From IMG/VR virus record IMGVR_UViG_3300042988_001037, positions 1 through 39,190 of that record: DNA of 39,190 bases; one strand, written 5' to 3'. Within the stretch, counting starts at the first letter, position 1. Each line of letters begins with the position of its first letter. Made by a program: the position numbers and the translations under genes. The DNA is from a virus. Shown here piece after piece: positions 1 to 39,190 of this stretch. Under the pieces are notes generated by a model. That model saw only the letters and a list, made by a program, of their open reading frames with translations. It was not told where the DNA came from and ran no database searches.

Positions 1-192
1 ATAGCCATTGCCAGAGCCAGAGCCATTGCCAGAGCCAGAGCCAGAGCCAGAGCCATAGCCAGAGCCAGAGCCATGGCCATCGCCATGGCCAGAGCCATAG
101 CCAGAGCCAGAGCCATGGCCATCGCCATGGCCAGAGCCATGGCCATCGCCATGGCCAGAGCCATTGCCATAGCCAGAGCCAGAGCCAGAGCT
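1..192. repeat. GC-rich hexameric tandem repeat (GCCAGA/GCCATG/GCCATC units)
   Basis: About 32 degenerate 6-bp units of the form GCC-NNN run to the left edge, where NNN is AGA, ATG, ATC, ATT or ATA. A higher-order unit built around GCCATGGCCATCGCCATG recurs three times between about 70 and 165. It codes on the minus strand for the Gly-dipeptide array. Its length is likely to vary by replication slippage. Confidence 0.9.
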
Positions 193-234
193 AACATAAA
201 TAAATTTTTTAATTTTTTCTTCTAATGTTTCCAC
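1..234 (-). CDS. Glycine dipeptide-repeat (X-Gly)n protein, 3' end cut by window
   Basis: I place the start at the GTG at 234-232, because a perfect AGGAGG (242-247) lies 7 nt upstream. The frame is then open to the window edge, 78 codons. The N-terminus METLEEKIKKFIYVS looks helical. From residue 16 every second residue is Gly, alternating with Ser, Tyr, Asn, His and Asp (SGHGDGHG-type units). Every Gly codon is GGC and every Ser codon in the array is TCT, so the DNA is an almost perfect GCC-NNN repeat, far more GC-rich than its surroundings. It overlaps the upstream DUF6948-like gene by 13 nt, so the two are probably co-translated. Function is unknown; the His/Asp/Gly array could bind metal or act as a flexible low-complexity tail. 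Two other frames are also open in the repeat, but only this one has a ribosome binding site. Confidence 0.7.
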   Translation of the reverse strand, partial: METLEEKIKKFIYVSSGSGSGYGNGSGHGDGHGSGHGDGHGSGSGYGSGHGDGHGSGSGYGSGSGSGSGNGSGSGNGY

Positions 235-512
235 TCTTTAACCTCCTCTATGCACTTTGATGCTTTTTCTGTACATTTTAACATTTGACAAAAATCATTA
301 ATCGCTATCTCTTCCACCCAAACAGTGAATCTACATGCATCTGGATTTTTTACACCCTCTAACGCAATTTGCTCAACTGCATTTGCTCCTGACCATGAGT
401 ATAGCTTTCTTGCTGTTGTAAGATATACTGTATTTCCTTCAATTTTTTCTAGTGTACCGTAAAATACTCCTGCCATGTTTGCTCTTAATATAACCTTATC
501 ACCTTTTTTCAT
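222..512 (-). CDS. Small phage protein resembling DUF6948
   Basis: A 96-aa protein with an N-terminal small beta-barrel-like half (KGDKVILRANMAGVFYGTLE) followed by a region of the type TTARKLYSWSGANAVEQIALEGV and a C-terminal EEVKEWKH. I recognise this pattern from phage proteins named DUF6948 (recalled, not searched). Start: ATG with AGAGGA 7-8 nt upstream. It lies just downstream of the recombination genes in the same transcript and overlaps the Gly-repeat gene. Molecular function unknown. Confidence 0.6.
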   Translation of the reverse strand: MKKGDKVILRANMAGVFYGTLEKIEGNTVYLTTARKLYSWSGANAVEQIALEGVKNPDACRFTVWVEEIAINDFCQMLKCTEKASKCIEEVKEWKH

Positions 513-545
513 TTCTTTTTCCTCTTTTCTTTTATTTTTTATTTT

Positions 546-956
546 CTACATAAACGGTAAATTATCATCTTCCGTTATGTTTATAAATCCGTTTTCTATA
601 ACCGTCTGTTGCTGTTCCTGTACGTTTCCATGTGCTGACTTGCTTTCTGCAAACTCAACTTCTTCCACTTTGATATCAGTTCTGTAAATCTTCTGACCAT
701 CTTTATTCGTGTAGTTGTTGTTTTCAATTCTTCCAGTTACAAGAATCTTTGTTCCCTGTTTCAAATATTTTTCAACAAACTCTCCCTGTTTTCCAAATGC
801 TGTACAGTTAAAGAAGTCTGTCTCTGCTTCTCCGTCTCTCTTGAATCTTCTGTCCACTGCAATTGAGAATCTTGCTATAACCATTGCAGGCTGTGTCTGT
901 GAATATCTAACTTCTGGATCTCGTGTAAGACGTCCCATTAATATTGCCTTATTCAT
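546..956 (-). CDS. ssb: Single-stranded DNA-binding protein
   Basis: A 136-aa SSB starting MNKAILMGRLTRDPEVRY. An OB-fold covers roughly residues 1-105 (GRLTRDPEVR, ARFSIAVDRRF, FFNCTAFGKQGEFVEKYLKQG, TGRIENNNY). A short linker leads to the acidic tip DDNLPFM, close to the DDDLPF consensus that docks replication and recombination partners. I prefer the ATG at 956 over upstream in-frame codons because GGGAGG lies correctly spaced before it and it begins 2 nt after the DUF1351 stop. It coats ssDNA during phage replication and annealing, and its position behind ERF and DUF1351 fits a recombination cassette. Confidence 0.95.
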   Translation of the reverse strand: MNKAILMGRLTRDPEVRYSQTQPAMVIARFSIAVDRRFKRDGEAETDFFNCTAFGKQGEFVEKYLKQGTKILVTGRIENNNYTNKDGQKIYRTDIKVEEVEFAESKSAHGNVQEQQQTVIENGFINITEDDNLPFM

Positions 957-957
957 A

Positions 958-1791
958 TTAAACCTCCCAAAAATTTTCTTCAAATTCAATTCCAATTGAA
1001 TTCATATACATTTCTAATTGTTCTTTTTCTTCATCTGTTACGTTTACTGTATACTTAATTGTTTTTGTAACTGCGTCTTTATTTTGTTCCTTTATTTCAA
1101 ATATTTCTTTTATCACTTCTTCTTTTATTTCAATTTCTTTTTTGTAATAATCAACCGCTTTTTTCTTTTCTTCTTCTATTTTTGCACTTTCATAATCTGT
1201 TATCATCTTCATTGCAACAATAAAGTCTCTATTTCTTTTGTAGTTATTTAGTGCGTTTTTCACTGCAGCACTTCTTGTTTGCTCAATTGCTTCTGTTTCT
1301 TTTTTTACTTTTTCTCTAATTTCAACTATTTCTTTTTCTATTTTTGCAAAAGCCACTGTTACATTTAACCATTTTTCATCAAAAATCGTTTCAAATTCCA
1401 TATATTCTTTTAAATTATCAATATTTTTACTATAAATTTCTTTTATTTTTTGCAACTTTTCTTGTTCCTTTTTATTTTCCAACTCTTTAACCTGTGAGTC
1501 GATGCTATTTATCGGCTTGTCAAACAGTTCAATTATTTCTTTTGCTTGTTTTTCAAACTCACAATATGGTTCATTCCATTCTTTTTTTATATCTTTTCTT
1601 CTTGAGTCAAACTGCTTTTTCCCCTCTCTTAAGTCTGCAAGAATCGACTTTGCAAATTTTACAGAATCTTCGCTTTCGATTGTCATTCCATTATATTCAT
1701 TTAGAATATTTTCTAGCCTTGATTTTGTTCCTGCATAGTCAAACGTTATCGAACCTTTAACTATGCTTGCATTTACTCTTATTTCATCCAT
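958..1791 (-). CDS. DUF1351 family coiled-coil protein of the recombination cassette
   Basis: A 277-aa, Lys/Glu-rich protein that is largely alpha-helical. The N-terminus (MDEIRVNASIVKGSITFDY) and the segment REGKKQFDSRRKDIKKEWNEPY are typical of phage DUF1351 proteins, and long coiled coils span about residues 75-250. The family is routinely found beside ERF/RecT-type annealing proteins and SSB, as here. Its biochemical role is not established. The start codon overlaps the ERF stop (TAATG), indicating translational coupling. Confidence 0.8.
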   Translation of the reverse strand: MDEIRVNASIVKGSITFDYAGTKSRLENILNEYNGMTIESEDSVKFAKSILADLREGKKQFDSRRKDIKKEWNEPYCEFEKQAKEIIELFDKPINSIDSQVKELENKKEQEKLQKIKEIYSKNIDNLKEYMEFETIFDEKWLNVTVAFAKIEKEIVEIREKVKKETEAIEQTRSAAVKNALNNYKRNRDFIVAMKMITDYESAKIEEEKKKAVDYYKKEIEIKEEVIKEIFEIKEQNKDAVTKTIKYTVNVTDEEKEQLEMYMNSIGIEFEENFWEV

Positions 1792-2453
1792 TATACACCT
1801 GCTTTTTCACATATTTTTTCAAAATTATTGATTATATTTACGTGTTGCAATTCTGTTAAATCTTGAAGATTTTCAACTTTGTATAGTCTAATTATTTCTT
1901 TTGTTATCTTCAAAACTTCTTCTGGCTTTCTTCCATCTCCACACTTTGCAATTAATGCTTGTAGTTTAACTTTGCTTATTTTTCCATTTGAAACATCTTG
2001 AACTTTTGTTGTTTCTTGTTTTTCCTGTTTTCCAACAACTTCATGACTTTCTGAATCAGCATCAATCATTTCCTCTGTTGGTATGCAAAATATTTGAAAA
2101 CATGCATACTTAAACGCTACGCTTAAAGCTTTGTTGCTTGACTTGTCTCCTGAATCCATGCCCTCTCCGATAACAACAGCCGATACAGAAGAACCATCAT
2201 CTGCAATAAAAGTATATTTGACTTTTAATGTAGTATAAATCAAGTTCCCACCGTTTTTTGTTTGTCTTTCTTCTCTTTGCATTTCCAAAACCTCAGGAAC
2301 TGCAATAACATTGTTTTTTGCCATTATTGGAGATAGTGCATTCATTACACTATCTATTCCCCTGTAAGCAAATCCTTGTGTTTTGTTAACACTTGTTTTT
2401 CCAATCGCCCCAACCTCTTTCGAGATTGTAATTAATGCTTTATATATATTCAT
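1791..2453 (-). CDS. erf: ERF family single-strand annealing protein
   Basis: A 220-aa phage recombinase mediating single-strand annealing, used for genome circularisation and recombination-dependent repair. The ERF core covers residues 1-135: helix MNIYKALITISKEVGAIGKT, the segment FAYRGIDSVMNALSPIMAKN, and the signature GEGMDSGDKSSNKA (96-109) followed by AFKYACFQIFCIPTEE. The C-terminal third is variable and helical. AAAGGAG lies 7 nt before the ATG. It belongs to the transcript that starts at the promoter at 2692-2720. Confidence 0.93.
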   Translation of the reverse strand: MNIYKALITISKEVGAIGKTSVNKTQGFAYRGIDSVMNALSPIMAKNNVIAVPEVLEMQREERQTKNGGNLIYTTLKVKYTFIADDGSSVSAVVIGEGMDSGDKSSNKALSVAFKYACFQIFCIPTEEMIDADSESHEVVGKQEKQETTKVQDVSNGKISKVKLQALIAKCGDGRKPEEVLKITKEIIRLYKVENLQDLTELQHVNIINNFEKICEKAGV

Positions 2454-2468
2454 TATTGTATCTCCTTT

Positions 2469-2663
2469 CTATTCTTCCATTTTTATCTTTAAAAAATAGT
2501 TCTTCCTCATGTAATCAGAAATACAATCTTCGCACACAACAACATCATCAATGATGTATGCGTCTTCCTGTTCATAAAATTCTGTTTCGTATCTGATTAT
2601 TTCCCCACACTCACTACACACTGTGTAAAAATAATCTTCGTCTTCACTATAAAATGTCTCCAT
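2469..2663 (-). CDS. Small zinc-ribbon protein
   Basis: A 64-aa protein starting METFYSEDEDYFY. I chose this ATG because AAAGGAG sits 5-8 nt upstream and the promoter -10 lies 30 nt further on. Two CxxC pairs (CSEC near residue 15, CEDC near residue 45) form a probable four-Cys zinc knuckle separated by a Tyr/Glu/Asp-rich stretch. It is the first gene of the ERF operon. Function unknown; a DNA-, RNA- or protein-binding accessory role is possible. Confidence 0.75.
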   Translation of the reverse strand: METFYSEDEDYFYTVCSECGEIIRYETEFYEQEDAYIIDDVVVCEDCISDYMRKNYFLKIKMEE

Positions 2664-2691
2664 ATTTTCTCCTTTTTTTTTTGATAATACA

Positions 2692-2720
2692 AGTATAACA
2701 TATGTTAACATTGATTGCAA
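2692..2720 (-). promoter_or_regulatory. Early promoter with ACATATGT operator (ERF operon)
   Basis: Minus strand: TTGCAA (2720-2715), 17-nt spacer, TATACT (2697-2692). The spacer ends with TGTTAACATATGT abutting the -10 box, the same palindromic element seen in three other minus-strand promoters. It reads into the zinc-ribbon gene and the recombination module. Confidence 0.75.
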
Positions 2721-2761
2721 GAAGTATTTCAACTATTTCCATTTTGGAAACAGCCACTAAT

Positions 2762-2789
2762 AAAAAAGGCACATACTTTTGTATATGCC
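2762..2789 (-). terminator. Rho-independent terminator
   Basis: Minus-strand hairpin GGCATATAC-AAAA-GTATGTGCC followed by TTTTTT. It closes the 4.7-2.8 kb operon just before the ERF promoter. Confidence 0.8.
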
Positions 2790-2807
2790 TGGATAAATTA
2801 TATCGCC

Positions 2808-2997
2808 TTATAAATCTATTTTTTCTATAATTGCTCTTTGTTCTAATATAAGCATGTATCTATACATTTCTTTTAATTGCTCTATATATATAGATTTTTT
2901 GCATGTTGGAGTAAAAGATAATTCATTTTTATTCTGCTTTAAACCTCTCTTTATAATCTTCACTTTCCATCATCTTTATTGTATCTAATATATTCAT
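2808..2997 (-). pseudogene. Broken phage gene (crAss001_48-like small helical family)
   Basis: The first reading frame (2997-2929) starts with a good ribosome binding site and encodes MNILDTIKMMESEDYKERFKAE before a stop. The second frame (open from a GTG at 2963 to 2808) encodes LSFTPTCKKSIYIEQLKEMYRYM and ends LEQRAIIEKIDL. In intact members of a common phage family these two blocks are the N- and C-terminal halves of one ~70-aa protein, separated by about 20 residues. The frameshift plus missing linker suggests a deletion. It could instead be expressed as two short peptides. The family name is from memory. Confidence 0.6.
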
Positions 2998-3021
2998 TTA
3001 TTTTTCCTTTCTAATTCGAAT

Positions 3022-3140
3022 TTATTTTTTATCTCTTCTATAGAATTTTTAATTTTTTCTTTTTCTTCTTCTAGTTTTTTTATTTTCCTTTCATAATATT
3101 TTTGCTTTAAAGTTTCTTTGTCTCTGTTGTAAAATTTTTT
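3022..3140 (-). CDS. Lys/Glu-rich coiled-coil reading frame without a normal start
   Basis: An open frame of about 40 codons whose product is a highly charged helix (KKLEEEKEKIKNSIEDKK at the C-terminus). No ATG, GTG or TTG lies between the upstream in-frame stop and this frame. It overlaps the end of the 71-aa gene in the -1 frame, and a slippery A-AAA-AAT heptamer (3140-3134) sits exactly at the join, so it may be a frameshift extension. It could equally be a decayed remnant. Confidence 0.3.
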
Positions 3141-3322
3141 ACAATTTCAATTGACTCTATAGTATTTATTTGGTTAATATCAATCAATGATTTTTTCTTT
3201 TGTTGTCCATCGAAATAAAATAAATAGTTATTTTCTATGATATAATAGTTATTGACTGATGTTCCTATAATGTAAAACTCCTGTCCCTCTTCTACCTCAA
3301 AAATTTCAGTTAATTTTTTCAT
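3107..3322 (-). CDS. Hypothetical 71-aa protein
   Basis: MKKLTEIFEVEEGQEFYIIG and the following Tyr/Asn-rich strands (NNYYIIENNYLFYFDG) suggest a small all-beta barrel. A short helix with SIEIVKNFTT ends the protein. AGGAGG lies 7 nt before the ATG, and the gene overlaps the stop of the 121-aa gene upstream by 4 nt. I do not recognise the family. Confidence 0.7.
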   Translation of the reverse strand: MKKLTEIFEVEEGQEFYIIGTSVNNYYIIENNYLFYFDGQQKKKSLIDINQINTIESIEIVKNFTTETKKL

Positions 3323-3684
3323 GATTTCCTCCTGTATTCATATTTTTTAATATTTACAACACTGTATAAATATATATGTTTATTATTTTCTTTCAACCAG
3401 TTTTTAAAACATTCTGTCAACGTGTCTGATATGTCTCTCATTTCATTACTGCTTATATTGTCAAACATTCCACTTGCTGTTTCTCCTATATCATCATAAG
3501 CACGGTCTTCTAAATCTTCTAAAATATCCTCTCCACTAATACTTGGTAACCATTGTTCAATTTCTCCAATATAAATAATTCCACCATCTTCTATATAGTT
3601 CTCTGCGTCTTCATAACATTCTTCAATTGTATCAAATCTTGAATTATTCCAAATATCTTCTTTGTCACTCCATGTGTATTCCAT
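3319..3684 (-). CDS. Phage protein of unknown function (FDT-EEC-DA type)
   Basis: A 121-aa acidic protein starting MEYTWSDKEDIWNNSRFDT, ATG chosen because AAAGGAG precedes it by 7 nt. It has the pattern W..FDTIEECYEDAENYIEDG..IYIGEIEQWLP, then a helical ILEDLEDRAYDDIGE and a C-terminal LYSVVNIKKYEYRRK strand. I recall this as a recurrent family of unknown function in Firmicute phages. It overlaps the upstream and downstream genes by a few bases. Confidence 0.7.
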   Translation of the reverse strand: MEYTWSDKEDIWNNSRFDTIEECYEDAENYIEDGGIIYIGEIEQWLPSISGEDILEDLEDRAYDDIGETASGMFDNISSNEMRDISDTLTECFKNWLKENNKHIYLYSVVNIKKYEYRRKS

Positions 3685-3685
3685 G

Positions 3686-4108
3686 TTATTCTCCTTTTTC
3701 CCAAGCATTTTTTATTTGTTTTGCTAGCATTATTGCTAAATTTCCAATATGATCCATAGCTTCTTTATTTTTAGCTATCCAGTTAATGTTATATTGGTCC
3801 ATTCTGTCTATCAATCTTTCGAATATTGAATCATGTTTGAATGAATTGCAATTACCAATATTATTTACTACCTTGCATTTATTACATTTATTATCTGATT
3901 CAATACATGCAAAACAATAGCTATAACACTCCATATGAAGTTCTTCGTAATCACCTTTTTCAACAAATCTCTTTTTTATTTCTGTAATTTGTTCTAATTG
4001 TTTTCTTTTATCTACTGTTTCAGATATTTCTTTGACTACATACTCCCACATATCTTCATGAAGTTTTCTATAGCCAAGATGGTCTGGTATAAGATATCTT
4101 TTCTCCAT
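3686..4108 (-). CDS. Hypothetical Cys-rich protein
   Basis: A 140-aa protein with a Cys cluster in the middle (CYSYCFACIESDNKCNKCKVV then NCNSF), suggesting one or two metal sites. The N-terminal third is helical (residues 15-50) and the C-terminus is an amphipathic helix (HIGNLAIMLAKQIKNAWEKGE). The ribosome binding site GAAAGGAG precedes the ATG. That leader shares 14-15 nt with the complement of a short plus-strand transcript at 20429-20551 (see findings). Family not recognised. Confidence 0.7.
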   Translation of the reverse strand: MEKRYLIPDHLGYRKLHEDMWEYVVKEISETVDKRKQLEQITEIKKRFVEKGDYEELHMECYSYCFACIESDNKCNKCKVVNNIGNCNSFKHDSIFERLIDRMDQYNINWIAKNKEAMDHIGNLAIMLAKQIKNAWEKGE

Positions 4109-4120
4109 GTTATTCTCCTT

Positions 4121-4684
4121 TCAATATCCATAAAATATCAATACATCATCTTCTTTTATTGTTTTATAAATTCTCAACATTTCAAATATTTCATGTTCAA
4201 ATAACCATGACCTGCAAATACTTTTTGAATTTTCATCAATGTTATAAACTGCATCAATATCAAAAAACATGACTCTGTCCTCAATAAATTTTTTCATTTC
4301 TTCTATGTCTTCTTTTTCTGCTGAATCCTTAGCCATTAAATAATTACTCTTTGTCATTTCAATATAACCTTTTATTATTTCCAAAAAATCAGACTTTTCT
4401 ATTTTTAAAAACCCATAGTCACTATATAAATCCTTTGTTTCACTTTCTTCAAAATAACTTTTTGATTTATCATATAAATCACCTGCAAAATCAACATTTT
4501 TTCCAAAACAATATTTTTCTTTTGATTCTTTTTCTAGCATTTCGCAAAAATCATTAATACAATTATCATACGAATTTGTAATAATGTCTTTTTCTTCATC
4601 AAATACTAAAACAAGTCCTTTTGTTTTTTCGTAAAACTCTCTTGATACTACATCAATATAAAATCTATATCTCATGTTTTTCAT
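4121..4684 (-). CDS. Hypothetical protein, 187 aa
   Basis: A soluble, acidic, Tyr/Lys/Glu-rich protein (MKNMRYRFYIDVVSREFYEK). No membrane segment or metal site is visible. The start could be the ATG at 4684, close behind AAAGGAG, or the in-frame ATG at 4675. It begins next to the unusual plus-strand promoter at 4705-4733. Family not recognised. Confidence 0.65.
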   Translation of the reverse strand: MKNMRYRFYIDVVSREFYEKTKGLVLVFDEEKDIITNSYDNCINDFCEMLEKESKEKYCFGKNVDFAGDLYDKSKSYFEESETKDLYSDYGFLKIEKSDFLEIIKGYIEMTKSNYLMAKDSAEKEDIEEMKKFIEDRVMFFDIDAVYNIDENSKSICRSWLFEHEIFEMLRIYKTIKEDDVLIFYGY

Positions 4685-4704
4685 TCTCTCCTTTTAAAAT
4701 ATAC

Positions 4705-4733
4705 TTGACACACATACATGTATAACATATAAT
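4705..4733 (+). promoter_or_regulatory. Consensus plus-strand promoter, antisense to replication genes
   Basis: TTGACA (4705-4710), 17-nt spacer, TATAAT (4728-4733): a perfect sigma-70/A promoter. The spacer contains the palindrome ATACATGTAT (4714-4723), shared with two other plus-strand promoters at 20.4 and 20.7 kb. Transcription would run antisense into the helicase-loader and initiator genes, since no plus-strand gene follows. Confidence 0.65.
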
Positions 4734-4749
4734 GTGCGAAGCGATTTAA

Positions 4750-5382
4750 TTAGTTACACATCTTTCTTTTTAAATCATAAATCATATTATTTACTAATGA
4801 TAAGTCAGATACTTTTCTTTCATGGACTTCCAAATCATCATGAAAGCAAGGTATTTTTTTTATTTCATCTTCTTCAAATCCTATCCCTATTCTTAAATTT
4901 TCAGGAATAGCTGCAATTTCTTCTTCTCTTCTTTGATTATCATTATATATTTTCTGTAAATTCGAATATATAACTGATTCATTAAAGTCTTCGTCCATTG
5001 CCCATCTTCTTAAATTACTGTGGTCTCTTACTATTTCTTTTGCTTCACATGAAAGTAATTCAAATTGTTCAATTGAATAATAAGTGCTATTAGATATTGC
5101 CTTTCTTATTTCTGCCCAAATATCAGTATACTTTCTTTTCCTCTTTGTATTTGTAAGTACTATATATTGTCTTATCTGTCCAGGTGCCGGAAAAAAATTC
5201 TTTGTATCATTTGCCATAAACATTGCAATTGCGTTTATAAACATTTCTCTTGTGCAATCTTTGAATATTGTAAACCAAACATCTATCATAACACTTATGT
5301 CAGTTCCTCTATATTCATATCCTGACGATGTCAGTATCTTTATTCCATAGATAATATCCTCTTTTTTTAATTTTTCATTCAT
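4750..5382 (-). CDS. Putative replicative helicase loader
   Basis: A 210-aa protein whose N-terminal 75 residues resemble the phage helicase loader/inhibitor family (SPP1 G39P type): a helical MNEKLKKEDIIYGIKIL..YEY, then VWFTIFKDCTREMFINAIAMFMANDTKNFFPAPGQIRQYI. The motif FFPAPGQIRQ is the most characteristic. The C-terminal part is charged and probably disordered. It sits directly after the initiator gene, the usual order in Firmicute phage replication modules. The partner helicase was not found in this window and may be the host DnaC/DnaB. Confidence 0.65.
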   Translation of the reverse strand: MNEKLKKEDIIYGIKILTSSGYEYRGTDISVMIDVWFTIFKDCTREMFINAIAMFMANDTKNFFPAPGQIRQYIVLTNTKRKRKYTDIWAEIRKAISNSTYYSIEQFELLSCEAKEIVRDHSNLRRWAMDEDFNESVIYSNLQKIYNDNQRREEEIAAIPENLRIGIGFEEDEIKKIPCFHDDLEVHERKVSDLSLVNNMIYDLKRKMCN

Positions 5383-5383
5383 T

Positions 5384-6157
5384 TTATATACATCCTTTCA
5401 GCATTTCGTCTAGTTGTCTATCTATGTCCTGTCTTTTTGTTTGTGAATTGCTAAATTGTTTTTCTTGCTTTAATTCAAAAATTCCAGTCCAACTATTTTG
5501 AATAGAGGTTTCAAGAATTTTAATTTGATCACTTACAATAAAAGTATATGATGTAAGTTTTTTCAATAATAATTTCATTGCCTGTTCTGTCACTGGTTTT
5601 TTAATGGCTTTTCTCATTTCTATAAAAGATAATAGTGTTTCTCTAAGGTCTTCATCATCTGTAAATTCTTTTATCATAGAATCTAATTTTTTTGATAAAG
5701 AAACTCTAGGCTCACATGAGCCAACCGTTTTTTCTTTTATATTATTAATATCTATATTATTAGTTATATTATTAATATCTATATTATTAGTTAAACTTTG
5801 TTTAATACCCCCTGTTAAACTTTGTTGCATACCTGTTAAACTTTGTTTAATACCACCTGTTAAACTTTGTTGCATAGTATTAAACTTTGTTGCATACTCA
5901 CAATATTTAACATTGTTTGAAAATCTTTCTCTTTTTACTATCAAATCTTTCTCTAAAAGGGATTTGATATTTTTCAAAACCCCTTGCTTTGTTGAATTTG
6001 TCCAGTCTGCTAAATACTGAAGACTTCCAGTAAAAAATTGATTATCTGTTTGAGAAAACCCATAAATAATAGCATAAACAACAAGTTCATTTCCTTTTAG
6101 ATTAAGTTCTTTAATCATAAAAGACTGTACAACATAAAAGCTTCCATCTCTTATCAT
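5384..6157 (-). CDS. Replication initiator, helix-turn-helix/DnaD-like, carrying the origin
   Basis: A 257-aa protein. Residues 1-85 form a winged-helix DNA-binding domain (KELNLKGNELVVYAIIYGFSQ..LADWTNSTKQGVLKNIKSLLEKDLIVKRER). Residues 95-140 are a repetitive linker (MQQSLTGGIKQSLTG units, then NNIDINNI twice). The C-terminal part is a helical DnaD-like region (FIEMRKAIKKPVTEQAMKLLLKKL and ETSIQNSWTGIF). The YxxAIxxxWxGI-like segment is typical of DnaD domains. The linker's repeated peptide comes from DNA iterons, as in phage initiators that bind an origin inside their own gene. The ATG overlaps the upstream stop (TAATG). Confidence 0.75.
   Translation of the reverse strand: MIRDGSFYVVQSFMIKELNLKGNELVVYAIIYGFSQTDNQFFTGSLQYLADWTNSTKQGVLKNIKSLLEKDLIVKRERFSNNVKYCEYATKFNTMQQSLTGGIKQSLTGMQQSLTGGIKQSLTNNIDINNITNNIDINNIKEKTVGSCEPRVSLSKKLDSMIKEFTDDEDLRETLLSFIEMRKAIKKPVTEQAMKLLLKKLTSYTFIVSDQIKILETSIQNSWTGIFELKQEKQFSNSQTKRQDIDRQLDEMLKGCI
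5740..5893. repeat. Iteron array plus AT-rich repeat: probable replication origin
   Basis: Five copies of TTAAACTTTGTT begin near 5791, 5815, 5836, 5860 and 5881, spaced alternately 24 and 21 bp (about two helical turns and in frame). Next to them is a 27-bp AT-only-like direct repeat in two copies (5740-5766 and 5767-5793) that could melt as an unwinding element. The array sits inside the initiator gene. Confidence 0.75.
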
Positions 6158-6315
6158 TATTCAACCTCACTTTCTTTTTTTTCACTTCTTGAAATATCCT
6201 GAATGCATAAAAATCTAATATATTCAGATATTGTCATCTGATTTTTTTTTGCAGATTCTTTTATGCTATCTTTCATTTTTTTCGAAAGCCTAATCATTAA
6301 ATTTTCTTTTTTCAT
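6157..6315 (-). CDS. Ribbon-helix-helix regulator
   Basis: A 52-aa protein starting MKKENLMIRLSKKMKDSIKE: a beta-strand followed by two helices, with ISEYIRFLCIQDI in helix B, the classical Arc/CopG arrangement. TAAGGAGGTGATT precedes the ATG. It is co-transcribed with and overlaps the initiator gene, so it may control replication gene expression. Confidence 0.8.
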   Translation of the reverse strand: MKKENLMIRLSKKMKDSIKESAKKNQMTISEYIRFLCIQDISRSEKKESEVE

Positions 6316-6335
6316 CTAATCACCTCCTTAAATAG

Positions 6336-6364
6336 AACATATCACATGTGTTGCATGTTGTCAA
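6336..6364 (-). promoter_or_regulatory. Promoter for the initiator operon
   Basis: TTGACA (6364-6359), 17-nt spacer, TATGTT (6341-6336) on the minus strand. The spacer holds the palindrome CACATGTG next to the -10 box, a variant of the operators in the other phage promoters. Confidence 0.65.
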
Positions 6365-6393
6365 TACATAAAAGTAAATTATTACTAAAAACA

Positions 6394-6424
6394 TAAAAAA
6401 ACAACACACGTTTTTGTGTGCTGT
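6394..6424 (-). terminator. Rho-independent terminator
   Basis: Minus-strand stem ACAGCACAC / GTGTGTTGT followed by seven T residues, after the 46-aa ribbon-helix-helix gene. Confidence 0.85.
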
Positions 6425-6451
6425 TCTCTTCCGAAATTATTCAAACTCACT

Positions 6452-6592
6452 TTAAATCTCTTTTCTTATTATTTCTTTTTGGAGCAAATATCTGACATAT
6501 TCAGATAGGCTCATTCCTTTTTCTGTAGCAATCAAGCATGACTGCTCTTTTAAATCATCTTTTATTCTCATGTGAATATAGGAATCTTTCAT
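6452..6592 (-). CDS. Second ribbon-helix-helix regulator
   Basis: A 46-aa protein, MKDSYIHMRIKDDLKEQSCL, ending MSLSEYVRYLLQKEIIRKEI. It is a strand plus two helices with the SEYVRYLL helix, a paralogue-like match to the neighbouring 52-aa protein. It has its own promoter (6630-6659) and terminator, so it is a monocistronic regulator, probably binding the CACATGTG/ACATATGT operators nearby (inference). The ribosome binding site is weak (GAAAGG). Confidence 0.75.
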   Translation of the reverse strand: MKDSYIHMRIKDDLKEQSCLIATEKGMSLSEYVRYLLQKEIIRKEI

Positions 6593-6629
6593 TAAACCTT
6601 TCAAAACATCACCTCGCTTTCGTAAAATG

Positions 6630-6659
6630 ATTTTATCACAAGATAATCACATATGTCAA
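6630..6659 (-). promoter_or_regulatory. Promoter of the 46-aa regulator
   Basis: TTGACA (6659-6654), 18-nt spacer, TAAAAT (6635-6630) on the minus strand. ACATATGTGA immediately overlaps the -35 end, an operator-like half. Confidence 0.6.
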
Positions 6660-6859
6660 CATATCTTTAGATAAAATTGTAAATTTAATTTTAAAAAGGA
6701 AAAGATACATGAAATTAATCATATAGCCTTTTTAAGACGTTTTTATTTTGCTAGGTATATATAAATACCTTTTGCGTATAAAAACAGCGATTTGATGGCA
6801 AATTCGAAAGAATTAGGGCATTTGTGATTATTGGATTACGTGTATTATTTCAGGACAAC
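6660..6859. other. Non-coding gap with an inverted repeat
   Basis: About 200 bp without a credible gene on either strand. It contains a perfect inverted repeat AGGTAT(6753-6758)/ATACCT(6765-6770) around an AT core, which could be an operator or small hairpin. No other element is recognised. Confidence 0.5.
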
Positions 6860-6882
6860 AAAAAAAGCCATATCTCTATGAC
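6860..6882 (-). terminator. Rho-independent terminator
   Basis: Minus-strand stem GTCATA-GAGA-TATGGC followed by TTTTTTT. It ends the transcript of the 4-TM protein and the 43-aa gene. Confidence 0.75.
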
Positions 6883-6926
6883 CTTTTTTGCTTTAACATG
6901 ATTGACAAATAATTTTATCTTATAAA

Positions 6927-7058
6927 TCAGGTACATCTTTGCCATGCTGTAGTACTTCTACTATTTTTATCTATGGTACGAATATAAATGTCTCCAATTT
7001 CATTAAATGCAAATTCTGTTATTTTATAATCATCTTCTCTTCTGTCGAATATATACAT
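6927..7058 (-). CDS. Hypothetical 43-aa protein
   Basis: MYIFDRREDDYKITEFAFNE and following residues suggest a small beta-sheet. AAGAGG lies 8-9 nt before the ATG and the gene starts 7 nt after the membrane protein's stop. Unknown function. Confidence 0.55.
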   Translation of the reverse strand: MYIFDRREDDYKITEFAFNEIGDIYIRTIDKNSRSTTAWQRCT

Positions 7059-7064
7059 AATAAT

Positions 7065-8198
7065 TTACCTCTTGTATGTTCTTGAATTTTTAGTTTCTAA
7101 TAAATTTTCTTTTACCAATCTATCTCTGTAACGTCTCCATTCTGCGTCAGTTAATCTGGTTTTAATTTGTTTCAAACTAACCATCGTTCCTGACTTAATC
7201 GGTTTGATTTCCAGAACCAATTTTTCGTATGTGTTATCGTTTCGTTTCGTTTCGGTTTTCGTCTCGTGTTTTCGTTTCGGTTTCGTCTCAACAATGACCT
7301 GTTTTGAAACGTCTTTTTCGATGGTAGCAGGCTCACATTTGAAACGAAATTCCCCAAACGAAACATCGTCCGAAACGTTGGTGTAATCAGGCAAAACTTC
7401 GATTTTTTCGTTTCGGGATTTTTCTTCATTTTTCGTCTCGGTTTGAAACGGTTTTTCGTCTCGGTTTGAAACGATTCCAAACACATTTTTATAGGGTTCT
7501 AAGCACTTATCATAAGTGGTTTTTAGCCATACTTTGAGACGATATGTAGACAAGAATTTAACCATTTCAAATATACTTAACTGTTCGGAAATCTCGTTTG
7601 CAAAATTACGATTACGATACTTTACAGCCTGTGAAGTAGAAGAGTAGGAAAGTCCAATTAAATCTAAAATGATGGAAAATGTCATAAGGTAAAAGTAATC
7701 AAATAATGTATTTGCGTTTGTGTATCGAATCAAAAAAATGTAATTTGAAACGATTGAAACGATAACAGTTGCTACCTGAACCATGACCAACTTCGAGTAT
7801 TGCTTAAAATAGTTTTTCTTCAAATACTCTGCCTGAAACGAAGTGATCCAGACTGTAACAGATGTAAAAGCCATTAAAGAAAAAATAACAATACGTGGGG
7901 CAGAAGAGAAGAGTTGGTCAAATGTGTTTGCTCCTGTCAATCCAAATACAGATAGACAAACGCTTATCACTGTTGCAATAACAGAAACAAGTGCATAGAT
8001 AAGGTTTTTTGTAGATGCACGATTTTCTTGTTTTACTTCTAGCTCCATGATTGTTTTTTCTAGCTTGATGTCAAATTGTTTTTTTTCTTCATGGTAGAGG
8101 TCACGCATTATCTTTGTTCTCTCTACCTGGTTTTTGCTGTATGTTTTTGAAATAGAATTTCTAAACTTGTAATATTTGTCCATTGTTTTGTTAATCAT
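7065..8198 (-). CDS. Four-TM membrane protein with basic cytosolic tail
   Basis: A 377-aa protein with a charged, helical N-terminus (residues 1-60), then four predicted TM segments: about 65-88 (LIYALVSVIATVISVCLSVFG), 101-120, 138-157 and 165-185. The cytosolic tail of about 190 residues is Lys/Thr/Glu-rich (KPKRKHETKTETKR) and ends in a winged-helix-like block (SLKQIKTRLTDAEWRRYRDRLV). AGGAGG lies 10 nt before the ATG. The tail-coding DNA is packed with GAAACG/GAGACG words unlike the rest of the window. It is not a known holin type. Role unknown; membrane anchoring of replication or superinfection exclusion are guesses. Confidence 0.7.
   Translation of the reverse strand: MINKTMDKYYKFRNSISKTYSKNQVERTKIMRDLYHEEKKQFDIKLEKTIMELEVKQENRASTKNLIYALVSVIATVISVCLSVFGLTGANTFDQLFSSAPRIVIFSLMAFTSVTVWITSFQAEYLKKNYFKQYSKLVMVQVATVIVSIVSNYIFLIRYTNANTLFDYFYLMTFSIILDLIGLSYSSTSQAVKYRNRNFANEISEQLSIFEMVKFLSTYRLKVWLKTTYDKCLEPYKNVFGIVSNRDEKPFQTETKNEEKSRNEKIEVLPDYTNVSDDVSFGEFRFKCEPATIEKDVSKQVIVETKPKRKHETKTETKRNDNTYEKLVLEIKPIKSGTMVSLKQIKTRLTDAEWRRYRDRLVKENLLETKNSRTYKR
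7238..7840. repeat. Cluster of GAAACG / GAGACG words
   Basis: At least a dozen GAAACG (either strand) and five GAGACG words occur here, including a period-5 run CGTTTCGTTTCGTTTCG (7238-7254) and a ~22-bp tandem unit (cgtctcggtttgaaacg, twice, 7434-7473). It lies inside the membrane protein gene. Confidence 0.7.
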
Positions 8199-8225
8199 TT
8201 TTTGTTATCCTCCTTATTTTTGAAA

Positions 8226-8253
8226 TAAAAAAAGCCTGTAAACTACAGGCTTT
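8226..8253 (-). terminator. Rho-independent terminator overlapping a stop codon
   Basis: Perfect 10-bp stem AAAGCCTGTA/TACAGGCTTT followed by more T residues on the minus strand. The TAG of the 32-aa gene lies inside the stem-loop. Confidence 0.85.
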
Positions 8254-8341
8254 CTGATTCTTCCTGACATTCTCCGTTGTGAATGTCGAGAGTAGTACCG
8301 TTTTCCTCGTAATCTTTTAATATTTCTTCAATCGTTTTCAT
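8243..8341 (-). CDS. Hypothetical 32-aa peptide
   Basis: MKTIEEILKDYEENGTTLDI, acidic, helical. GGAGC precedes the ATG and the start overlaps the upstream stop (ATGA). Unknown. Confidence 0.5.
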   Translation of the reverse strand: MKTIEEILKDYEENGTTLDIHNGECQEESESL

Positions 8342-8481
8342 TTGTTTAGCTCCTTTCGTAGCAAATATTCAGCATTTGCTTTAATTTTAAATATATCTTT
8401 TGCATTTTCTTTTAACTTTTGTAACTCTTCAATATCCTTTTGGCATTGCTCAATAATATCTCTGCATAATTTAATATCCAT
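8338..8481 (-). CDS. Hypothetical 47-aa coiled-coil peptide
   Basis: MDIKLCRDIIEQCQKDIEEL and following residues form one or two amphipathic helices. I take the ATG at 8481 because AAAGGAG lies 7 nt upstream and a promoter -10 is 32 nt away. First gene of a two-gene leader transcript with its own terminator. Unknown. Confidence 0.6.
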   Translation of the reverse strand: MDIKLCRDIIEQCQKDIEELQKLKENAKDIFKIKANAEYLLRKELNK

Positions 8482-8512
8482 TTTATTATCTCCTTTGCTT
8501 TTTGATAATTTT

Positions 8513-8541
8513 ATTATAACATATGTAAACATATGTTGCAA
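8513..8541 (-). promoter_or_regulatory. Early promoter with doubled ACATATGT operator
   Basis: TTGCAA (8541-8536), 17-nt spacer, TATAAT (8518-8513) on the minus strand. The spacer CATATGTTTACATATGT carries two ATATGT-type units, one abutting the -10 box as in the 2.7, 37.8 and 38.6 kb promoters. Confidence 0.8.
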
Positions 8542-8567
8542 TAACAATTGTAAAATTATGCAAAATA

Positions 8568-8600
8568 CAAAAAAAGCCACTAATTAAAGTGACTTTTTTG
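8568..8600 (-). terminator. Terminator at the end of the late operon
   Basis: Minus-strand stem AGTCACT/AGTGGCT followed by a run of T residues. It follows the holin gene and closes the long structural operon. The A run on the other side could also make it act on the plus strand. Confidence 0.8.
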
Positions 8601-8612
8601 TTTAAAACATAT

Positions 8613-8867
8613 TTATTTTGGGTATTCATAGGTCATTGCATCATCGCTGTCAGATATTCCTTTTGTCGTACCGTCAACGATAATACCAAGTAATCCAAGA
8701 ATATTTATGATTTGTACAACAATGTTTAGTATCTCATTTTCGGATATTTTTGGGAAAAATCCAAACGCTGCAAGTATTTGATAAATAACAGATATCAAAT
8801 ATGGAATAAACATGAGTAAAAATGTTTTGTTTCTTAATCTTACTTTCCAATTAATCATATTAATCAT
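8613..8867 (-). CDS. Holin, phi-LC3 family
   Basis: An 84-aa protein, MINMINWKVRLRNKTFLLMF, with two TM helices (about 16-37 and 47-63) and the end motif GIIVDGTTKGISDSDDAMTY, the signature of phi-LC3-type holins (usual VDPTTKGLSDS). It forms the membrane lesion that times lysis. It is the last gene of the late operon; an endolysin gene is not found beside it. Confidence 0.92.
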   Translation of the reverse strand: MINMINWKVRLRNKTFLLMFIPYLISVIYQILAAFGFFPKISENEILNIVVQIINILGLLGIIVDGTTKGISDSDDAMTYEYPK

Positions 8868-8871
8868 CCTT

Positions 8872-11355
8872 TCATCCTAAGAATAATACACAGTGTAAAT
8901 CTATGTAGGCGGATGTGCTAAAAGTACCACTGTATGTCTGCCACTTCACATAACCGTCAGTTTCAATTGTTATTTTACCGTCAAAATTAGAGCCAGAAAC
9001 ACCTTTGTATGCCCTGTTTTTGTCTGGTCTATAATCTGTTCCCAATCTAAAAATAGTAGCTGGCAAAGAAGAAACATTTGTTACTTGTCCAGTTATTTCT
9101 AACCATGGACCTTTTCGTCTGTAAAATATACCATCAGAAAATGCTGTGTAAGCACTTCCAGTGATAATAGTAGGAGATTTCCATCCACTGTCATAAATGC
9201 TGTCGTATGTTGAAACACCACGTATGCTTACATCATCTGTAAGTTGGATAAAACCTCTTTCCACATAGGTATATTCACTTGGAGAATCTGACCTTGTTAG
9301 TGCTAATGTGCCAGAATCAATATACATTTGTGCTCCGTCAAAATCGCCTAAATCATCAACATGTTTGATGTTAATAACACCATTTGATCCAATTGATAAA
9401 TAGGACTCCCAAGCATTTGCACCACCTGAAACAAAACCGTTACGGTCCAGGTAAATCCCATCGTTAAAACCATCATCAAAGCTATTTTTTCCGTTGTATA
9501 TGCTTCCAGTGAAAAATAAATCACGAGTAAAAAGCGAATCAGTGTCAATAAGACCACCGTTTATGATTGTAGAGTTTTTTTCATAAGATATATCAAATGG
9601 TGACGGTTGCCACTGTGCCAAAGCAGGACCTTTTGTTATCTGCAACAACATAACATCGCAAATAGCACCCGTACCACCATAGGAGTTTGTATATATTTTC
9701 AATGTATGATTGGTTAAAACAGGACATGTAAAAGTAGTACTTATGGTTATTGTGTCTTTTTCCAAAATCAAATCATCACTTACAAAATCAACCGTTGTAC
9801 CAGTAGAAGAATAAAGGCTTATTCCTGCTTTTCTTGTCGTTAAAAGACCCAATGGCATCTCTATCATTTTCATTGAAAAAGTTATTGTATATTCTTCTCC
9901 TGGGTCAAACATGGCTAAAACATTGGCATTGCTGATTAAATTAGAGCCATAACCTACAATCTGAAATTTTTGTGAAGAACCACCATCTAAAACACCTAAA
10001 AGCTGACTAGATACAATCATATTACGACCAGCAAAATCTACTTCGCTGATTACGTTTTCTAGTGCATCATCACTAATTCCTGTGAATTCAACCAAGCCAT
10101 TCAGGTTTATGTAGTCTGATACTAATTCAGCCATTCTGTCTGTTATGGTAAAGTCTGTTTCGTCAGTTCCAGACGATACAATCCACGATATCTGACCTGC
10201 AGTTTGCGAAATGATACTATTTCCATCTTCGTCGAAAACCTGTGAAAAAAGACCGTCTATGTCGTTTCTGAATACATGTGATTTGTTTTGTAATACTTGC
10301 ATTTGATTTTCTGCAGACATGGTTACATTTGACCTGTCTTGACCACCAAATGAAGATATACGCATGTTAAACAATTGGACTCCTGAAAGCTCTTTTTTTA
10401 ACAAATATGTTGTAACAGATTGCCCTGTATACGTGACCAAAGTAATCTTAGAACCAAGTACAATATTAGGTTCGCTATATCTCTGACTAATAGAAGATGG
10501 TCGATATACATATGAAATGTTACTTAATTTCATGTACAGATTAGAAACAACAGTGTTTAATGCTGTAGCATCTAATCCAAATGTCAGCCAATTTCCTATA
10601 ACATTGTAGACATTTGTACCAGATCCTGATGATGTGCCTATGTCATTTTCTTCTGACCTGACAATCACCTTTGAAATGGCAGCCGTTTCATAGTTTTCAA
10701 AAACAGAATCAGAAGAGAAGTAGTTATCAGAAATGGCATAAGTAGTTACATTATCCAAAGATACATATTTAAATGTTTCTGCATTTACCAAGCAAGTACC
10801 AAAAACCCCATTTATTTCACAAATCTTGCTTATAATTTCTCTGGCAATTAATATTTCTGGTACAACTGTTTCAGAAACAATCATATTATCGTTTATAAGT
10901 GTTTGAGATAATTGAGCAATTCCAATATAAGCAAACAAGCTATTTCGAAATGTTCTTAATGTCATAGGAAAAGTAAGACTTAAGTACCAAGCTGAAACAT
11001 CTATGTTGCCTTTTGTGTAAATTGGATCATATGCAATCAAGTGTCGTTCTGTTTTATTTGCAATAGAAGAGCAACTATCTACATATCCAGTAAACAAATC
11101 TACTGTGTGTAGGCTTGCTACAATCATAAATACATATATTTTTAATCCTGTAAAGTCAATCGATGTTTCTATGTCGCATTCAAAAATAGAAGAATTTATC
11201 TGGGAAAAATCTAAATCTCCATCGCATAATATTTCTTCGATTCTTGCTGTACCTGAAATAATTCCACTGGAAATATCAGAATACTCACCATTTGGAAAAC
11301 GAATAAACATCTGTCTATCGGCTATGCCACTTAATAACTTGTCTCTTAATGCCAC
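8872..11355 (-). CDS. Tail tip / receptor-binding fibre protein
   Basis: An 827-aa virion protein. It starts at a GTG (MALRDKLLSGIADRQ) preceded by ATGAGGTGATTTT. The N-terminal ~330 residues resemble a tail hub or tail-associated protein (SSGIISGTARIEEILCDGD; SISQRYSEPNIVLGSKITLVTYTGQS). A helical linker at about 345-460 is followed by a jelly-roll-like stretch, and from ~620 by fibre repeats and a C-terminal globular domain (YRRKGPWLEITGQVTNVSSLPATIF) typical of receptor-binding tips. It lies between the distal tail gene and the holin, where host-recognition proteins sit. The receptor is unknown. Confidence 0.75.
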   Translation of the reverse strand: MALRDKLLSGIADRQMFIRFPNGEYSDISSGIISGTARIEEILCDGDLDFSQINSSIFECDIETSIDFTGLKIYVFMIVASLHTVDLFTGYVDSCSSIANKTERHLIAYDPIYTKGNIDVSAWYLSLTFPMTLRTFRNSLFAYIGIAQLSQTLINDNMIVSETVVPEILIAREIISKICEINGVFGTCLVNAETFKYVSLDNVTTYAISDNYFSSDSVFENYETAAISKVIVRSEENDIGTSSGSGTNVYNVIGNWLTFGLDATALNTVVSNLYMKLSNISYVYRPSSISQRYSEPNIVLGSKITLVTYTGQSVTTYLLKKELSGVQLFNMRISSFGGQDRSNVTMSAENQMQVLQNKSHVFRNDIDGLFSQVFDEDGNSIISQTAGQISWIVSSGTDETDFTITDRMAELVSDYINLNGLVEFTGISDDALENVISEVDFAGRNMIVSSQLLGVLDGGSSQKFQIVGYGSNLISNANVLAMFDPGEEYTITFSMKMIEMPLGLLTTRKAGISLYSSTGTTVDFVSDDLILEKDTITISTTFTCPVLTNHTLKIYTNSYGGTGAICDVMLLQITKGPALAQWQPSPFDISYEKNSTIINGGLIDTDSLFTRDLFFTGSIYNGKNSFDDGFNDGIYLDRNGFVSGGANAWESYLSIGSNGVINIKHVDDLGDFDGAQMYIDSGTLALTRSDSPSEYTYVERGFIQLTDDVSIRGVSTYDSIYDSGWKSPTIITGSAYTAFSDGIFYRRKGPWLEITGQVTNVSSLPATIFRLGTDYRPDKNRAYKGVSGSNFDGKITIETDGYVKWQTYSGTFSTSAYIDLHCVLFLG

Positions 11356-11370
11356 AAAATCACCTCATTT

Positions 11371-11790
11371 CTAATATTCTATGATTGCAAACCGAATAGA
11401 TTTATAAAACAATTTATTGTTTACATCGTCAATGTGAGAGTACTGAAAGTCAATATCACTCATATAGACATAACCAGTATCATAAGACAACGTTTCACTA
11501 TTCCAATAAGTGACAGAATATTTACGTTGAGTAGCATTTACCAAACCATCACTCATTATCGTATAAATGGCTTGCAAGTCTGCAACCTCTAAATTATCAA
11601 CCGTGTTAAAAACAGCTTTTGTCTTAAAAAAAGGTGATGTTGTTCTGATTAATTCCTGTGTATACTCATCACGTTTTGCCTCTAATTCGATTCTTTGATT
11701 TGGTGTTTCCGTATATCCTTCAAGTGAAATATAACGATTTGGTAATATTTCATCACCAAATTTTAGTAAATAACCTGCGAAATTACTCAT
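11371..11790 (-). CDS. Distal tail-like protein, DUF6711 type
   Basis: A 139-aa mostly beta protein (FAGYLLKFGDEILPNRYISLEGY; QELIRTTSPFFKTKAVFNT; YSVTYWNSETLSYDTGYVYMSDIDFQY). It matches what I recall as DUF6711, the small gene between tape measure and tail tip in Gp15-type phages, where a distal tail protein is expected. Role inferred mainly from position. Confidence 0.65.
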   Translation of the reverse strand: MSNFAGYLLKFGDEILPNRYISLEGYTETPNQRIELEAKRDEYTQELIRTTSPFFKTKAVFNTVDNLEVADLQAIYTIMSDGLVNATQRKYSVTYWNSETLSYDTGYVYMSDIDFQYSHIDDVNNKLFYKSIRFAIIEY

Positions 11791-11804
11791 ATTTTACCAC
11801 CTTT

Positions 11805-14660
11805 CTATATTGGATTTCTTCCAGTCTGATTTTTGTATTTTTTACCATAGTTAAATACACTTTCACTGACAATTTTACCATCCAAAACCATGTAATTATG
11901 AATAACTCCATTTCCATTATTACCACCACTTTCCATCATAGCCTCTTTAAATGCCTGTTTCATCATTGAAATAGGGCTTACAACCTCTGGTTCTCTTGAA
12001 TCACCAAGTATTGCTTGAAACTCACCATAATTTGCAGGTATCGCCATTCCTGTAGCTAACTTTGGTATTTTAGGCAATTTTGCAATAGTAACGCTTCCTG
12101 ATGGCACAATAGTCTTGCCTGCTACTTTAATTGCATCCCATGTAAATTTTAAAGACTTATTTACTGCCTCAATCATGCTATTAAATAATGCTATTACTGC
12201 GTTGATTGCACCTTTAAACGGTTTTGTTAGAGCGTTTTTTAATTTATCAACGGTTAGATTTTCTTTAATTCCATCGATAATATTTTTGCCTACTGTTTTA
12301 AATGATGACCTAGCATTTAAAAAAACATTTTTAATAGATGTCCAAACGCTGTGAATCCTGTCTTTTAGATTATCCCACTTGAAATAATCCTTGATACCAT
12401 TTATCATTAATTTTGCAAAATTATAAAAAATTGGGTGCGACCTAGCGAATACATTTTTCAACGACGTAAAAACCGATTCTATTCTTGCTTTTAAATTTTC
12501 CCATTTAAAAAAGTCTTTGATTCCGTTTATAAACGATTTACCAAAATCTGAAAATATGCCAGATATTCCATTTCTGATTTTAAATAGTGTAATAATCGCA
12601 TTTGTAAGTGGTTTATATAATATTTTTTTTATAAACTCAATTCCATCACCTATTTTTTTCAATCCATATTCAAGTCCGTTTAAAACAGCTTCAGAAACTG
12701 CATCAGAAAAACCTTTTTGAAAATCATAAAGTGCTTTTCCTGCTCCAATAATCAATAACAATCCATCAACTATAAGACCAAGCCAATCAATGCCTAAAAC
12801 AATATCAACAAGACCTTTGCTTACTTGACCAAAATCAAAAGAAAACAAAAACGATGTAACTGCATCTAAAACACCTTTAACACCATCGGATAAGGTTTTA
12901 CCAACGTCTTTAAAATCGATTCCAGTAAATATAGAGTTCAAACCATCAGCAATACCAGTTCCTAAATCTGACCAATTAAAAGTAGATATAAATGTTCCTA
13001 TGCTAGTAAATATTGTATTTATAGCACTTGAAAGACCAGAACCTACCTCAATCCAATCCACAGATATAAAACCGTTTGCAATCTCTGCAATGCCTTTTCC
13101 AAGCTCTATACCTGTATCATTTATCAGTTGCCAGTCAATGCCAGTAAAAAACCCGTTTATTGTGTCTGCTATGGATGTTCCACCAGCTAAAAAGTCAAAA
13201 GAGTCTGCAAATGCCTTGATTCCAGTAACAGCAGTGTTTAATCCCTGTGCCATTGTCGTTCCAAGCAATTCCCAATCAGTAGCAAGTATAATTCCATTAA
13301 GAAGAGTAGCAATAGAACGTCCTGCCTTTTCTGCCCCTGATTTTGCTTGCTCCCAATCGATTGAATTCATAGCCTCATTTACTTTTGTTCCGATTGCAAT
13401 ACCAATGTCTGTAAAATCTCCAGATTCAAAAGCTTTTCGCAACTCTTCAATAAACGTCGTAACATTGTCACTTAAAGATATTTCGTTAAAAGTAGGCTCA
13501 ATTGGTACGGATAAATCGGTAGCACCTGCAAGATCTGGTGTGTTTTCTGCAACGTCTTTTTGTGCCATGTTTAATTCATCAAATGACTGTAAATTATCGC
13601 TTATTGATTTATTTGCTTTCTTTGCACTTTTACCAAGCTTATCATAGGCAGTAGCTTGATTGTATAAGCTTTCAGCCGATTTTTGAGAGCTTTTTACTGA
13701 CTTTCCGAATAACTGTGAGGTAAACTGTGCAAGGTAACCAGTCAGCAAAACAAGAGAAGACAACATTGCATTTATTGCTGGTATAATCGCTTGATAAATA
13801 GGCATAAAAGCAGTCAAAAGGTTTCCTTTTATTTGTGCGAGAGATGCAGAAAACTGACTATTTGTTTTGACTAATACATTTATTGCTTCATTTATTTTTG
13901 TTACTGCTGAAAAAAGTGCTGCATATAAAAGAATTGTTCCGATTGATCTCCCAAGATTTTTAAAAGATTTACCAAGCTTTTGAACAGCACCATCATTATT
14001 TTTAATGCTTTTCGAAAAATTAGAAAATCCTTTTGTACCTTTTAAAAATGCTTGATTCATTTTTTTGATAACAGAAATAGAAGATTGCATACCAGAAATA
14101 AGCTTGTTTCTTTGTTTTCCATTATCGCTTGTTTCATCTGTATTATCTTTCAAAATTTCTGTGTTTTTTTTCATACCTGAATCCACAACAGTAGGTTCTT
14201 TTTTAGCACTTTCTAACTCTTGTACTTTTGGTGCTGGTGGGGTCTTTAGGTTTTGTATTTTTCTTTCTGCATCGTCAATTAATTCTAAATATTGATACCA
14301 AAGTTGGTTATTTTGAAGCATTCTTCTTAAACTTGCATCATCAATACTAGGGTCTAGATTTGCATAAGCTTCCTCTATTTTTGCAATTTCGTTTTCCCAT
14401 TTTGCGATATCAAGCTGAAGCTTTGTAACGTCTGCCGAAATATCTTTTGTTGCTTGCTTTGTGCTTTTTGTTGCTTTTTTTGTTTCATTTTGCATTTTCG
14501 TGGTATCAAAATCATTAAATGCTGTAGATATTTCTTTTGACATTTTCGACAATTCATTTTGCAATTGTTTCATCGCATTTATCAATTCTTTACTGTCTGT
14601 AACAGCGTTATCTGTATCTATTTCTGTATTGATTCGAATTATTCCATCATATTCAGCCAC
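11805..14660 (-). CDS. Tape measure protein
   Basis: A 951-aa protein that sets tail length and passes through the tail lumen on DNA ejection. The start is GTG at 14660 with GAGGTG 6 nt upstream (the same leader as the 827-aa gene). Residues 1-230 are coiled coil. Hydrophobic helices follow (SIGTILLYAALFSAVTKI and AFMPIYQAIIPAINAMLSSLVLLTGYL, about 235-310). Residues 400-610 are degenerate ~35-aa repeats of the type DW..LG..I..GLN.IFTGID. The C-terminal part has ISGIFSDFGKSFINGIKDFFKW repeated with variations. No lysozyme or peptidase domain is visible. Confidence 0.93.
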   Translation of the reverse strand: MAEYDGIIRINTEIDTDNAVTDSKELINAMKQLQNELSKMSKEISTAFNDFDTTKMQNETKKATKSTKQATKDISADVTKLQLDIAKWENEIAKIEEAYANLDPSIDDASLRRMLQNNQLWYQYLELIDDAERKIQNLKTPPAPKVQELESAKKEPTVVDSGMKKNTEILKDNTDETSDNGKQRNKLISGMQSSISVIKKMNQAFLKGTKGFSNFSKSIKNNDGAVQKLGKSFKNLGRSIGTILLYAALFSAVTKINEAINVLVKTNSQFSASLAQIKGNLLTAFMPIYQAIIPAINAMLSSLVLLTGYLAQFTSQLFGKSVKSSQKSAESLYNQATAYDKLGKSAKKANKSISDNLQSFDELNMAQKDVAENTPDLAGATDLSVPIEPTFNEISLSDNVTTFIEELRKAFESGDFTDIGIAIGTKVNEAMNSIDWEQAKSGAEKAGRSIATLLNGIILATDWELLGTTMAQGLNTAVTGIKAFADSFDFLAGGTSIADTINGFFTGIDWQLINDTGIELGKGIAEIANGFISVDWIEVGSGLSSAINTIFTSIGTFISTFNWSDLGTGIADGLNSIFTGIDFKDVGKTLSDGVKGVLDAVTSFLFSFDFGQVSKGLVDIVLGIDWLGLIVDGLLLIIGAGKALYDFQKGFSDAVSEAVLNGLEYGLKKIGDGIEFIKKILYKPLTNAIITLFKIRNGISGIFSDFGKSFINGIKDFFKWENLKARIESVFTSLKNVFARSHPIFYNFAKLMINGIKDYFKWDNLKDRIHSVWTSIKNVFLNARSSFKTVGKNIIDGIKENLTVDKLKNALTKPFKGAINAVIALFNSMIEAVNKSLKFTWDAIKVAGKTIVPSGSVTIAKLPKIPKLATGMAIPANYGEFQAILGDSREPEVVSPISMMKQAFKEAMMESGGNNGNGVIHNYMVLDGKIVSESVFNYGKKYKNQTGRNPI

Positions 14661-14664
14661 AAAA

Positions 14665-15243
14665 TCACCTCATTCCTATGATTTTTTTGATTCGTTCTTT
14701 TTCTTCATCGATTTCGTTTTGAATTTCTTCTTTTAATTTTTTTGGTTGCAAATCTATCATTTTTCTGTTATCTTTATAAAATTCTTCTTCGTGTTTATCT
14801 AATTTTTTGTTTTTTGATTTTTTTGACCGTATATGTATAACTTGTGATAGAAGACCCTCGCCGATACAATTGAAATACCCTATAAATGTCCACCAATGAA
14901 CATAATCAAGGCTTCTTATTTCTTGCTTTGCAACATTATTTATTGCAGAAAATATTAAGTGTTCATCCTGTTCCCAATTTAGCAAAGGACTTTGTATTTT
15001 CCCATCATCTGTTGTTCCAAAATTAATAAATGCATCAATTTCATTCATGATTTTTTCTTGATTTAAAGTATAAAGCAAGGAAATGTCTTCAATCATAATC
15101 ACAACACAAACTTGCCATTTTTCTGAATCGGATAATTCAGGGTCATTAAATGCTTCAAACACACGTAGTATATCACGATAATCTGTTCTTATTTTTACTT
15201 CTGTACCATCAATATAAATACTTTTTGGCAATCTTCCAAGCAT
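14665..15243 (-). CDS. Gp15 family tail assembly chaperone
   Basis: A 192-aa protein matching bacteriophage Gp15 in length and pattern: LPKSIYIDGTEVKIRTDYRDIL, MIEDISLL, SPLLNWEQDEHLIFSAINNVA, DYVHWWTFIGYFNCIGEGLLSQVIHIRSKKSK, and a charged helical C-terminus. It is the second tail chaperone upstream of the tape measure, equivalent to the lambda GT position. A strong hairpin at 15258-15296 separates it from chaperone 1. Confidence 0.85.
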   Translation of the reverse strand: MLGRLPKSIYIDGTEVKIRTDYRDILRVFEAFNDPELSDSEKWQVCVVIMIEDISLLYTLNQEKIMNEIDAFINFGTTDDGKIQSPLLNWEQDEHLIFSAINNVAKQEIRSLDYVHWWTFIGYFNCIGEGLLSQVIHIRSKKSKNKKLDKHEEEFYKDNRKMIDLQPKKLKEEIQNEIDEEKERIKKIIGMR

Positions 15244-15257
15244 GACATCACCTCATT

Positions 15258-15296
15258 ACAAAAATAGTGGGATAGTGCGTTAACACTTCCCACTAT
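15258..15296 (-). terminator. Intra-operon hairpin (attenuator) between tail chaperones
   Basis: Minus-strand stem ATAGTGGG/CCCACTAT (8 bp) with an inner AGTG/CACT stem, followed by TTTTTG. It has the form of a terminator but lies between two chaperone genes, so it probably reduces rather than ends transcription of the downstream genes. Confidence 0.7.
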
Positions 15297-15300
15297 ACAT

Positions 15301-15729
15301 TTATTTTTCATAATCTTTTGTGTACTTTGATACTCTATTTTCAGAGGCTTTTAATTCTTTTTTAATTTCTGTTTGAATGATTGGAGTTATTCCATGGATA
15401 AATTGCATAATCCAGTAAGAACCGTCATGAGATGAAAAGCTTGAGTTATTGCCAAACAAAATACTTGATACATCATAGTCAAAAATAATGTTTAATTCTG
15501 CCTTTACAAACTCGTCACATTCTTTATAAATCTTAATGTTTTCATCTATACTTAAACAATCTATATGCTGAATCGAATTTACTTTTTCTTCGATTCTTGT
15601 GAATCCTGATTTTAATCTATCTAAAAGATTAAGGTCCTTTGGGTTAAACGAAACAATACCCATTGATTCCCCTTTTTCGTCTTGTAGTGGAATATCTACA
15701 TATCCCTTTTTTATTACTAATGGTTTCAT
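15301..15729 (-). CDS. Tail assembly chaperone 1 (DUF6673-like)
   Basis: A 142-aa protein, MKPLVIKKGYVDIPLQDEKG, with IVSFNPKDLNLLDRLKSGFTRIEEKV, typical of the first tail chaperone between tail tube and Gp15 (DUF6673, from memory). A helical middle and the segment YWIMQFIHGITPIIQTEIKK end it. Its ribosome binding site GCAGAAAGG can pair with an upstream CCTTTCTGC in the leader. Confidence 0.7.
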   Translation of the reverse strand: MKPLVIKKGYVDIPLQDEKGESMGIVSFNPKDLNLLDRLKSGFTRIEEKVNSIQHIDCLSIDENIKIYKECDEFVKAELNIIFDYDVSSILFGNNSSFSSHDGSYWIMQFIHGITPIIQTEIKKELKASENRVSKYTKDYEK

Positions 15730-15730
15730 T

Positions 15731-15811
15731 TGTTCATCCTTTCTGCTTATTCGTCAAAGAGGTGCAGAAAGGCAACCCCTATGACGAATTTTATATTAAT
15801 TTTCATTAATA
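15731..15811 (-). promoter_or_regulatory. Structured leader between tail tube and chaperone genes
   Basis: Two structures on the minus strand: ATTAAT-GAAA-ATTAAT, then a stem ATTCGTCA/TGACGAAT around an AGGGGT/ACCTCT inner pairing. CCTTTCTGC inside that stem-loop is fully complementary to GCAGAAAGG, the downstream gene's ribosome binding region, so the two foldings are alternatives. Probably lowers or times chaperone translation. Confidence 0.55.
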
Positions 15812-15813
15812 TC

Positions 15814-16101
15814 TTATGAACCTAACACAACATCAATAGCTTGTGAAGTGGCAACAATACCAGTTTCATCCAACGCAACAACAATAATATCATTTCCTGC
15901 TACTGCTGAAATATTTGTATTTAATGTAAGTGCGTTATAGCCTGCACCAGATGAATGGAAAGTAGTAGTAGGAGTGATTCCAGTACCAACTTTTTGTTTC
16001 AGTGTCCATCCAGGCAAAAGACCAATAACGCTAGTTACTTTTGTATAAGCACTTGTCGTTCCAGCTCCAACTGTTATAGTAAGGGGTGCAAGTGCATTAG
16101 C
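15814..16101 (-). CDS. Tail tube C-terminal extension reached by +1 frameshift
   Basis: A 95-codon continuation in the +1 frame relative to the tail tube gene. It reads ANALAPLTITVGAGTTSAYTKV onwards to AIDVVLGS and looks like an Ig-like or BIG-type beta domain. It has no ribosome binding site at its start. The join is at CCC-AGC-TAA (16105-16097): after CCC, skipping one base continues as Ala-Asn-Ala. The full product would be 256 aa. Programmed frameshifting on proline codons in tail and capsid genes is known in Listeria phage PSA. Confidence 0.7.
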   Translation of the reverse strand, partial: ANALAPLTITVGAGTTSAYTKVTSVIGLLPGWTLKQKVGTGITPTTTFHSSGAGYNALTLNTNISAVAGNDIIVVALDETGIVATSQAIDVVLGS

Positions 16102-16585
16102 TGGGTGTAAATACTTTGGTACTTGTGTTAAAAGCACCAGCTGTTCTAGATCCCGAATAATATACGTCAAACTGTATCTGCATACCATCCGTTTCACCAC
16201 CGATAATAGTAGGTACTAACAGAGCGTTTTCTCTGTATGCAGAAACTACAGAACCATCGTTATCAAGCAAAACATCAACCACATAGGTTTCAAGTGCTGA
16301 GCCTGTTGACCTTGCGTTAACAGCTGCAAACATAGCATCAAATATAGGTTCGTCTTCTGTACAGAAGAATCTATCAACCGTATATTGTGGCTGATATCCT
16401 TTTACGGATGTAGAAGACTCTCCAAGGATATTTGCTATTGTTTCAACCTCTGGGTTTAGCTCAATGTTTAATGCTTCTAAATCCTGACCAATAATGGTAT
16501 ATTCAGATGTAACATTTTTAAATGATGCATCAATGTAATGTGCATAATATTTTCTTTCTATTCTATCGCCTGCAGAACGTGCCAT
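16097..16585 (-). CDS. Major tail (tube) protein, short form
   Basis: A 162-aa protein, MARSAGDRIERKYYAHYIDA, with IIGQDLEALNIELNPEVETIANILGESS and the typical tail tube end FDVYYSGSRTAGAFNTSTKVFTP. It polymerises as hexamer rings to form the tail tube. It stops at TAA three codons after TFTP-like residues, where related proteins continue as TFTPA or TFTPV, so the short form probably coexists with a frameshifted long form. Confidence 0.85.
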   Translation of the reverse strand: MARSAGDRIERKYYAHYIDASFKNVTSEYTIIGQDLEALNIELNPEVETIANILGESSTSVKGYQPQYTVDRFFCTEDEPIFDAMFAAVNARSTGSALETYVVDVLLDNDGSVVSAYRENALLVPTIIGGETDGMQIQFDVYYSGSRTAGAFNTSTKVFTPS

Positions 16586-16589
16586 TTTA

Positions 16590-17012
16590 TCATTCCTTTC
16601 TGTATGTCAATGTATAAATCTGTGTATATGTAAAAGTTCCACTTGCATTTGCTGATTCTAAAAAGGACGGACTAACAATGTCTATTTTTTCGATTATTCT
16701 ATCATCTGTAAGAGCAGGATAATCGGTTTCGGTAAGCCATTTCCCAAAGTCAGATAAATAATCAATCATTTTTATTCTGTCTTCGTCTGAAACAGGGATT
16801 CCACGATAGTTAATCGAAAAAGGAACTAAAGCACGAAAACCACCAAGGATATTTTTATCTAAATAAACAGCACCAGTGCGAGAAAAGAGTGCCTTTGATT
16901 CATCATCACTTGATAACGTTTCAAACTGTATTTCTTCATCATTTTCTTTTAATAGTAAATACAATGCTTTCATAACACTTTCTTGCTCTGATATTCCTAG
17001 TAACGTAGCCAT
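16590..17012 (-). CDS. Tail terminator / minor capsid protein 3-like
   Basis: A 140-aa protein, MATLLGISEQESVMKALYLL, with ALVPFSINYRGIPVSDEDRIKMIDYLSDFGKWL and a C-terminal strand pair FTYTQIYTLTYRKE. This matches the small gene just before the tail tube in Gp15-type phages (minor capsid PF12691-like, from memory), the expected place of the tail terminator. It follows the upstream gene without a gap. Confidence 0.65.
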   Translation of the reverse strand: MATLLGISEQESVMKALYLLLKENDEEIQFETLSSDDESKALFSRTGAVYLDKNILGGFRALVPFSINYRGIPVSDEDRIKMIDYLSDFGKWLTETDYPALTDDRIIEKIDIVSPSFLESANASGTFTYTQIYTLTYRKE

Positions 17013-17387
17013 TTAGTTTCCCCCTGCTATCTTTTTTGTATCATTAATCCATTTGTCTCCATGGTTCATTTTTGCTACCTCAAACCATCTGGCATAACCT
17101 ACTTGGTGATTAAAATCATCACCATAATACTGATAGGATGCATATGGTGTATTTTCGTCACCATACTGTATATATCCAGCACCATATATAGATTGTTCAA
17201 TTCCAGTCCCTCGCAAATTGCCTGTGTCAATTGGAACATATTTTTGTGTATCTTTTACCACTGTAGCATCTAGGTAGGCCTGTGCCTTGTCGATATTATC
17301 AACCCAATTGGTTAATTTAACATCGACAGACACAAATCTACTTTTATCTTTGTAATTTTTAACATACTGCCTTAATTTTATTTTCAT
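17013..17387 (-). CDS. Minor capsid protein (HK97 gp10-like / PF11114-like)
   Basis: A 124-aa protein from the ATG MKIKLRQYVKNYKDKSRF, chosen over an ATG five codons earlier because GGGAAGTG is better spaced. It contains VVKDTQKYVPIDTGNLRGTG, the hallmark P.DTG.L motif of gp10-like head-tail joining proteins, then YASYQYYGDDFNHQVGYARWFE and NHGDKW. It helps attach the tail to the head. Confidence 0.8.
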   Translation of the reverse strand: MKIKLRQYVKNYKDKSRFVSVDVKLTNWVDNIDKAQAYLDATVVKDTQKYVPIDTGNLRGTGIEQSIYGAGYIQYGDENTPYASYQYYGDDFNHQVGYARWFEVAKMNHGDKWINDTKKIAGGN

Positions 17388-17391
17388 GAAA

Positions 17392-17802
17392 TCACTTCCC
17401 ATATACTTCTAAGTGTGGCAGGAGTTTAAAAACGTCAACCTTTGTTACTTTAAATACATCATCATATGTTTTGTTCATGTGGGATAAAAAGCCACCTTGA
17501 TAATCAATATCATTTATTGTATCTAAATTATATTCACCCTCTAAGAAAAAATCTTTATCTGAAAATGTATAGTAGTTTGTTTTATCATATAACGAGTTGA
17601 ATTCTTTTGGCTTCTTGTATTCTTTTTCCGTAAATTGGTGTTTAACATGTAAAACACAAGAGTCAGCAGATTCATTACCAGTCTTTGCAACAACGCTACC
17701 TTTTGTTATTTGTAATTCAACATCATTTAATACTGTGACATGCCAGTATGTACCTTGCTCGGTTTTTGAGTAGTTGAAAAGTGTAACTGTATCAGTATAC
17801 AT
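17392..17802 (-). CDS. Head-tail joining protein, DUF6751-like
   Basis: A 136-aa protein, MYTDTVTLFNYSKTEQGTYW, with WHVTVLNDVELQITKGSVVAKTG and VTKVDVFKLLPHLEVYGK. The pattern YTDT.TLFN and ..VTKVD resembles the head closure or minor capsid 1 slot (DUF6751, recalled). Start overlaps the preceding gene's stop by one base. Confidence 0.65.
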   Translation of the reverse strand: MYTDTVTLFNYSKTEQGTYWHVTVLNDVELQITKGSVVAKTGNESADSCVLHVKHQFTEKEYKKPKEFNSLYDKTNYYTFSDKDFFLEGEYNLDTINDIDYQGGFLSHMNKTYDDVFKVTKVDVFKLLPHLEVYGK

Positions 17803-18221
17803 TAGACAATCCCCCTATACAAAAGAAGATTGTCTTCGCTATCGCAAAGATTTGATAAGTATTTTTTTGCTATCTGAAAAAGATTTTTATTTAATTGTCC
17901 TGTATCACTTGCCATAGAAACATATTTATTATCTGCATATGTAATACTTTCGCTTCCTGCTGATATGCTTTTTATGACTCCTGACTGTTGAAAAGAAGAG
18001 TTAAAACCATCAATTGATTGTAAAAGCTCTGCAATTTCACACGTACATAGGACAACTTGACTGACTGTATATTCATCAGTAGGGAAATAGTCAACCAAAC
18101 GTTTGAAAGTAAGATTGTCTATCTCTCTACTTGCTTTTATTATCCATCTAGGAAAATCAGATTCAGTGATGACATTGCCTAGATAATCTTTTTTATACTG
18201 CGTAAAAGTGGCATATGCCAT
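17802..18221 (-). CDS. Head-tail connector (adaptor) protein
   Basis: A 139-aa mostly helical protein, MAYATFTQYKKDYLGNVITE, with ASREIDNLTFKRL and QVVLCTCEIAELLQSI; these helices are typical of gp6/gp15-type connector proteins that ring the portal. First gene after the major capsid, the standard place. The leader ATGAGGTGATTTT is shared with the tape measure and tail tip genes. Confidence 0.75.
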   Translation of the reverse strand: MAYATFTQYKKDYLGNVITESDFPRWIIKASREIDNLTFKRLVDYFPTDEYTVSQVVLCTCEIAELLQSIDGFNSSFQQSGVIKSISAGSESITYADNKYVSMASDTGQLNKNLFQIAKKYLSNLCDSEDNLLLYRGIV

Positions 18222-18234
18222 AAAATCACCTCAT

Positions 18235-19584
18235 TTATCCTCTTGTTATAATACGACAGATTGGAATAGCTTTGTGTGGGAAATATTCTTTTGTAGGGCT
18301 TTCGTTACTGTTTGCAATCTCCCAGTTTGAACCAGTCGCAAGAGCTGCATTAGTAGGTGAACCGTTTCCACCGTTCCAACTAACTCCAAATGGTGCAAAA
18401 ATCTTTCTCTGACGAGTGTAAAGCGTAGTTTCTCCACCGTTTGTTGAAGGGTTTCTGTCCATTTCATAAGGCACTTTAACACCCATATCAGTGTACTCAA
18501 TAGCACCCTGTCCCAATACATATGTTGTATACTCATTGTATCCAACAACTGCAGCTGTGGAAGTAGCTATCGACCCTGCTATAGTACCGTTTGATGTCTG
18601 AGTAATTTCTATTGTAGGAATAGGTCCTGTTCCTGCTACCTTTTGTGTAAAAGTAACAGTTGTAGATGTTTTGTCAATTGTAAAGTCAGTTGTAAATGAC
18701 TGATTTGCTTCGAGTGCTAACTCCAAAGCAGTACATAATGTTGCAATTGTTTTTCCACCAGCTGGAACGGTGTAGGTAACAGTTTCTCCATTGTAAGATA
18801 TTGCAATTTCATCATTTTCAATAGAGTTTGCTGAAATAGTAAGAGTGTGAACTCCTGCAGTGTCTGCAACTTGATCAACTGGCATATTATCATCAATAAG
18901 AACAAGACGTCCGTTTAATGTTGCAAGCTCCATACTTCTTTCGATTCCTTTTGAATCTGTGTACTTGCAATAATCAACAAGATTCAAGTTTTCGAGAGTG
19001 GTAGATACTTGTGAGTGCATGATAGCAAGTGCAAATTTACCTTTATTATCTCCAAGTGCTTTCTGGATTGCATTGTTTAAAGTTGTTGCTCCAAATGTGT
19101 TGTTGACTGATTCATCAGTAATATCATAAGTATGACCGTTTACAAATTCCAAGTTCTTTGTTCCAGTCATGGAATAAATACCACTTAAAACAGCTAAAAG
19201 TGTAACCTGGTCAATATCGTCCCAGTACTCAGCAATCTCAGCAGCAGCAGGTTCAAAATCTTCTCCTGTAATGTCGCTTGAAAAGTCTTTTTCAACCCAA
19301 CCATAAGCACGTCCAGTTACTACACGTGTATGTGTGTATGTTTTTCTACTTGAAGAGTTAATATTCGTAGAACCGTTGTAGTTATCTGCTGTTCCTGTGA
19401 TTCTTGCCTTGATTGGTACAGTGATAATATCACCACCTGTTTGGTCTGGAGCAAGTGCAGCATACTGTGGCTTGTTAACGATTGCACCAGATTTGATTAA
19501 TTCATTTCTGTTAAGATTGTCAATTGCATCTACGTAGGTTGCGAAAACCTCGCCATTAAAGTTTTTTGCGTCGAATAATGCCAT
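18235..19584 (-). CDS. Major capsid protein with an insertion domain
   Basis: A 449-aa HK97-fold-type capsid protein. The N-terminus is MALFDAKNFNGEVFATYVDA with the strands DIITVPIKARITG; EIAEYWDDIDQVTLLAVLSGI begins the spine helix, and the C-terminus has IFAPFGVSWNGG and FPHKAIPICRIITRG. Residues ~244-347 (HTLTISANSIENDEIAISYNG; YTVPAGGKTIATLCTALELAL) look like a separate beta-rich domain inserted between LVLIDDNMPVD and YTTYVLGQGAIEYTD. Follows the scaffold gene. Confidence 0.88.
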   Translation of the reverse strand: MALFDAKNFNGEVFATYVDAIDNLNRNELIKSGAIVNKPQYAALAPDQTGGDIITVPIKARITGTADNYNGSTNINSSSRKTYTHTRVVTGRAYGWVEKDFSSDITGEDFEPAAAEIAEYWDDIDQVTLLAVLSGIYSMTGTKNLEFVNGHTYDITDESVNNTFGATTLNNAIQKALGDNKGKFALAIMHSQVSTTLENLNLVDYCKYTDSKGIERSMELATLNGRLVLIDDNMPVDQVADTAGVHTLTISANSIENDEIAISYNGETVTYTVPAGGKTIATLCTALELALEANQSFTTDFTIDKTSTTVTFTQKVAGTGPIPTIEITQTSNGTIAGSIATSTAAVVGYNEYTTYVLGQGAIEYTDMGVKVPYEMDRNPSTNGGETTLYTRQRKIFAPFGVSWNGGNGSPTNAALATGSNWEIANSNESPTKEYFPHKAIPICRIITRG

Positions 19585-19600
19585 GATGATTCATTCCTTT

Positions 19601-20227
19601 CTATTTTTGAATATAAGGAGTATGGTCAAAGTTTGGATTCTCATTTTTCATTTTCATGATTTGCGACATGGTCATTTTTGGCTTTGTTCCTTGCTGATTG
19701 CTTAAAGCTCCAACAATCTTAGCCTTGTTTGTTTCTAATGACTCTGTTTCTTCATCAATAAAAGCTGATTTATCCTTTTCTTTTATCGTTCCTATATATT
19801 CATCTAGTCCATAAATTTTATTTTCGTGTAGCTTTAATTCTGCGTTTCTTATTTCGTCAAGAACTGCTTTTTTTGCAAATTCAGATGAAAACTTATAATT
19901 TTCAACCTGTTTAGAAAGTGCGTCTTCAAAGTCTCTTTTATAGAGTTCTTTCTTGTAATTATCCTCTGTTTCAGATAATTTTAACTGGTACTGTTCAATT
20001 TCTTTTTTCATTGAATCAGCATCGATTCCATCAAACGTCTTTAATGTTGCATCTGCCGATTCATATTTTTCTTTGAAGCTGTCACGTTCTGACTCTAATT
20101 CGCCAGTTTTCTTTTGAAATTCAACGATAGTTTTGTAATTTTCAGAAATTGCTTTCTTAATTTCCTTTTTTTGTTCATCTGTAATATCGATGCCAAATTC
20201 GCTCAAAATAGCCATAAAATCTTTCAT
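19601..20227 (-). CDS. Capsid scaffolding protein, GP20 family
   Basis: A 208-aa protein: helical N-terminus with ITDEQKKEIKKAISENYKTI, coiled coil about 35-100 (ELESERDSFKEKYESADATL; DADSMKKEIEQYQLKLSETE), KRDFEDALSKQVENYKFSSE, and the C-terminal end KPKMTMSQIMKMKNENPNFD. These fit phage minor structural GP20 scaffolds. It guides capsid assembly and leaves the finished head. It is the first gene behind the late promoter at 20316-20344. Confidence 0.85.
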   Translation of the reverse strand: MKDFMAILSEFGIDITDEQKKEIKKAISENYKTIVEFQKKTGELESERDSFKEKYESADATLKTFDGIDADSMKKEIEQYQLKLSETEDNYKKELYKRDFEDALSKQVENYKFSSEFAKKAVLDEIRNAELKLHENKIYGLDEYIGTIKEKDKSAFIDEETESLETNKAKIVGALSNQQGTKPKMTMSQIMKMKNENPNFDHTPYIQK

Positions 20228-20315
20228 AATATAAAATCATCCTCTCTAACATTTTATTCAATTCTGTGTCCAGAATGGTGAGTAGGCTACTATTCAAATG
20301 ATAGTTCATACATAT

Positions 20316-20344
20316 ATTATACAGCGATAGAATAAATGCGTCAA
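20316..20344 (-). promoter_or_regulatory. Late promoter for head-tail-holin operon
   Basis: TTGACG (20344-20339), 17-nt spacer, TATAAT (20321-20316) on the minus strand. The leader of about 80 nt contains a small ACTAT/ATAGT hairpin before the scaffold start. Confidence 0.75.
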
Positions 20345-20393
20345 ATCGACTTTAGTTTTTGTTGGCATATTGAATAAAAATTATACATGTATA

Positions 20394-20422
20394 TTGACTT
20401 TTTTATTACTTTATGCTAACAT
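20394..20422 (+). promoter_or_regulatory. Plus-strand promoter 1 of the hub
   Basis: TTGACT (20394-20399), 17-nt spacer, TAACAT (20417-20422). The palindrome ATACATGTAT (20383-20392) lies just upstream. Divergent to the late promoter. Confidence 0.5.
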
Positions 20423-20428
20423 AAAGAT

Positions 20429-20551
20429 AGATTTTTTGTTATTCTCCTTTCTTTTGATAAAGCCACCTTTTCAGGTGGCAAGGATACTCCATATAATATA
20501 TAGTTTTACATACATCCCCAAAAAAGAGACCTGTAAAATGGTCTCTTTTTT
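20429..20551 (+). ncRNA. Candidate short RNA A
   Basis: A transcript from promoter 1 would run about 120 nt to the terminator at 20520-20551. It has a stable GCCACCT-TTTC-AGGTGGC hairpin (20462-20479) and an unpaired TGTTATTCTCCTTTC (20438-20452) complementary to the ribosome binding regions of the early genes starting at 4108 and 3684. Alternatively, that stretch is a relic ribosome binding site of a lost minus-strand gene. Confidence 0.4.
20520..20551. terminator. Bidirectional terminator
   Basis: AAAAAAGAGACC (20520-20531), loop, GGTCTCTTTTTT (20540-20551): a perfect 12-bp stem with T runs on both strands, so it can act in both directions. Confidence 0.85.
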
Positions 20552-20552
20552 A

Positions 20553-20581
20553 TTGACATAAATTGATATGATTGTTATAAT
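20553..20581 (+). promoter_or_regulatory. Plus-strand promoter 2 (full consensus)
   Basis: TTGACA (20553-20558), 17-nt spacer, TATAAT (20576-20581). A perfect match. It directly follows one terminator, and another comes about 110 nt later. Confidence 0.8.
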
Positions 20582-20587
20582 AAAGAA

Positions 20588-20698
20588 GCATATTTGATAA
20601 CCTGTATATTAGTAAAAAATTAGTTTGAATTAAGTTTCTACATGTCAGTTTTAAACTTTATCGAAAAATAAGACTTGCTTAAATGAGTCTTATTTTTT
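20588..20698 (+). ncRNA. Candidate short RNA B
   Basis: A consensus promoter (20553-20581) and a strong terminator hairpin (20666-20695 with T run) bracket ~110 nt with no gene; the only ATG frame is 9 codons. It may be a stand-alone regulatory RNA or an attenuated leader of the plus-strand operon. No known RNA family recognised. Confidence 0.55.
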
Positions 20699-20700
20699 TA
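20666..20700 (+). terminator. Rho-independent terminator
   Basis: AAATAAGACT (20666-20675), 10-nt loop, AGTCTTATTT (20686-20695), then TTTTT. The A-rich start means it may also work in the opposite direction. Confidence 0.8.
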
Positions 20701-20702
20701 TG

Positions 20703-20731
20703 TTGCTTTATACATGTATACATGTTAACAT
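20703..20731 (+). promoter_or_regulatory. Plus-strand promoter 3, gene island
   Basis: TTGCTT (20703-20708), 17-nt spacer, TAACAT (20726-20731). The spacer contains ATACATGTAT (20710-20719) followed by ACATGT touching the -10 box. Drives the 126-aa gene and those after it. Confidence 0.6.
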
Positions 20732-20754
20732 TAAATAAAAAAGGAGAAATTTAC

Positions 20755-21135
20755 ATGTTAATGATAACAACAAGAAGTACAGCGATTAGTACATATGAGG
20801 GAATAATCAAATTAGAAAAAGGAAAACTAGCAAGACTTTCAAGGACAGGAGACAAAGATTTTATAGAGTGCACAACAACAAATGGAAATGTAACAAAAAC
20901 AAGAAAATACCAGTTGATTTCACAGGTTGATAACATAGCATTTTCAAAGCAATTTGATTCTTTCAATGCTGTTGCACAAAGGAAATTAGAAACATATGGA
21001 AGCCAGGTTATAAAAAAAGGTCAAATGGTAGAATTAAATGTAGATGGTAAAAACTTTAAAAGTATTTTCAAAGATTTTTCTATGACAGAGGTTAACTATA
21101 TCTTTGATTCGATACCAACAAAAATAAATATTTAA
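20755..21135 (+). CDS. Hypothetical 126-aa protein (first of plus-strand island)
   Basis: Starts at ATG 20755 (MLMITTRSTAISTYEGIIKL) behind AAAGGAG. The rest is mixed alpha/beta and basic, with SRTGDKDFIECTTTNGNVTKTRKYQ and a helix QFDSFNAVAQRKLETYGSQV. No TM segment or metal site. Family not recognised. Orientation and flanking terminators mark it as moron-like cargo. Confidence 0.7.
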   Translation: MLMITTRSTAISTYEGIIKLEKGKLARLSRTGDKDFIECTTTNGNVTKTRKYQLISQVDNIAFSKQFDSFNAVAQRKLETYGSQVIKKGQMVELNVDGKNFKSIFKDFSMTEVNYIFDSIPTKINI

Positions 21136-21146
21136 AGGAGAATATT

Positions 21147-21494
21147 ATGAACGCAAAAGAAGCAAAAGAAATATATGAAAAAGCTTTAAATGATAGAAAA
21201 GAAAGATTTGAAAATGATGTAAATATTCAATCACAGATTGCGATGCATCATGAAATGATAATGGCTAAAGTGAAAGAAAATGTAAGCAACTGCATTGACG
21301 ATTCTTACATAACAATAACTATAAATTCTATGGATGTTGCAGAAGAAAAATACATGATAGAATCAATTAAATCTTCCATAGAAGATTATGGATTTGAAGT
21401 AAATATATTTAGACAATCACAAGAAAAAGTAATGGATATGCTATGTAAATTTAATCTTACGAGCAACATAATAATAAGAGTATACTTATTTTAA
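21147..21494 (+). CDS. Hypothetical 115-aa protein
   Basis: MNAKEAKEIYEKALNDRKER: a helical N-terminal half, then ITITINSMDVAEEKYMIESI and YGFEVNIF strands, an alpha-beta layout. AAAGGAG precedes the ATG; 12 nt after the preceding stop. Unknown. Confidence 0.7.
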   Translation: MNAKEAKEIYEKALNDRKERFENDVNIQSQIAMHHEMIMAKVKENVSNCIDDSYITITINSMDVAEEKYMIESIKSSIEDYGFEVNIFRQSQEKVMDMLCKFNLTSNIIIRVYLF

Positions 21495-21581
21495 AACAGG
21501 AGTGATAACTAAAGTTAACAAAAGAATTGATACTGACAGTTTTAGTAAACATTCTGATAAAAATAATGAAGAGGTGATAAC

Positions 21582-21860
21582 ATGAATTTATTTAAAAAGA
21601 AAAAAATAATATGTAAAGACTTATCTACTGTGACCTATGAAGCAATTATTGCTTGCAGACTTGAAGAAATATTACATCATGTTCAGATTGCAAAGGATAA
21701 CGGTAAAAATTACTGCACTGCTGTAATAGGAATAACAGGTAGCCACACGTCAAAAGTCCTGGATAGACTAGAATGCGATTTAAGAGAAATAATGAAAGAT
21801 TGCTATTATCATTACAACAAAGAAAAATTCACAGCACACTTTTTTCTTGAATGGGAATAA
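21582..21860 (+). CDS. Hypothetical 92-aa protein
   Basis: MNLFKKKKIICKDLSTVTYE, with AIIACRLEEILHHVQIAKDNG and a C-terminal YNKEKFTAHFFLEWE strand. GAAGAGGTG precedes the ATG. It resembles the 115-aa neighbour in overall alpha-beta layout, but I cannot show homology by eye. Unknown. Confidence 0.65.
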   Translation: MNLFKKKKIICKDLSTVTYEAIIACRLEEILHHVQIAKDNGKNYCTAVIGITGSHTSKVLDRLECDLREIMKDCYYHYNKEKFTAHFFLEWE

Positions 21861-21976
21861 AAATAGATCCATATTTCATTATTACATTTTCTATCGCTTA
21901 CATACTATCCAAGCACATTACCACTTTTATACTAAACACATTAACAAGGTTATTATTCAGGATTATGAGGTACTAA

Positions 21977-22108
21977 ATGGATAAATACTTGAATTTTCTA
22001 AACTGCTTTCTAAACTGCATTATATCAATTTTTATTGTGGAGTTTATAAAGCAAAAAATAACACAAGTAAAGGAATATTTACATGATAAAGCTAATAAGA
22101 CACATTAG
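21977..22108 (+). CDS. Small single-TM protein, 43 aa
   Basis: MDKYLNFLNCFLNCIISIFI followed by VEFIKQKITQVKEYLHDKAN: one hydrophobic segment (about residues 5-22) and a basic amphipathic tail. GAGG lies 6 nt before the ATG. It overlaps the HNH gene start by 26 nt. Unknown; could be a toxin-like or superinfection peptide. Confidence 0.55.
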   Translation: MDKYLNFLNCFLNCIISIFIVEFIKQKITQVKEYLHDKANKTH

Positions 22109-22520
22109 GACTCATTTGTATTGCGATTATTATCTAAATACTTTATATCATTTCCCAAAATGGTATCCAGAATGGTTAAGAGAAAAATTGATAATAAGAA
22201 ATAATTTAGATGACGATGATGTAAAAAGAGAAGTAAGAAGATTATATTACAATTATTTTTTAAATACTCCATATTGGCACACCATATCAAATTATATGAA
22301 AAGAAAAGCAAAATACAAGTGTAAAAAATGTGGTAAAAAGAAAAATAAAACAACAAGAAATGAATTGAATGTGCACCATTTAGACTATGAATTACATGGA
22401 TATGAACATTTAAAGCTTATGCAGAAAACAGATTTGATAGTGGTTTGTAGCACATGTCACAAAAAGCTCCATAATTTGCCTACAAACAAAGAAACTCATT
22501 GCAAATCTTCAAAAAAGTGA
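22083..22520 (+). CDS. HNH homing-type endonuclease
   Basis: A 145-aa protein with the HNH nuclease fold in the C-terminal half: CKKCG (80-84), LNVHHLDY (HH 98-99), and VCSTCHKKLH (C122, C125, H130). Zinc-binding Cys pairs and the catalytic His are present. The basic helical N-terminal 75 residues may bind DNA. AAAGGAATATTT precedes the ATG. Here it ends a plus-strand island rather than flanking the terminase, so it may act as a free-standing mobile endonuclease or a packaging nicking enzyme. Confidence 0.85.
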   Translation: MIKLIRHIRTHLYCDYYLNTLYHFPKWYPEWLREKLIIRNNLDDDDVKREVRRLYYNYFLNTPYWHTISNYMKRKAKYKCKKCGKKKNKTTRNELNVHHLDYELHGYEHLKLMQKTDLIVVCSTCHKKLHNLPTNKETHCKSSKK

Positions 22521-22551
22521 TATAATATAAGTAATCCCAACTATGTCAGTC

Positions 22552-22589
22552 AAAAAAAAAGAACCCATTAATCACAGGGTTCTTTTTTT
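22552..22589. terminator. Bidirectional terminator between converging operons
   Basis: A run of A, GAACCC (22561-22566), loop, GGGTTC (22577-22582), run of T. It separates the plus-strand island from the minus-strand glycanase gene. Confidence 0.9.
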
Positions 22590-22591
22590 AT

Positions 22592-24154
22592 TTATCTTGA
22601 AGCTGTAACCATAGCATTCACTACGTCTTCAAACCACCATGTCAAATTGCTCCTGTTTAATAATGCACCAGTTGTTATTGCAGATTCAACCCTTGTTCCG
22701 TCTCCACCTGCATCCCACCATACACATTTTATTCCATAGGCCTTGCACTTTGATACAAAAGCAGTGACATGCTCGACTCTTTCAGCTGTATTGTTTTTGT
22801 TGTACGATGCAAACTCACCAATAATTACAGGAACACCGTTAGAAATAAACTTAGTATTTAGATTTGCAAAAAGTGTATCCAACGAAACACCATGTGTAGC
22901 CGGGTTATACTCTGTAACAGCTGTATTACCAGAGCCATCACCTGTATACCAACAAAAATCTTGTGGTGCATAGTAATGCACTTGTACCATAAGCCTGTTT
23001 GGTACTGTATCAGTAGGTAGTACAAAGTAGGTATAATATGGTGTAGCTCCATATGTGTTAATAGACAATAGCCTGTCAGAATTTCTTCCACCTGTTGCCC
23101 TTACTGCATAAACAAACGTTTGATACAATTGATTTAAGCTATTCTGTTCTGCCTCTGTTGGTGCACTCCACGAATTACCAGAGTCAAGAACCTCGTTCAT
23201 TCCCTCAAAAATAAGCTTGTGGTCATAATCCTTAAAAGCAGTAGCTATTATTGTCCAATATGTGGTTAATTGTGATTTTGCGTTTGCTAGTGCTGTAGGG
23301 TCTGTAAAAGCCTTTAGCCAACCAGAACTAACACCATCGTGGTGAATGTTTATTATGCAGTGCATATTTAACTCCATACACCAGTTAACCATCCTTTTTA
23401 CTCTATTCATCCATGCAGTTTCAAACGTGCTTGTATTTGTATCCCAGTGGGCAAACCAAGTGGTTGGAATTCTAACACAATTGATTCCTTTTTCTTTTAT
23501 TGCTGATAGCATAGCTTTTGTTGTAACAGGATTCTGTAAATAGGTTTCTGTCCAGTCTTCCTTTGATGGTGGATTCGCAGGAGCAAGCCAATCAGTAACT
23601 GTTAAGGTGTAAGAAACTATTGCATTTGCAAAGTCTTCTAATGTGTTAAGTCCATAGCTCGCAAAATTAACATTAACATCATTAGCAACTGTTCCACCTA
23701 GTGTAATGGTACTGTCAAAATTACCATTCATTTCTGTGATTGTTTGTGGACTTCCACCACTTTTTGTTAATGTAAAATTAGAAATGGTATAGTAAATACT
23801 ATCAGTTCCACAATCACCAATTGCATAATTCATAATTCGATATTGCATTCTTACTGGTGTACGTGCATACTCATTTGTTGCAACTGATGTAATTGTTGTT
23901 GATATGCTTGCTATTCCAGTAGATGCTGTTATTTTCTTACTTGAACTTCCAATCAATTGAAGAGAAGATGTCGAATCAACGATATACAAATAGGTATAGT
24001 AAGCATCTTTTTTAAGTATATCTAATTCGTAGGGTGTTGTAGTATTGAAATTTTCTAGTGTATTACCAAGATTCCAACCAACTGTTATATCATTTAACAT
24101 AGACTGTGCAGTTGGATAGTTCTTTTGCATTTTTAAAACATCACATATTTGCAT
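22592..24154 (-). CDS. GH5 cellulase-type glycanase, no signal peptide
   Basis: A 520-aa protein starting MQICDVLKMQKNYPTAQSML (ATG 24154 overlapping the previous stop as TAATG). GH5 TIM-barrel motifs: GWNLGNTLE (26-34), VRIPTTWFAHW (227-237), NIHHDG (269-274), FEGMNEV with acid/base E321, VHYYAP (392-397), and IIGEFAS with nucleophile E447. The GWNLGNTL motif points to the GH5_4-type endo-beta-1,4-glucanases. Residues ~45-200 are an inserted beta-rich block in the first barrel loop, possibly a carbohydrate-binding module. No secretion signal exists, and it is coupled to a fibre-like virion gene, so it probably works as a virion-bound depolymerase or is released at lysis. Confidence 0.9.
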   Translation of the reverse strand: MQICDVLKMQKNYPTAQSMLNDITVGWNLGNTLENFNTTTPYELDILKKDAYYTYLYIVDSTSSLQLIGSSSKKITASTGIASISTTITSVATNEYARTPVRMQYRIMNYAIGDCGTDSIYYTISNFTLTKSGGSPQTITEMNGNFDSTITLGGTVANDVNVNFASYGLNTLEDFANAIVSYTLTVTDWLAPANPPSKEDWTETYLQNPVTTKAMLSAIKEKGINCVRIPTTWFAHWDTNTSTFETAWMNRVKRMVNWCMELNMHCIINIHHDGVSSGWLKAFTDPTALANAKSQLTTYWTIIATAFKDYDHKLIFEGMNEVLDSGNSWSAPTEAEQNSLNQLYQTFVYAVRATGGRNSDRLLSINTYGATPYYTYFVLPTDTVPNRLMVQVHYYAPQDFCWYTGDGSGNTAVTEYNPATHGVSLDTLFANLNTKFISNGVPVIIGEFASYNKNNTAERVEHVTAFVSKCKAYGIKCVWWDAGGDGTRVESAITTGALLNRSNLTWWFEDVVNAMVTASR

Positions 24155-24843
24155 TATACACCACCCCTTGAAAATCCTGCCCATGATGTGCCACTATCTG
24201 ACGTGATCAATACGATATAATAAACCTTTCCTACCTCAAAAACAGGAGCATTGCCAGTGTCCCAAGATATGCCACTAAACCAAGTGATTGAAGCCCCTGC
24301 AGTGTAAGTTAATTCAATTAACAGTTGAGCCCTTGTTGGAACATTTGAAATGCTGATTGTTTTCGCTGTAGCATTCCCTATTTCCATTGCTACATTCATG
24401 CTTGTTTTATCGTCAACGTCTATAGCATATGCATTTGTAACGTCTGCAACGGTAACATATTCGTCAAGTTCTTCTCTGATTTCATCAATTGTCAAGCTTT
24501 CGCCACTATTTCCACCACCTCCTCCCGACGATACCTTAAAAGGGTTTGTGTTCTCCTCTGCAGCAATAACATTTACTATTCCAGCGACAGCAGAACGGAT
24601 ATAAATAGTCTTTCTTTGGCCTCTTATAACAAGGCTCTCATTGGAACCTATGATGTAAACACCATCACTTGTAATCTCAAAATCGTTGCTGTACGAAATA
24701 TACATATTCCCTACTGACATGTTTTTAATAACATAAAATGGGTATGTGGTTGCGTATGCGTTTGATGTAAATGTTATCGCATTAATAACACCTGTTGCAC
24801 AGCTTAGCTGTGTAATATTACTTGCTGTTGTTTTTGATGCCAT
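24154..24843 (-). CDS. Head-fibre-like virion protein
   Basis: A 229-aa protein. Residues 1-100 form a beta-sandwich (TQLSCATGVINAITFTSNAY; NMSVGNMYISYSNDFEI; LVIRGQRKTIYIRSA). A Gly-rich linker (SGGGGGNSGES) and a short coiled segment follow, then a C-terminal domain (TISISNVPTRAQLLIELTYT; SITWFSGISWDTGNAPVFEV) of a kind common in phage fibres. It could attach the coupled GH5 enzyme to the virion. Ribosome binding site AAGGAGG. Confidence 0.65.
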   Translation of the reverse strand: MASKTTASNITQLSCATGVINAITFTSNAYATTYPFYVIKNMSVGNMYISYSNDFEITSDGVYIIGSNESLVIRGQRKTIYIRSAVAGIVNVIAAEENTNPFKVSSGGGGGNSGESLTIDEIREELDEYVTVADVTNAYAIDVDDKTSMNVAMEIGNATAKTISISNVPTRAQLLIELTYTAGASITWFSGISWDTGNAPVFEVGKVYYIVLITSDSGTSWAGFSRGGV

Positions 24844-24914
24844 GATATTACCTCCTTAATGGTTATAGTAACATTTTATCATATTTTTTTTATGTTGTAT
24901 AATCGACTTTACAA

Positions 24915-24944
24915 TAAAAAAACAGACATCATTACAATGCCTGT
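24915..24944 (-). terminator. Rho-independent terminator
   Basis: Minus-strand stem ACAGGCAT/ATGTCTGT (one G-U) followed by TTTTTTT. Lies upstream of the fibre gene, closing the 26-25 kb genes. Confidence 0.75.
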
Positions 24945-24945
24945 T

Positions 24946-25065
24946 TAAAAGGATAAAACATAAAAAAATAAAAAGTACTTTTACGTACACAATAAAAAAT
25001 AAAAAATAACTATATAAAGACAATTAAGTATAGCATTAAAAAAATTTAAATTCAATTGTATAATA
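24946..25065. other. AT-rich non-coding stretch
   Basis: About 120 bp of A-rich sequence between two terminators, with a small AAAGTACTTT palindrome. No gene is visible. A TATAAT (25059-25064, plus) lies right before the next hairpin without a clear -35. Confidence 0.5.
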
Positions 25066-25066
25066 T

Positions 25067-25103
25067 AAAAAAATGCAGTCCTATAATGTGACTGCATTTT
25101 TTT
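25067..25103. terminator. Bidirectional terminator
   Basis: AAATGCAGTC (25071-25080), loop, GACTGCATTT (25090-25099), with A run before and T run after: perfect 10-bp stem. Confidence 0.85.
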
Positions 25104-25177
25104 GACATTTGACGGACTTCGAAAAATGATTAGAAGACCTATAGTATATATCTTTTTTTTAAAATTATCAAGAAATT

Positions 25178-25471
25178 TTATTTTTTTCTATTCCTTTTTC
25201 GTTCATTTTTTTTATGCATTGAGATAGTACAATAGTCAGGATATAGAAAATTATGAATTTCGTTCCGTATGTCTTTATCATGGTGAAAAGTAGGTATAAA
25301 AGAGCATACCATAGTAGTAAATAGATTGTCGCTCTTAACATTGTCTTTATATCTCCAATCTTTTATTAAATTAATAATAATTTCCGTAAAAATACTAACT
25401 GTCAGAATCATCATTGTGAATGTTATCGATAGTGTCAGTATTTGCATTGCTATATACACTGTTTCGTTCAT
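25178..25471 (-). CDS. Hypothetical single-TM protein with basic tail
   Basis: A 97-aa protein whose residues ~6-34 form a long hydrophobic helix (IAMQILTLSITFTMMILTVS) followed by LIKDWRYKDN and a His/Lys/Arg-rich tail (MHKKNERKRNRKK). It overlaps the preceding gene by 77 nt. GAGG lies 10 nt before the ATG. Unknown. Confidence 0.55.
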   Translation of the reverse strand: MNETVYIAMQILTLSITFTMMILTVSIFTEIIINLIKDWRYKDNVKSDNLFTTMVCSFIPTFHHDKDIRNEIHNFLYPDYCTISMHKKNERKRNRKK

Positions 25472-25613
25472 TCCACACCATCCTCATGAAAAGATTTGCC
25501 ATAGAAATATCTTTCTCTTTTGCTATAGCCTTAAATATTTCTTTTGTGCCTTTTCTTACCCTGAATTGTAAAAGGTCATAATTATCCTTGTTGTATTTAT
25601 ATCCTCTTGACAT
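25395..25613 (-). CDS. Ribbon-helix-helix-like DNA-binding protein
   Basis: MSRGYKYNKDNYDLLQFRVR then KGTKEIFKAIAKEKDISMAN and LFMRMVWNERN: the strand-helix-helix pattern of Arc-type regulators, with a Ser/Asn/Asp-rich tail. No separate ribosome binding site; the gene overlaps the 108-aa gene's end and is probably coupled to it. An ATG 15 nt upstream is an alternative start. Confidence 0.65.
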   Translation of the reverse strand: MSRGYKYNKDNYDLLQFRVRKGTKEIFKAIAKEKDISMANLFMRMVWNERNSVYSNANTDTIDNIHNDDSDS

Positions 25614-25923
25614 TGGAAAGTTTAACATTTGCGTCTAATATGCCACGAAATAATATTCTGTTTATATCATTTTCAGAAAATTCTAGCATATCACCATCGG
25701 AATCAACAACACTGTATCTTATCAGGGTTTCTGTTGCTGTTTCCATGGTCCTTATTGTCACTACGGTTCCTATAATAACCTCTGATTGCTCTTTTGATAA
25801 CACTACATAAACCTCATCGCCAGGATCAAAGCTCGGAAAATTCTTTTCTATTTTCTCAAGCATATCAATGTTGCAATAATCCTTTTTTTCACACATTTCT
25901 TTTAATACATCTTTTCTTTTCAT
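25597..25923 (-). CDS. Hypothetical 108-aa protein
   Basis: MKRKDVLKEMCEKKDYCNID begins a helical N-terminus; residues 33-95 look like an SH3-like barrel (FDPGDEVYVVLSKEQSEVII; VVTIRTMETATETLIRYSVV; MLEFSENDI). GAGGC precedes the ATG. An AT-rich region with the inverted repeat GTATACATATATAC lies upstream and may hold its promoter. Unknown. Confidence 0.6.
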   Translation of the reverse strand: MKRKDVLKEMCEKKDYCNIDMLEKIEKNFPSFDPGDEVYVVLSKEQSEVIIGTVVTIRTMETATETLIRYSVVDSDGDMLEFSENDINRILFRGILDANVKLSNVKRI

Positions 25924-25982
25924 GTCTGCCTCTTTCTTATATTTTGTATATATGTATACAAGTATAGCATAAAAAAAGACAA

Positions 25983-26004
25983 AGAAAAAGAGCCTTTCGG
26001 CTCA
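25983..26004 (-). terminator. Rho-independent terminator
   Basis: Minus-strand GAGCC-GAAA-GGCTC followed by TTTTTCTTT. Ends the operon containing terminase, portal, fibre glycanase and minor capsid genes. Confidence 0.8.
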
Positions 26005-26008
26005 ATTT

Positions 26009-26137
26009 CATTTAAACATGTAGGCAATTACGATTGACATAGATACACACATGCTTAGGAGTAATAATATTACTATAAATAAATTAAGATTACTCTTTTG
26101 TATTTTAATTATTTTCTCTCGCATAAATAAGCACATC
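26009..26137 (-). CDS. Tiny single-TM protein, 42 aa
   Basis: MCLFMREKIIKIQKSNLNLF then one TM segment (about 18-40, IVILLLLSMCVSMSIVIAYM). The stop TGA is directly before the terminator. The start is the ATG at 26137 or the in-frame ATG at 26125. It follows the 84-aa gene by one base. A possible small holin or antiholin partner. Confidence 0.55.
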
Positions 26138-26138
26138 C

Positions 26139-26393
26139 TCACTTGCTAAACAAGTCTATTATAAGTGTTGTTGCTATCGTTGTCAATCCTGTTATAATTG
26201 CTATTGCAAGCACTTTACCAATAGATATTAATGTATCAATTTTTGAATGCATGGTAACGAACTCTAACCTCAAATCTGCGTGGTCTTTCCTTATCTCATC
26301 ATGTTCTTTGTTATTGTTTATTCTGTCTTCTTTCATCATGTCATACTGCCTTTTACACCTTTCGTCACACTGCTCATGTGTAATATATTCCAT
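26139..26393 (-). CDS. XhlA/holin-like membrane protein
   Basis: An 84-aa protein. The N-terminal 55 residues are charged and helical (EQCDERCKRQYDMMKEDRIN; HADLRLEFVTMHSKIDTL) and the C-terminal part is one TM helix (VLAIAIITGLTTIATTLIID). This resembles haemolysin XhlA-type proteins, which help holins. GAGGTG precedes the ATG. Its place behind the minor capsid gene is odd for a lysis gene. Confidence 0.6.
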   Translation of the reverse strand: MEYITHEQCDERCKRQYDMMKEDRINNNKEHDEIRKDHADLRLEFVTMHSKIDTLISIGKVLAIAIITGLTTIATTLIIDLFSK

Positions 26394-26405
26394 GTGTTCA
26401 CCTCA

Positions 26406-27524
26406 TCATATGTTTTTGCTTGCAATTTGCAAGTTGTTTTCGTTTGAAAAATATTTATATTTTGCTATTTGTTTCTTTAATCTGTTCTTTTCTGTTGCTA
26501 AAAAGTGTGACGTATCAGCAAAATTTTGTTTTCTCATACTTGATAGCATAGATACTTTACTTTTTGTAATTCTTATCTGCCTTTCCATCTGTCTTTGCTT
26601 TGCATATAGCTGATATTGGTTTGAGTAATCTTCATTAGCAAATTTTTCATATGGATTTTCATCACCTTTTTTATGTGGTGCAAAAGAGTGCCTACAATTC
26701 CATCCAAGCAAGCCACCTGGATCAGTTGGAAATCCTGTTTCTTTTTCCAAATTATCTGCATATTCGTCTTTTCCATCAATTTTGTACACGTTTGCTTGCC
26801 ATTCCACATGACTCCATGTTTTTTTAACAGGATGATATCGTGCACCTCTGTGACCAGATACAATCACATAATCAAAACCATTATTTACTGCTGATTTTAA
26901 TGTTATATTTCCTGATGCACGATTGATTGTTGTCTGTACAATCTTTTTTACATCAGCAGACAAATAAGAGGTAGATAATCCAAATGTTCCATGCATGCCT
27001 TGATTTGCTATTTTCTTTATCATGTCGTAGATTATATTTTCTAACCTAACATTTCCATAGTACTTTTGTAACTCAAGTGACATTGCAAAAGAATTTCTTA
27101 TCGCTATATCTGGAGTATCCTTTGTCATATTCCTTATTTCGTTAATTGCCTTTGTGTAATCTGACTTTAAAGACTTGCTAAAGACTCCAGATTGGCTTAT
27201 TTCAGGCTTTTTTATATCATGCTTAGAGTAAGTTAGGCTGTAGTCATTTTCAAGGCTTATTTTGGCTGTTCTGATAACCTCTTTAGGCAACAAAGACTCT
27301 GTTTTTTTGATTGCATTCTTTATTTTATTTTTGGTATATATGCCATACTCTGACGATAAACGGTTTGATTCTTTTGCATAGTCTTTTTTAGACACATTTT
27401 TTTCTAAAAGAAGAATCAAAATAACAAGCATGTTAAACTGTTCTTCCAATACATCATCTTCCATGTTTCTGTAATACTCAATTATTTCTGTTCCACTTTT
27501 TGCAATCGTTAATTCATCGAGCAT
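26406..27524 (-). CDS. Minor capsid protein 2 (MuF-like)
   Basis: A 372-aa protein in the head morphogenesis position. The N-terminal ~200 residues are helical and the conserved core is SGHRGARYHPVKKTWSHVEW (223-242), FPTDPGGLLGWNCRHSF (265-281) and PHKKG, the signature of phage minor capsid protein 2. It is thought to be packaged inside the head and ejected or to assist portal assembly. A coiled coil follows (residues 305-350). AAGGAGG precedes the ATG. Here it sits after two enzyme genes instead of directly after the portal. Confidence 0.85.
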   Translation of the reverse strand: MLDELTIAKSGTEIIEYYRNMEDDVLEEQFNMLVILILLLEKNVSKKDYAKESNRLSSEYGIYTKNKIKNAIKKTESLLPKEVIRTAKISLENDYSLTYSKHDIKKPEISQSGVFSKSLKSDYTKAINEIRNMTKDTPDIAIRNSFAMSLELQKYYGNVRLENIIYDMIKKIANQGMHGTFGLSTSYLSADVKKIVQTTINRASGNITLKSAVNNGFDYVIVSGHRGARYHPVKKTWSHVEWQANVYKIDGKDEYADNLEKETGFPTDPGGLLGWNCRHSFAPHKKGDENPYEKFANEDYSNQYQLYAKQRQMERQIRITKSKVSMLSSMRKQNFADTSHFLATEKNRLKKQIAKYKYFSNENNLQIASKNI

Positions 27525-27540
27525 GGCAATACCTCCTTAT

Positions 27541-28884
27541 TTAGTATGTATATGACCTATTTGAACCTGCTCCAAATCGAGTCAGATTTACTGTTCTTGT
27601 ACTTCTGTTTATATTGATTATGTCAAAGCAATCCTCTGTGGATGTATTTACTGTACGTGTAGGAACAACTGCATTATATCCAGATAATAAAGCAGATTTT
27701 GCAGCACTAGACACATCATAAAGCAAGCTACTTGCAGTGTGTGTAACTGGTAGTATTCCGGCATAAAGGGAGTATCTGTCATAGTGCCTATGTCCGTTAA
27801 ATGTGCCTATCATTTCCGTTGTTGTCCTATCGGTAAAATCTACAGCTATAGTACCACTATACAATGCATCGTATGAAGCAGATAACGTTAAAGAAGCCGA
27901 CGTTTTTGCAAGGAAATGTTGTATTATTGTTGCTAGTATACCAGCATTTACATATGTTCCACCGTAAGAATCAAAGTTACCCAAATTATGTGCAAATATT
28001 ACAACACCCCATAGATTAGGGTCTGCTTTGTCTTCCATACGCAAAGTATTGTAAAACCATGTAAGCTGTGCGTTTGAATATCCACCCTGTGGAGATATAC
28101 CGTTAACAGTCTCACTGATATTATAAATTGGAACTCCAGTTGATGTCACATATTCAAATGCATTTACTATTACTACACGTGTCTTACTAGATTCTATGTC
28201 GTAATAGTAGTATCCTTGTCCAATTGTATCCTCTGGGTTTATCGTTATTCTTTTCTTTTCTTGTGGAAGCAGTATTTCATTTATATTTCTAGGTGCATTT
28301 CTTAGCCAATACTGATAATGTGAGCTGTCGTGGTTTCCCCATACAAATCTAGCAGGACAGCAAGCATTGTACTCAAATTCCTTTGCTACATCTAATAATA
28401 GTGTACTATTATCAGGTTTGCTGTCATAATCCCACACCACATCACCACCATGTATAATCATGTCTAAATAGGTGTATTTTGATAGTTCACATACGTTTGC
28501 CATATGGCTAAGTGAATATGTGCCATCTGTAATAGTAACCTCTCCATAGATAGGGTTAACAGACCGTCTGTGGTGGCTGTCTGTAGTAAATGCTATCTTT
28601 GTTCCTGTATATCCTTTTACTATGTCACCAACCCTCACCACCTCTGCATCAAAGACAGCAGAATCATAGTGAGATAAAAGAAGATTTACATTTAACTTTG
28701 CATCGTCAATGTCTCCTTGTGCATTTCCAACATCTGTCTGGACATCTGAAATATCTCCCTCAAGTCCAGATATATCTTCTTGCAATCCTGACAAAAAACC
28801 ATTTACAGAACTGATGTCACCATCAATTCTGTCTGTTTGTTCTTTCATGTGTGTAACTAACTGATTTATAGCCTCTCTCATCAT
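27541..28884 (-). CDS. Virion-type metallophosphoesterase with coiled-coil N-terminus
   Basis: A 447-aa calcineurin-like phosphoesterase with all metal-site motifs: TDSHH (D102, H104), HGGDVV (D148), GNHD (183-186), FAHN (H299) and GHRH (364-367). Residues 1-70 are a coiled coil with IDGDISS, LEGDISD and GDIDD heptads, the usual trimerising base of phage fibres. No signal peptide. AGG-AATTAATA precedes the ATG and the start follows the GH5 fibre stop by 2 nt. A phosphate ester in a teichoic acid or cell-surface polysaccharide is a likely substrate (inference). Confidence 0.85.
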   Translation of the reverse strand: MMREAINQLVTHMKEQTDRIDGDISSVNGFLSGLQEDISGLEGDISDVQTDVGNAQGDIDDAKLNVNLLLSHYDSAVFDAEVVRVGDIVKGYTGTKIAFTTDSHHRRSVNPIYGEVTITDGTYSLSHMANVCELSKYTYLDMIIHGGDVVWDYDSKPDNSTLLLDVAKEFEYNACCPARFVWGNHDSSHYQYWLRNAPRNINEILLPQEKKRITINPEDTIGQGYYYYDIESSKTRVVIVNAFEYVTSTGVPIYNISETVNGISPQGGYSNAQLTWFYNTLRMEDKADPNLWGVVIFAHNLGNFDSYGGTYVNAGILATIIQHFLAKTSASLTLSASYDALYSGTIAVDFTDRTTTEMIGTFNGHRHYDRYSLYAGILPVTHTASSLLYDVSSAAKSALLSGYNAVVPTRTVNTSTEDCFDIININRSTRTVNLTRFGAGSNRSYTY

Positions 28885-28886
28885 TA

Positions 28887-31847
28887 TTAATTACCTCCGT
28901 AAATTTCTTGGTAAATTTTTGTAACTTCATCTGCTGTCAGGTCTGACAAGTAGCACTGTTTAAAAATGTACTCTAACCTTTTATTTTTAAACCTTTCATC
29001 ATGCAACTGCTCGTAAAATGAAAAAGTATTTCCTGTAAATGGCTCGTTGTAATCATGATAATTGTGACTTACCTTGTTGTCTAAAAATACTTTTATTGCA
29101 TCATGAACCCACAAATCTCCACCTTTTGTATAGGAATCATCTCTTGTGCCAAACTCACCGACGAATAAAGGTACTCCTGCATTATCAGTAAATGCTTTGT
29201 AATCGTAAAGCAACTTTTCGTGTATTTCCTTGTTGTAAGCAAAAAAGTATGGTGCTGTTATTTCATCGCATCCGACAGCAACAGTCACATTGTGGTCAGA
29301 TTGCACATTTGTTATTTTTACTTTGCATTCAACAGAATATTTGTATCCAGTAGGAACTATAAATCTTTTCGCAAGTGCAACCCCACCATCGCCGATATCT
29401 GTCATAGCTGAATAGCTTGTGTTTGCGTTAAGCTCGTTCAATACAGTTAAACGTAAAAAATCAGAATCACCGTCACCACTTCCAGATGCCTCTGAAATAG
29501 TCCAGTAATTTGCTTTTGTTGTAAATATAGCACCATTCTGGCAATCATCCTCAAATGCTGTAAATACTTCATTGTTTGAAGCATCATATATTTTTATTTT
29601 GAAGTTATCAAGGTCAATTATTTCTCCGCCACCTGCGTTATAGACATTGATAAAAGGAAAAATAAAGTCTACTCCTGAATCAGGTGTTGTTATTCCTGTT
29701 GTTATTGTTGTATATGTTGTTTCGCTTGCTCCACCTGATGCAATCGTTCTATTACCAGACTTAGTATTTACATAAGTGTATGTACCATCCCATGAGTATA
29801 ATGCTAGGTCGTTTGGATATACCATACTAGGATGACTGTAGTCACTCGCATTGTGAGATAGTGCAATCGGCTGATAATGATGTGCTTCATAGACATAGTT
29901 TGTATCCTCAACACCATTATTCAAAACACTTATAAAATTAAGGTTCGAATTTAGAGTAAACACCTTGCTACCGTCTCCCAATACTCCAGCTATTGCACAT
30001 TCAGAAAATATGATGTGATTTGTGTCTACTTCTCTTATTTCTGTAACAATACTGTTGCTTAATGTCTGGTATCTTGCTATAGTGTTTGCTTCGGATGAAT
30101 TCCAAGTTATATTAGGCTCATTAATTAGGCCATAACCAAGTATAATATCCTCATCCTTGTATTTTCTTGCTATAGCTTTCCAGAGATTTATTAATCTTGT
30201 CTGTGTGTCCGAATCTGTCCATAAATCAACATCTTCTTTGCCACCTAAGCCCTGATAAACATGCATGTTTAAGCACAATCTTATATCATGTCTTCTTGCC
30301 ATTTCTATTTCTGCATCTAAGAAATCCCATGCTTCTTGCTTATAGTCGGCTGGATCTCCTGCAAGTGTTGGGTCTATAACTGGACTGTCTGCATCTTCGA
30401 ACCACTCATATGTCATGTAAAAACGTACGGAATTGAATCCTAAGTCATGTAATTCCCTGTATGTATCTTCATTGTGCGTTTCGATTATTCCGTTTGTGCT
30501 ACCGAGTGGACTTGAGTACTGATCTGTTGCGATATATCCAACATTGTTGTAAAATCCCATTGCTTTCATCACAAATTCTATACCGTTTTCATCTTCCATT
30601 TTAGTTCCATTTGTGGAAATGAAGTTTTTGTTGAATATATTACTATTTTTTGCAATGTAATACTTTTCATCTTGCTGAATAACTTTATCCATTAAATAGT
30701 TTATTTTTGGGATTTCTCCTGCATATATTACGTTTTCTTGCAAGCTTTCTATCCCTGTAATATATTTGGTTCTAAAATCATTAAATGTCGTGTCAATTCC
30801 TGTGATATCCAATAATATGCAATACTCTATATCCATATCCAAAGCATTGCTTGAAGTGTCAATTATCTGGAAAAACCCACTAACATTTGCACTAGAATGC
30901 TCATAAATATAACCAGTTTGAGCAAAGTTTGAAGATATAGGAATGCTTGTATTACCTGCTAGGTAGTAAGGTGGTGTTTCCACTCCTAGGCGTAGCTGTA
31001 CAGTATTATTAGCACTTAAAATACGATATGACATTAATAGCAAATACTTGTGTGCATTTTGTACGGTAAAGGTCTTATATAAGTATTTTTCTCCTGCATA
31101 GGATGATGTGAGCTTTGTGTAATTGTCCATAACTTCGGATGATAAAGTATCATTTCTATATCCCATATTCCAATATCCGTAAGGACTTTTCATATTATAA
31201 TCATCAATCATGTTTGGAAAAGTACCAACATTTTCTACCCCTGTAGATTCTGTGAATGCGTCTGCAATCGCCTGTCCCATTTCCTCTGTTGTGCTGTAGT
31301 CTGCTAGTGCTGTTCCAATTAGAGAATTTACTTCACTTGCATCTTGAAATCCTGATGTGGCATTTGCAATCGCTTGATTCATTTGAGTTGTATTGCTGTA
31401 TGAGGATAAAGATGTATCGATTAAGTCTTGAACATCTTCAAGGCTTAAGTTATTTAATTCAATTTCGTCTATATCGTCCTGTAGTGCACTCACTAAAGCA
31501 ATTATCTGATTGTATACGTCCTGTGTTGGTTCTTCTGGTGTTTGTCCTTGCGTGTAGCCACTTGCAGTAACAGATATACTTAGTACATTAGCAGTAACCA
31601 AGTCACCACAAAATGCAGAAACAACCATAGAACCTGACTTTATAACTTCCCAAGGTATAAAACACTCTTTGTTTGCGTCCAAAACAACTGCATAATATTC
31701 CCCATCGTGACCCCAAAGAGTAGTAATAACTCCTGTCCAGTCATTTGACACTGTAAAATGTGCTTTCAAATAATTTACGGAGTCAGCAACAACAAATGTA
31801 TTATCGGTTCTTGTTAATCTCTGTCCTGTTATGTTTAATTCTAACAT
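28887..31847 (-). CDS. Fibre with GH5 glycanase domain
   Basis: A 986-aa protein. Residues 1-95 are a virion-attachment-type beta domain (BppU-like: LNITGQRLTRTDNTFVVADS, HFTVSNDWTGVITTLW). Residues 105-200 are coiled coil. Residues 215-350 are a jelly-roll-like module. From ~400 comes a GH5 barrel: VRFYMTYEW (R475), CLNMHVYQG (N527), YGLINEPN (E577), EAHHYQP (H656-Y658), VPLFVGEFGTRDD (E898). Residues ~690-865 between the HxY and the nucleophile strand look like an inserted beta-sandwich. GAGGTGGAATAA precedes the ATG. It probably degrades a host surface beta-glucan during adsorption. Confidence 0.88.
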   Translation of the reverse strand: MLELNITGQRLTRTDNTFVVADSVNYLKAHFTVSNDWTGVITTLWGHDGEYYAVVLDANKECFIPWEVIKSGSMVVSAFCGDLVTANVLSISVTASGYTQGQTPEEPTQDVYNQIIALVSALQDDIDEIELNNLSLEDVQDLIDTSLSSYSNTTQMNQAIANATSGFQDASEVNSLIGTALADYSTTEEMGQAIADAFTESTGVENVGTFPNMIDDYNMKSPYGYWNMGYRNDTLSSEVMDNYTKLTSSYAGEKYLYKTFTVQNAHKYLLLMSYRILSANNTVQLRLGVETPPYYLAGNTSIPISSNFAQTGYIYEHSSANVSGFFQIIDTSSNALDMDIEYCILLDITGIDTTFNDFRTKYITGIESLQENVIYAGEIPKINYLMDKVIQQDEKYYIAKNSNIFNKNFISTNGTKMEDENGIEFVMKAMGFYNNVGYIATDQYSSPLGSTNGIIETHNEDTYRELHDLGFNSVRFYMTYEWFEDADSPVIDPTLAGDPADYKQEAWDFLDAEIEMARRHDIRLCLNMHVYQGLGGKEDVDLWTDSDTQTRLINLWKAIARKYKDEDIILGYGLINEPNITWNSSEANTIARYQTLSNSIVTEIREVDTNHIIFSECAIAGVLGDGSKVFTLNSNLNFISVLNNGVEDTNYVYEAHHYQPIALSHNASDYSHPSMVYPNDLALYSWDGTYTYVNTKSGNRTIASGGASETTYTTITTGITTPDSGVDFIFPFINVYNAGGGEIIDLDNFKIKIYDASNNEVFTAFEDDCQNGAIFTTKANYWTISEASGSGDGDSDFLRLTVLNELNANTSYSAMTDIGDGGVALAKRFIVPTGYKYSVECKVKITNVQSDHNVTVAVGCDEITAPYFFAYNKEIHEKLLYDYKAFTDNAGVPLFVGEFGTRDDSYTKGGDLWVHDAIKVFLDNKVSHNYHDYNEPFTGNTFSFYEQLHDERFKNKRLEYIFKQCYLSDLTADEVTKIYQEIYGGN

Positions 31848-31858
31848 TTATTCCACCT

Positions 31859-32440
31859 CTATTCCTTTGTATACTCGGTACTACTTCCAAATCCATCAAG
31901 CTCCATGTGTAGGTCAAAAAAGTCCATTGATATATCGCCTGATATAACGTTATCATCTCTGTATAATGCCCCTATAAGCATCGCTGACAAACCTAAACCT
32001 TTTGTGCTTATTCCTGCAGACCCTTGTACTATTTGCGATATAGTGCCACTTACATATGTAAAAATATTTGTGTTCATCGTGTACACCGTTGGTGTTCCTG
32101 CTATCGCCTTGCCAGGGTCTGAAATTACATAAGCAAATTTCCATACTGACTGACCAGCTGAGGATTGTCTAATATGCACATGTGGTCTTATTATTGAGTT
32201 AAGTTTTATTGCATGGCTTAATTGATATGAATAAAATAGTTTTTCATCTGTAACATTTTGTGGGAACTGGTAAGCTGCCAAAGATTCATCAAAATCAGGT
32301 TTTGCGTTTGCTCCAAGCTTACCAGCCAAGCCAGTTAATGCTAGGTCATTTGTATCTGTACCATTTCCAACCAGACGTATCTTATTAGCAACCGTTATGT
32401 TTTGTACCATTAAATTCTCTGGCATGTAAGATTCTCTCAT
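31859..32440 (-). CDS. Conserved phage structural protein (fibre or neck type)
   Basis: A 193-aa protein starting MRESYMPENLMVQNITVANK, chosen because GGAGGG lies 7 nt upstream. It has HVHIRQSSAGQSVWKFAYVI, ISTKGLGLSAMLIGALYRDD, and the ending MDFFDLHMELDGFGSSTEYT, a pattern (FDLHYQ.D..GS.EEY) I recall from many phage neck or fibre genes. Immediately after the portal. Beta-rich and probably trimeric. Confidence 0.7.
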   Translation of the reverse strand: MRESYMPENLMVQNITVANKIRLVGNGTDTNDLALTGLAGKLGANAKPDFDESLAAYQFPQNVTDEKLFYSYQLSHAIKLNSIIRPHVHIRQSSAGQSVWKFAYVISDPGKAIAGTPTVYTMNTNIFTYVSGTISQIVQGSAGISTKGLGLSAMLIGALYRDDNVISGDISMDFFDLHMELDGFGSSTEYTKE

Positions 32441-32444
32441 TTCT

Positions 32445-33863
32445 TTACCCTCCAAACATTGTATTTTCTTCTTCTTTTGGTTCTACTTCTTCCTGTATCA
32501 TTTTCGCTTCTTCCTCTGTGAACCCCTCGAATCTTACAAGGTACATCCACTTTGGTATAAAGCCAGATGTTGCCATTTGATACCACCTTGTCTTGTCTTC
32601 TTCGTAATTATAGGTTATATCTCCAAATGTAAACGTTTCTTTGTATGTCCCTACTGGTATGCTGTTTAAGTCTGCAATGATATTTAATGCAAAGATAAGA
32701 TTTGATAATCCTTTTTCAAGTACCTCTCTTCTTGCTTTTATCGTTCCTATTGTTCGTGCGTCCTCTGACTCTACCTGTGTGGCTGTAACCATGCCCCTTG
32801 ATACATCAAAGTTAAAATATCCATTAGAAAACCCTGCCTTATACGAAATTATATCAAGTATTTTGTTTATACCTAACATTCTTGCATCTGTCTGTATCGT
32901 CGGGTTGATTTCCTGGTAAAAATCATCTGTACCATTACCGTATAGCAGTTTAACATACCTAGGTAGTGTTATATCTGACTTTTGATTTATCTTTTGTCCT
33001 GCTTTATTTACCATTGTATCATCAATCAATACCATTTTCTTGCTGTCGTATATTTCAGACATAAACCTGCTGTACGATACATCTAGATCCATTAATTCAT
33101 TCATCGCATCGCCAAACGCAGACATGGACAACGGACTGTATTCATCTATGTTATTTGCAATTGGTAGGTTTAGTAAAACAAATAAAGGCTTGTTTTCTTC
33201 TTCTTTTCCGATGTCTATTACTGTTTCTGGCTCATATTCTGACCATATCGTCTCTGTTAATAATACTTCTTTTCCTATCATATCTTCTTTGCCAGACTTA
33301 AAAGCTTTGTGTGAGATGTAATACAATCCATCCTGAAATCGTTGCCAGATTGCTAAAGTATAAAAGTCTTTGCCTTGTCTGTAATAGTCAAAATAGATTA
33401 CACCTGTAACCTTTTTGTTACCATCCATATTCGTTACATAAAAGTTTTCAGGTGTTATGATGTCTATTCCGTCCATGTTTGGTACTAATAGCAAGCTTCC
33501 GTGTTCTTCCCAATGCTCACACATTATCTGTATGTTTTCCATAAATGAAGACATTCGCTTTTTTAGATACTCACTTCTTTTGTTTGCTTCCGTTCCTTGC
33601 TTATTTTCATCACCATCAAAACTCAATTCTATGTTTAATGTTGTCAATCTGCTTAATTCGTTGCAAATTGTTTTAGCAAAATTGATTGTTTTAACGTCAT
33701 CTTCTGCATTAACCCAAACAGGCATACCCATGTAAGTATTTACCCATTTGGCATGCTCTACAACCATCAGCTCATTTTCTATCACGTCTGTGTTATATGC
33801 CTTTTTGCTGTCTTTTCTAAACATTCTCTTTATCACTCCTTTTACACTTTCTATTAGTTGCAA
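32445..33863 (-). CDS. Portal protein
   Basis: A 472-aa portal of the SPP1 gp6 class: MQLIESVKGVIKRMFRKDSK, EHAKWVNTYMGMPVWVNAED, SRLTTLNIELSFDGD, ADLNSIPVGTYKETFTFGDI. It forms the dodecameric ring through which DNA is packaged. AAAGGGG lies 5-10 nt before the ATG. Starts 15 nt after the terminase stop. Its C-terminus is Glu-rich. Confidence 0.9.
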   Translation of the reverse strand: MQLIESVKGVIKRMFRKDSKKAYNTDVIENELMVVEHAKWVNTYMGMPVWVNAEDDVKTINFAKTICNELSRLTTLNIELSFDGDENKQGTEANKRSEYLKKRMSSFMENIQIMCEHWEEHGSLLLVPNMDGIDIITPENFYVTNMDGNKKVTGVIYFDYYRQGKDFYTLAIWQRFQDGLYYISHKAFKSGKEDMIGKEVLLTETIWSEYEPETVIDIGKEEENKPLFVLLNLPIANNIDEYSPLSMSAFGDAMNELMDLDVSYSRFMSEIYDSKKMVLIDDTMVNKAGQKINQKSDITLPRYVKLLYGNGTDDFYQEINPTIQTDARMLGINKILDIISYKAGFSNGYFNFDVSRGMVTATQVESEDARTIGTIKARREVLEKGLSNLIFALNIIADLNSIPVGTYKETFTFGDITYNYEEDKTRWYQMATSGFIPKWMYLVRFEGFTEEEAKMIQEEVEPKEEENTMFGG

Positions 33864-33878
33864 AGTATCACCCCTTTC

Positions 33879-35495
33879 TTATGCCTGTGTTCCTCTTCTG
33901 TTAAAATATGGCTCATAACTGTATCGTAGTGCAGATATTGCATGGTCATTCATGTCTGGATAACCAGATATTACATTGCCCTCTTTATCTCTTTGATACT
34001 CGTATTCTGTTATTTCTTTTAATGCATTAGGAGTTCTTGCGGGGTCTATTATAATCTTTCTTCTTTGCAACCATTTAAATCCATAGTCAACACTCCCTGG
34101 ACCCTTTGTTGCTGACTTTGCAGGTAGCCCCATATCTCTGTAATCTGCAACACTCTTTGGCTCTTCCGAGTCGCACGTGATTGTATAATCTCCGTACCCC
34201 TTATCTATTATCCACTTTGCTGTATCTGCGTTTGGTATTTTGCACCCGTAGTTTTCATCAAGCAAAAATATTTCTTCGTGATTTGAGTTATAATGACTAC
34301 GTAAAAATGAATAAGGGTCTGGATACCATCCCCAGTCTGCCCCCTGGAATATATGGTCAAACGTCGCTATTTCTTCATCTGTTATGGTTCTTATTTCGAC
34401 GTAATCAAACACCATGCCACCATTACCATTTACAACACCACCATATTCATGGTCGTATGCGTCAGGGTTTGTTCTCTTTAAATGCTCTGCTTCATCGATA
34501 AATGGTTGTTCTATCCATTCCACTGGTATTTGCGTATAATCAGAGTGATGCACTATCCTGTTTTCTTTTGGTATTAATACATATTTGTTCGCCCAATTCA
34601 TCGCTGTTTTAGGTGGATTAAATGATTCAAATAGAAAAGCTAAAGGACCACCTCTCAAGGCAGACTGTTTTATTTTTCTTACTTCCTCTTCCCCACAGAA
34701 CTGGTCTAATTCTTCCAGCCAAAGAAAAGCAATATACCCAAACTCTGGATTAATTGATTTAATTTTGTCTGGATCATCTGCACCACGAAAATATATTGTT
34801 TGTCCTGTTGGCTTATATGTAATCTCCAAAGGACTCTTGCCACAATTAAATTCTTCCTGCAACCCTTGCTTATTTATTGCCCACTTTATTTTTGCATATA
34901 CAGAATTTTTAACCGTATTACCTACTTTACGACATACTAACGCATGTGTATCAGGGTTATTTTTTATTAGCTCTACTATTATTTGTGCAATATTTGATGA
35001 TTTTGTAGAACCTCTGCCACCTTTGAATACAAATTCTAGAAATTTAAAATCTCTTATCTGTCGTATAACAGAATGAAAGCAGTCAGCTACATCATACAAA
35101 TCCATATGATATACTTTTGCTTTCCTTGCCTCTTCTTGCATCTTTAACTTTTGCTCGTGTTCTTCCTTGATTCGCAATGCCTTTTCCAAAGATGCAGCTA
35201 CACGTTCTTTGTCCTGGATAGATACGTCTAATCCAAAGGCATCCTTTTCCTGTCCACGTAGCACACGAGTACGAAATTCCTGTATATCCTGTAGTGTAGC
35301 AATAGTAACAACGTCTAGTTTTTGCTGTCTTTCGGCTATATATTGCTTAACATGTTCATACGTCAACAATCGGCTTCCTGATGTAACAGCTGTTTTTTCC
35401 GAATATCCAACCTTTATCGCCGACTGCTTCGCATTACCAGTCTTTATATATTCATCTGCAAACTTCTTTTGTCTCTCTGTCAGTCTATTATCCAT
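33879..35495 (-). CDS. Terminase with fused small- and large-subunit domains
   Basis: A 538-aa protein from the ATG at 35495 (MDNRLTERQKKFADEYIKTG), with AGGAGG 8 nt upstream. A GTG at 35504 touches the ribosome binding site and is unlikely. Residues 1-60 are a small-terminase helix-turn-helix (AKQSAIKVGYSEKTAVTSGS), ~60-125 a coiled linker, then a PBSX-type large terminase: Walker A GGRGSTKS (159-166), Walker B LWLEELDQ, SFNPP motif III, nuclease acidic motifs GADWGWYPDPYSF, TCDSEEPKSV and PDMNDHAISALRYS. The usual arrangement is two separate genes. Confidence 0.9.
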   Translation of the reverse strand: MDNRLTERQKKFADEYIKTGNAKQSAIKVGYSEKTAVTSGSRLLTYEHVKQYIAERQQKLDVVTIATLQDIQEFRTRVLRGQEKDAFGLDVSIQDKERVAASLEKALRIKEEHEQKLKMQEEARKAKVYHMDLYDVADCFHSVIRQIRDFKFLEFVFKGGRGSTKSSNIAQIIVELIKNNPDTHALVCRKVGNTVKNSVYAKIKWAINKQGLQEEFNCGKSPLEITYKPTGQTIYFRGADDPDKIKSINPEFGYIAFLWLEELDQFCGEEEVRKIKQSALRGGPLAFLFESFNPPKTAMNWANKYVLIPKENRIVHHSDYTQIPVEWIEQPFIDEAEHLKRTNPDAYDHEYGGVVNGNGGMVFDYVEIRTITDEEIATFDHIFQGADWGWYPDPYSFLRSHYNSNHEEIFLLDENYGCKIPNADTAKWIIDKGYGDYTITCDSEEPKSVADYRDMGLPAKSATKGPGSVDYGFKWLQRRKIIIDPARTPNALKEITEYEYQRDKEGNVISGYPDMNDHAISALRYSYEPYFNRRGTQA

Positions 35496-35757
35496 CCTGT
35501 ACACCTCCTGACAATTCTTTTAACCTATCCACCAGTAGATTTACTATTTCTATCTGGCTACATGTGTCTATTAGCTTTTCATTTTTCCTTATCTGCTTCC
35601 CATCTTCATCTACCCTTATTACTCTCCTTGTTACTATATACTTTGTTATCATTCTTTTCTTATCATCGCTGTAAAACTCTGTTGTATTTATATTTATAAT
35701 ATCGCCTTTGCATATCAATGCTTTTTGCAGTTTTTTTATTATCTTGTATGTATGCAT
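35488..35757 (-). CDS. Hypothetical 89-aa protein before terminase
   Basis: MHTYKIIKKLQKALICKGDI, then a beta-rich middle (NINTTEFYSDDKKRMITKYI) and a C-terminal helix SQIEIVNLLVDRLKELSGG. It overlaps the terminase start by 8 nt. AGAGGTG precedes the ATG. First gene of the late right operon. Unknown. Confidence 0.65.
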   Translation of the reverse strand: MHTYKIIKKLQKALICKGDIININTTEFYSDDKKRMITKYIVTRRVIRVDEDGKQIRKNEKLIDTCSQIEIVNLLVDRLKELSGGVQDG

Positions 35758-35779
35758 TGTTTAACACCTCTTTTATTTA

Positions 35780-35785
35780 ATTATA
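35780..35785 (-). promoter_or_regulatory. Extended -10 promoter for terminase operon
   Basis: TGGTATAAT on the minus strand (TATAAT at 35785-35780 with upstream TGG) lies just downstream of a terminator and about 23 nt before the 89-aa gene. The -35 (CTTTTT) is poor, so an extended -10 or an activator is likely. Confidence 0.55.
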
Positions 35786-35797
35786 CCACGTTTTTAC

Positions 35798-35825
35798 ATA
35801 AAAAAAAGAACGTCTTTAGACGTCC
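35798..35825 (-). terminator. Rho-independent terminator
   Basis: Minus-strand GGACGTC-TAAA-GACGTTC followed by TTTTTTTT. Ends the early right operon directly behind the 54-aa gene. Confidence 0.85.
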
Positions 35826-35990
35826 TTATTCCTTTACAATTTTTAACTTACTTGGCATATTGTAACATACACCATCTTCATCCTGTGCAGAATCAACCGA
35901 TATTTTTTTATATACAGTTACACGATTGATATCTCCTGTTTTTTCTTCCGAATAAAACCACTGTCCTATTTCCAACTTTTTAAAAGTCAC
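35826..35990 (-). CDS. Hypothetical 54-aa protein
   Basis: GTG start at 35990 (MTFKKLEIGQWFYSEEKTGD), chosen for AGGAGG 7 nt upstream and a GTGA overlap with the previous gene. Beta-rich (NRVTVYKKISVDSAQDEDGV), ending MPSKLKIVKE; resembles a small phage barrel protein of unknown function. Confidence 0.65.
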   Translation of the reverse strand: MTFKKLEIGQWFYSEEKTGDINRVTVYKKISVDSAQDEDGVCYNMPSKLKIVKE

Positions 35991-36217
35991 TTTAACACCT
36001 CCTGCTCTTCTACTATTCCAGTTATTTTCATTTCCCCTGTTCCTTCTCTTGGGCAAGAATAATAATTTTCGTAACATTGATTGCAATGATAACAATCATC
36101 CATGCAGTCGCTGTACTGTTCTGCATGATATTTTATTCCATCTACTTCTATTTCTTCTTTATAAAAGAACTCTTCTGCTGTAACAATTACAATAGTTCCT
36201 GCCTCTAAATATCCCAT
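35987..36217 (-). CDS. Hypothetical Cys-cluster protein, 76 aa
   Basis: MGYLEAGTIVIVTAEEFFYK suggests an SH3-like barrel interrupted by a Cys-rich loop (CMDDCYHCNQCYENYYSC), five Cys within 18 residues, probably metal-binding. Ribosome binding site AAAGGGA. Unknown. Confidence 0.65.
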   Translation of the reverse strand: MGYLEAGTIVIVTAEEFFYKEEIEVDGIKYHAEQYSDCMDDCYHCNQCYENYYSCPREGTGEMKITGIVEEQEVLK

Positions 36218-36266
36218 AATATCCCTTTCTTATCTGCTTTTTTAGGATTAAGCATAACCTTATTTG

Positions 36267-36767
36267 TTATTTTATTATGTTTTTGTATGCCTCTAAAGCA
36301 GAAATACAGTCATATAATGGGTTGTGTGTCCCTATATTTTTTGGAACACATATTTTATTATTTTTAACATAAGTATCTACAGATGTTCCAATCTCTTTAA
36401 AAGCTGAAACATCAATTAACGGATATGGTGCATCCCAATCACCTATATATCCCAATTTGCGTGCATCCAAAAATAGTCTTGCTTCTACTGGAAGTCCCAT
36501 GTGCACAATAACATCTGCATCTTCTTTGTTTTCCATGTAGAATTCCATAAAACTCTTTAACATGGAGTAGTAATCCCTGTGAGTTTCTTTAATGTCTTCC
36601 ATAGCAGGAATGACATTTTTTAAAACGAAATCGTTTACATACCCTTTTATTGGACAACGGTATGTTATTGATTTTTGTTCTCCGTTTTCTTCTACTACTG
36701 CTGAGATACTAAATGCCTCCCCCCAAAGCCCATTAGTTTCTGCGTCAAAGCTAAATATTTTTTTCAT
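36267..36767 (-). CDS. DnaQ-like 3'-5' exonuclease
   Basis: A 166-aa ribonuclease H-fold exonuclease: IFSFDAETNGLWG (Exo I, D8 and E10), HMGLPVEARLF (Exo II region), and THNPLYDCISALEAY (H148 and D153, Exo III of DEDDh type). The second-motif Asp is not obvious; E95 or D101 could take its place. It may process nucleic acid ends or degrade RNA/DNA in early infection. It overlaps the upstream zinc-finger gene by 17 nt. Confidence 0.8.
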   Translation of the reverse strand: MKKIFSFDAETNGLWGEAFSISAVVEENGEQKSITYRCPIKGYVNDFVLKNVIPAMEDIKETHRDYYSMLKSFMEFYMENKEDADVIVHMGLPVEARLFLDARKLGYIGDWDAPYPLIDVSAFKEIGTSVDTYVKNNKICVPKNIGTHNPLYDCISALEAYKNIIK

Positions 36768-36987
36768 TTACTTCCATCCCCTCTCTGTTATATTTCGTTT
36801 GAGAGTCAAGTCTTTTAAACCACTCTTGACTTATTTTTAAATTCCAGACATTTTGATGTCTGTTTGTAATAAAAAACTGATTACATTTTTTGCAAATATA
36901 TACTTCTTCTCCGAAGCCATATTGCCTAGTCGAAAACAAGTACTCCATCTTGTGATTACAAAGTACTTTTTTTAATAATTTTTTCAT
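36751..36987 (-). CDS. Hypothetical protein with zinc-finger-like Cys/His
   Basis: A 78-aa basic protein, MKKLLKKVLCNHKMEYLFST, with CNH near residue 10 and YICKKCNQFF near 31-40, a CxH-CxxC style zinc ribbon. AAAGGAATATT precedes the ATG. Unknown. Confidence 0.6.
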   Translation of the reverse strand: MKKLLKKVLCNHKMEYLFSTRQYGFGEEVYICKKCNQFFITNRHQNVWNLKISQEWFKRLDSQTKYNREGMEVNEKNI

Positions 36988-37031
36988 AATATTCCTTTCT
37001 TATCTCCAGTTTATGGCACTGGAAAGCCAAA

Positions 37032-37190
37032 TTATAAATCGTAATTACTTACACGCTTATTATCTTCCTTGCGAGTTCCGATAAATGAATCATCGGCTTT
37101 CTTTGCGTCTTGTCTTCTTTTCTTCGACAAGACTTTTTTTAATACCTTTTTTGTTTCAGGTGTATTTTTAACCTTACATCTCATTCCCAT
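37032..37190 (-). CDS. Hypothetical basic 52-aa protein
   Basis: MGMRCKVKNTPETKKVLKKV with a Lys/Arg-rich centre (LSKKRRQDAKKADDSF) and a polar end. Ribosome binding site AGAGAGG 7 nt upstream of the ATG at 37190, inside the end of the preceding gene. Possibly nucleic-acid-binding. Unknown. Confidence 0.6.
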   Translation of the reverse strand: MGMRCKVKNTPETKKVLKKVLSKKRRQDAKKADDSFIGTRKEDNKRVSNYDL

Positions 37191-37366
37191 GTCTGAACCT
37201 CTCTTTCTGTTCCATCCTCAAAATGCTGTACTATTCTCGGATAGTAAGCATTTCTTAAATTTTTAATAGCATCTTCCAATGTAAAGAAAACAAAGTATGC
37301 TGTTAATTCGTTATCTCCTGTATCTGGATTTTCTGACAAAGACTCTAAAACAAATATACTTTTCAT
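37181..37366 (-). CDS. Hypothetical 61-aa protein
   Basis: MKSIFVLESLSENPDTGDNE then LTAYFVFFTLEDAIKNLRNA and a C-terminal TEREVQTWE. Alpha-beta fold likely. GGAGGG lies about 10 nt before the chosen ATG (37366). Unknown. Confidence 0.65.
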   Translation of the reverse strand: MKSIFVLESLSENPDTGDNELTAYFVFFTLEDAIKNLRNAYYPRIVQHFEDGTEREVQTWE

Positions 37367-37394
37367 AATTCTTAATCCCTCCACTAAATTTTTT

Positions 37395-37542
37395 TCCTAT
37401 CCTTGCACTTCCACAAGTCTACACTCATAAAAGTCTTCAGATGTATCCTCATCTTGTCTGGTAGTCTAACCAGTCGGAGTCTTGCTCCTAAACCCTGTTG
37501 CCGATTCGAACGACTTACACCAGATTGACAGGGATGAAACTA
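37395..37542 (-). other. Structured intergenic region with tRNA T-arm-like element
   Basis: On the minus strand three hairpins follow each other: CCCTGT/ACAGGG (37533-37493) enclosing GTCG-TTCGAAT-CGGC (a tRNA T-arm look-alike), GGAG/CTCC (37488-37476) and CTGGT/ACCAG (37473-37458). The region is also one open frame (48 codons) in the same frame as the preceding gene after its TAA-TAG. No complete cloverleaf can be folded. Could be a regulatory RNA, attachment-site remnant or decayed coding DNA. Confidence 0.4.
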
Positions 37543-37716
37543 TTATAAACTTTTTTCTAACTCATACATTTCGTCGAAAGAAATTTCTTCTTCCAGCTCT
37601 GCGAAAGCTGAAAAGCTTTCACGTACTGATTTTTCTCCACAATCTACGGAACATTCAAGTTCCAAGTTTGTGTTTACAAATTCTGCATATAATTCCATTA
37701 AATTTAATTCTTTCAT
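37543..37716 (-). CDS. Hypothetical acidic 57-aa protein
   Basis: MKELNLMELYAEFVNTNLEL followed by ECSVDCGEKSVRESFSAFAE and a Glu-rich helix. AAGGAGA precedes the ATG. It is transcribed from the promoter at 37787-37815 behind a leader with a GGCTGT/ACAGCC hairpin. Ends with tandem stops TAA-TAG. Unknown; strongly acidic proteins may mimic DNA, but that is a guess. Confidence 0.65.
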   Translation of the reverse strand: MKELNLMELYAEFVNTNLELECSVDCGEKSVRESFSAFAELEEEISFDEMYELEKSL

Positions 37717-37786
37717 GTTATCTCCTTATGGGCTGTTTTGTGGATTACAGCCAACCAAATTTTGTTTTTGTGTTCCTCATGTGTAT

Positions 37787-37815
37787 ATAATAACATATGT
37801 TAACAATCATGTCAA
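37787..37815 (-). promoter_or_regulatory. Early promoter with ACATATGT operator
   Basis: TTGACA (37815-37810), 17-nt spacer, TATTAT (37792-37787) on the minus strand. The spacer ends GTTAACATATGT against the -10 box. Confidence 0.8.
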
Positions 37816-37864
37816 CACATTTTTAAAAGTTTTTTTATTTTATTTTTAAATCAATTTTTCCAAC

Positions 37865-37888
37865 TAAAAAAGCAGCCTTTCGACTGCC
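37865..37888 (-). terminator. Rho-independent terminator
   Basis: Minus-strand GGCAGTC-GAAA-GGCTGCT (7 bp with wobbles, GNRA loop) followed by TTTTTT. Confidence 0.75.
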
Positions 37889-37894
37889 TTATTA

Positions 37895-38032
37895 TTAGCT
37901 GATTTCCTGTATTTCACAATGTGATTCACAAAACTGACACATTCCATCACATTCCATTTTTATGTTACGTTTTTTCTTTTTTCTGCTTTCTTCTGTATAT
38001 CCTAAGATTGTCTTTACTGTTATTTCTTCCAT
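37895..38032 (-). CDS. Cys-rich 45-aa mini-protein
   Basis: MEEITVKTILGYTEESRKKK, KRNIKMECDGMCQFCESHCE: four Cys and a His within 14 residues form a probable zinc site behind a basic stretch. AAAGGAG precedes the ATG. Co-transcribed with the 30-aa TM peptide. Unknown. Confidence 0.6.
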   Translation of the reverse strand: MEEITVKTILGYTEESRKKKKRNIKMECDGMCQFCESHCEIQEIS

Positions 38033-38051
38033 TTCTTTCTCCTTTTATTCT

Positions 38052-38144
38052 TTATTTAAAATCATCCATCCAACTTGCTATTACTACTAAAAATACAACA
38101 AATGCAAGTATCCATAAAAGTATGCTTTGTGCTATAAATCCCAT
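38052..38144 (-). CDS. Single-TM micro-protein, 30 aa
   Basis: MGFIAQSILLWILAFVVFLV then VIASWMDDFK: a single hydrophobic helix with an acidic tail. AAAGGAATAAA precedes the ATG. Unknown; early membrane peptides of phages often block superinfection or perturb the host membrane, which is only a guess here. Confidence 0.55.
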   Translation of the reverse strand: MGFIAQSILLWILAFVVFLVVIASWMDDFK

Positions 38145-38159
38145 TTTATTCCTTTCTGA

Positions 38160-38190
38160 AAATAAAAGACTACACTTTTACATGTAGCCT
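38160..38190 (-). terminator. Rho-independent terminator
   Basis: Minus-strand GGCTACA/TGTAGTC (7 bp, one G-U) followed by TTTTATTTT, right behind the 109-aa gene. Confidence 0.8.
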
Positions 38191-38195
38191 TATTT

Positions 38196-38525
38196 TTAAC
38201 TCTGGAAAGACTTTACTCCAATAATCTTTCCGTCCTGGTCTCTTACACATGATTGAGGTGATGTGTTCGGAGCGATCAAATCTTTTCTGTCTGGCAGTGC
38301 GTTAACCACCATAAAAGAAACTAAATACATTACTCCATACTTCTCTTCTGGAAGTCCTTCCACTTCACCGTATTCCGTAGACATAACTGGTATTCCATCC
38401 ACGAAATATGATTCTTTCTGTGTTGTGCTTACACGTGCACATCCAACACTTTCATATGTTTTTACAACCTCGTTGTTTACATCAAGTAGCTTGATTTCGT
38501 GTGGTGTGTAGTTTAATATTTTCAT
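38196..38525 (-). CDS. Conserved phage protein of unknown function
   Basis: A 109-aa protein starting MKILNYTPHEIKLLDVNNEV (ATG 38525 behind AAAGGAG). It contains YESVGCARVSTTQKESYFVD, GIPVMSTEYGEVEGLPEEK, YLVSFMVVNALPDRKDLIAP, CVRDQDGKIIGVKSF. This is a widespread phage family (TPH.V / GEV.GLP / DL..P / VR...G.IIG pattern) without assigned function to my knowledge. Single-gene transcript with own promoter and terminator. Confidence 0.8.
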   Translation of the reverse strand: MKILNYTPHEIKLLDVNNEVVKTYESVGCARVSTTQKESYFVDGIPVMSTEYGEVEGLPEEKYGVMYLVSFMVVNALPDRKDLIAPNTSPQSCVRDQDGKIIGVKSFQS

Positions 38526-38567
38526 TTTTTGTTTCTCCTTTTTTATTATTTTGTAACTCATGTACAT

Positions 38568-38596
38568 ATGTTAACATATGTTTAAACTATTTGCAA
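38568..38596 (-). promoter_or_regulatory. Early promoter with ACATATGT operator
   Basis: TTGCAA (38596-38591), 17-nt spacer, TAACAT (38573-38568) on the minus strand. The spacer ends AAACATATGT at the -10 box and a second ATATGT follows, so the site is a doubled operator. Confidence 0.6.
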
Positions 38597-38604
38597 TACT
38601 TTTT

Positions 38605-38853
38605 TTAAATTATTTTTTTAACCTGATTTTTTAGCTTTTCCTGACGCTCTGTTGTTGGAATTACAACGGTTCCATCGACAAACATTTTTATTAACTCTGT
38701 TATTGCTTCCGACCTGCCAAAGCAGAGATTTTCACATCTCTCATGAAATTCGTCTTCAAGTTTTCTATCTATTTGAAATGCCTTTACTTTCAAGTTATTT
38801 CTTTTCCTGTATTTTTGTTCTGGTGTCATTTTTATATCCTCTAGATTATGCAT
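38605..38853 (-). CDS. Ribbon-helix-helix regulator, 82 aa
   Basis: Basic N-terminus (MTPEQKYRKRNN), then KVKAFQIDRKLEDEFHERCE and GRSEAITELIKMFVDG, a strand-helix-helix DNA-binding domain at about 20-62, and a basic tail. The first ATG has AGGAG 8 nt upstream; the internal ATG (residue 9) also has GAGG. It overlaps the zinc-finger gene's end by 8 nt. A candidate regulator of the palindromic operators (inference). Confidence 0.75.
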   Translation of the reverse strand: MHNLEDIKMTPEQKYRKRNNLKVKAFQIDRKLEDEFHERCENLCFGRSEAITELIKMFVDGTVVIPTTERQEKLKNQVKKII

Positions 38854-38989
38854 TTTGCAACTCCTTTATATTTATTTTTATCTGATAATCGTTTGTTATT
38901 AAATACTTTTCCCCTGTGTAATCGTTGCAATCACATTTTTCGCCTGGATCTAGACAGCAACCACAACGACCACATACTACATAATACAT
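38846..38989 (-). CDS. Zinc-finger mini-protein, 47 aa
   Basis: MYYVVCGRCGCCLDPGEKCD: six Cys in an 18-residue stretch (CGRCGCC, CDC), a compact zinc-binding N-terminus, followed by a polar tail NDYTGEKYLITNDYQIKINI. AGAGGTGAG precedes the ATG. Unknown. Confidence 0.65.
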   Translation of the reverse strand: MYYVVCGRCGCCLDPGEKCDCNDYTGEKYLITNDYQIKINIKELQNA

Positions 38990-39009
38990 TTAACTCACCT
39001 CTTTATTTC

Positions 39010-39189
39010 CTAAATCTTTAAAATCTTTCTTATTGCTTCCTGGTCTTTCTTTGTTAGCTTTTCCATTTCAACAACAACTTTTTCTCCCTCTGGAACAAAA
39101 CAAATGCATGTGTCCGATATTTCTATTATTTTTAGTGCCTGTTTTTCTTTATACCCTAACAATACTCTTGATTCTTTTGGAATTGTATA
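39010..39189 (-). CDS. AbrB-like regulator, 5' end beyond window
   Basis: The last 59 residues of a protein whose visible part begins YTIPKESRVLLGYKEKQALK and continues IIEISDTCICFVPEGE. The TIPKE.R.LLG pattern fits the swapped-hairpin AbrB/SpoVT DNA-binding domain; a short helix (TKKDQEAIRKILKI) ends it. The start is outside the window, so length and any other domain are unknown. Confidence 0.45.
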   Translation of the reverse strand, partial: YTIPKESRVLLGYKEKQALKIIEISDTCICFVPEGEKVVVEMEKLTKKDQEAIRKILKI

Positions 39190-39190
39190 T

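What the first reader, a model, noticed from the sequence alone, without database searches (positions are those of the whole stretch)
15814..16585. Probable programmed +1 frameshift extending the tail tube protein
The tail tube gene stops at 16097, but the +1 frame continues seamlessly at CCC-AGC-TAA into a 95-residue beta domain with no start signal of its own. The short frame ends with FTPS and the shifted frame gives FTPANALAP, a more natural tube ending. A minority long form with an exposed Ig-like domain is known for Listeria phage PSA and others.
Basis: partly seen in the sequence, partly recalled or inferred. Interest (0 to 1): 0.66.

Follow-up and report, generated by a model that had tools for sequence, protein, structure and literature searches.

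The report
Frameshift-extended phage tail tube protein
A gut-type phage probably makes two versions of its tail-tube protein, because some ribosomes slip forward one base at a rare proline codon just before the stop and add an extra surface domain; the trick is known from a few phages, but here it reappears in several relatives that carry other kinds of tail, which makes a sequencing error unlikely.

Summary
The tail-tube gene (16585-16097, minus strand) ends TTT ACA CCC AGC TAA. One base forward (CCC A|GCT AAT) the frame runs on for 95 codons with codon usage like the window's genes and no start of its own.

The extension is an Ig-like domain of the SbsC type. Four relatives (L132, L178, L179, L185) carry it fused in frame at the same place on the same tube protein, and Lachnospiraceae genomes carry it on capsid proteins and another tube family. 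AlphaFold gives a tube fold plus a confident SbsC-like Ig domain.

CCC is 4 of 209 proline codons in the window, against 116 CCA, so a CCC-to-CCA slip fits the SPP1/PSA mechanism. Among 278 related tube genes, the CCC-A site recurs with an open +1 tail in L089, L107/L290 and L046, in separate lineages (p about 3e-4, test framed afterwards). This argues against a miscalled base.

Best reading (0.82): programmed +1 frameshifting makes a minority tube subunit with an exposed Ig-like domain; a new member of a known kind. UGA-readthrough-like acidic tails in relatives may be more novel. No protein evidence exists.

The parts
16097..16585 (-). Major tail tube protein, short form (162 aa, ends ...KVFTPS)
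   Evidence: phrog_3099 E 1e-33; sits between the tail completion protein (phrog_3266) and phrog_11299/Gp15 and the tape measure gene; model residues 6-157 match tail tubes of 80alpha Z 8.6, NF5 Z 8.2, SPP1 Z 7.3
16594..16599 (-). Shine-Dalgarno-like AAAGGA of the tube gene
   Evidence: read from sequence
16102..16105 (-). +1 slip site CCC_A (P-site tRNA-Pro moves from rare CCC to overlapping CCA; AGC in the A-site)
   Evidence: sequence; CCC 4 of 209 Pro codons, CCA 116; conserved with open +1 tails in L089, L107, L290, L046
16097..16099 (-). TAA stop of the short form, separated from CCC by the codon AGC
15817..16101 (-). +1-frame extension, 95 aa, Ig-like domain of the SbsC C-terminal type (PF18316)
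   Evidence: PF18316 E 8e-5 (below its curated cut-off); SbsC domain Z 9.9 over 92 residues; homologous domains in frame on L132, L178, L179, L185; codon score
15814..15816 (-). TAA stop of the long form (256 aa)

Best explanation
The gene makes two tail-tube proteins. Most ribosomes read ACA-CCC-AGC-TAA and release the 162-residue tube subunit. Some pause with peptidyl-tRNA-Pro on the rare codon CCC; the tRNA slips one base forward onto CCA, the next codon read is GCT, and translation continues for 95 codons, giving a 256-residue subunit. The long form assembles into the tube by its common N-terminal domain and displays an SbsC-type Ig-like domain on the outside of the tail, where it probably aids weak binding to the host surface, as proposed for SPP1 gp17.1*. 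Shown by computation: the two frames, the coding character of the +1 frame, the domain identity, the rarity of CCC, the recurrence of the site. Inferred: that slippage occurs, its rate, incorporation into virions, and the binding role.
For: Open 95-codon +1 frame with codon use like the window's genes. Same domain in frame at the same position in L132, L178, L179, L185. Site CCC_A followed by an open +1 tail in L089 (TCT CCC AGC TAA, 39 aa), L107 and L290 (CCC AGC ..., 20-22 aa, with in-frame indels between the two), L046 (ACA CCC AAG GAA AGC TAG, 35 aa). All 3 clusters with acidic +1 tails fall among the 11 of 152 clusters with a late CCC-A codon, p = 2.9e-4; no acidic -1 tails. The +1 sites fall on separate branches of the tree among relatives without recoding. 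CCC rare, CCA common. AlphaFold: tube fold plus Ig domain (pLDDT above 90 over most of the extension). The domain recurs at the C-termini of Phage_cap_E, Phage_capsid and Phage_tail_2 proteins. Precedents: PMC6316719, PMC5009743, PMC8718954.
Against: No protein or ribosome data. No close relative with the same out-of-frame Ig arrangement was found (nearest tube 56% identical). No stimulatory RNA structure (z 0.08) and no stop codon in the A-site during the slip. The tails in L089, L107/L290 and L046 are unrelated in sequence to the Ig domain. L342 has CCC AGC with no such tail. The genome of L089 has a tRNA-Pro(GGG) that reads CCC, so lack of a cognate tRNA is not general. The L107/L290 tail shows too few changes to prove selection.
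Confidence: 0.82

Rival explanations
1. Sequencing or assembly error: the real gene is an ordinary in-frame fusion and one base was miscalled near the CCC run.
For: Four relatives have the fusion in frame; the join lies at a short homopolymer; the window is an IMG/VR virus record held as one contig.
Against: The recognised structural genes (terminase, portal, capsid, scaffold, tape measure) are read as single open frames, though this was not tested systematically. The same CCC-A arrangement with open +1 tails occurs in L089, L107, L290 and L046, from different assemblies. L089 shares CCCAGCTAATGCA with the window although the proteins are only 54% identical.
Confidence: 0.1
2. Real but accidental: a recent single-base mutation put the Ig domain out of frame, and it is decaying, expressed little or not at all.
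For: In-frame versions exist; most relatives manage without any extension; the SPP1 extension is dispensable in the laboratory (PMC6316719, PMC8718954). The review PMC5009743 notes that frame relations of Ig domains may reflect chance landing.
Against: The frame has no internal stops, keeps gene-like codon use and a full-length domain, and the junction is exactly a rare CCC over a common CCA.
Confidence: 0.06
3. The extension is a separate protein started inside the tube gene.
For: A GTG at 16200 opens the +1 frame.
Against: No ribosome-binding site seen; its N-terminus would be the tube gene read out of frame; homologues are fused, not separate.
Confidence: 0.01
4. A variant of the best explanation: the +1 shift happens one codon later, on AGC with UAA in the A-site (FTPS-NALAP rather than FTP-ANALAP).
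For: A stop in the A-site favours slippage elsewhere (SPP1, PSA tsh; PMC6316719, PMC5009743).
Against: Re-pairing of the AGC-reading tRNA on GCU would be poor (inference from pairing rules), and in L107 and L046 the stop is 3 to 4 codons from CCC.
Confidence: 0.07

Closest known systems
Bacillus phage SPP1 gp17.1/gp17.1*
   Same: Tail tube protein, +1 shift at a rare CCC onto an overlapping common proline codon at the 3' end, Ig-fold (FN3) extension of 87 aa (here 95); tube core similar in fold (6yeg Z 7.3)
   Different: SPP1 site is CCC_UAA (stop in A-site, slip to CCU); here CCC_AGC_UAA (sense codon in A-site, slip to CCA); a different Ig-like domain (SbsC type), and the tube sequences were not directly compared
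Listeria phage PSA tsh and cps (also A118, A500 tsh)
   Same: +1 shift on CCC; [quoted passage not shown]
   Different: tsh uses CCC_UGA; cps is a capsid gene with a stimulatory pseudoknot; none predicted here
In-frame tube-Ig fusions L132, L178, L179, L185 in the same tube family
   Same: Same tube family and same Ig-like domain at the same junction (36-45% identity in the domain)
   Different: No frameshift: every subunit would carry the domain
Phage lambda gpV
   Same: Tube domain followed by a C-terminal Ig-like domain (Foldseek match)
   Different: Single product with an in-frame Big_2 domain

Membership tests
Major tail tube protein (siphophage) | Homology or fold of tail tube; place between tail completion and tape measure genes | tested here: met
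   phrog_3099, neighbours; fold matches to 80alpha, NF5 and SPP1 tubes
Programmed +1 frameshift of the SPP1/PSA type | Rare CCC codon near the 3' end overlapping a common proline codon one base on | tested here: met
   CCC 4/209, CCA 116/209
Programmed +1 frameshift of the SPP1/PSA type | Coding +1 frame continuing past the stop with no start of its own | tested here: met
Programmed +1 frameshift of the SPP1/PSA type | Slip site kept in relatives together with an extension | tested here: met
   L089, L107, L290, L046, with unrelated tails; no close relative with the same Ig extension out of frame was found
Programmed +1 frameshift of the SPP1/PSA type | Stop codon in the A-site (SPP1, PSA tsh) | tested here: not met
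   A-site codon is AGC; PSA cps also lacks this (PMC5009743), so it is not required of the wider kind
Programmed +1 frameshift of the SPP1/PSA type | Both products made, at a fixed ratio, and present in virions | not testable with these tools
   needs protein data
SbsC-type Ig-like domain (PF18316) | Profile match and Ig-like beta sandwich | tested here: inconclusive
   Profile 23.5 bits, just below the 26.6 cut-off; fold match Z 9.9; related domains on other phage proteins pass the cut-off

The most novel reading that the evidence does not exclude
The 3' end of this tail-tube family (phrog_3099, phages of Clostridia) is a general recoding slot: different lineages hang an Ig-like domain or an acidic tail on a fraction of tube subunits, some by +1 slippage at CCC_A and others by UGA readthrough, the latter not reported for a phage tail tube in the papers that could be searched here.
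Probability: 0.5. Interest if true: 0.7.

Novelty: new member of a known kind. Interest (0 to 1): 0.5.

Why it matters
It adds a tube family from phages of gut Clostridia to the short list of tail genes with +1 recoding, and shows the same Ig-like domain on the same tube protein both in frame and shifted, so the consequence of decorating all or some subunits becomes testable. The recurrence of recoded tails in relatives suggests that partial decoration of the tube is selected, perhaps by more than one translational route.

Tried and rejected
RNA stimulator downstream of the site: no structure beyond chance. DNA motif scan for TTYNCNCCCAGCTAATGC in viral contigs: 11 hits, none recognisable as a tube gene, so the motif alone is not a marker. 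Single-protein searches for the tube and the extension in viral contigs, and for the extension in phages, found no relative; alignments were needed. Solved-structure search by sequence for the extension: none. Internal start for the extension: rejected. -1 frameshifting: that frame closes after a few codons. Other long +1 frames in relatives (L155, L156, L165, L125) look like the next gene. L041's +1 frame is basic and cysteine-rich, probably a separate gene. The tRNA-Pro survey in five genomes was only partial. The host of the window was not identified.

Full report
What is there. The window is a whole IMG/VR virus record with a siphophage module on the minus strand: terminase, portal, scaffold, capsid, connectors, tail completion, tube, phrog_11299, Gp15, tape measure. 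The tube ORF (16097-16585) ends TTT ACA CCC AGC TAA. One base forward after CCC the frame stays open for 95 codons, to 15814.

More than chance. The extension's codon use scores 0.42 bits/codon against a gene mean of 0.30 and a shuffled mean of -0.16 (0 of 2000 as high); a run of 95 open codons has probability about 2e-4. One reverse-strand frame also scores 0.32, so the homology below is the stronger evidence. No start codon with a ribosome-binding site is seen at the beginning of the extension.

What the extension is. Pfam gives the SbsC C-terminal domain (PF18316, E 8e-5, below cut-off). An AlphaFold model of the 256-residue long form (25-row alignment, mean pLDDT 85) has residues 6-157 in the tail-tube fold (80alpha Z 8.6, SPP1 Z 7.3) and residues 163-256 matching SbsC Ig-like domains (Z 9.9, 2.5 A over 92 residues). 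Middling Z scores for the tube part would not be proof alone; gene order and phrog_3099 agree with them. Related domains lie at the C-termini of Phage_cap_E, Phage_capsid and Phage_tail_2 proteins in genomes of the family that holds L089 (Lachnospiraceae): a mobile domain of virion surfaces.

Relatives. Searches gave 278 distinct tube genes of the family, 152 clusters at 80%. Most end within a few residues of F-T-P/A, so the short form of the window is a complete tube protein. In L132, L178, L179 and L185 the same Ig-like domain is fused in frame at this point.

The site recurs. L089 (Roseburia MAG) ends TCT CCC AGC TAA and has a +1 tail of 39 residues, acidic at its end; L107 and its close relative L290 have CCC AGC and +1 tails of 22 and 20 residues that differ by in-frame indels; L046 has ACA CCC AAG GAA AGC TAG and a +1 tail of 35 residues. 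Counting one per cluster, the three acidic +1 tails all lie among the 11 clusters with a late CCC-A codon (p 2.9e-4), and there are none in the -1 frame. This test was framed after seeing the cases, so the p value is indicative. On a tree of 97 tubes the +1 genes lie on separate branches among genes without recoding; at least three changes are needed, two of them forced by well-supported branches. One CCC AGC gene, L342, has no such tail.

Mechanism. CCC is 4 of 209 proline codons in the window and CCA 116. SPP1 is described as pausing on rare CCC and slipping to the overlapping frequent CCU (PMC6316719); PSA, A118 and A500 tsh use CCC_UGA, and PSA cps ACA_CCC_UCC (PMC5009743). [quoted passage not shown] Better pairing of tRNA-Pro(UGG) on CCA is an inference; the L089 genome also has a GGG tRNA. 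No stimulatory structure was found.

Function. By analogy with SPP1, where the two forms occur 3:1 and the extension is dispensable (PMC6316719, PMC8718954), the long form should decorate the tube and help weak binding to the host surface. This is inference.

Doubts. A miscalled C would turn the gene into an in-frame fusion like the four relatives; the recurrence of the site in independent assemblies is the main argument against this. No protein evidence exists. A relative with the same Ig domain out of frame was not found.

Side finding. In relatives L124, L144, L205-L210, L213, L214, L229 and in L055, an acidic tail of 23-37 residues follows an in-frame TGA (TGA A in every case printed), with tails of different length ending alike. 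In the L124 group its amino-acid to synonymous change ratio is 0.66 against 0.08 in the core, so constraint is weak. Counting clusters, acidic in-frame tails occur after TGA and not after TAA or TAG, apart from L202, where the next gene appears to be in frame. Sister tubes L046 and L055 (77% identical) reach acidic tails by different routes. A literature search found no report of this, within the library held.

Noticed in passing
3' ends of the tube genes in L124, L205, L206, L208, L209, L210, L213, L214, L229, L144, L055: Tube genes of relatives end in TGA followed in frame by a 23-37 residue acidic tail without a consistent start codon (e.g. RAMPAADSVPLAEIKEEEVKPNGKEDEEPVI), suggesting UGA readthrough.
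   Followed up: partly
L046 and L055, 3' ends of the tube genes: Sister tube genes (77% identical) reach acidic tails by different routes: +1 at ACA CCC A and in-frame TGA.
   Followed up: partly
window 33879-35504: The terminase ORF matches small-subunit families at its N-terminus (phrog_51, residues 4-110) and large-subunit families over the rest: a possible TerS-TerL fusion.
   Followed up: no
window 18235-19584: The major capsid protein matches head-protein families at residues 1-256 and 343-448, with about 90 residues between that may be an inserted surface domain.
   Followed up: no
L371, L372, L374: The PF18316 SbsC-type domain is fused in frame to two capsid families and to Phage_tail_2: a mobile virion domain named after an S-layer protein.
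   Followed up: partly

Follow-up and report, generated by a model that had tools for sequence, protein, structure and literature searches.

We describe a phage genome with two GH5 proteins encoded in its late gene block, which are best explained, and probably so, as a glycanase module of the virion. The window, that is, the whole stretch of DNA that was analysed, is a virus record of 39,190 bases with its late block on the minus strand. The case draws on the fold family and active-site residues of both proteins, the gene order, a stop/start overlap, the anchors to which the enzymes are joined and the recurrence of the enzymes in other phages.

Two GH5 Genes Are Located among the Head Genes

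All genes of the late block named here are on the minus strand. The TerL gene (33879-35504, assigned by Pfam) is followed by the portal gene (32445..33863; phrog_533, 9.6e-79), a gene for a 198-aa protein for which family searches gave no match (31859..32455), and fib986, which encodes a fibre-type GH5 enzyme of 986 aa (28887..31847; PF00150, 2.3e-21) with homologues in two other phage contigs, L099 and L103. Next come a gene for a 447-aa metallophosphoesterase protein whose N-terminus, judged by eye, is likely coiled (27541..28884; PF00149, 1.8e-6; phrog_7158, 2.3e-42), the minor capsid gene (26406..27524; PF06152, 2.7e-33) and several small ORFs, which lead to the small fibre gene fib229 (24154..24843) and to gh5b (22592..24154; PF00150, 1.1e-54), encoding a second, GH5_4-like enzyme. 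The scaffold gene (19601-20227; phrog_194), the major head protein gene (phrog_247) and tail genes down to the holin lie beyond.

A sequence-only reading of the window had set both GH5 genes among head genes, which agrees with their TerL, portal, PF06152, phrog_247 and phrog_194 neighbours. Its finer placements were correct in part. fib986 is near the portal gene, but the gene for the 198-aa protein intervenes; the two GH5 genes do lie on either side of the minor capsid gene, but fib986 is followed by the metallophosphoesterase gene, and the fib229-gh5b pair is separated from the minor capsid gene by the small ORFs and by two minus-strand terminator-like sites, one downstream of the minor capsid gene (25990..26003) and one upstream of the pair (24920..24946). 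The terminator scan of the region, covering both strands, found 6 such sites versus 2.2 expected in shuffles.

Other features of the window were recorded as well. Small genes on the plus strand, one of them for an HNH endonuclease, form an island (20683-22520) that lies against the late operon between gh5b and the scaffold gene. A sigma-70-like match of 12/12 was found at 20553-20581, in a region with 49 promoter-like sites versus 42.9 expected. The interval 7065-8867 holds a 377-aa membrane-type protein beside the holin, and no endolysin was assigned among the window proteins put through family searches.

fib986 Combines a Fibre Anchor with a GH5 Barrel

The fib986 protein matched PF00150 (Cellulase/GH5) with 76.9 bits (E 2.3e-21), well above the curated cut-off of 23.5 bits. 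Its N-terminal fibre-anchor domain (residues 1-130; 31458..31847) matched phrog_19695 with an E-value of 1.1e-23 over residues 1-123 and was 47% identical to a prophage protein. After a stalk, a middle region without family assignment (about residues 210-395; 30663..31220) is common to the proteins of L099 and L103. The GH5 barrel is divided into a first part (about residues 405-675; 29823..30635) and a last part (28998..29252) by an insertion without family assignment (about residues 680-865; 29253..29810), for which the sole match among 259 ORFs, a set without L103, was in L099. Stalk and domain borders were read from the sequence, since the AF2 model, built with three sequences, had a pLDDT of 38 and was unusable.

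The catalytic pair and the conserved Arg, His, Asn, His and Tyr are known as invariants of GH5 enzymes, which also have a tryptophan at beta8. In fib986 the catalytic-type glutamates are E577, within INEP (30117-30119), and E898, within VGEFG (29154-29156), the two positions named in the earlier description of a 986-aa fibre with a complete GH5 active site. Both glutamates and the Arg, His, Asn, His and Tyr positions were identical across the fib986-type rows of the window, L099 and L103. The beta8 tryptophan was not evident; a Tyr-rich stretch is found at residues 930-933, where the alignment is unsure.

gh5b Is a GH5_4-Like Enzyme Coupled to a Small Fibre

The gh5b ORF (22592-24184, minus strand) encodes 530 aa from an upstream ATG and 520 aa from the coupled ATG at 24154. 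The junction between fib229 and gh5b reads GTATAATGCA, in which the fib229 stop and the gh5b start share one base (TAATG). The protein matched PF00150 with 186.2 bits (E 1.1e-54; cut-off 23.5 bits), and its glutamates, counted from the coupled ATG, are E321 within GMNEV and E447 within IGEFA. Both the residues and the exact TAATG thus agree with the earlier account of a second GH5 enzyme coupled to a fibre-like protein. Both glutamates and the Arg, His, Asn, His and Tyr positions were identical in gh5b, L099 and the bacterial protein L104, and the beta8 tryptophan of gh5b would be W480.

In sequence and fold, gh5b is closest to characterised GH5_4 enzymes, with 6wqp and 6xsu as top matches, and it is on these matches that we call it GH5_4-like. 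The structures nearest to it belong to GH5_4 endoglucanases from Ruminococcus and Clostridia (phmmer to 6wqp, 4.5e-64). The AF2 model, of middling quality with a mean pLDDT of 60.5, had as its top GH5_4 match in Foldseek one at 7.7e-21 with 36% identity and TM scores of 0.45/0.63, and structure comparison with GH5_4 (VIA) gave a Z of 24.8 and an rmsd of 3.8 over 299. Structure prediction with comparison to GH5 subfamilies was the check that the sequence-only reading had proposed for both proteins; the gh5b model yielded these matches, and that of fib986 could not be used.

A beta-rich domain inserted in gh5b (residues 35-202; 23549..24052) is absent in 36 non-phage relatives: in the alignment, both phage proteins have 171 residues in the stretch from N31 to E203, where those relatives have 0-26, the 0 being due to one truncated protein. 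Block pLDDT values over residues 51-190 of the model ranged from 46 to 87. The insert gave nothing above cut-off in the Pfam search, and it is without fold assignment, the structure-match lists having been filled by the barrel.

That these folds are non-catalytic lectins, kept for glycan binding only, is very unlikely: the long insertions in both barrels and the beta8 tryptophan that is not evident in fib986 would suit such a role, but the Glu, Arg, His, Asn, His and Tyr positions checked were identical in the compared rows of both enzyme types.

Neither GH5 protein has an evident secretion leader, in agreement with the sequence-only reading. The highest 12-residue hydropathy mean within the first 45 residues was 0.8 in fib986 and 0.4 in gh5b, versus 2.1-3.1 in the seven bacterial GH5_4 relatives checked out of 36. 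Sec export from a living host is consequently not expected.

Of 295 genomes drawn from the order to which a Ruminococcus MAG belongs, 39 had a match to gh5b, the best being about 43% identical. In the gene tree, the two phage gh5b proteins formed one side of a branch with support of 100/99, the point of attachment not being resolved. Such a pattern would fit a gene that was captured once, long ago, from a source of the Clostridia type and later passed from phage to phage, a direction that we infer.

The Enzymes Recur on Different N-Termini in Dissimilar Phages

IMG/VR was scanned with short peptide patterns, which can miss relatives. Single-protein patterns recovered no relative of either enzyme from the viral contigs, and relatives were found with alignment-based queries, which gave one contig with gh5b and two with fib986, one contig being common to both. 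The contig with both enzymes, L099 (113 kb; 113,327 bases), encodes a gh5b protein 60% identical over 508 aa, inserted domain included, and a fib986-type protein 39% identical over 768 aa that aligned with fib986 residues 210-958 only and has a collagen-like N-terminus. For the latter (L099:5210-8332), whole-protein hmmscan gave collagen only, and the GH5 call rests on a six-frame match to PF00150 (7.9e-16) together with the 39% alignment. The L099 module, which includes LamG lectin-like genes, is located between a gene for a virion structural protein (phrog_2729) and the tape-measure gene (phrog_4211).

In L103, a contig of 51 kb, the fib986 body was found at 37% identity on a fib229-type N-terminus, at the contig edge. 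This GH5 fibre gene lies two genes upstream of the portal gene, which is of the SPP1 type; genes for a 320-aa protein and, after it, a LamG protein come in between. No second GH5 was found by search in L103, a record that may be incomplete. The fib986 body is thus carried on three different N-termini in three phages (phrog_19695, collagen-like and fib229-type), and, as judged from these alignments, the anchor has been exchanged independently of the enzyme body.

The rest of these genomes is dissimilar. When 13 window proteins were compared at E 0.01 with 336 ORFs from 110,000 of the 113,327 bases of L099 and 13 kb of L103, TerL, portal, minor and major capsid, scaffold and tape-measure proteins gave no L099 or L103 match. 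Those that did match were the two enzymes, fib229 (L103), the tail-tip C-terminus and, weakly, a stalk, the last to a 988-aa protein. The C-terminus (residues 616-820) of the 827-aa tail protein of the window (8872-11355) is 28% identical over 216 residues to a 1098-aa tail protein (L106:2170-5466) of the 113-kb phage that also has the GH5 pair.

With both GH5 scores of the window far above the cut-off and the pair recurring in another phage, the observation is more than chance, and the recurrence in an unrelated phage suggests that phages trade a glycan-cutting kit as a unit. The enzyme-sharing phages are two, both from one metagenome; their names carry dataset number 3300001373, which the available part of PMC4589670 gives as the YB-M sediment metagenome of the Columbia River estuary. 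The description of the virus as a gut phage thus found little support in these sharing phages, though the relatives by portal include gut phages. When 391 genomes of the class were searched with fib986, 43 had matches, confined to the anchor (12 places) or to part of the GH5 region at 19-39% identity, and no match spanned the body.

Evidence for Virion Linkage Differs between the Two Enzymes

The sequence-only reading had linked both glycanases to the virion. For fib986 the link is supported by the phrog_19695 N-terminus, by homologues that have other N-termini and lie within the structural blocks of two further phages, and by the fibre-like genes that some relatives have in the same slot; fib986 is predicted from these features to be, quite likely, a virion protein. 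For gh5b the link is indirect, through its coupling to fib229, and its presence in the virion can be put at somewhat below an even chance from the gene arrangement. gh5b starts at the barrel, has no anchor domain of its own and falls in no PHROG family; what ties it to fib229 is the gene overlap. The N-terminal domain of fib229 is 40% identical over 94 residues (2e-19) to the N-terminus of the L103 GH5 fibre, and its C-terminal part resembles tail-fibre ends (phrog_3904, phrog_19200). The strongest indication that fib229 belongs with the enzymes comes from L103, where the fib986 body has an N-terminus of the fib229 type.

A different account is that both are auxiliary metabolic genes, whose products would be cellulases acting inside the cell or set free by lysis, not on the particle, and would help the host or the community around it to feed on plant or algal glucan. 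Published viral GH5 genes have been read in this way and are active: according to the available parts of the sources, a rumen viral GH5 was active on carboxymethylcellulose (PMC10465536) and a permafrost soil viral GH5 endomannanase on mannans (PMC6786970), both being discussed as auxiliary metabolism. In the window, gh5b is without an anchor, its nearest relatives outside L099 are bacterial GH5_4 enzymes, and the terminator-like sites set the fib229-gh5b pair apart. Against this, fib986 has a phage fibre anchor, a position in the late block and different N-termini in different phages, and an evident secretion leader is lacking in both GH5 proteins. Different anchors on one enzyme body favour virion-bound enzymes over ordinary cargo genes, and we regard the auxiliary metabolic account as unlikely.

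The Portal-Minor Capsid Interval Has Fibre-Like Genes in Some Relatives

We compared 85 portal relatives, namely 5 of 166 matching records from the phage collection and the best 80 of 86 from IMG/VR. In the 74 of the 85 where the distance between portal and minor capsid genes was readable, 47 had 30 bases or fewer, 19 had 31-799 and 8 had 800 or more, compared with 4.9 kb in the window. No PF00150 match was found in any of the 85, many of them short contigs, so GH5 content appears accessory in the lineage of the window phage. The 85 were searched as sets of 50, 30 and 5, and the single matches that came up with the last two sets were the L099 record and L103, respectively. The sequence-only reading had named a location outside the structural block in close relatives as evidence that would count against it; in the two phages that carry GH5 genes of this kind, neither of them close, the genes lie inside that block.

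Among the eight loci with long slots, L030 has a metallophosphoesterase fibre, an Ig-like protein (just under the Pfam cut-off) and a reverse transcriptase, L065 a GDSL esterase, L064 a pectate-lyase-like protein and L059 a weak match to a tail-fibre family, and family searches told us nothing of note about the remaining ones. Eleven loci have no readable minor capsid gene; in one of these, L026, a member of the phrog_19695 anchor family comes after the portal gene, its anchor being only 30% identical to that of the window over 74 residues (BLAST). The interval is thus a site for exchangeable fibre-like genes in part of the portal group. In L030 (4994-12021), the reverse transcriptase (PF00078, 1.9e-20) is beside a 596-aa fibre whose end, by eye, resembles the target of a diversity-generating retroelement.

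Dulem virus 35 has a slot protein plus separate tail-end genes, so the slot protein there is an extra one; on this ground we dropped the notion of a slot fibre that takes the place of a tail-end adhesin. The N-termini of slot proteins, compared with phi29-type head fibres, gave no PDB match of note, and the phage collection returned two already-known relatives only.

The Anchor Family Occurs at Both Ends of the Structural Block

The PHROG name of phrog_19695 gives no function, and the members seen here resemble fibres in both sequence and gene position; the fib986 anchor had no PDB sequence relative at a meaningful E-value. We read the genomic context of 5 of the 12 anchor matches from the class-wide search and of all 7 loci of a further search. 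Five contexts were tail-end (L166; L167/L173, which are the same prophage type; L168; L170/L177; L171), with the anchor homologue following tail-tip or baseplate genes or adjoining holin/lysis genes, and two weaker homologues, in Butyrivibrio virus Ceridwen and Ruminococcus phage NatCom_23091, were also tail-end. Head/neck contexts were found in the TerL-portal interval of L172 and after the lower-collar gene of phi29-like phages (L174, L175/L176); with L026 they total four, versus the five at the tail end, and the window itself adds to them. The homologue in L169 had no phage context.

Two further genes of this family were noted. The same anchor is joined to a polysaccharide deacetylase (PF01522) at L173:5998-8349 and L167:8039-10390, where the module is tail-end and includes a gene for a baseplate wedge; carbohydrate-active cargo on phrog_19695 is therefore not unique to GH5. 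At L172:4838-7347, a phrog_19695 fibre is accompanied by a 358-aa ORF that looks Fic-like by eye, both in the interval from TerL to portal.

Since anchor homologues occur at both ends, the location of the fib986 gene beside the portal gene does not settle the place of the protein, and the head/neck placement suggested in the sequence-only reading is not supported over tail placement, gene position being weak evidence. Within the virion module, fib986 could be a receptor-side depolymerase at the tail tip, a tail or baseplate fibre whose gene has moved beside the portal gene, a reading to which we give not quite even chances. It accords with the tail-end homologues listed above, and the phage matches of the neighbouring metallophosphoesterase were annotated as tail proteins in 4 of 8 cases; it is opposed by the anchors after lower-collar genes, in the TerL-portal interval and after the portal gene, and by the window tail-tip protein, which has, by eye, a fibre-like C-terminus of its own. 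Glycanase fibres mounted on the head or neck, as first proposed, are a weaker candidate, which we hold to be rather doubtful. They would match the gene position in the window and in L103, the anchors next to phi29-like collar genes, the extra slot protein of Dulem virus 35 and phrog_2729, a 'head and packaging' virion family, whose gene is next upstream of the first protein group of the L099 module; gene order does not fix location, however, the L099 module also precedes the tape-measure gene, and anchor homologues are tail-end at least as often. The remaining probability is for places not on the virion.

Proposed Role of the Glycanase Module

In the virion module that we favour, fib986 would be a fibre composed of a phrog_19695-type anchor, a stalk, the middle region that L099 and L103 have too, and a GH5 barrel interrupted by an inserted domain, and it would display an endo-glycanase on the particle. 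gh5b, which has an inserted beta-domain of its own, would be a GH5_4-type endo-beta-1,4-glucanase whose synthesis is coupled to that of fib229; probably fib229 would hold it, or lysis would set it free. As capsule depolymerases do, both enzymes might cut a beta-glucan-type polysaccharide that shields the host, be it capsule, exopolysaccharide, biofilm or a detritus film, and the enzyme bodies, alone or paired, may move between unrelated phages and join the anchor of each. The same bodies on three N-termini in three phages form a pattern as in the evolution of adsorption enzymes.

An extended version, which we consider improbable, would make the pair a mobile glucan-cutting kit on the head or neck of long-tailed phages, with barrels and inserted glycan-binding domains that hold the particle on a glucan-rich matrix (plant or algal fibre, or host exopolysaccharide) and cut toward the host. 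The kit would pass between phages of different families and be joined to the anchor that each of them has. If true, it would be the plant-fibre counterpart of mucus-binding head decorations.

Viral cellulases have so far been filed as auxiliary metabolism. If fib986 and gh5b are virion enzymes, some viral glycanases so classed would be tools for entry or for passage through matrix, and claims on carbon cycling by viruses would need rechecking. The analysis provides two proteins open to testing, defines an anchor family and points to the portal-minor capsid slot as a place in which to look for more.

Comparison with Known Systems

Several candidate sources of phage GH5 were rejected. Six GH5-matching INPHARED records named 'UNVERIFIED Bacteriophage sp.' (L011-L016; MT836393, MT836926, MT835600, MT835715, MT835480 and MT838576) have, by eye, the gene content of a bacterial chromosome (flagellar, transport and biosynthesis genes) and look mislabelled. 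In the available parts of two papers, 'GH5' is the name of a phage (PMC8303945) and the word endoglucanase occurs only in a reference title (PMC8703784). Further phage proteins that bear the name GH5 came up in the predicted-structure search, and open PMC texts yielded no paper on anchored GH5 pairs in phages.

The closest precedent is the 826-aa 'endoglucanase' of Klebsiella phage SopranoGao (ASV45041.1; MF612073), which matches PF23148 (Gp77; 2.1e-13) and PF00150 (2.4e-46) and is, like fib986, a structural-block protein with an N-terminal adaptor and a GH5 domain. It differs in the Gram-negative host and in the adaptor, and one glucanase is annotated in 50.0 of the 61.6 kb of that genome. 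The available part of PMC9505181 describes the phage and does not mention the endoglucanase. In view of this protein, the 'new way' through a matrix suggested in the sequence-only reading is too strong.

The Ruminococcus GH5_4 endoglucanases (6wqp, 6xsu) resemble gh5b in the catalytic domain, whereas in gh5b a secretion leader is not evident and 171 residues stand where the 36 non-phage relatives have 0-26. The viral GH5 genes discussed as auxiliary metabolism are likewise on viral contigs, and fibre anchors or pairs are not described in the available parts of those sources (PMC10465536, PMC6786970). The available part of PMC12692247 mentions a conserved N-terminal adapter.

In tailspike depolymerases, N-terminal anchor and enzyme body can be exchanged independently and the enzyme is carried on the particle. 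fib986 and gh5b differ from tailspikes in the GH5 barrel with its inserted domain, in the portal-minor capsid slot and in the presence of a second GH5 enzyme. Anchored phage GH5 was thus already known, and what is new here is a paired GH5 set with inserted domains that is common to otherwise dissimilar phages with different anchors.
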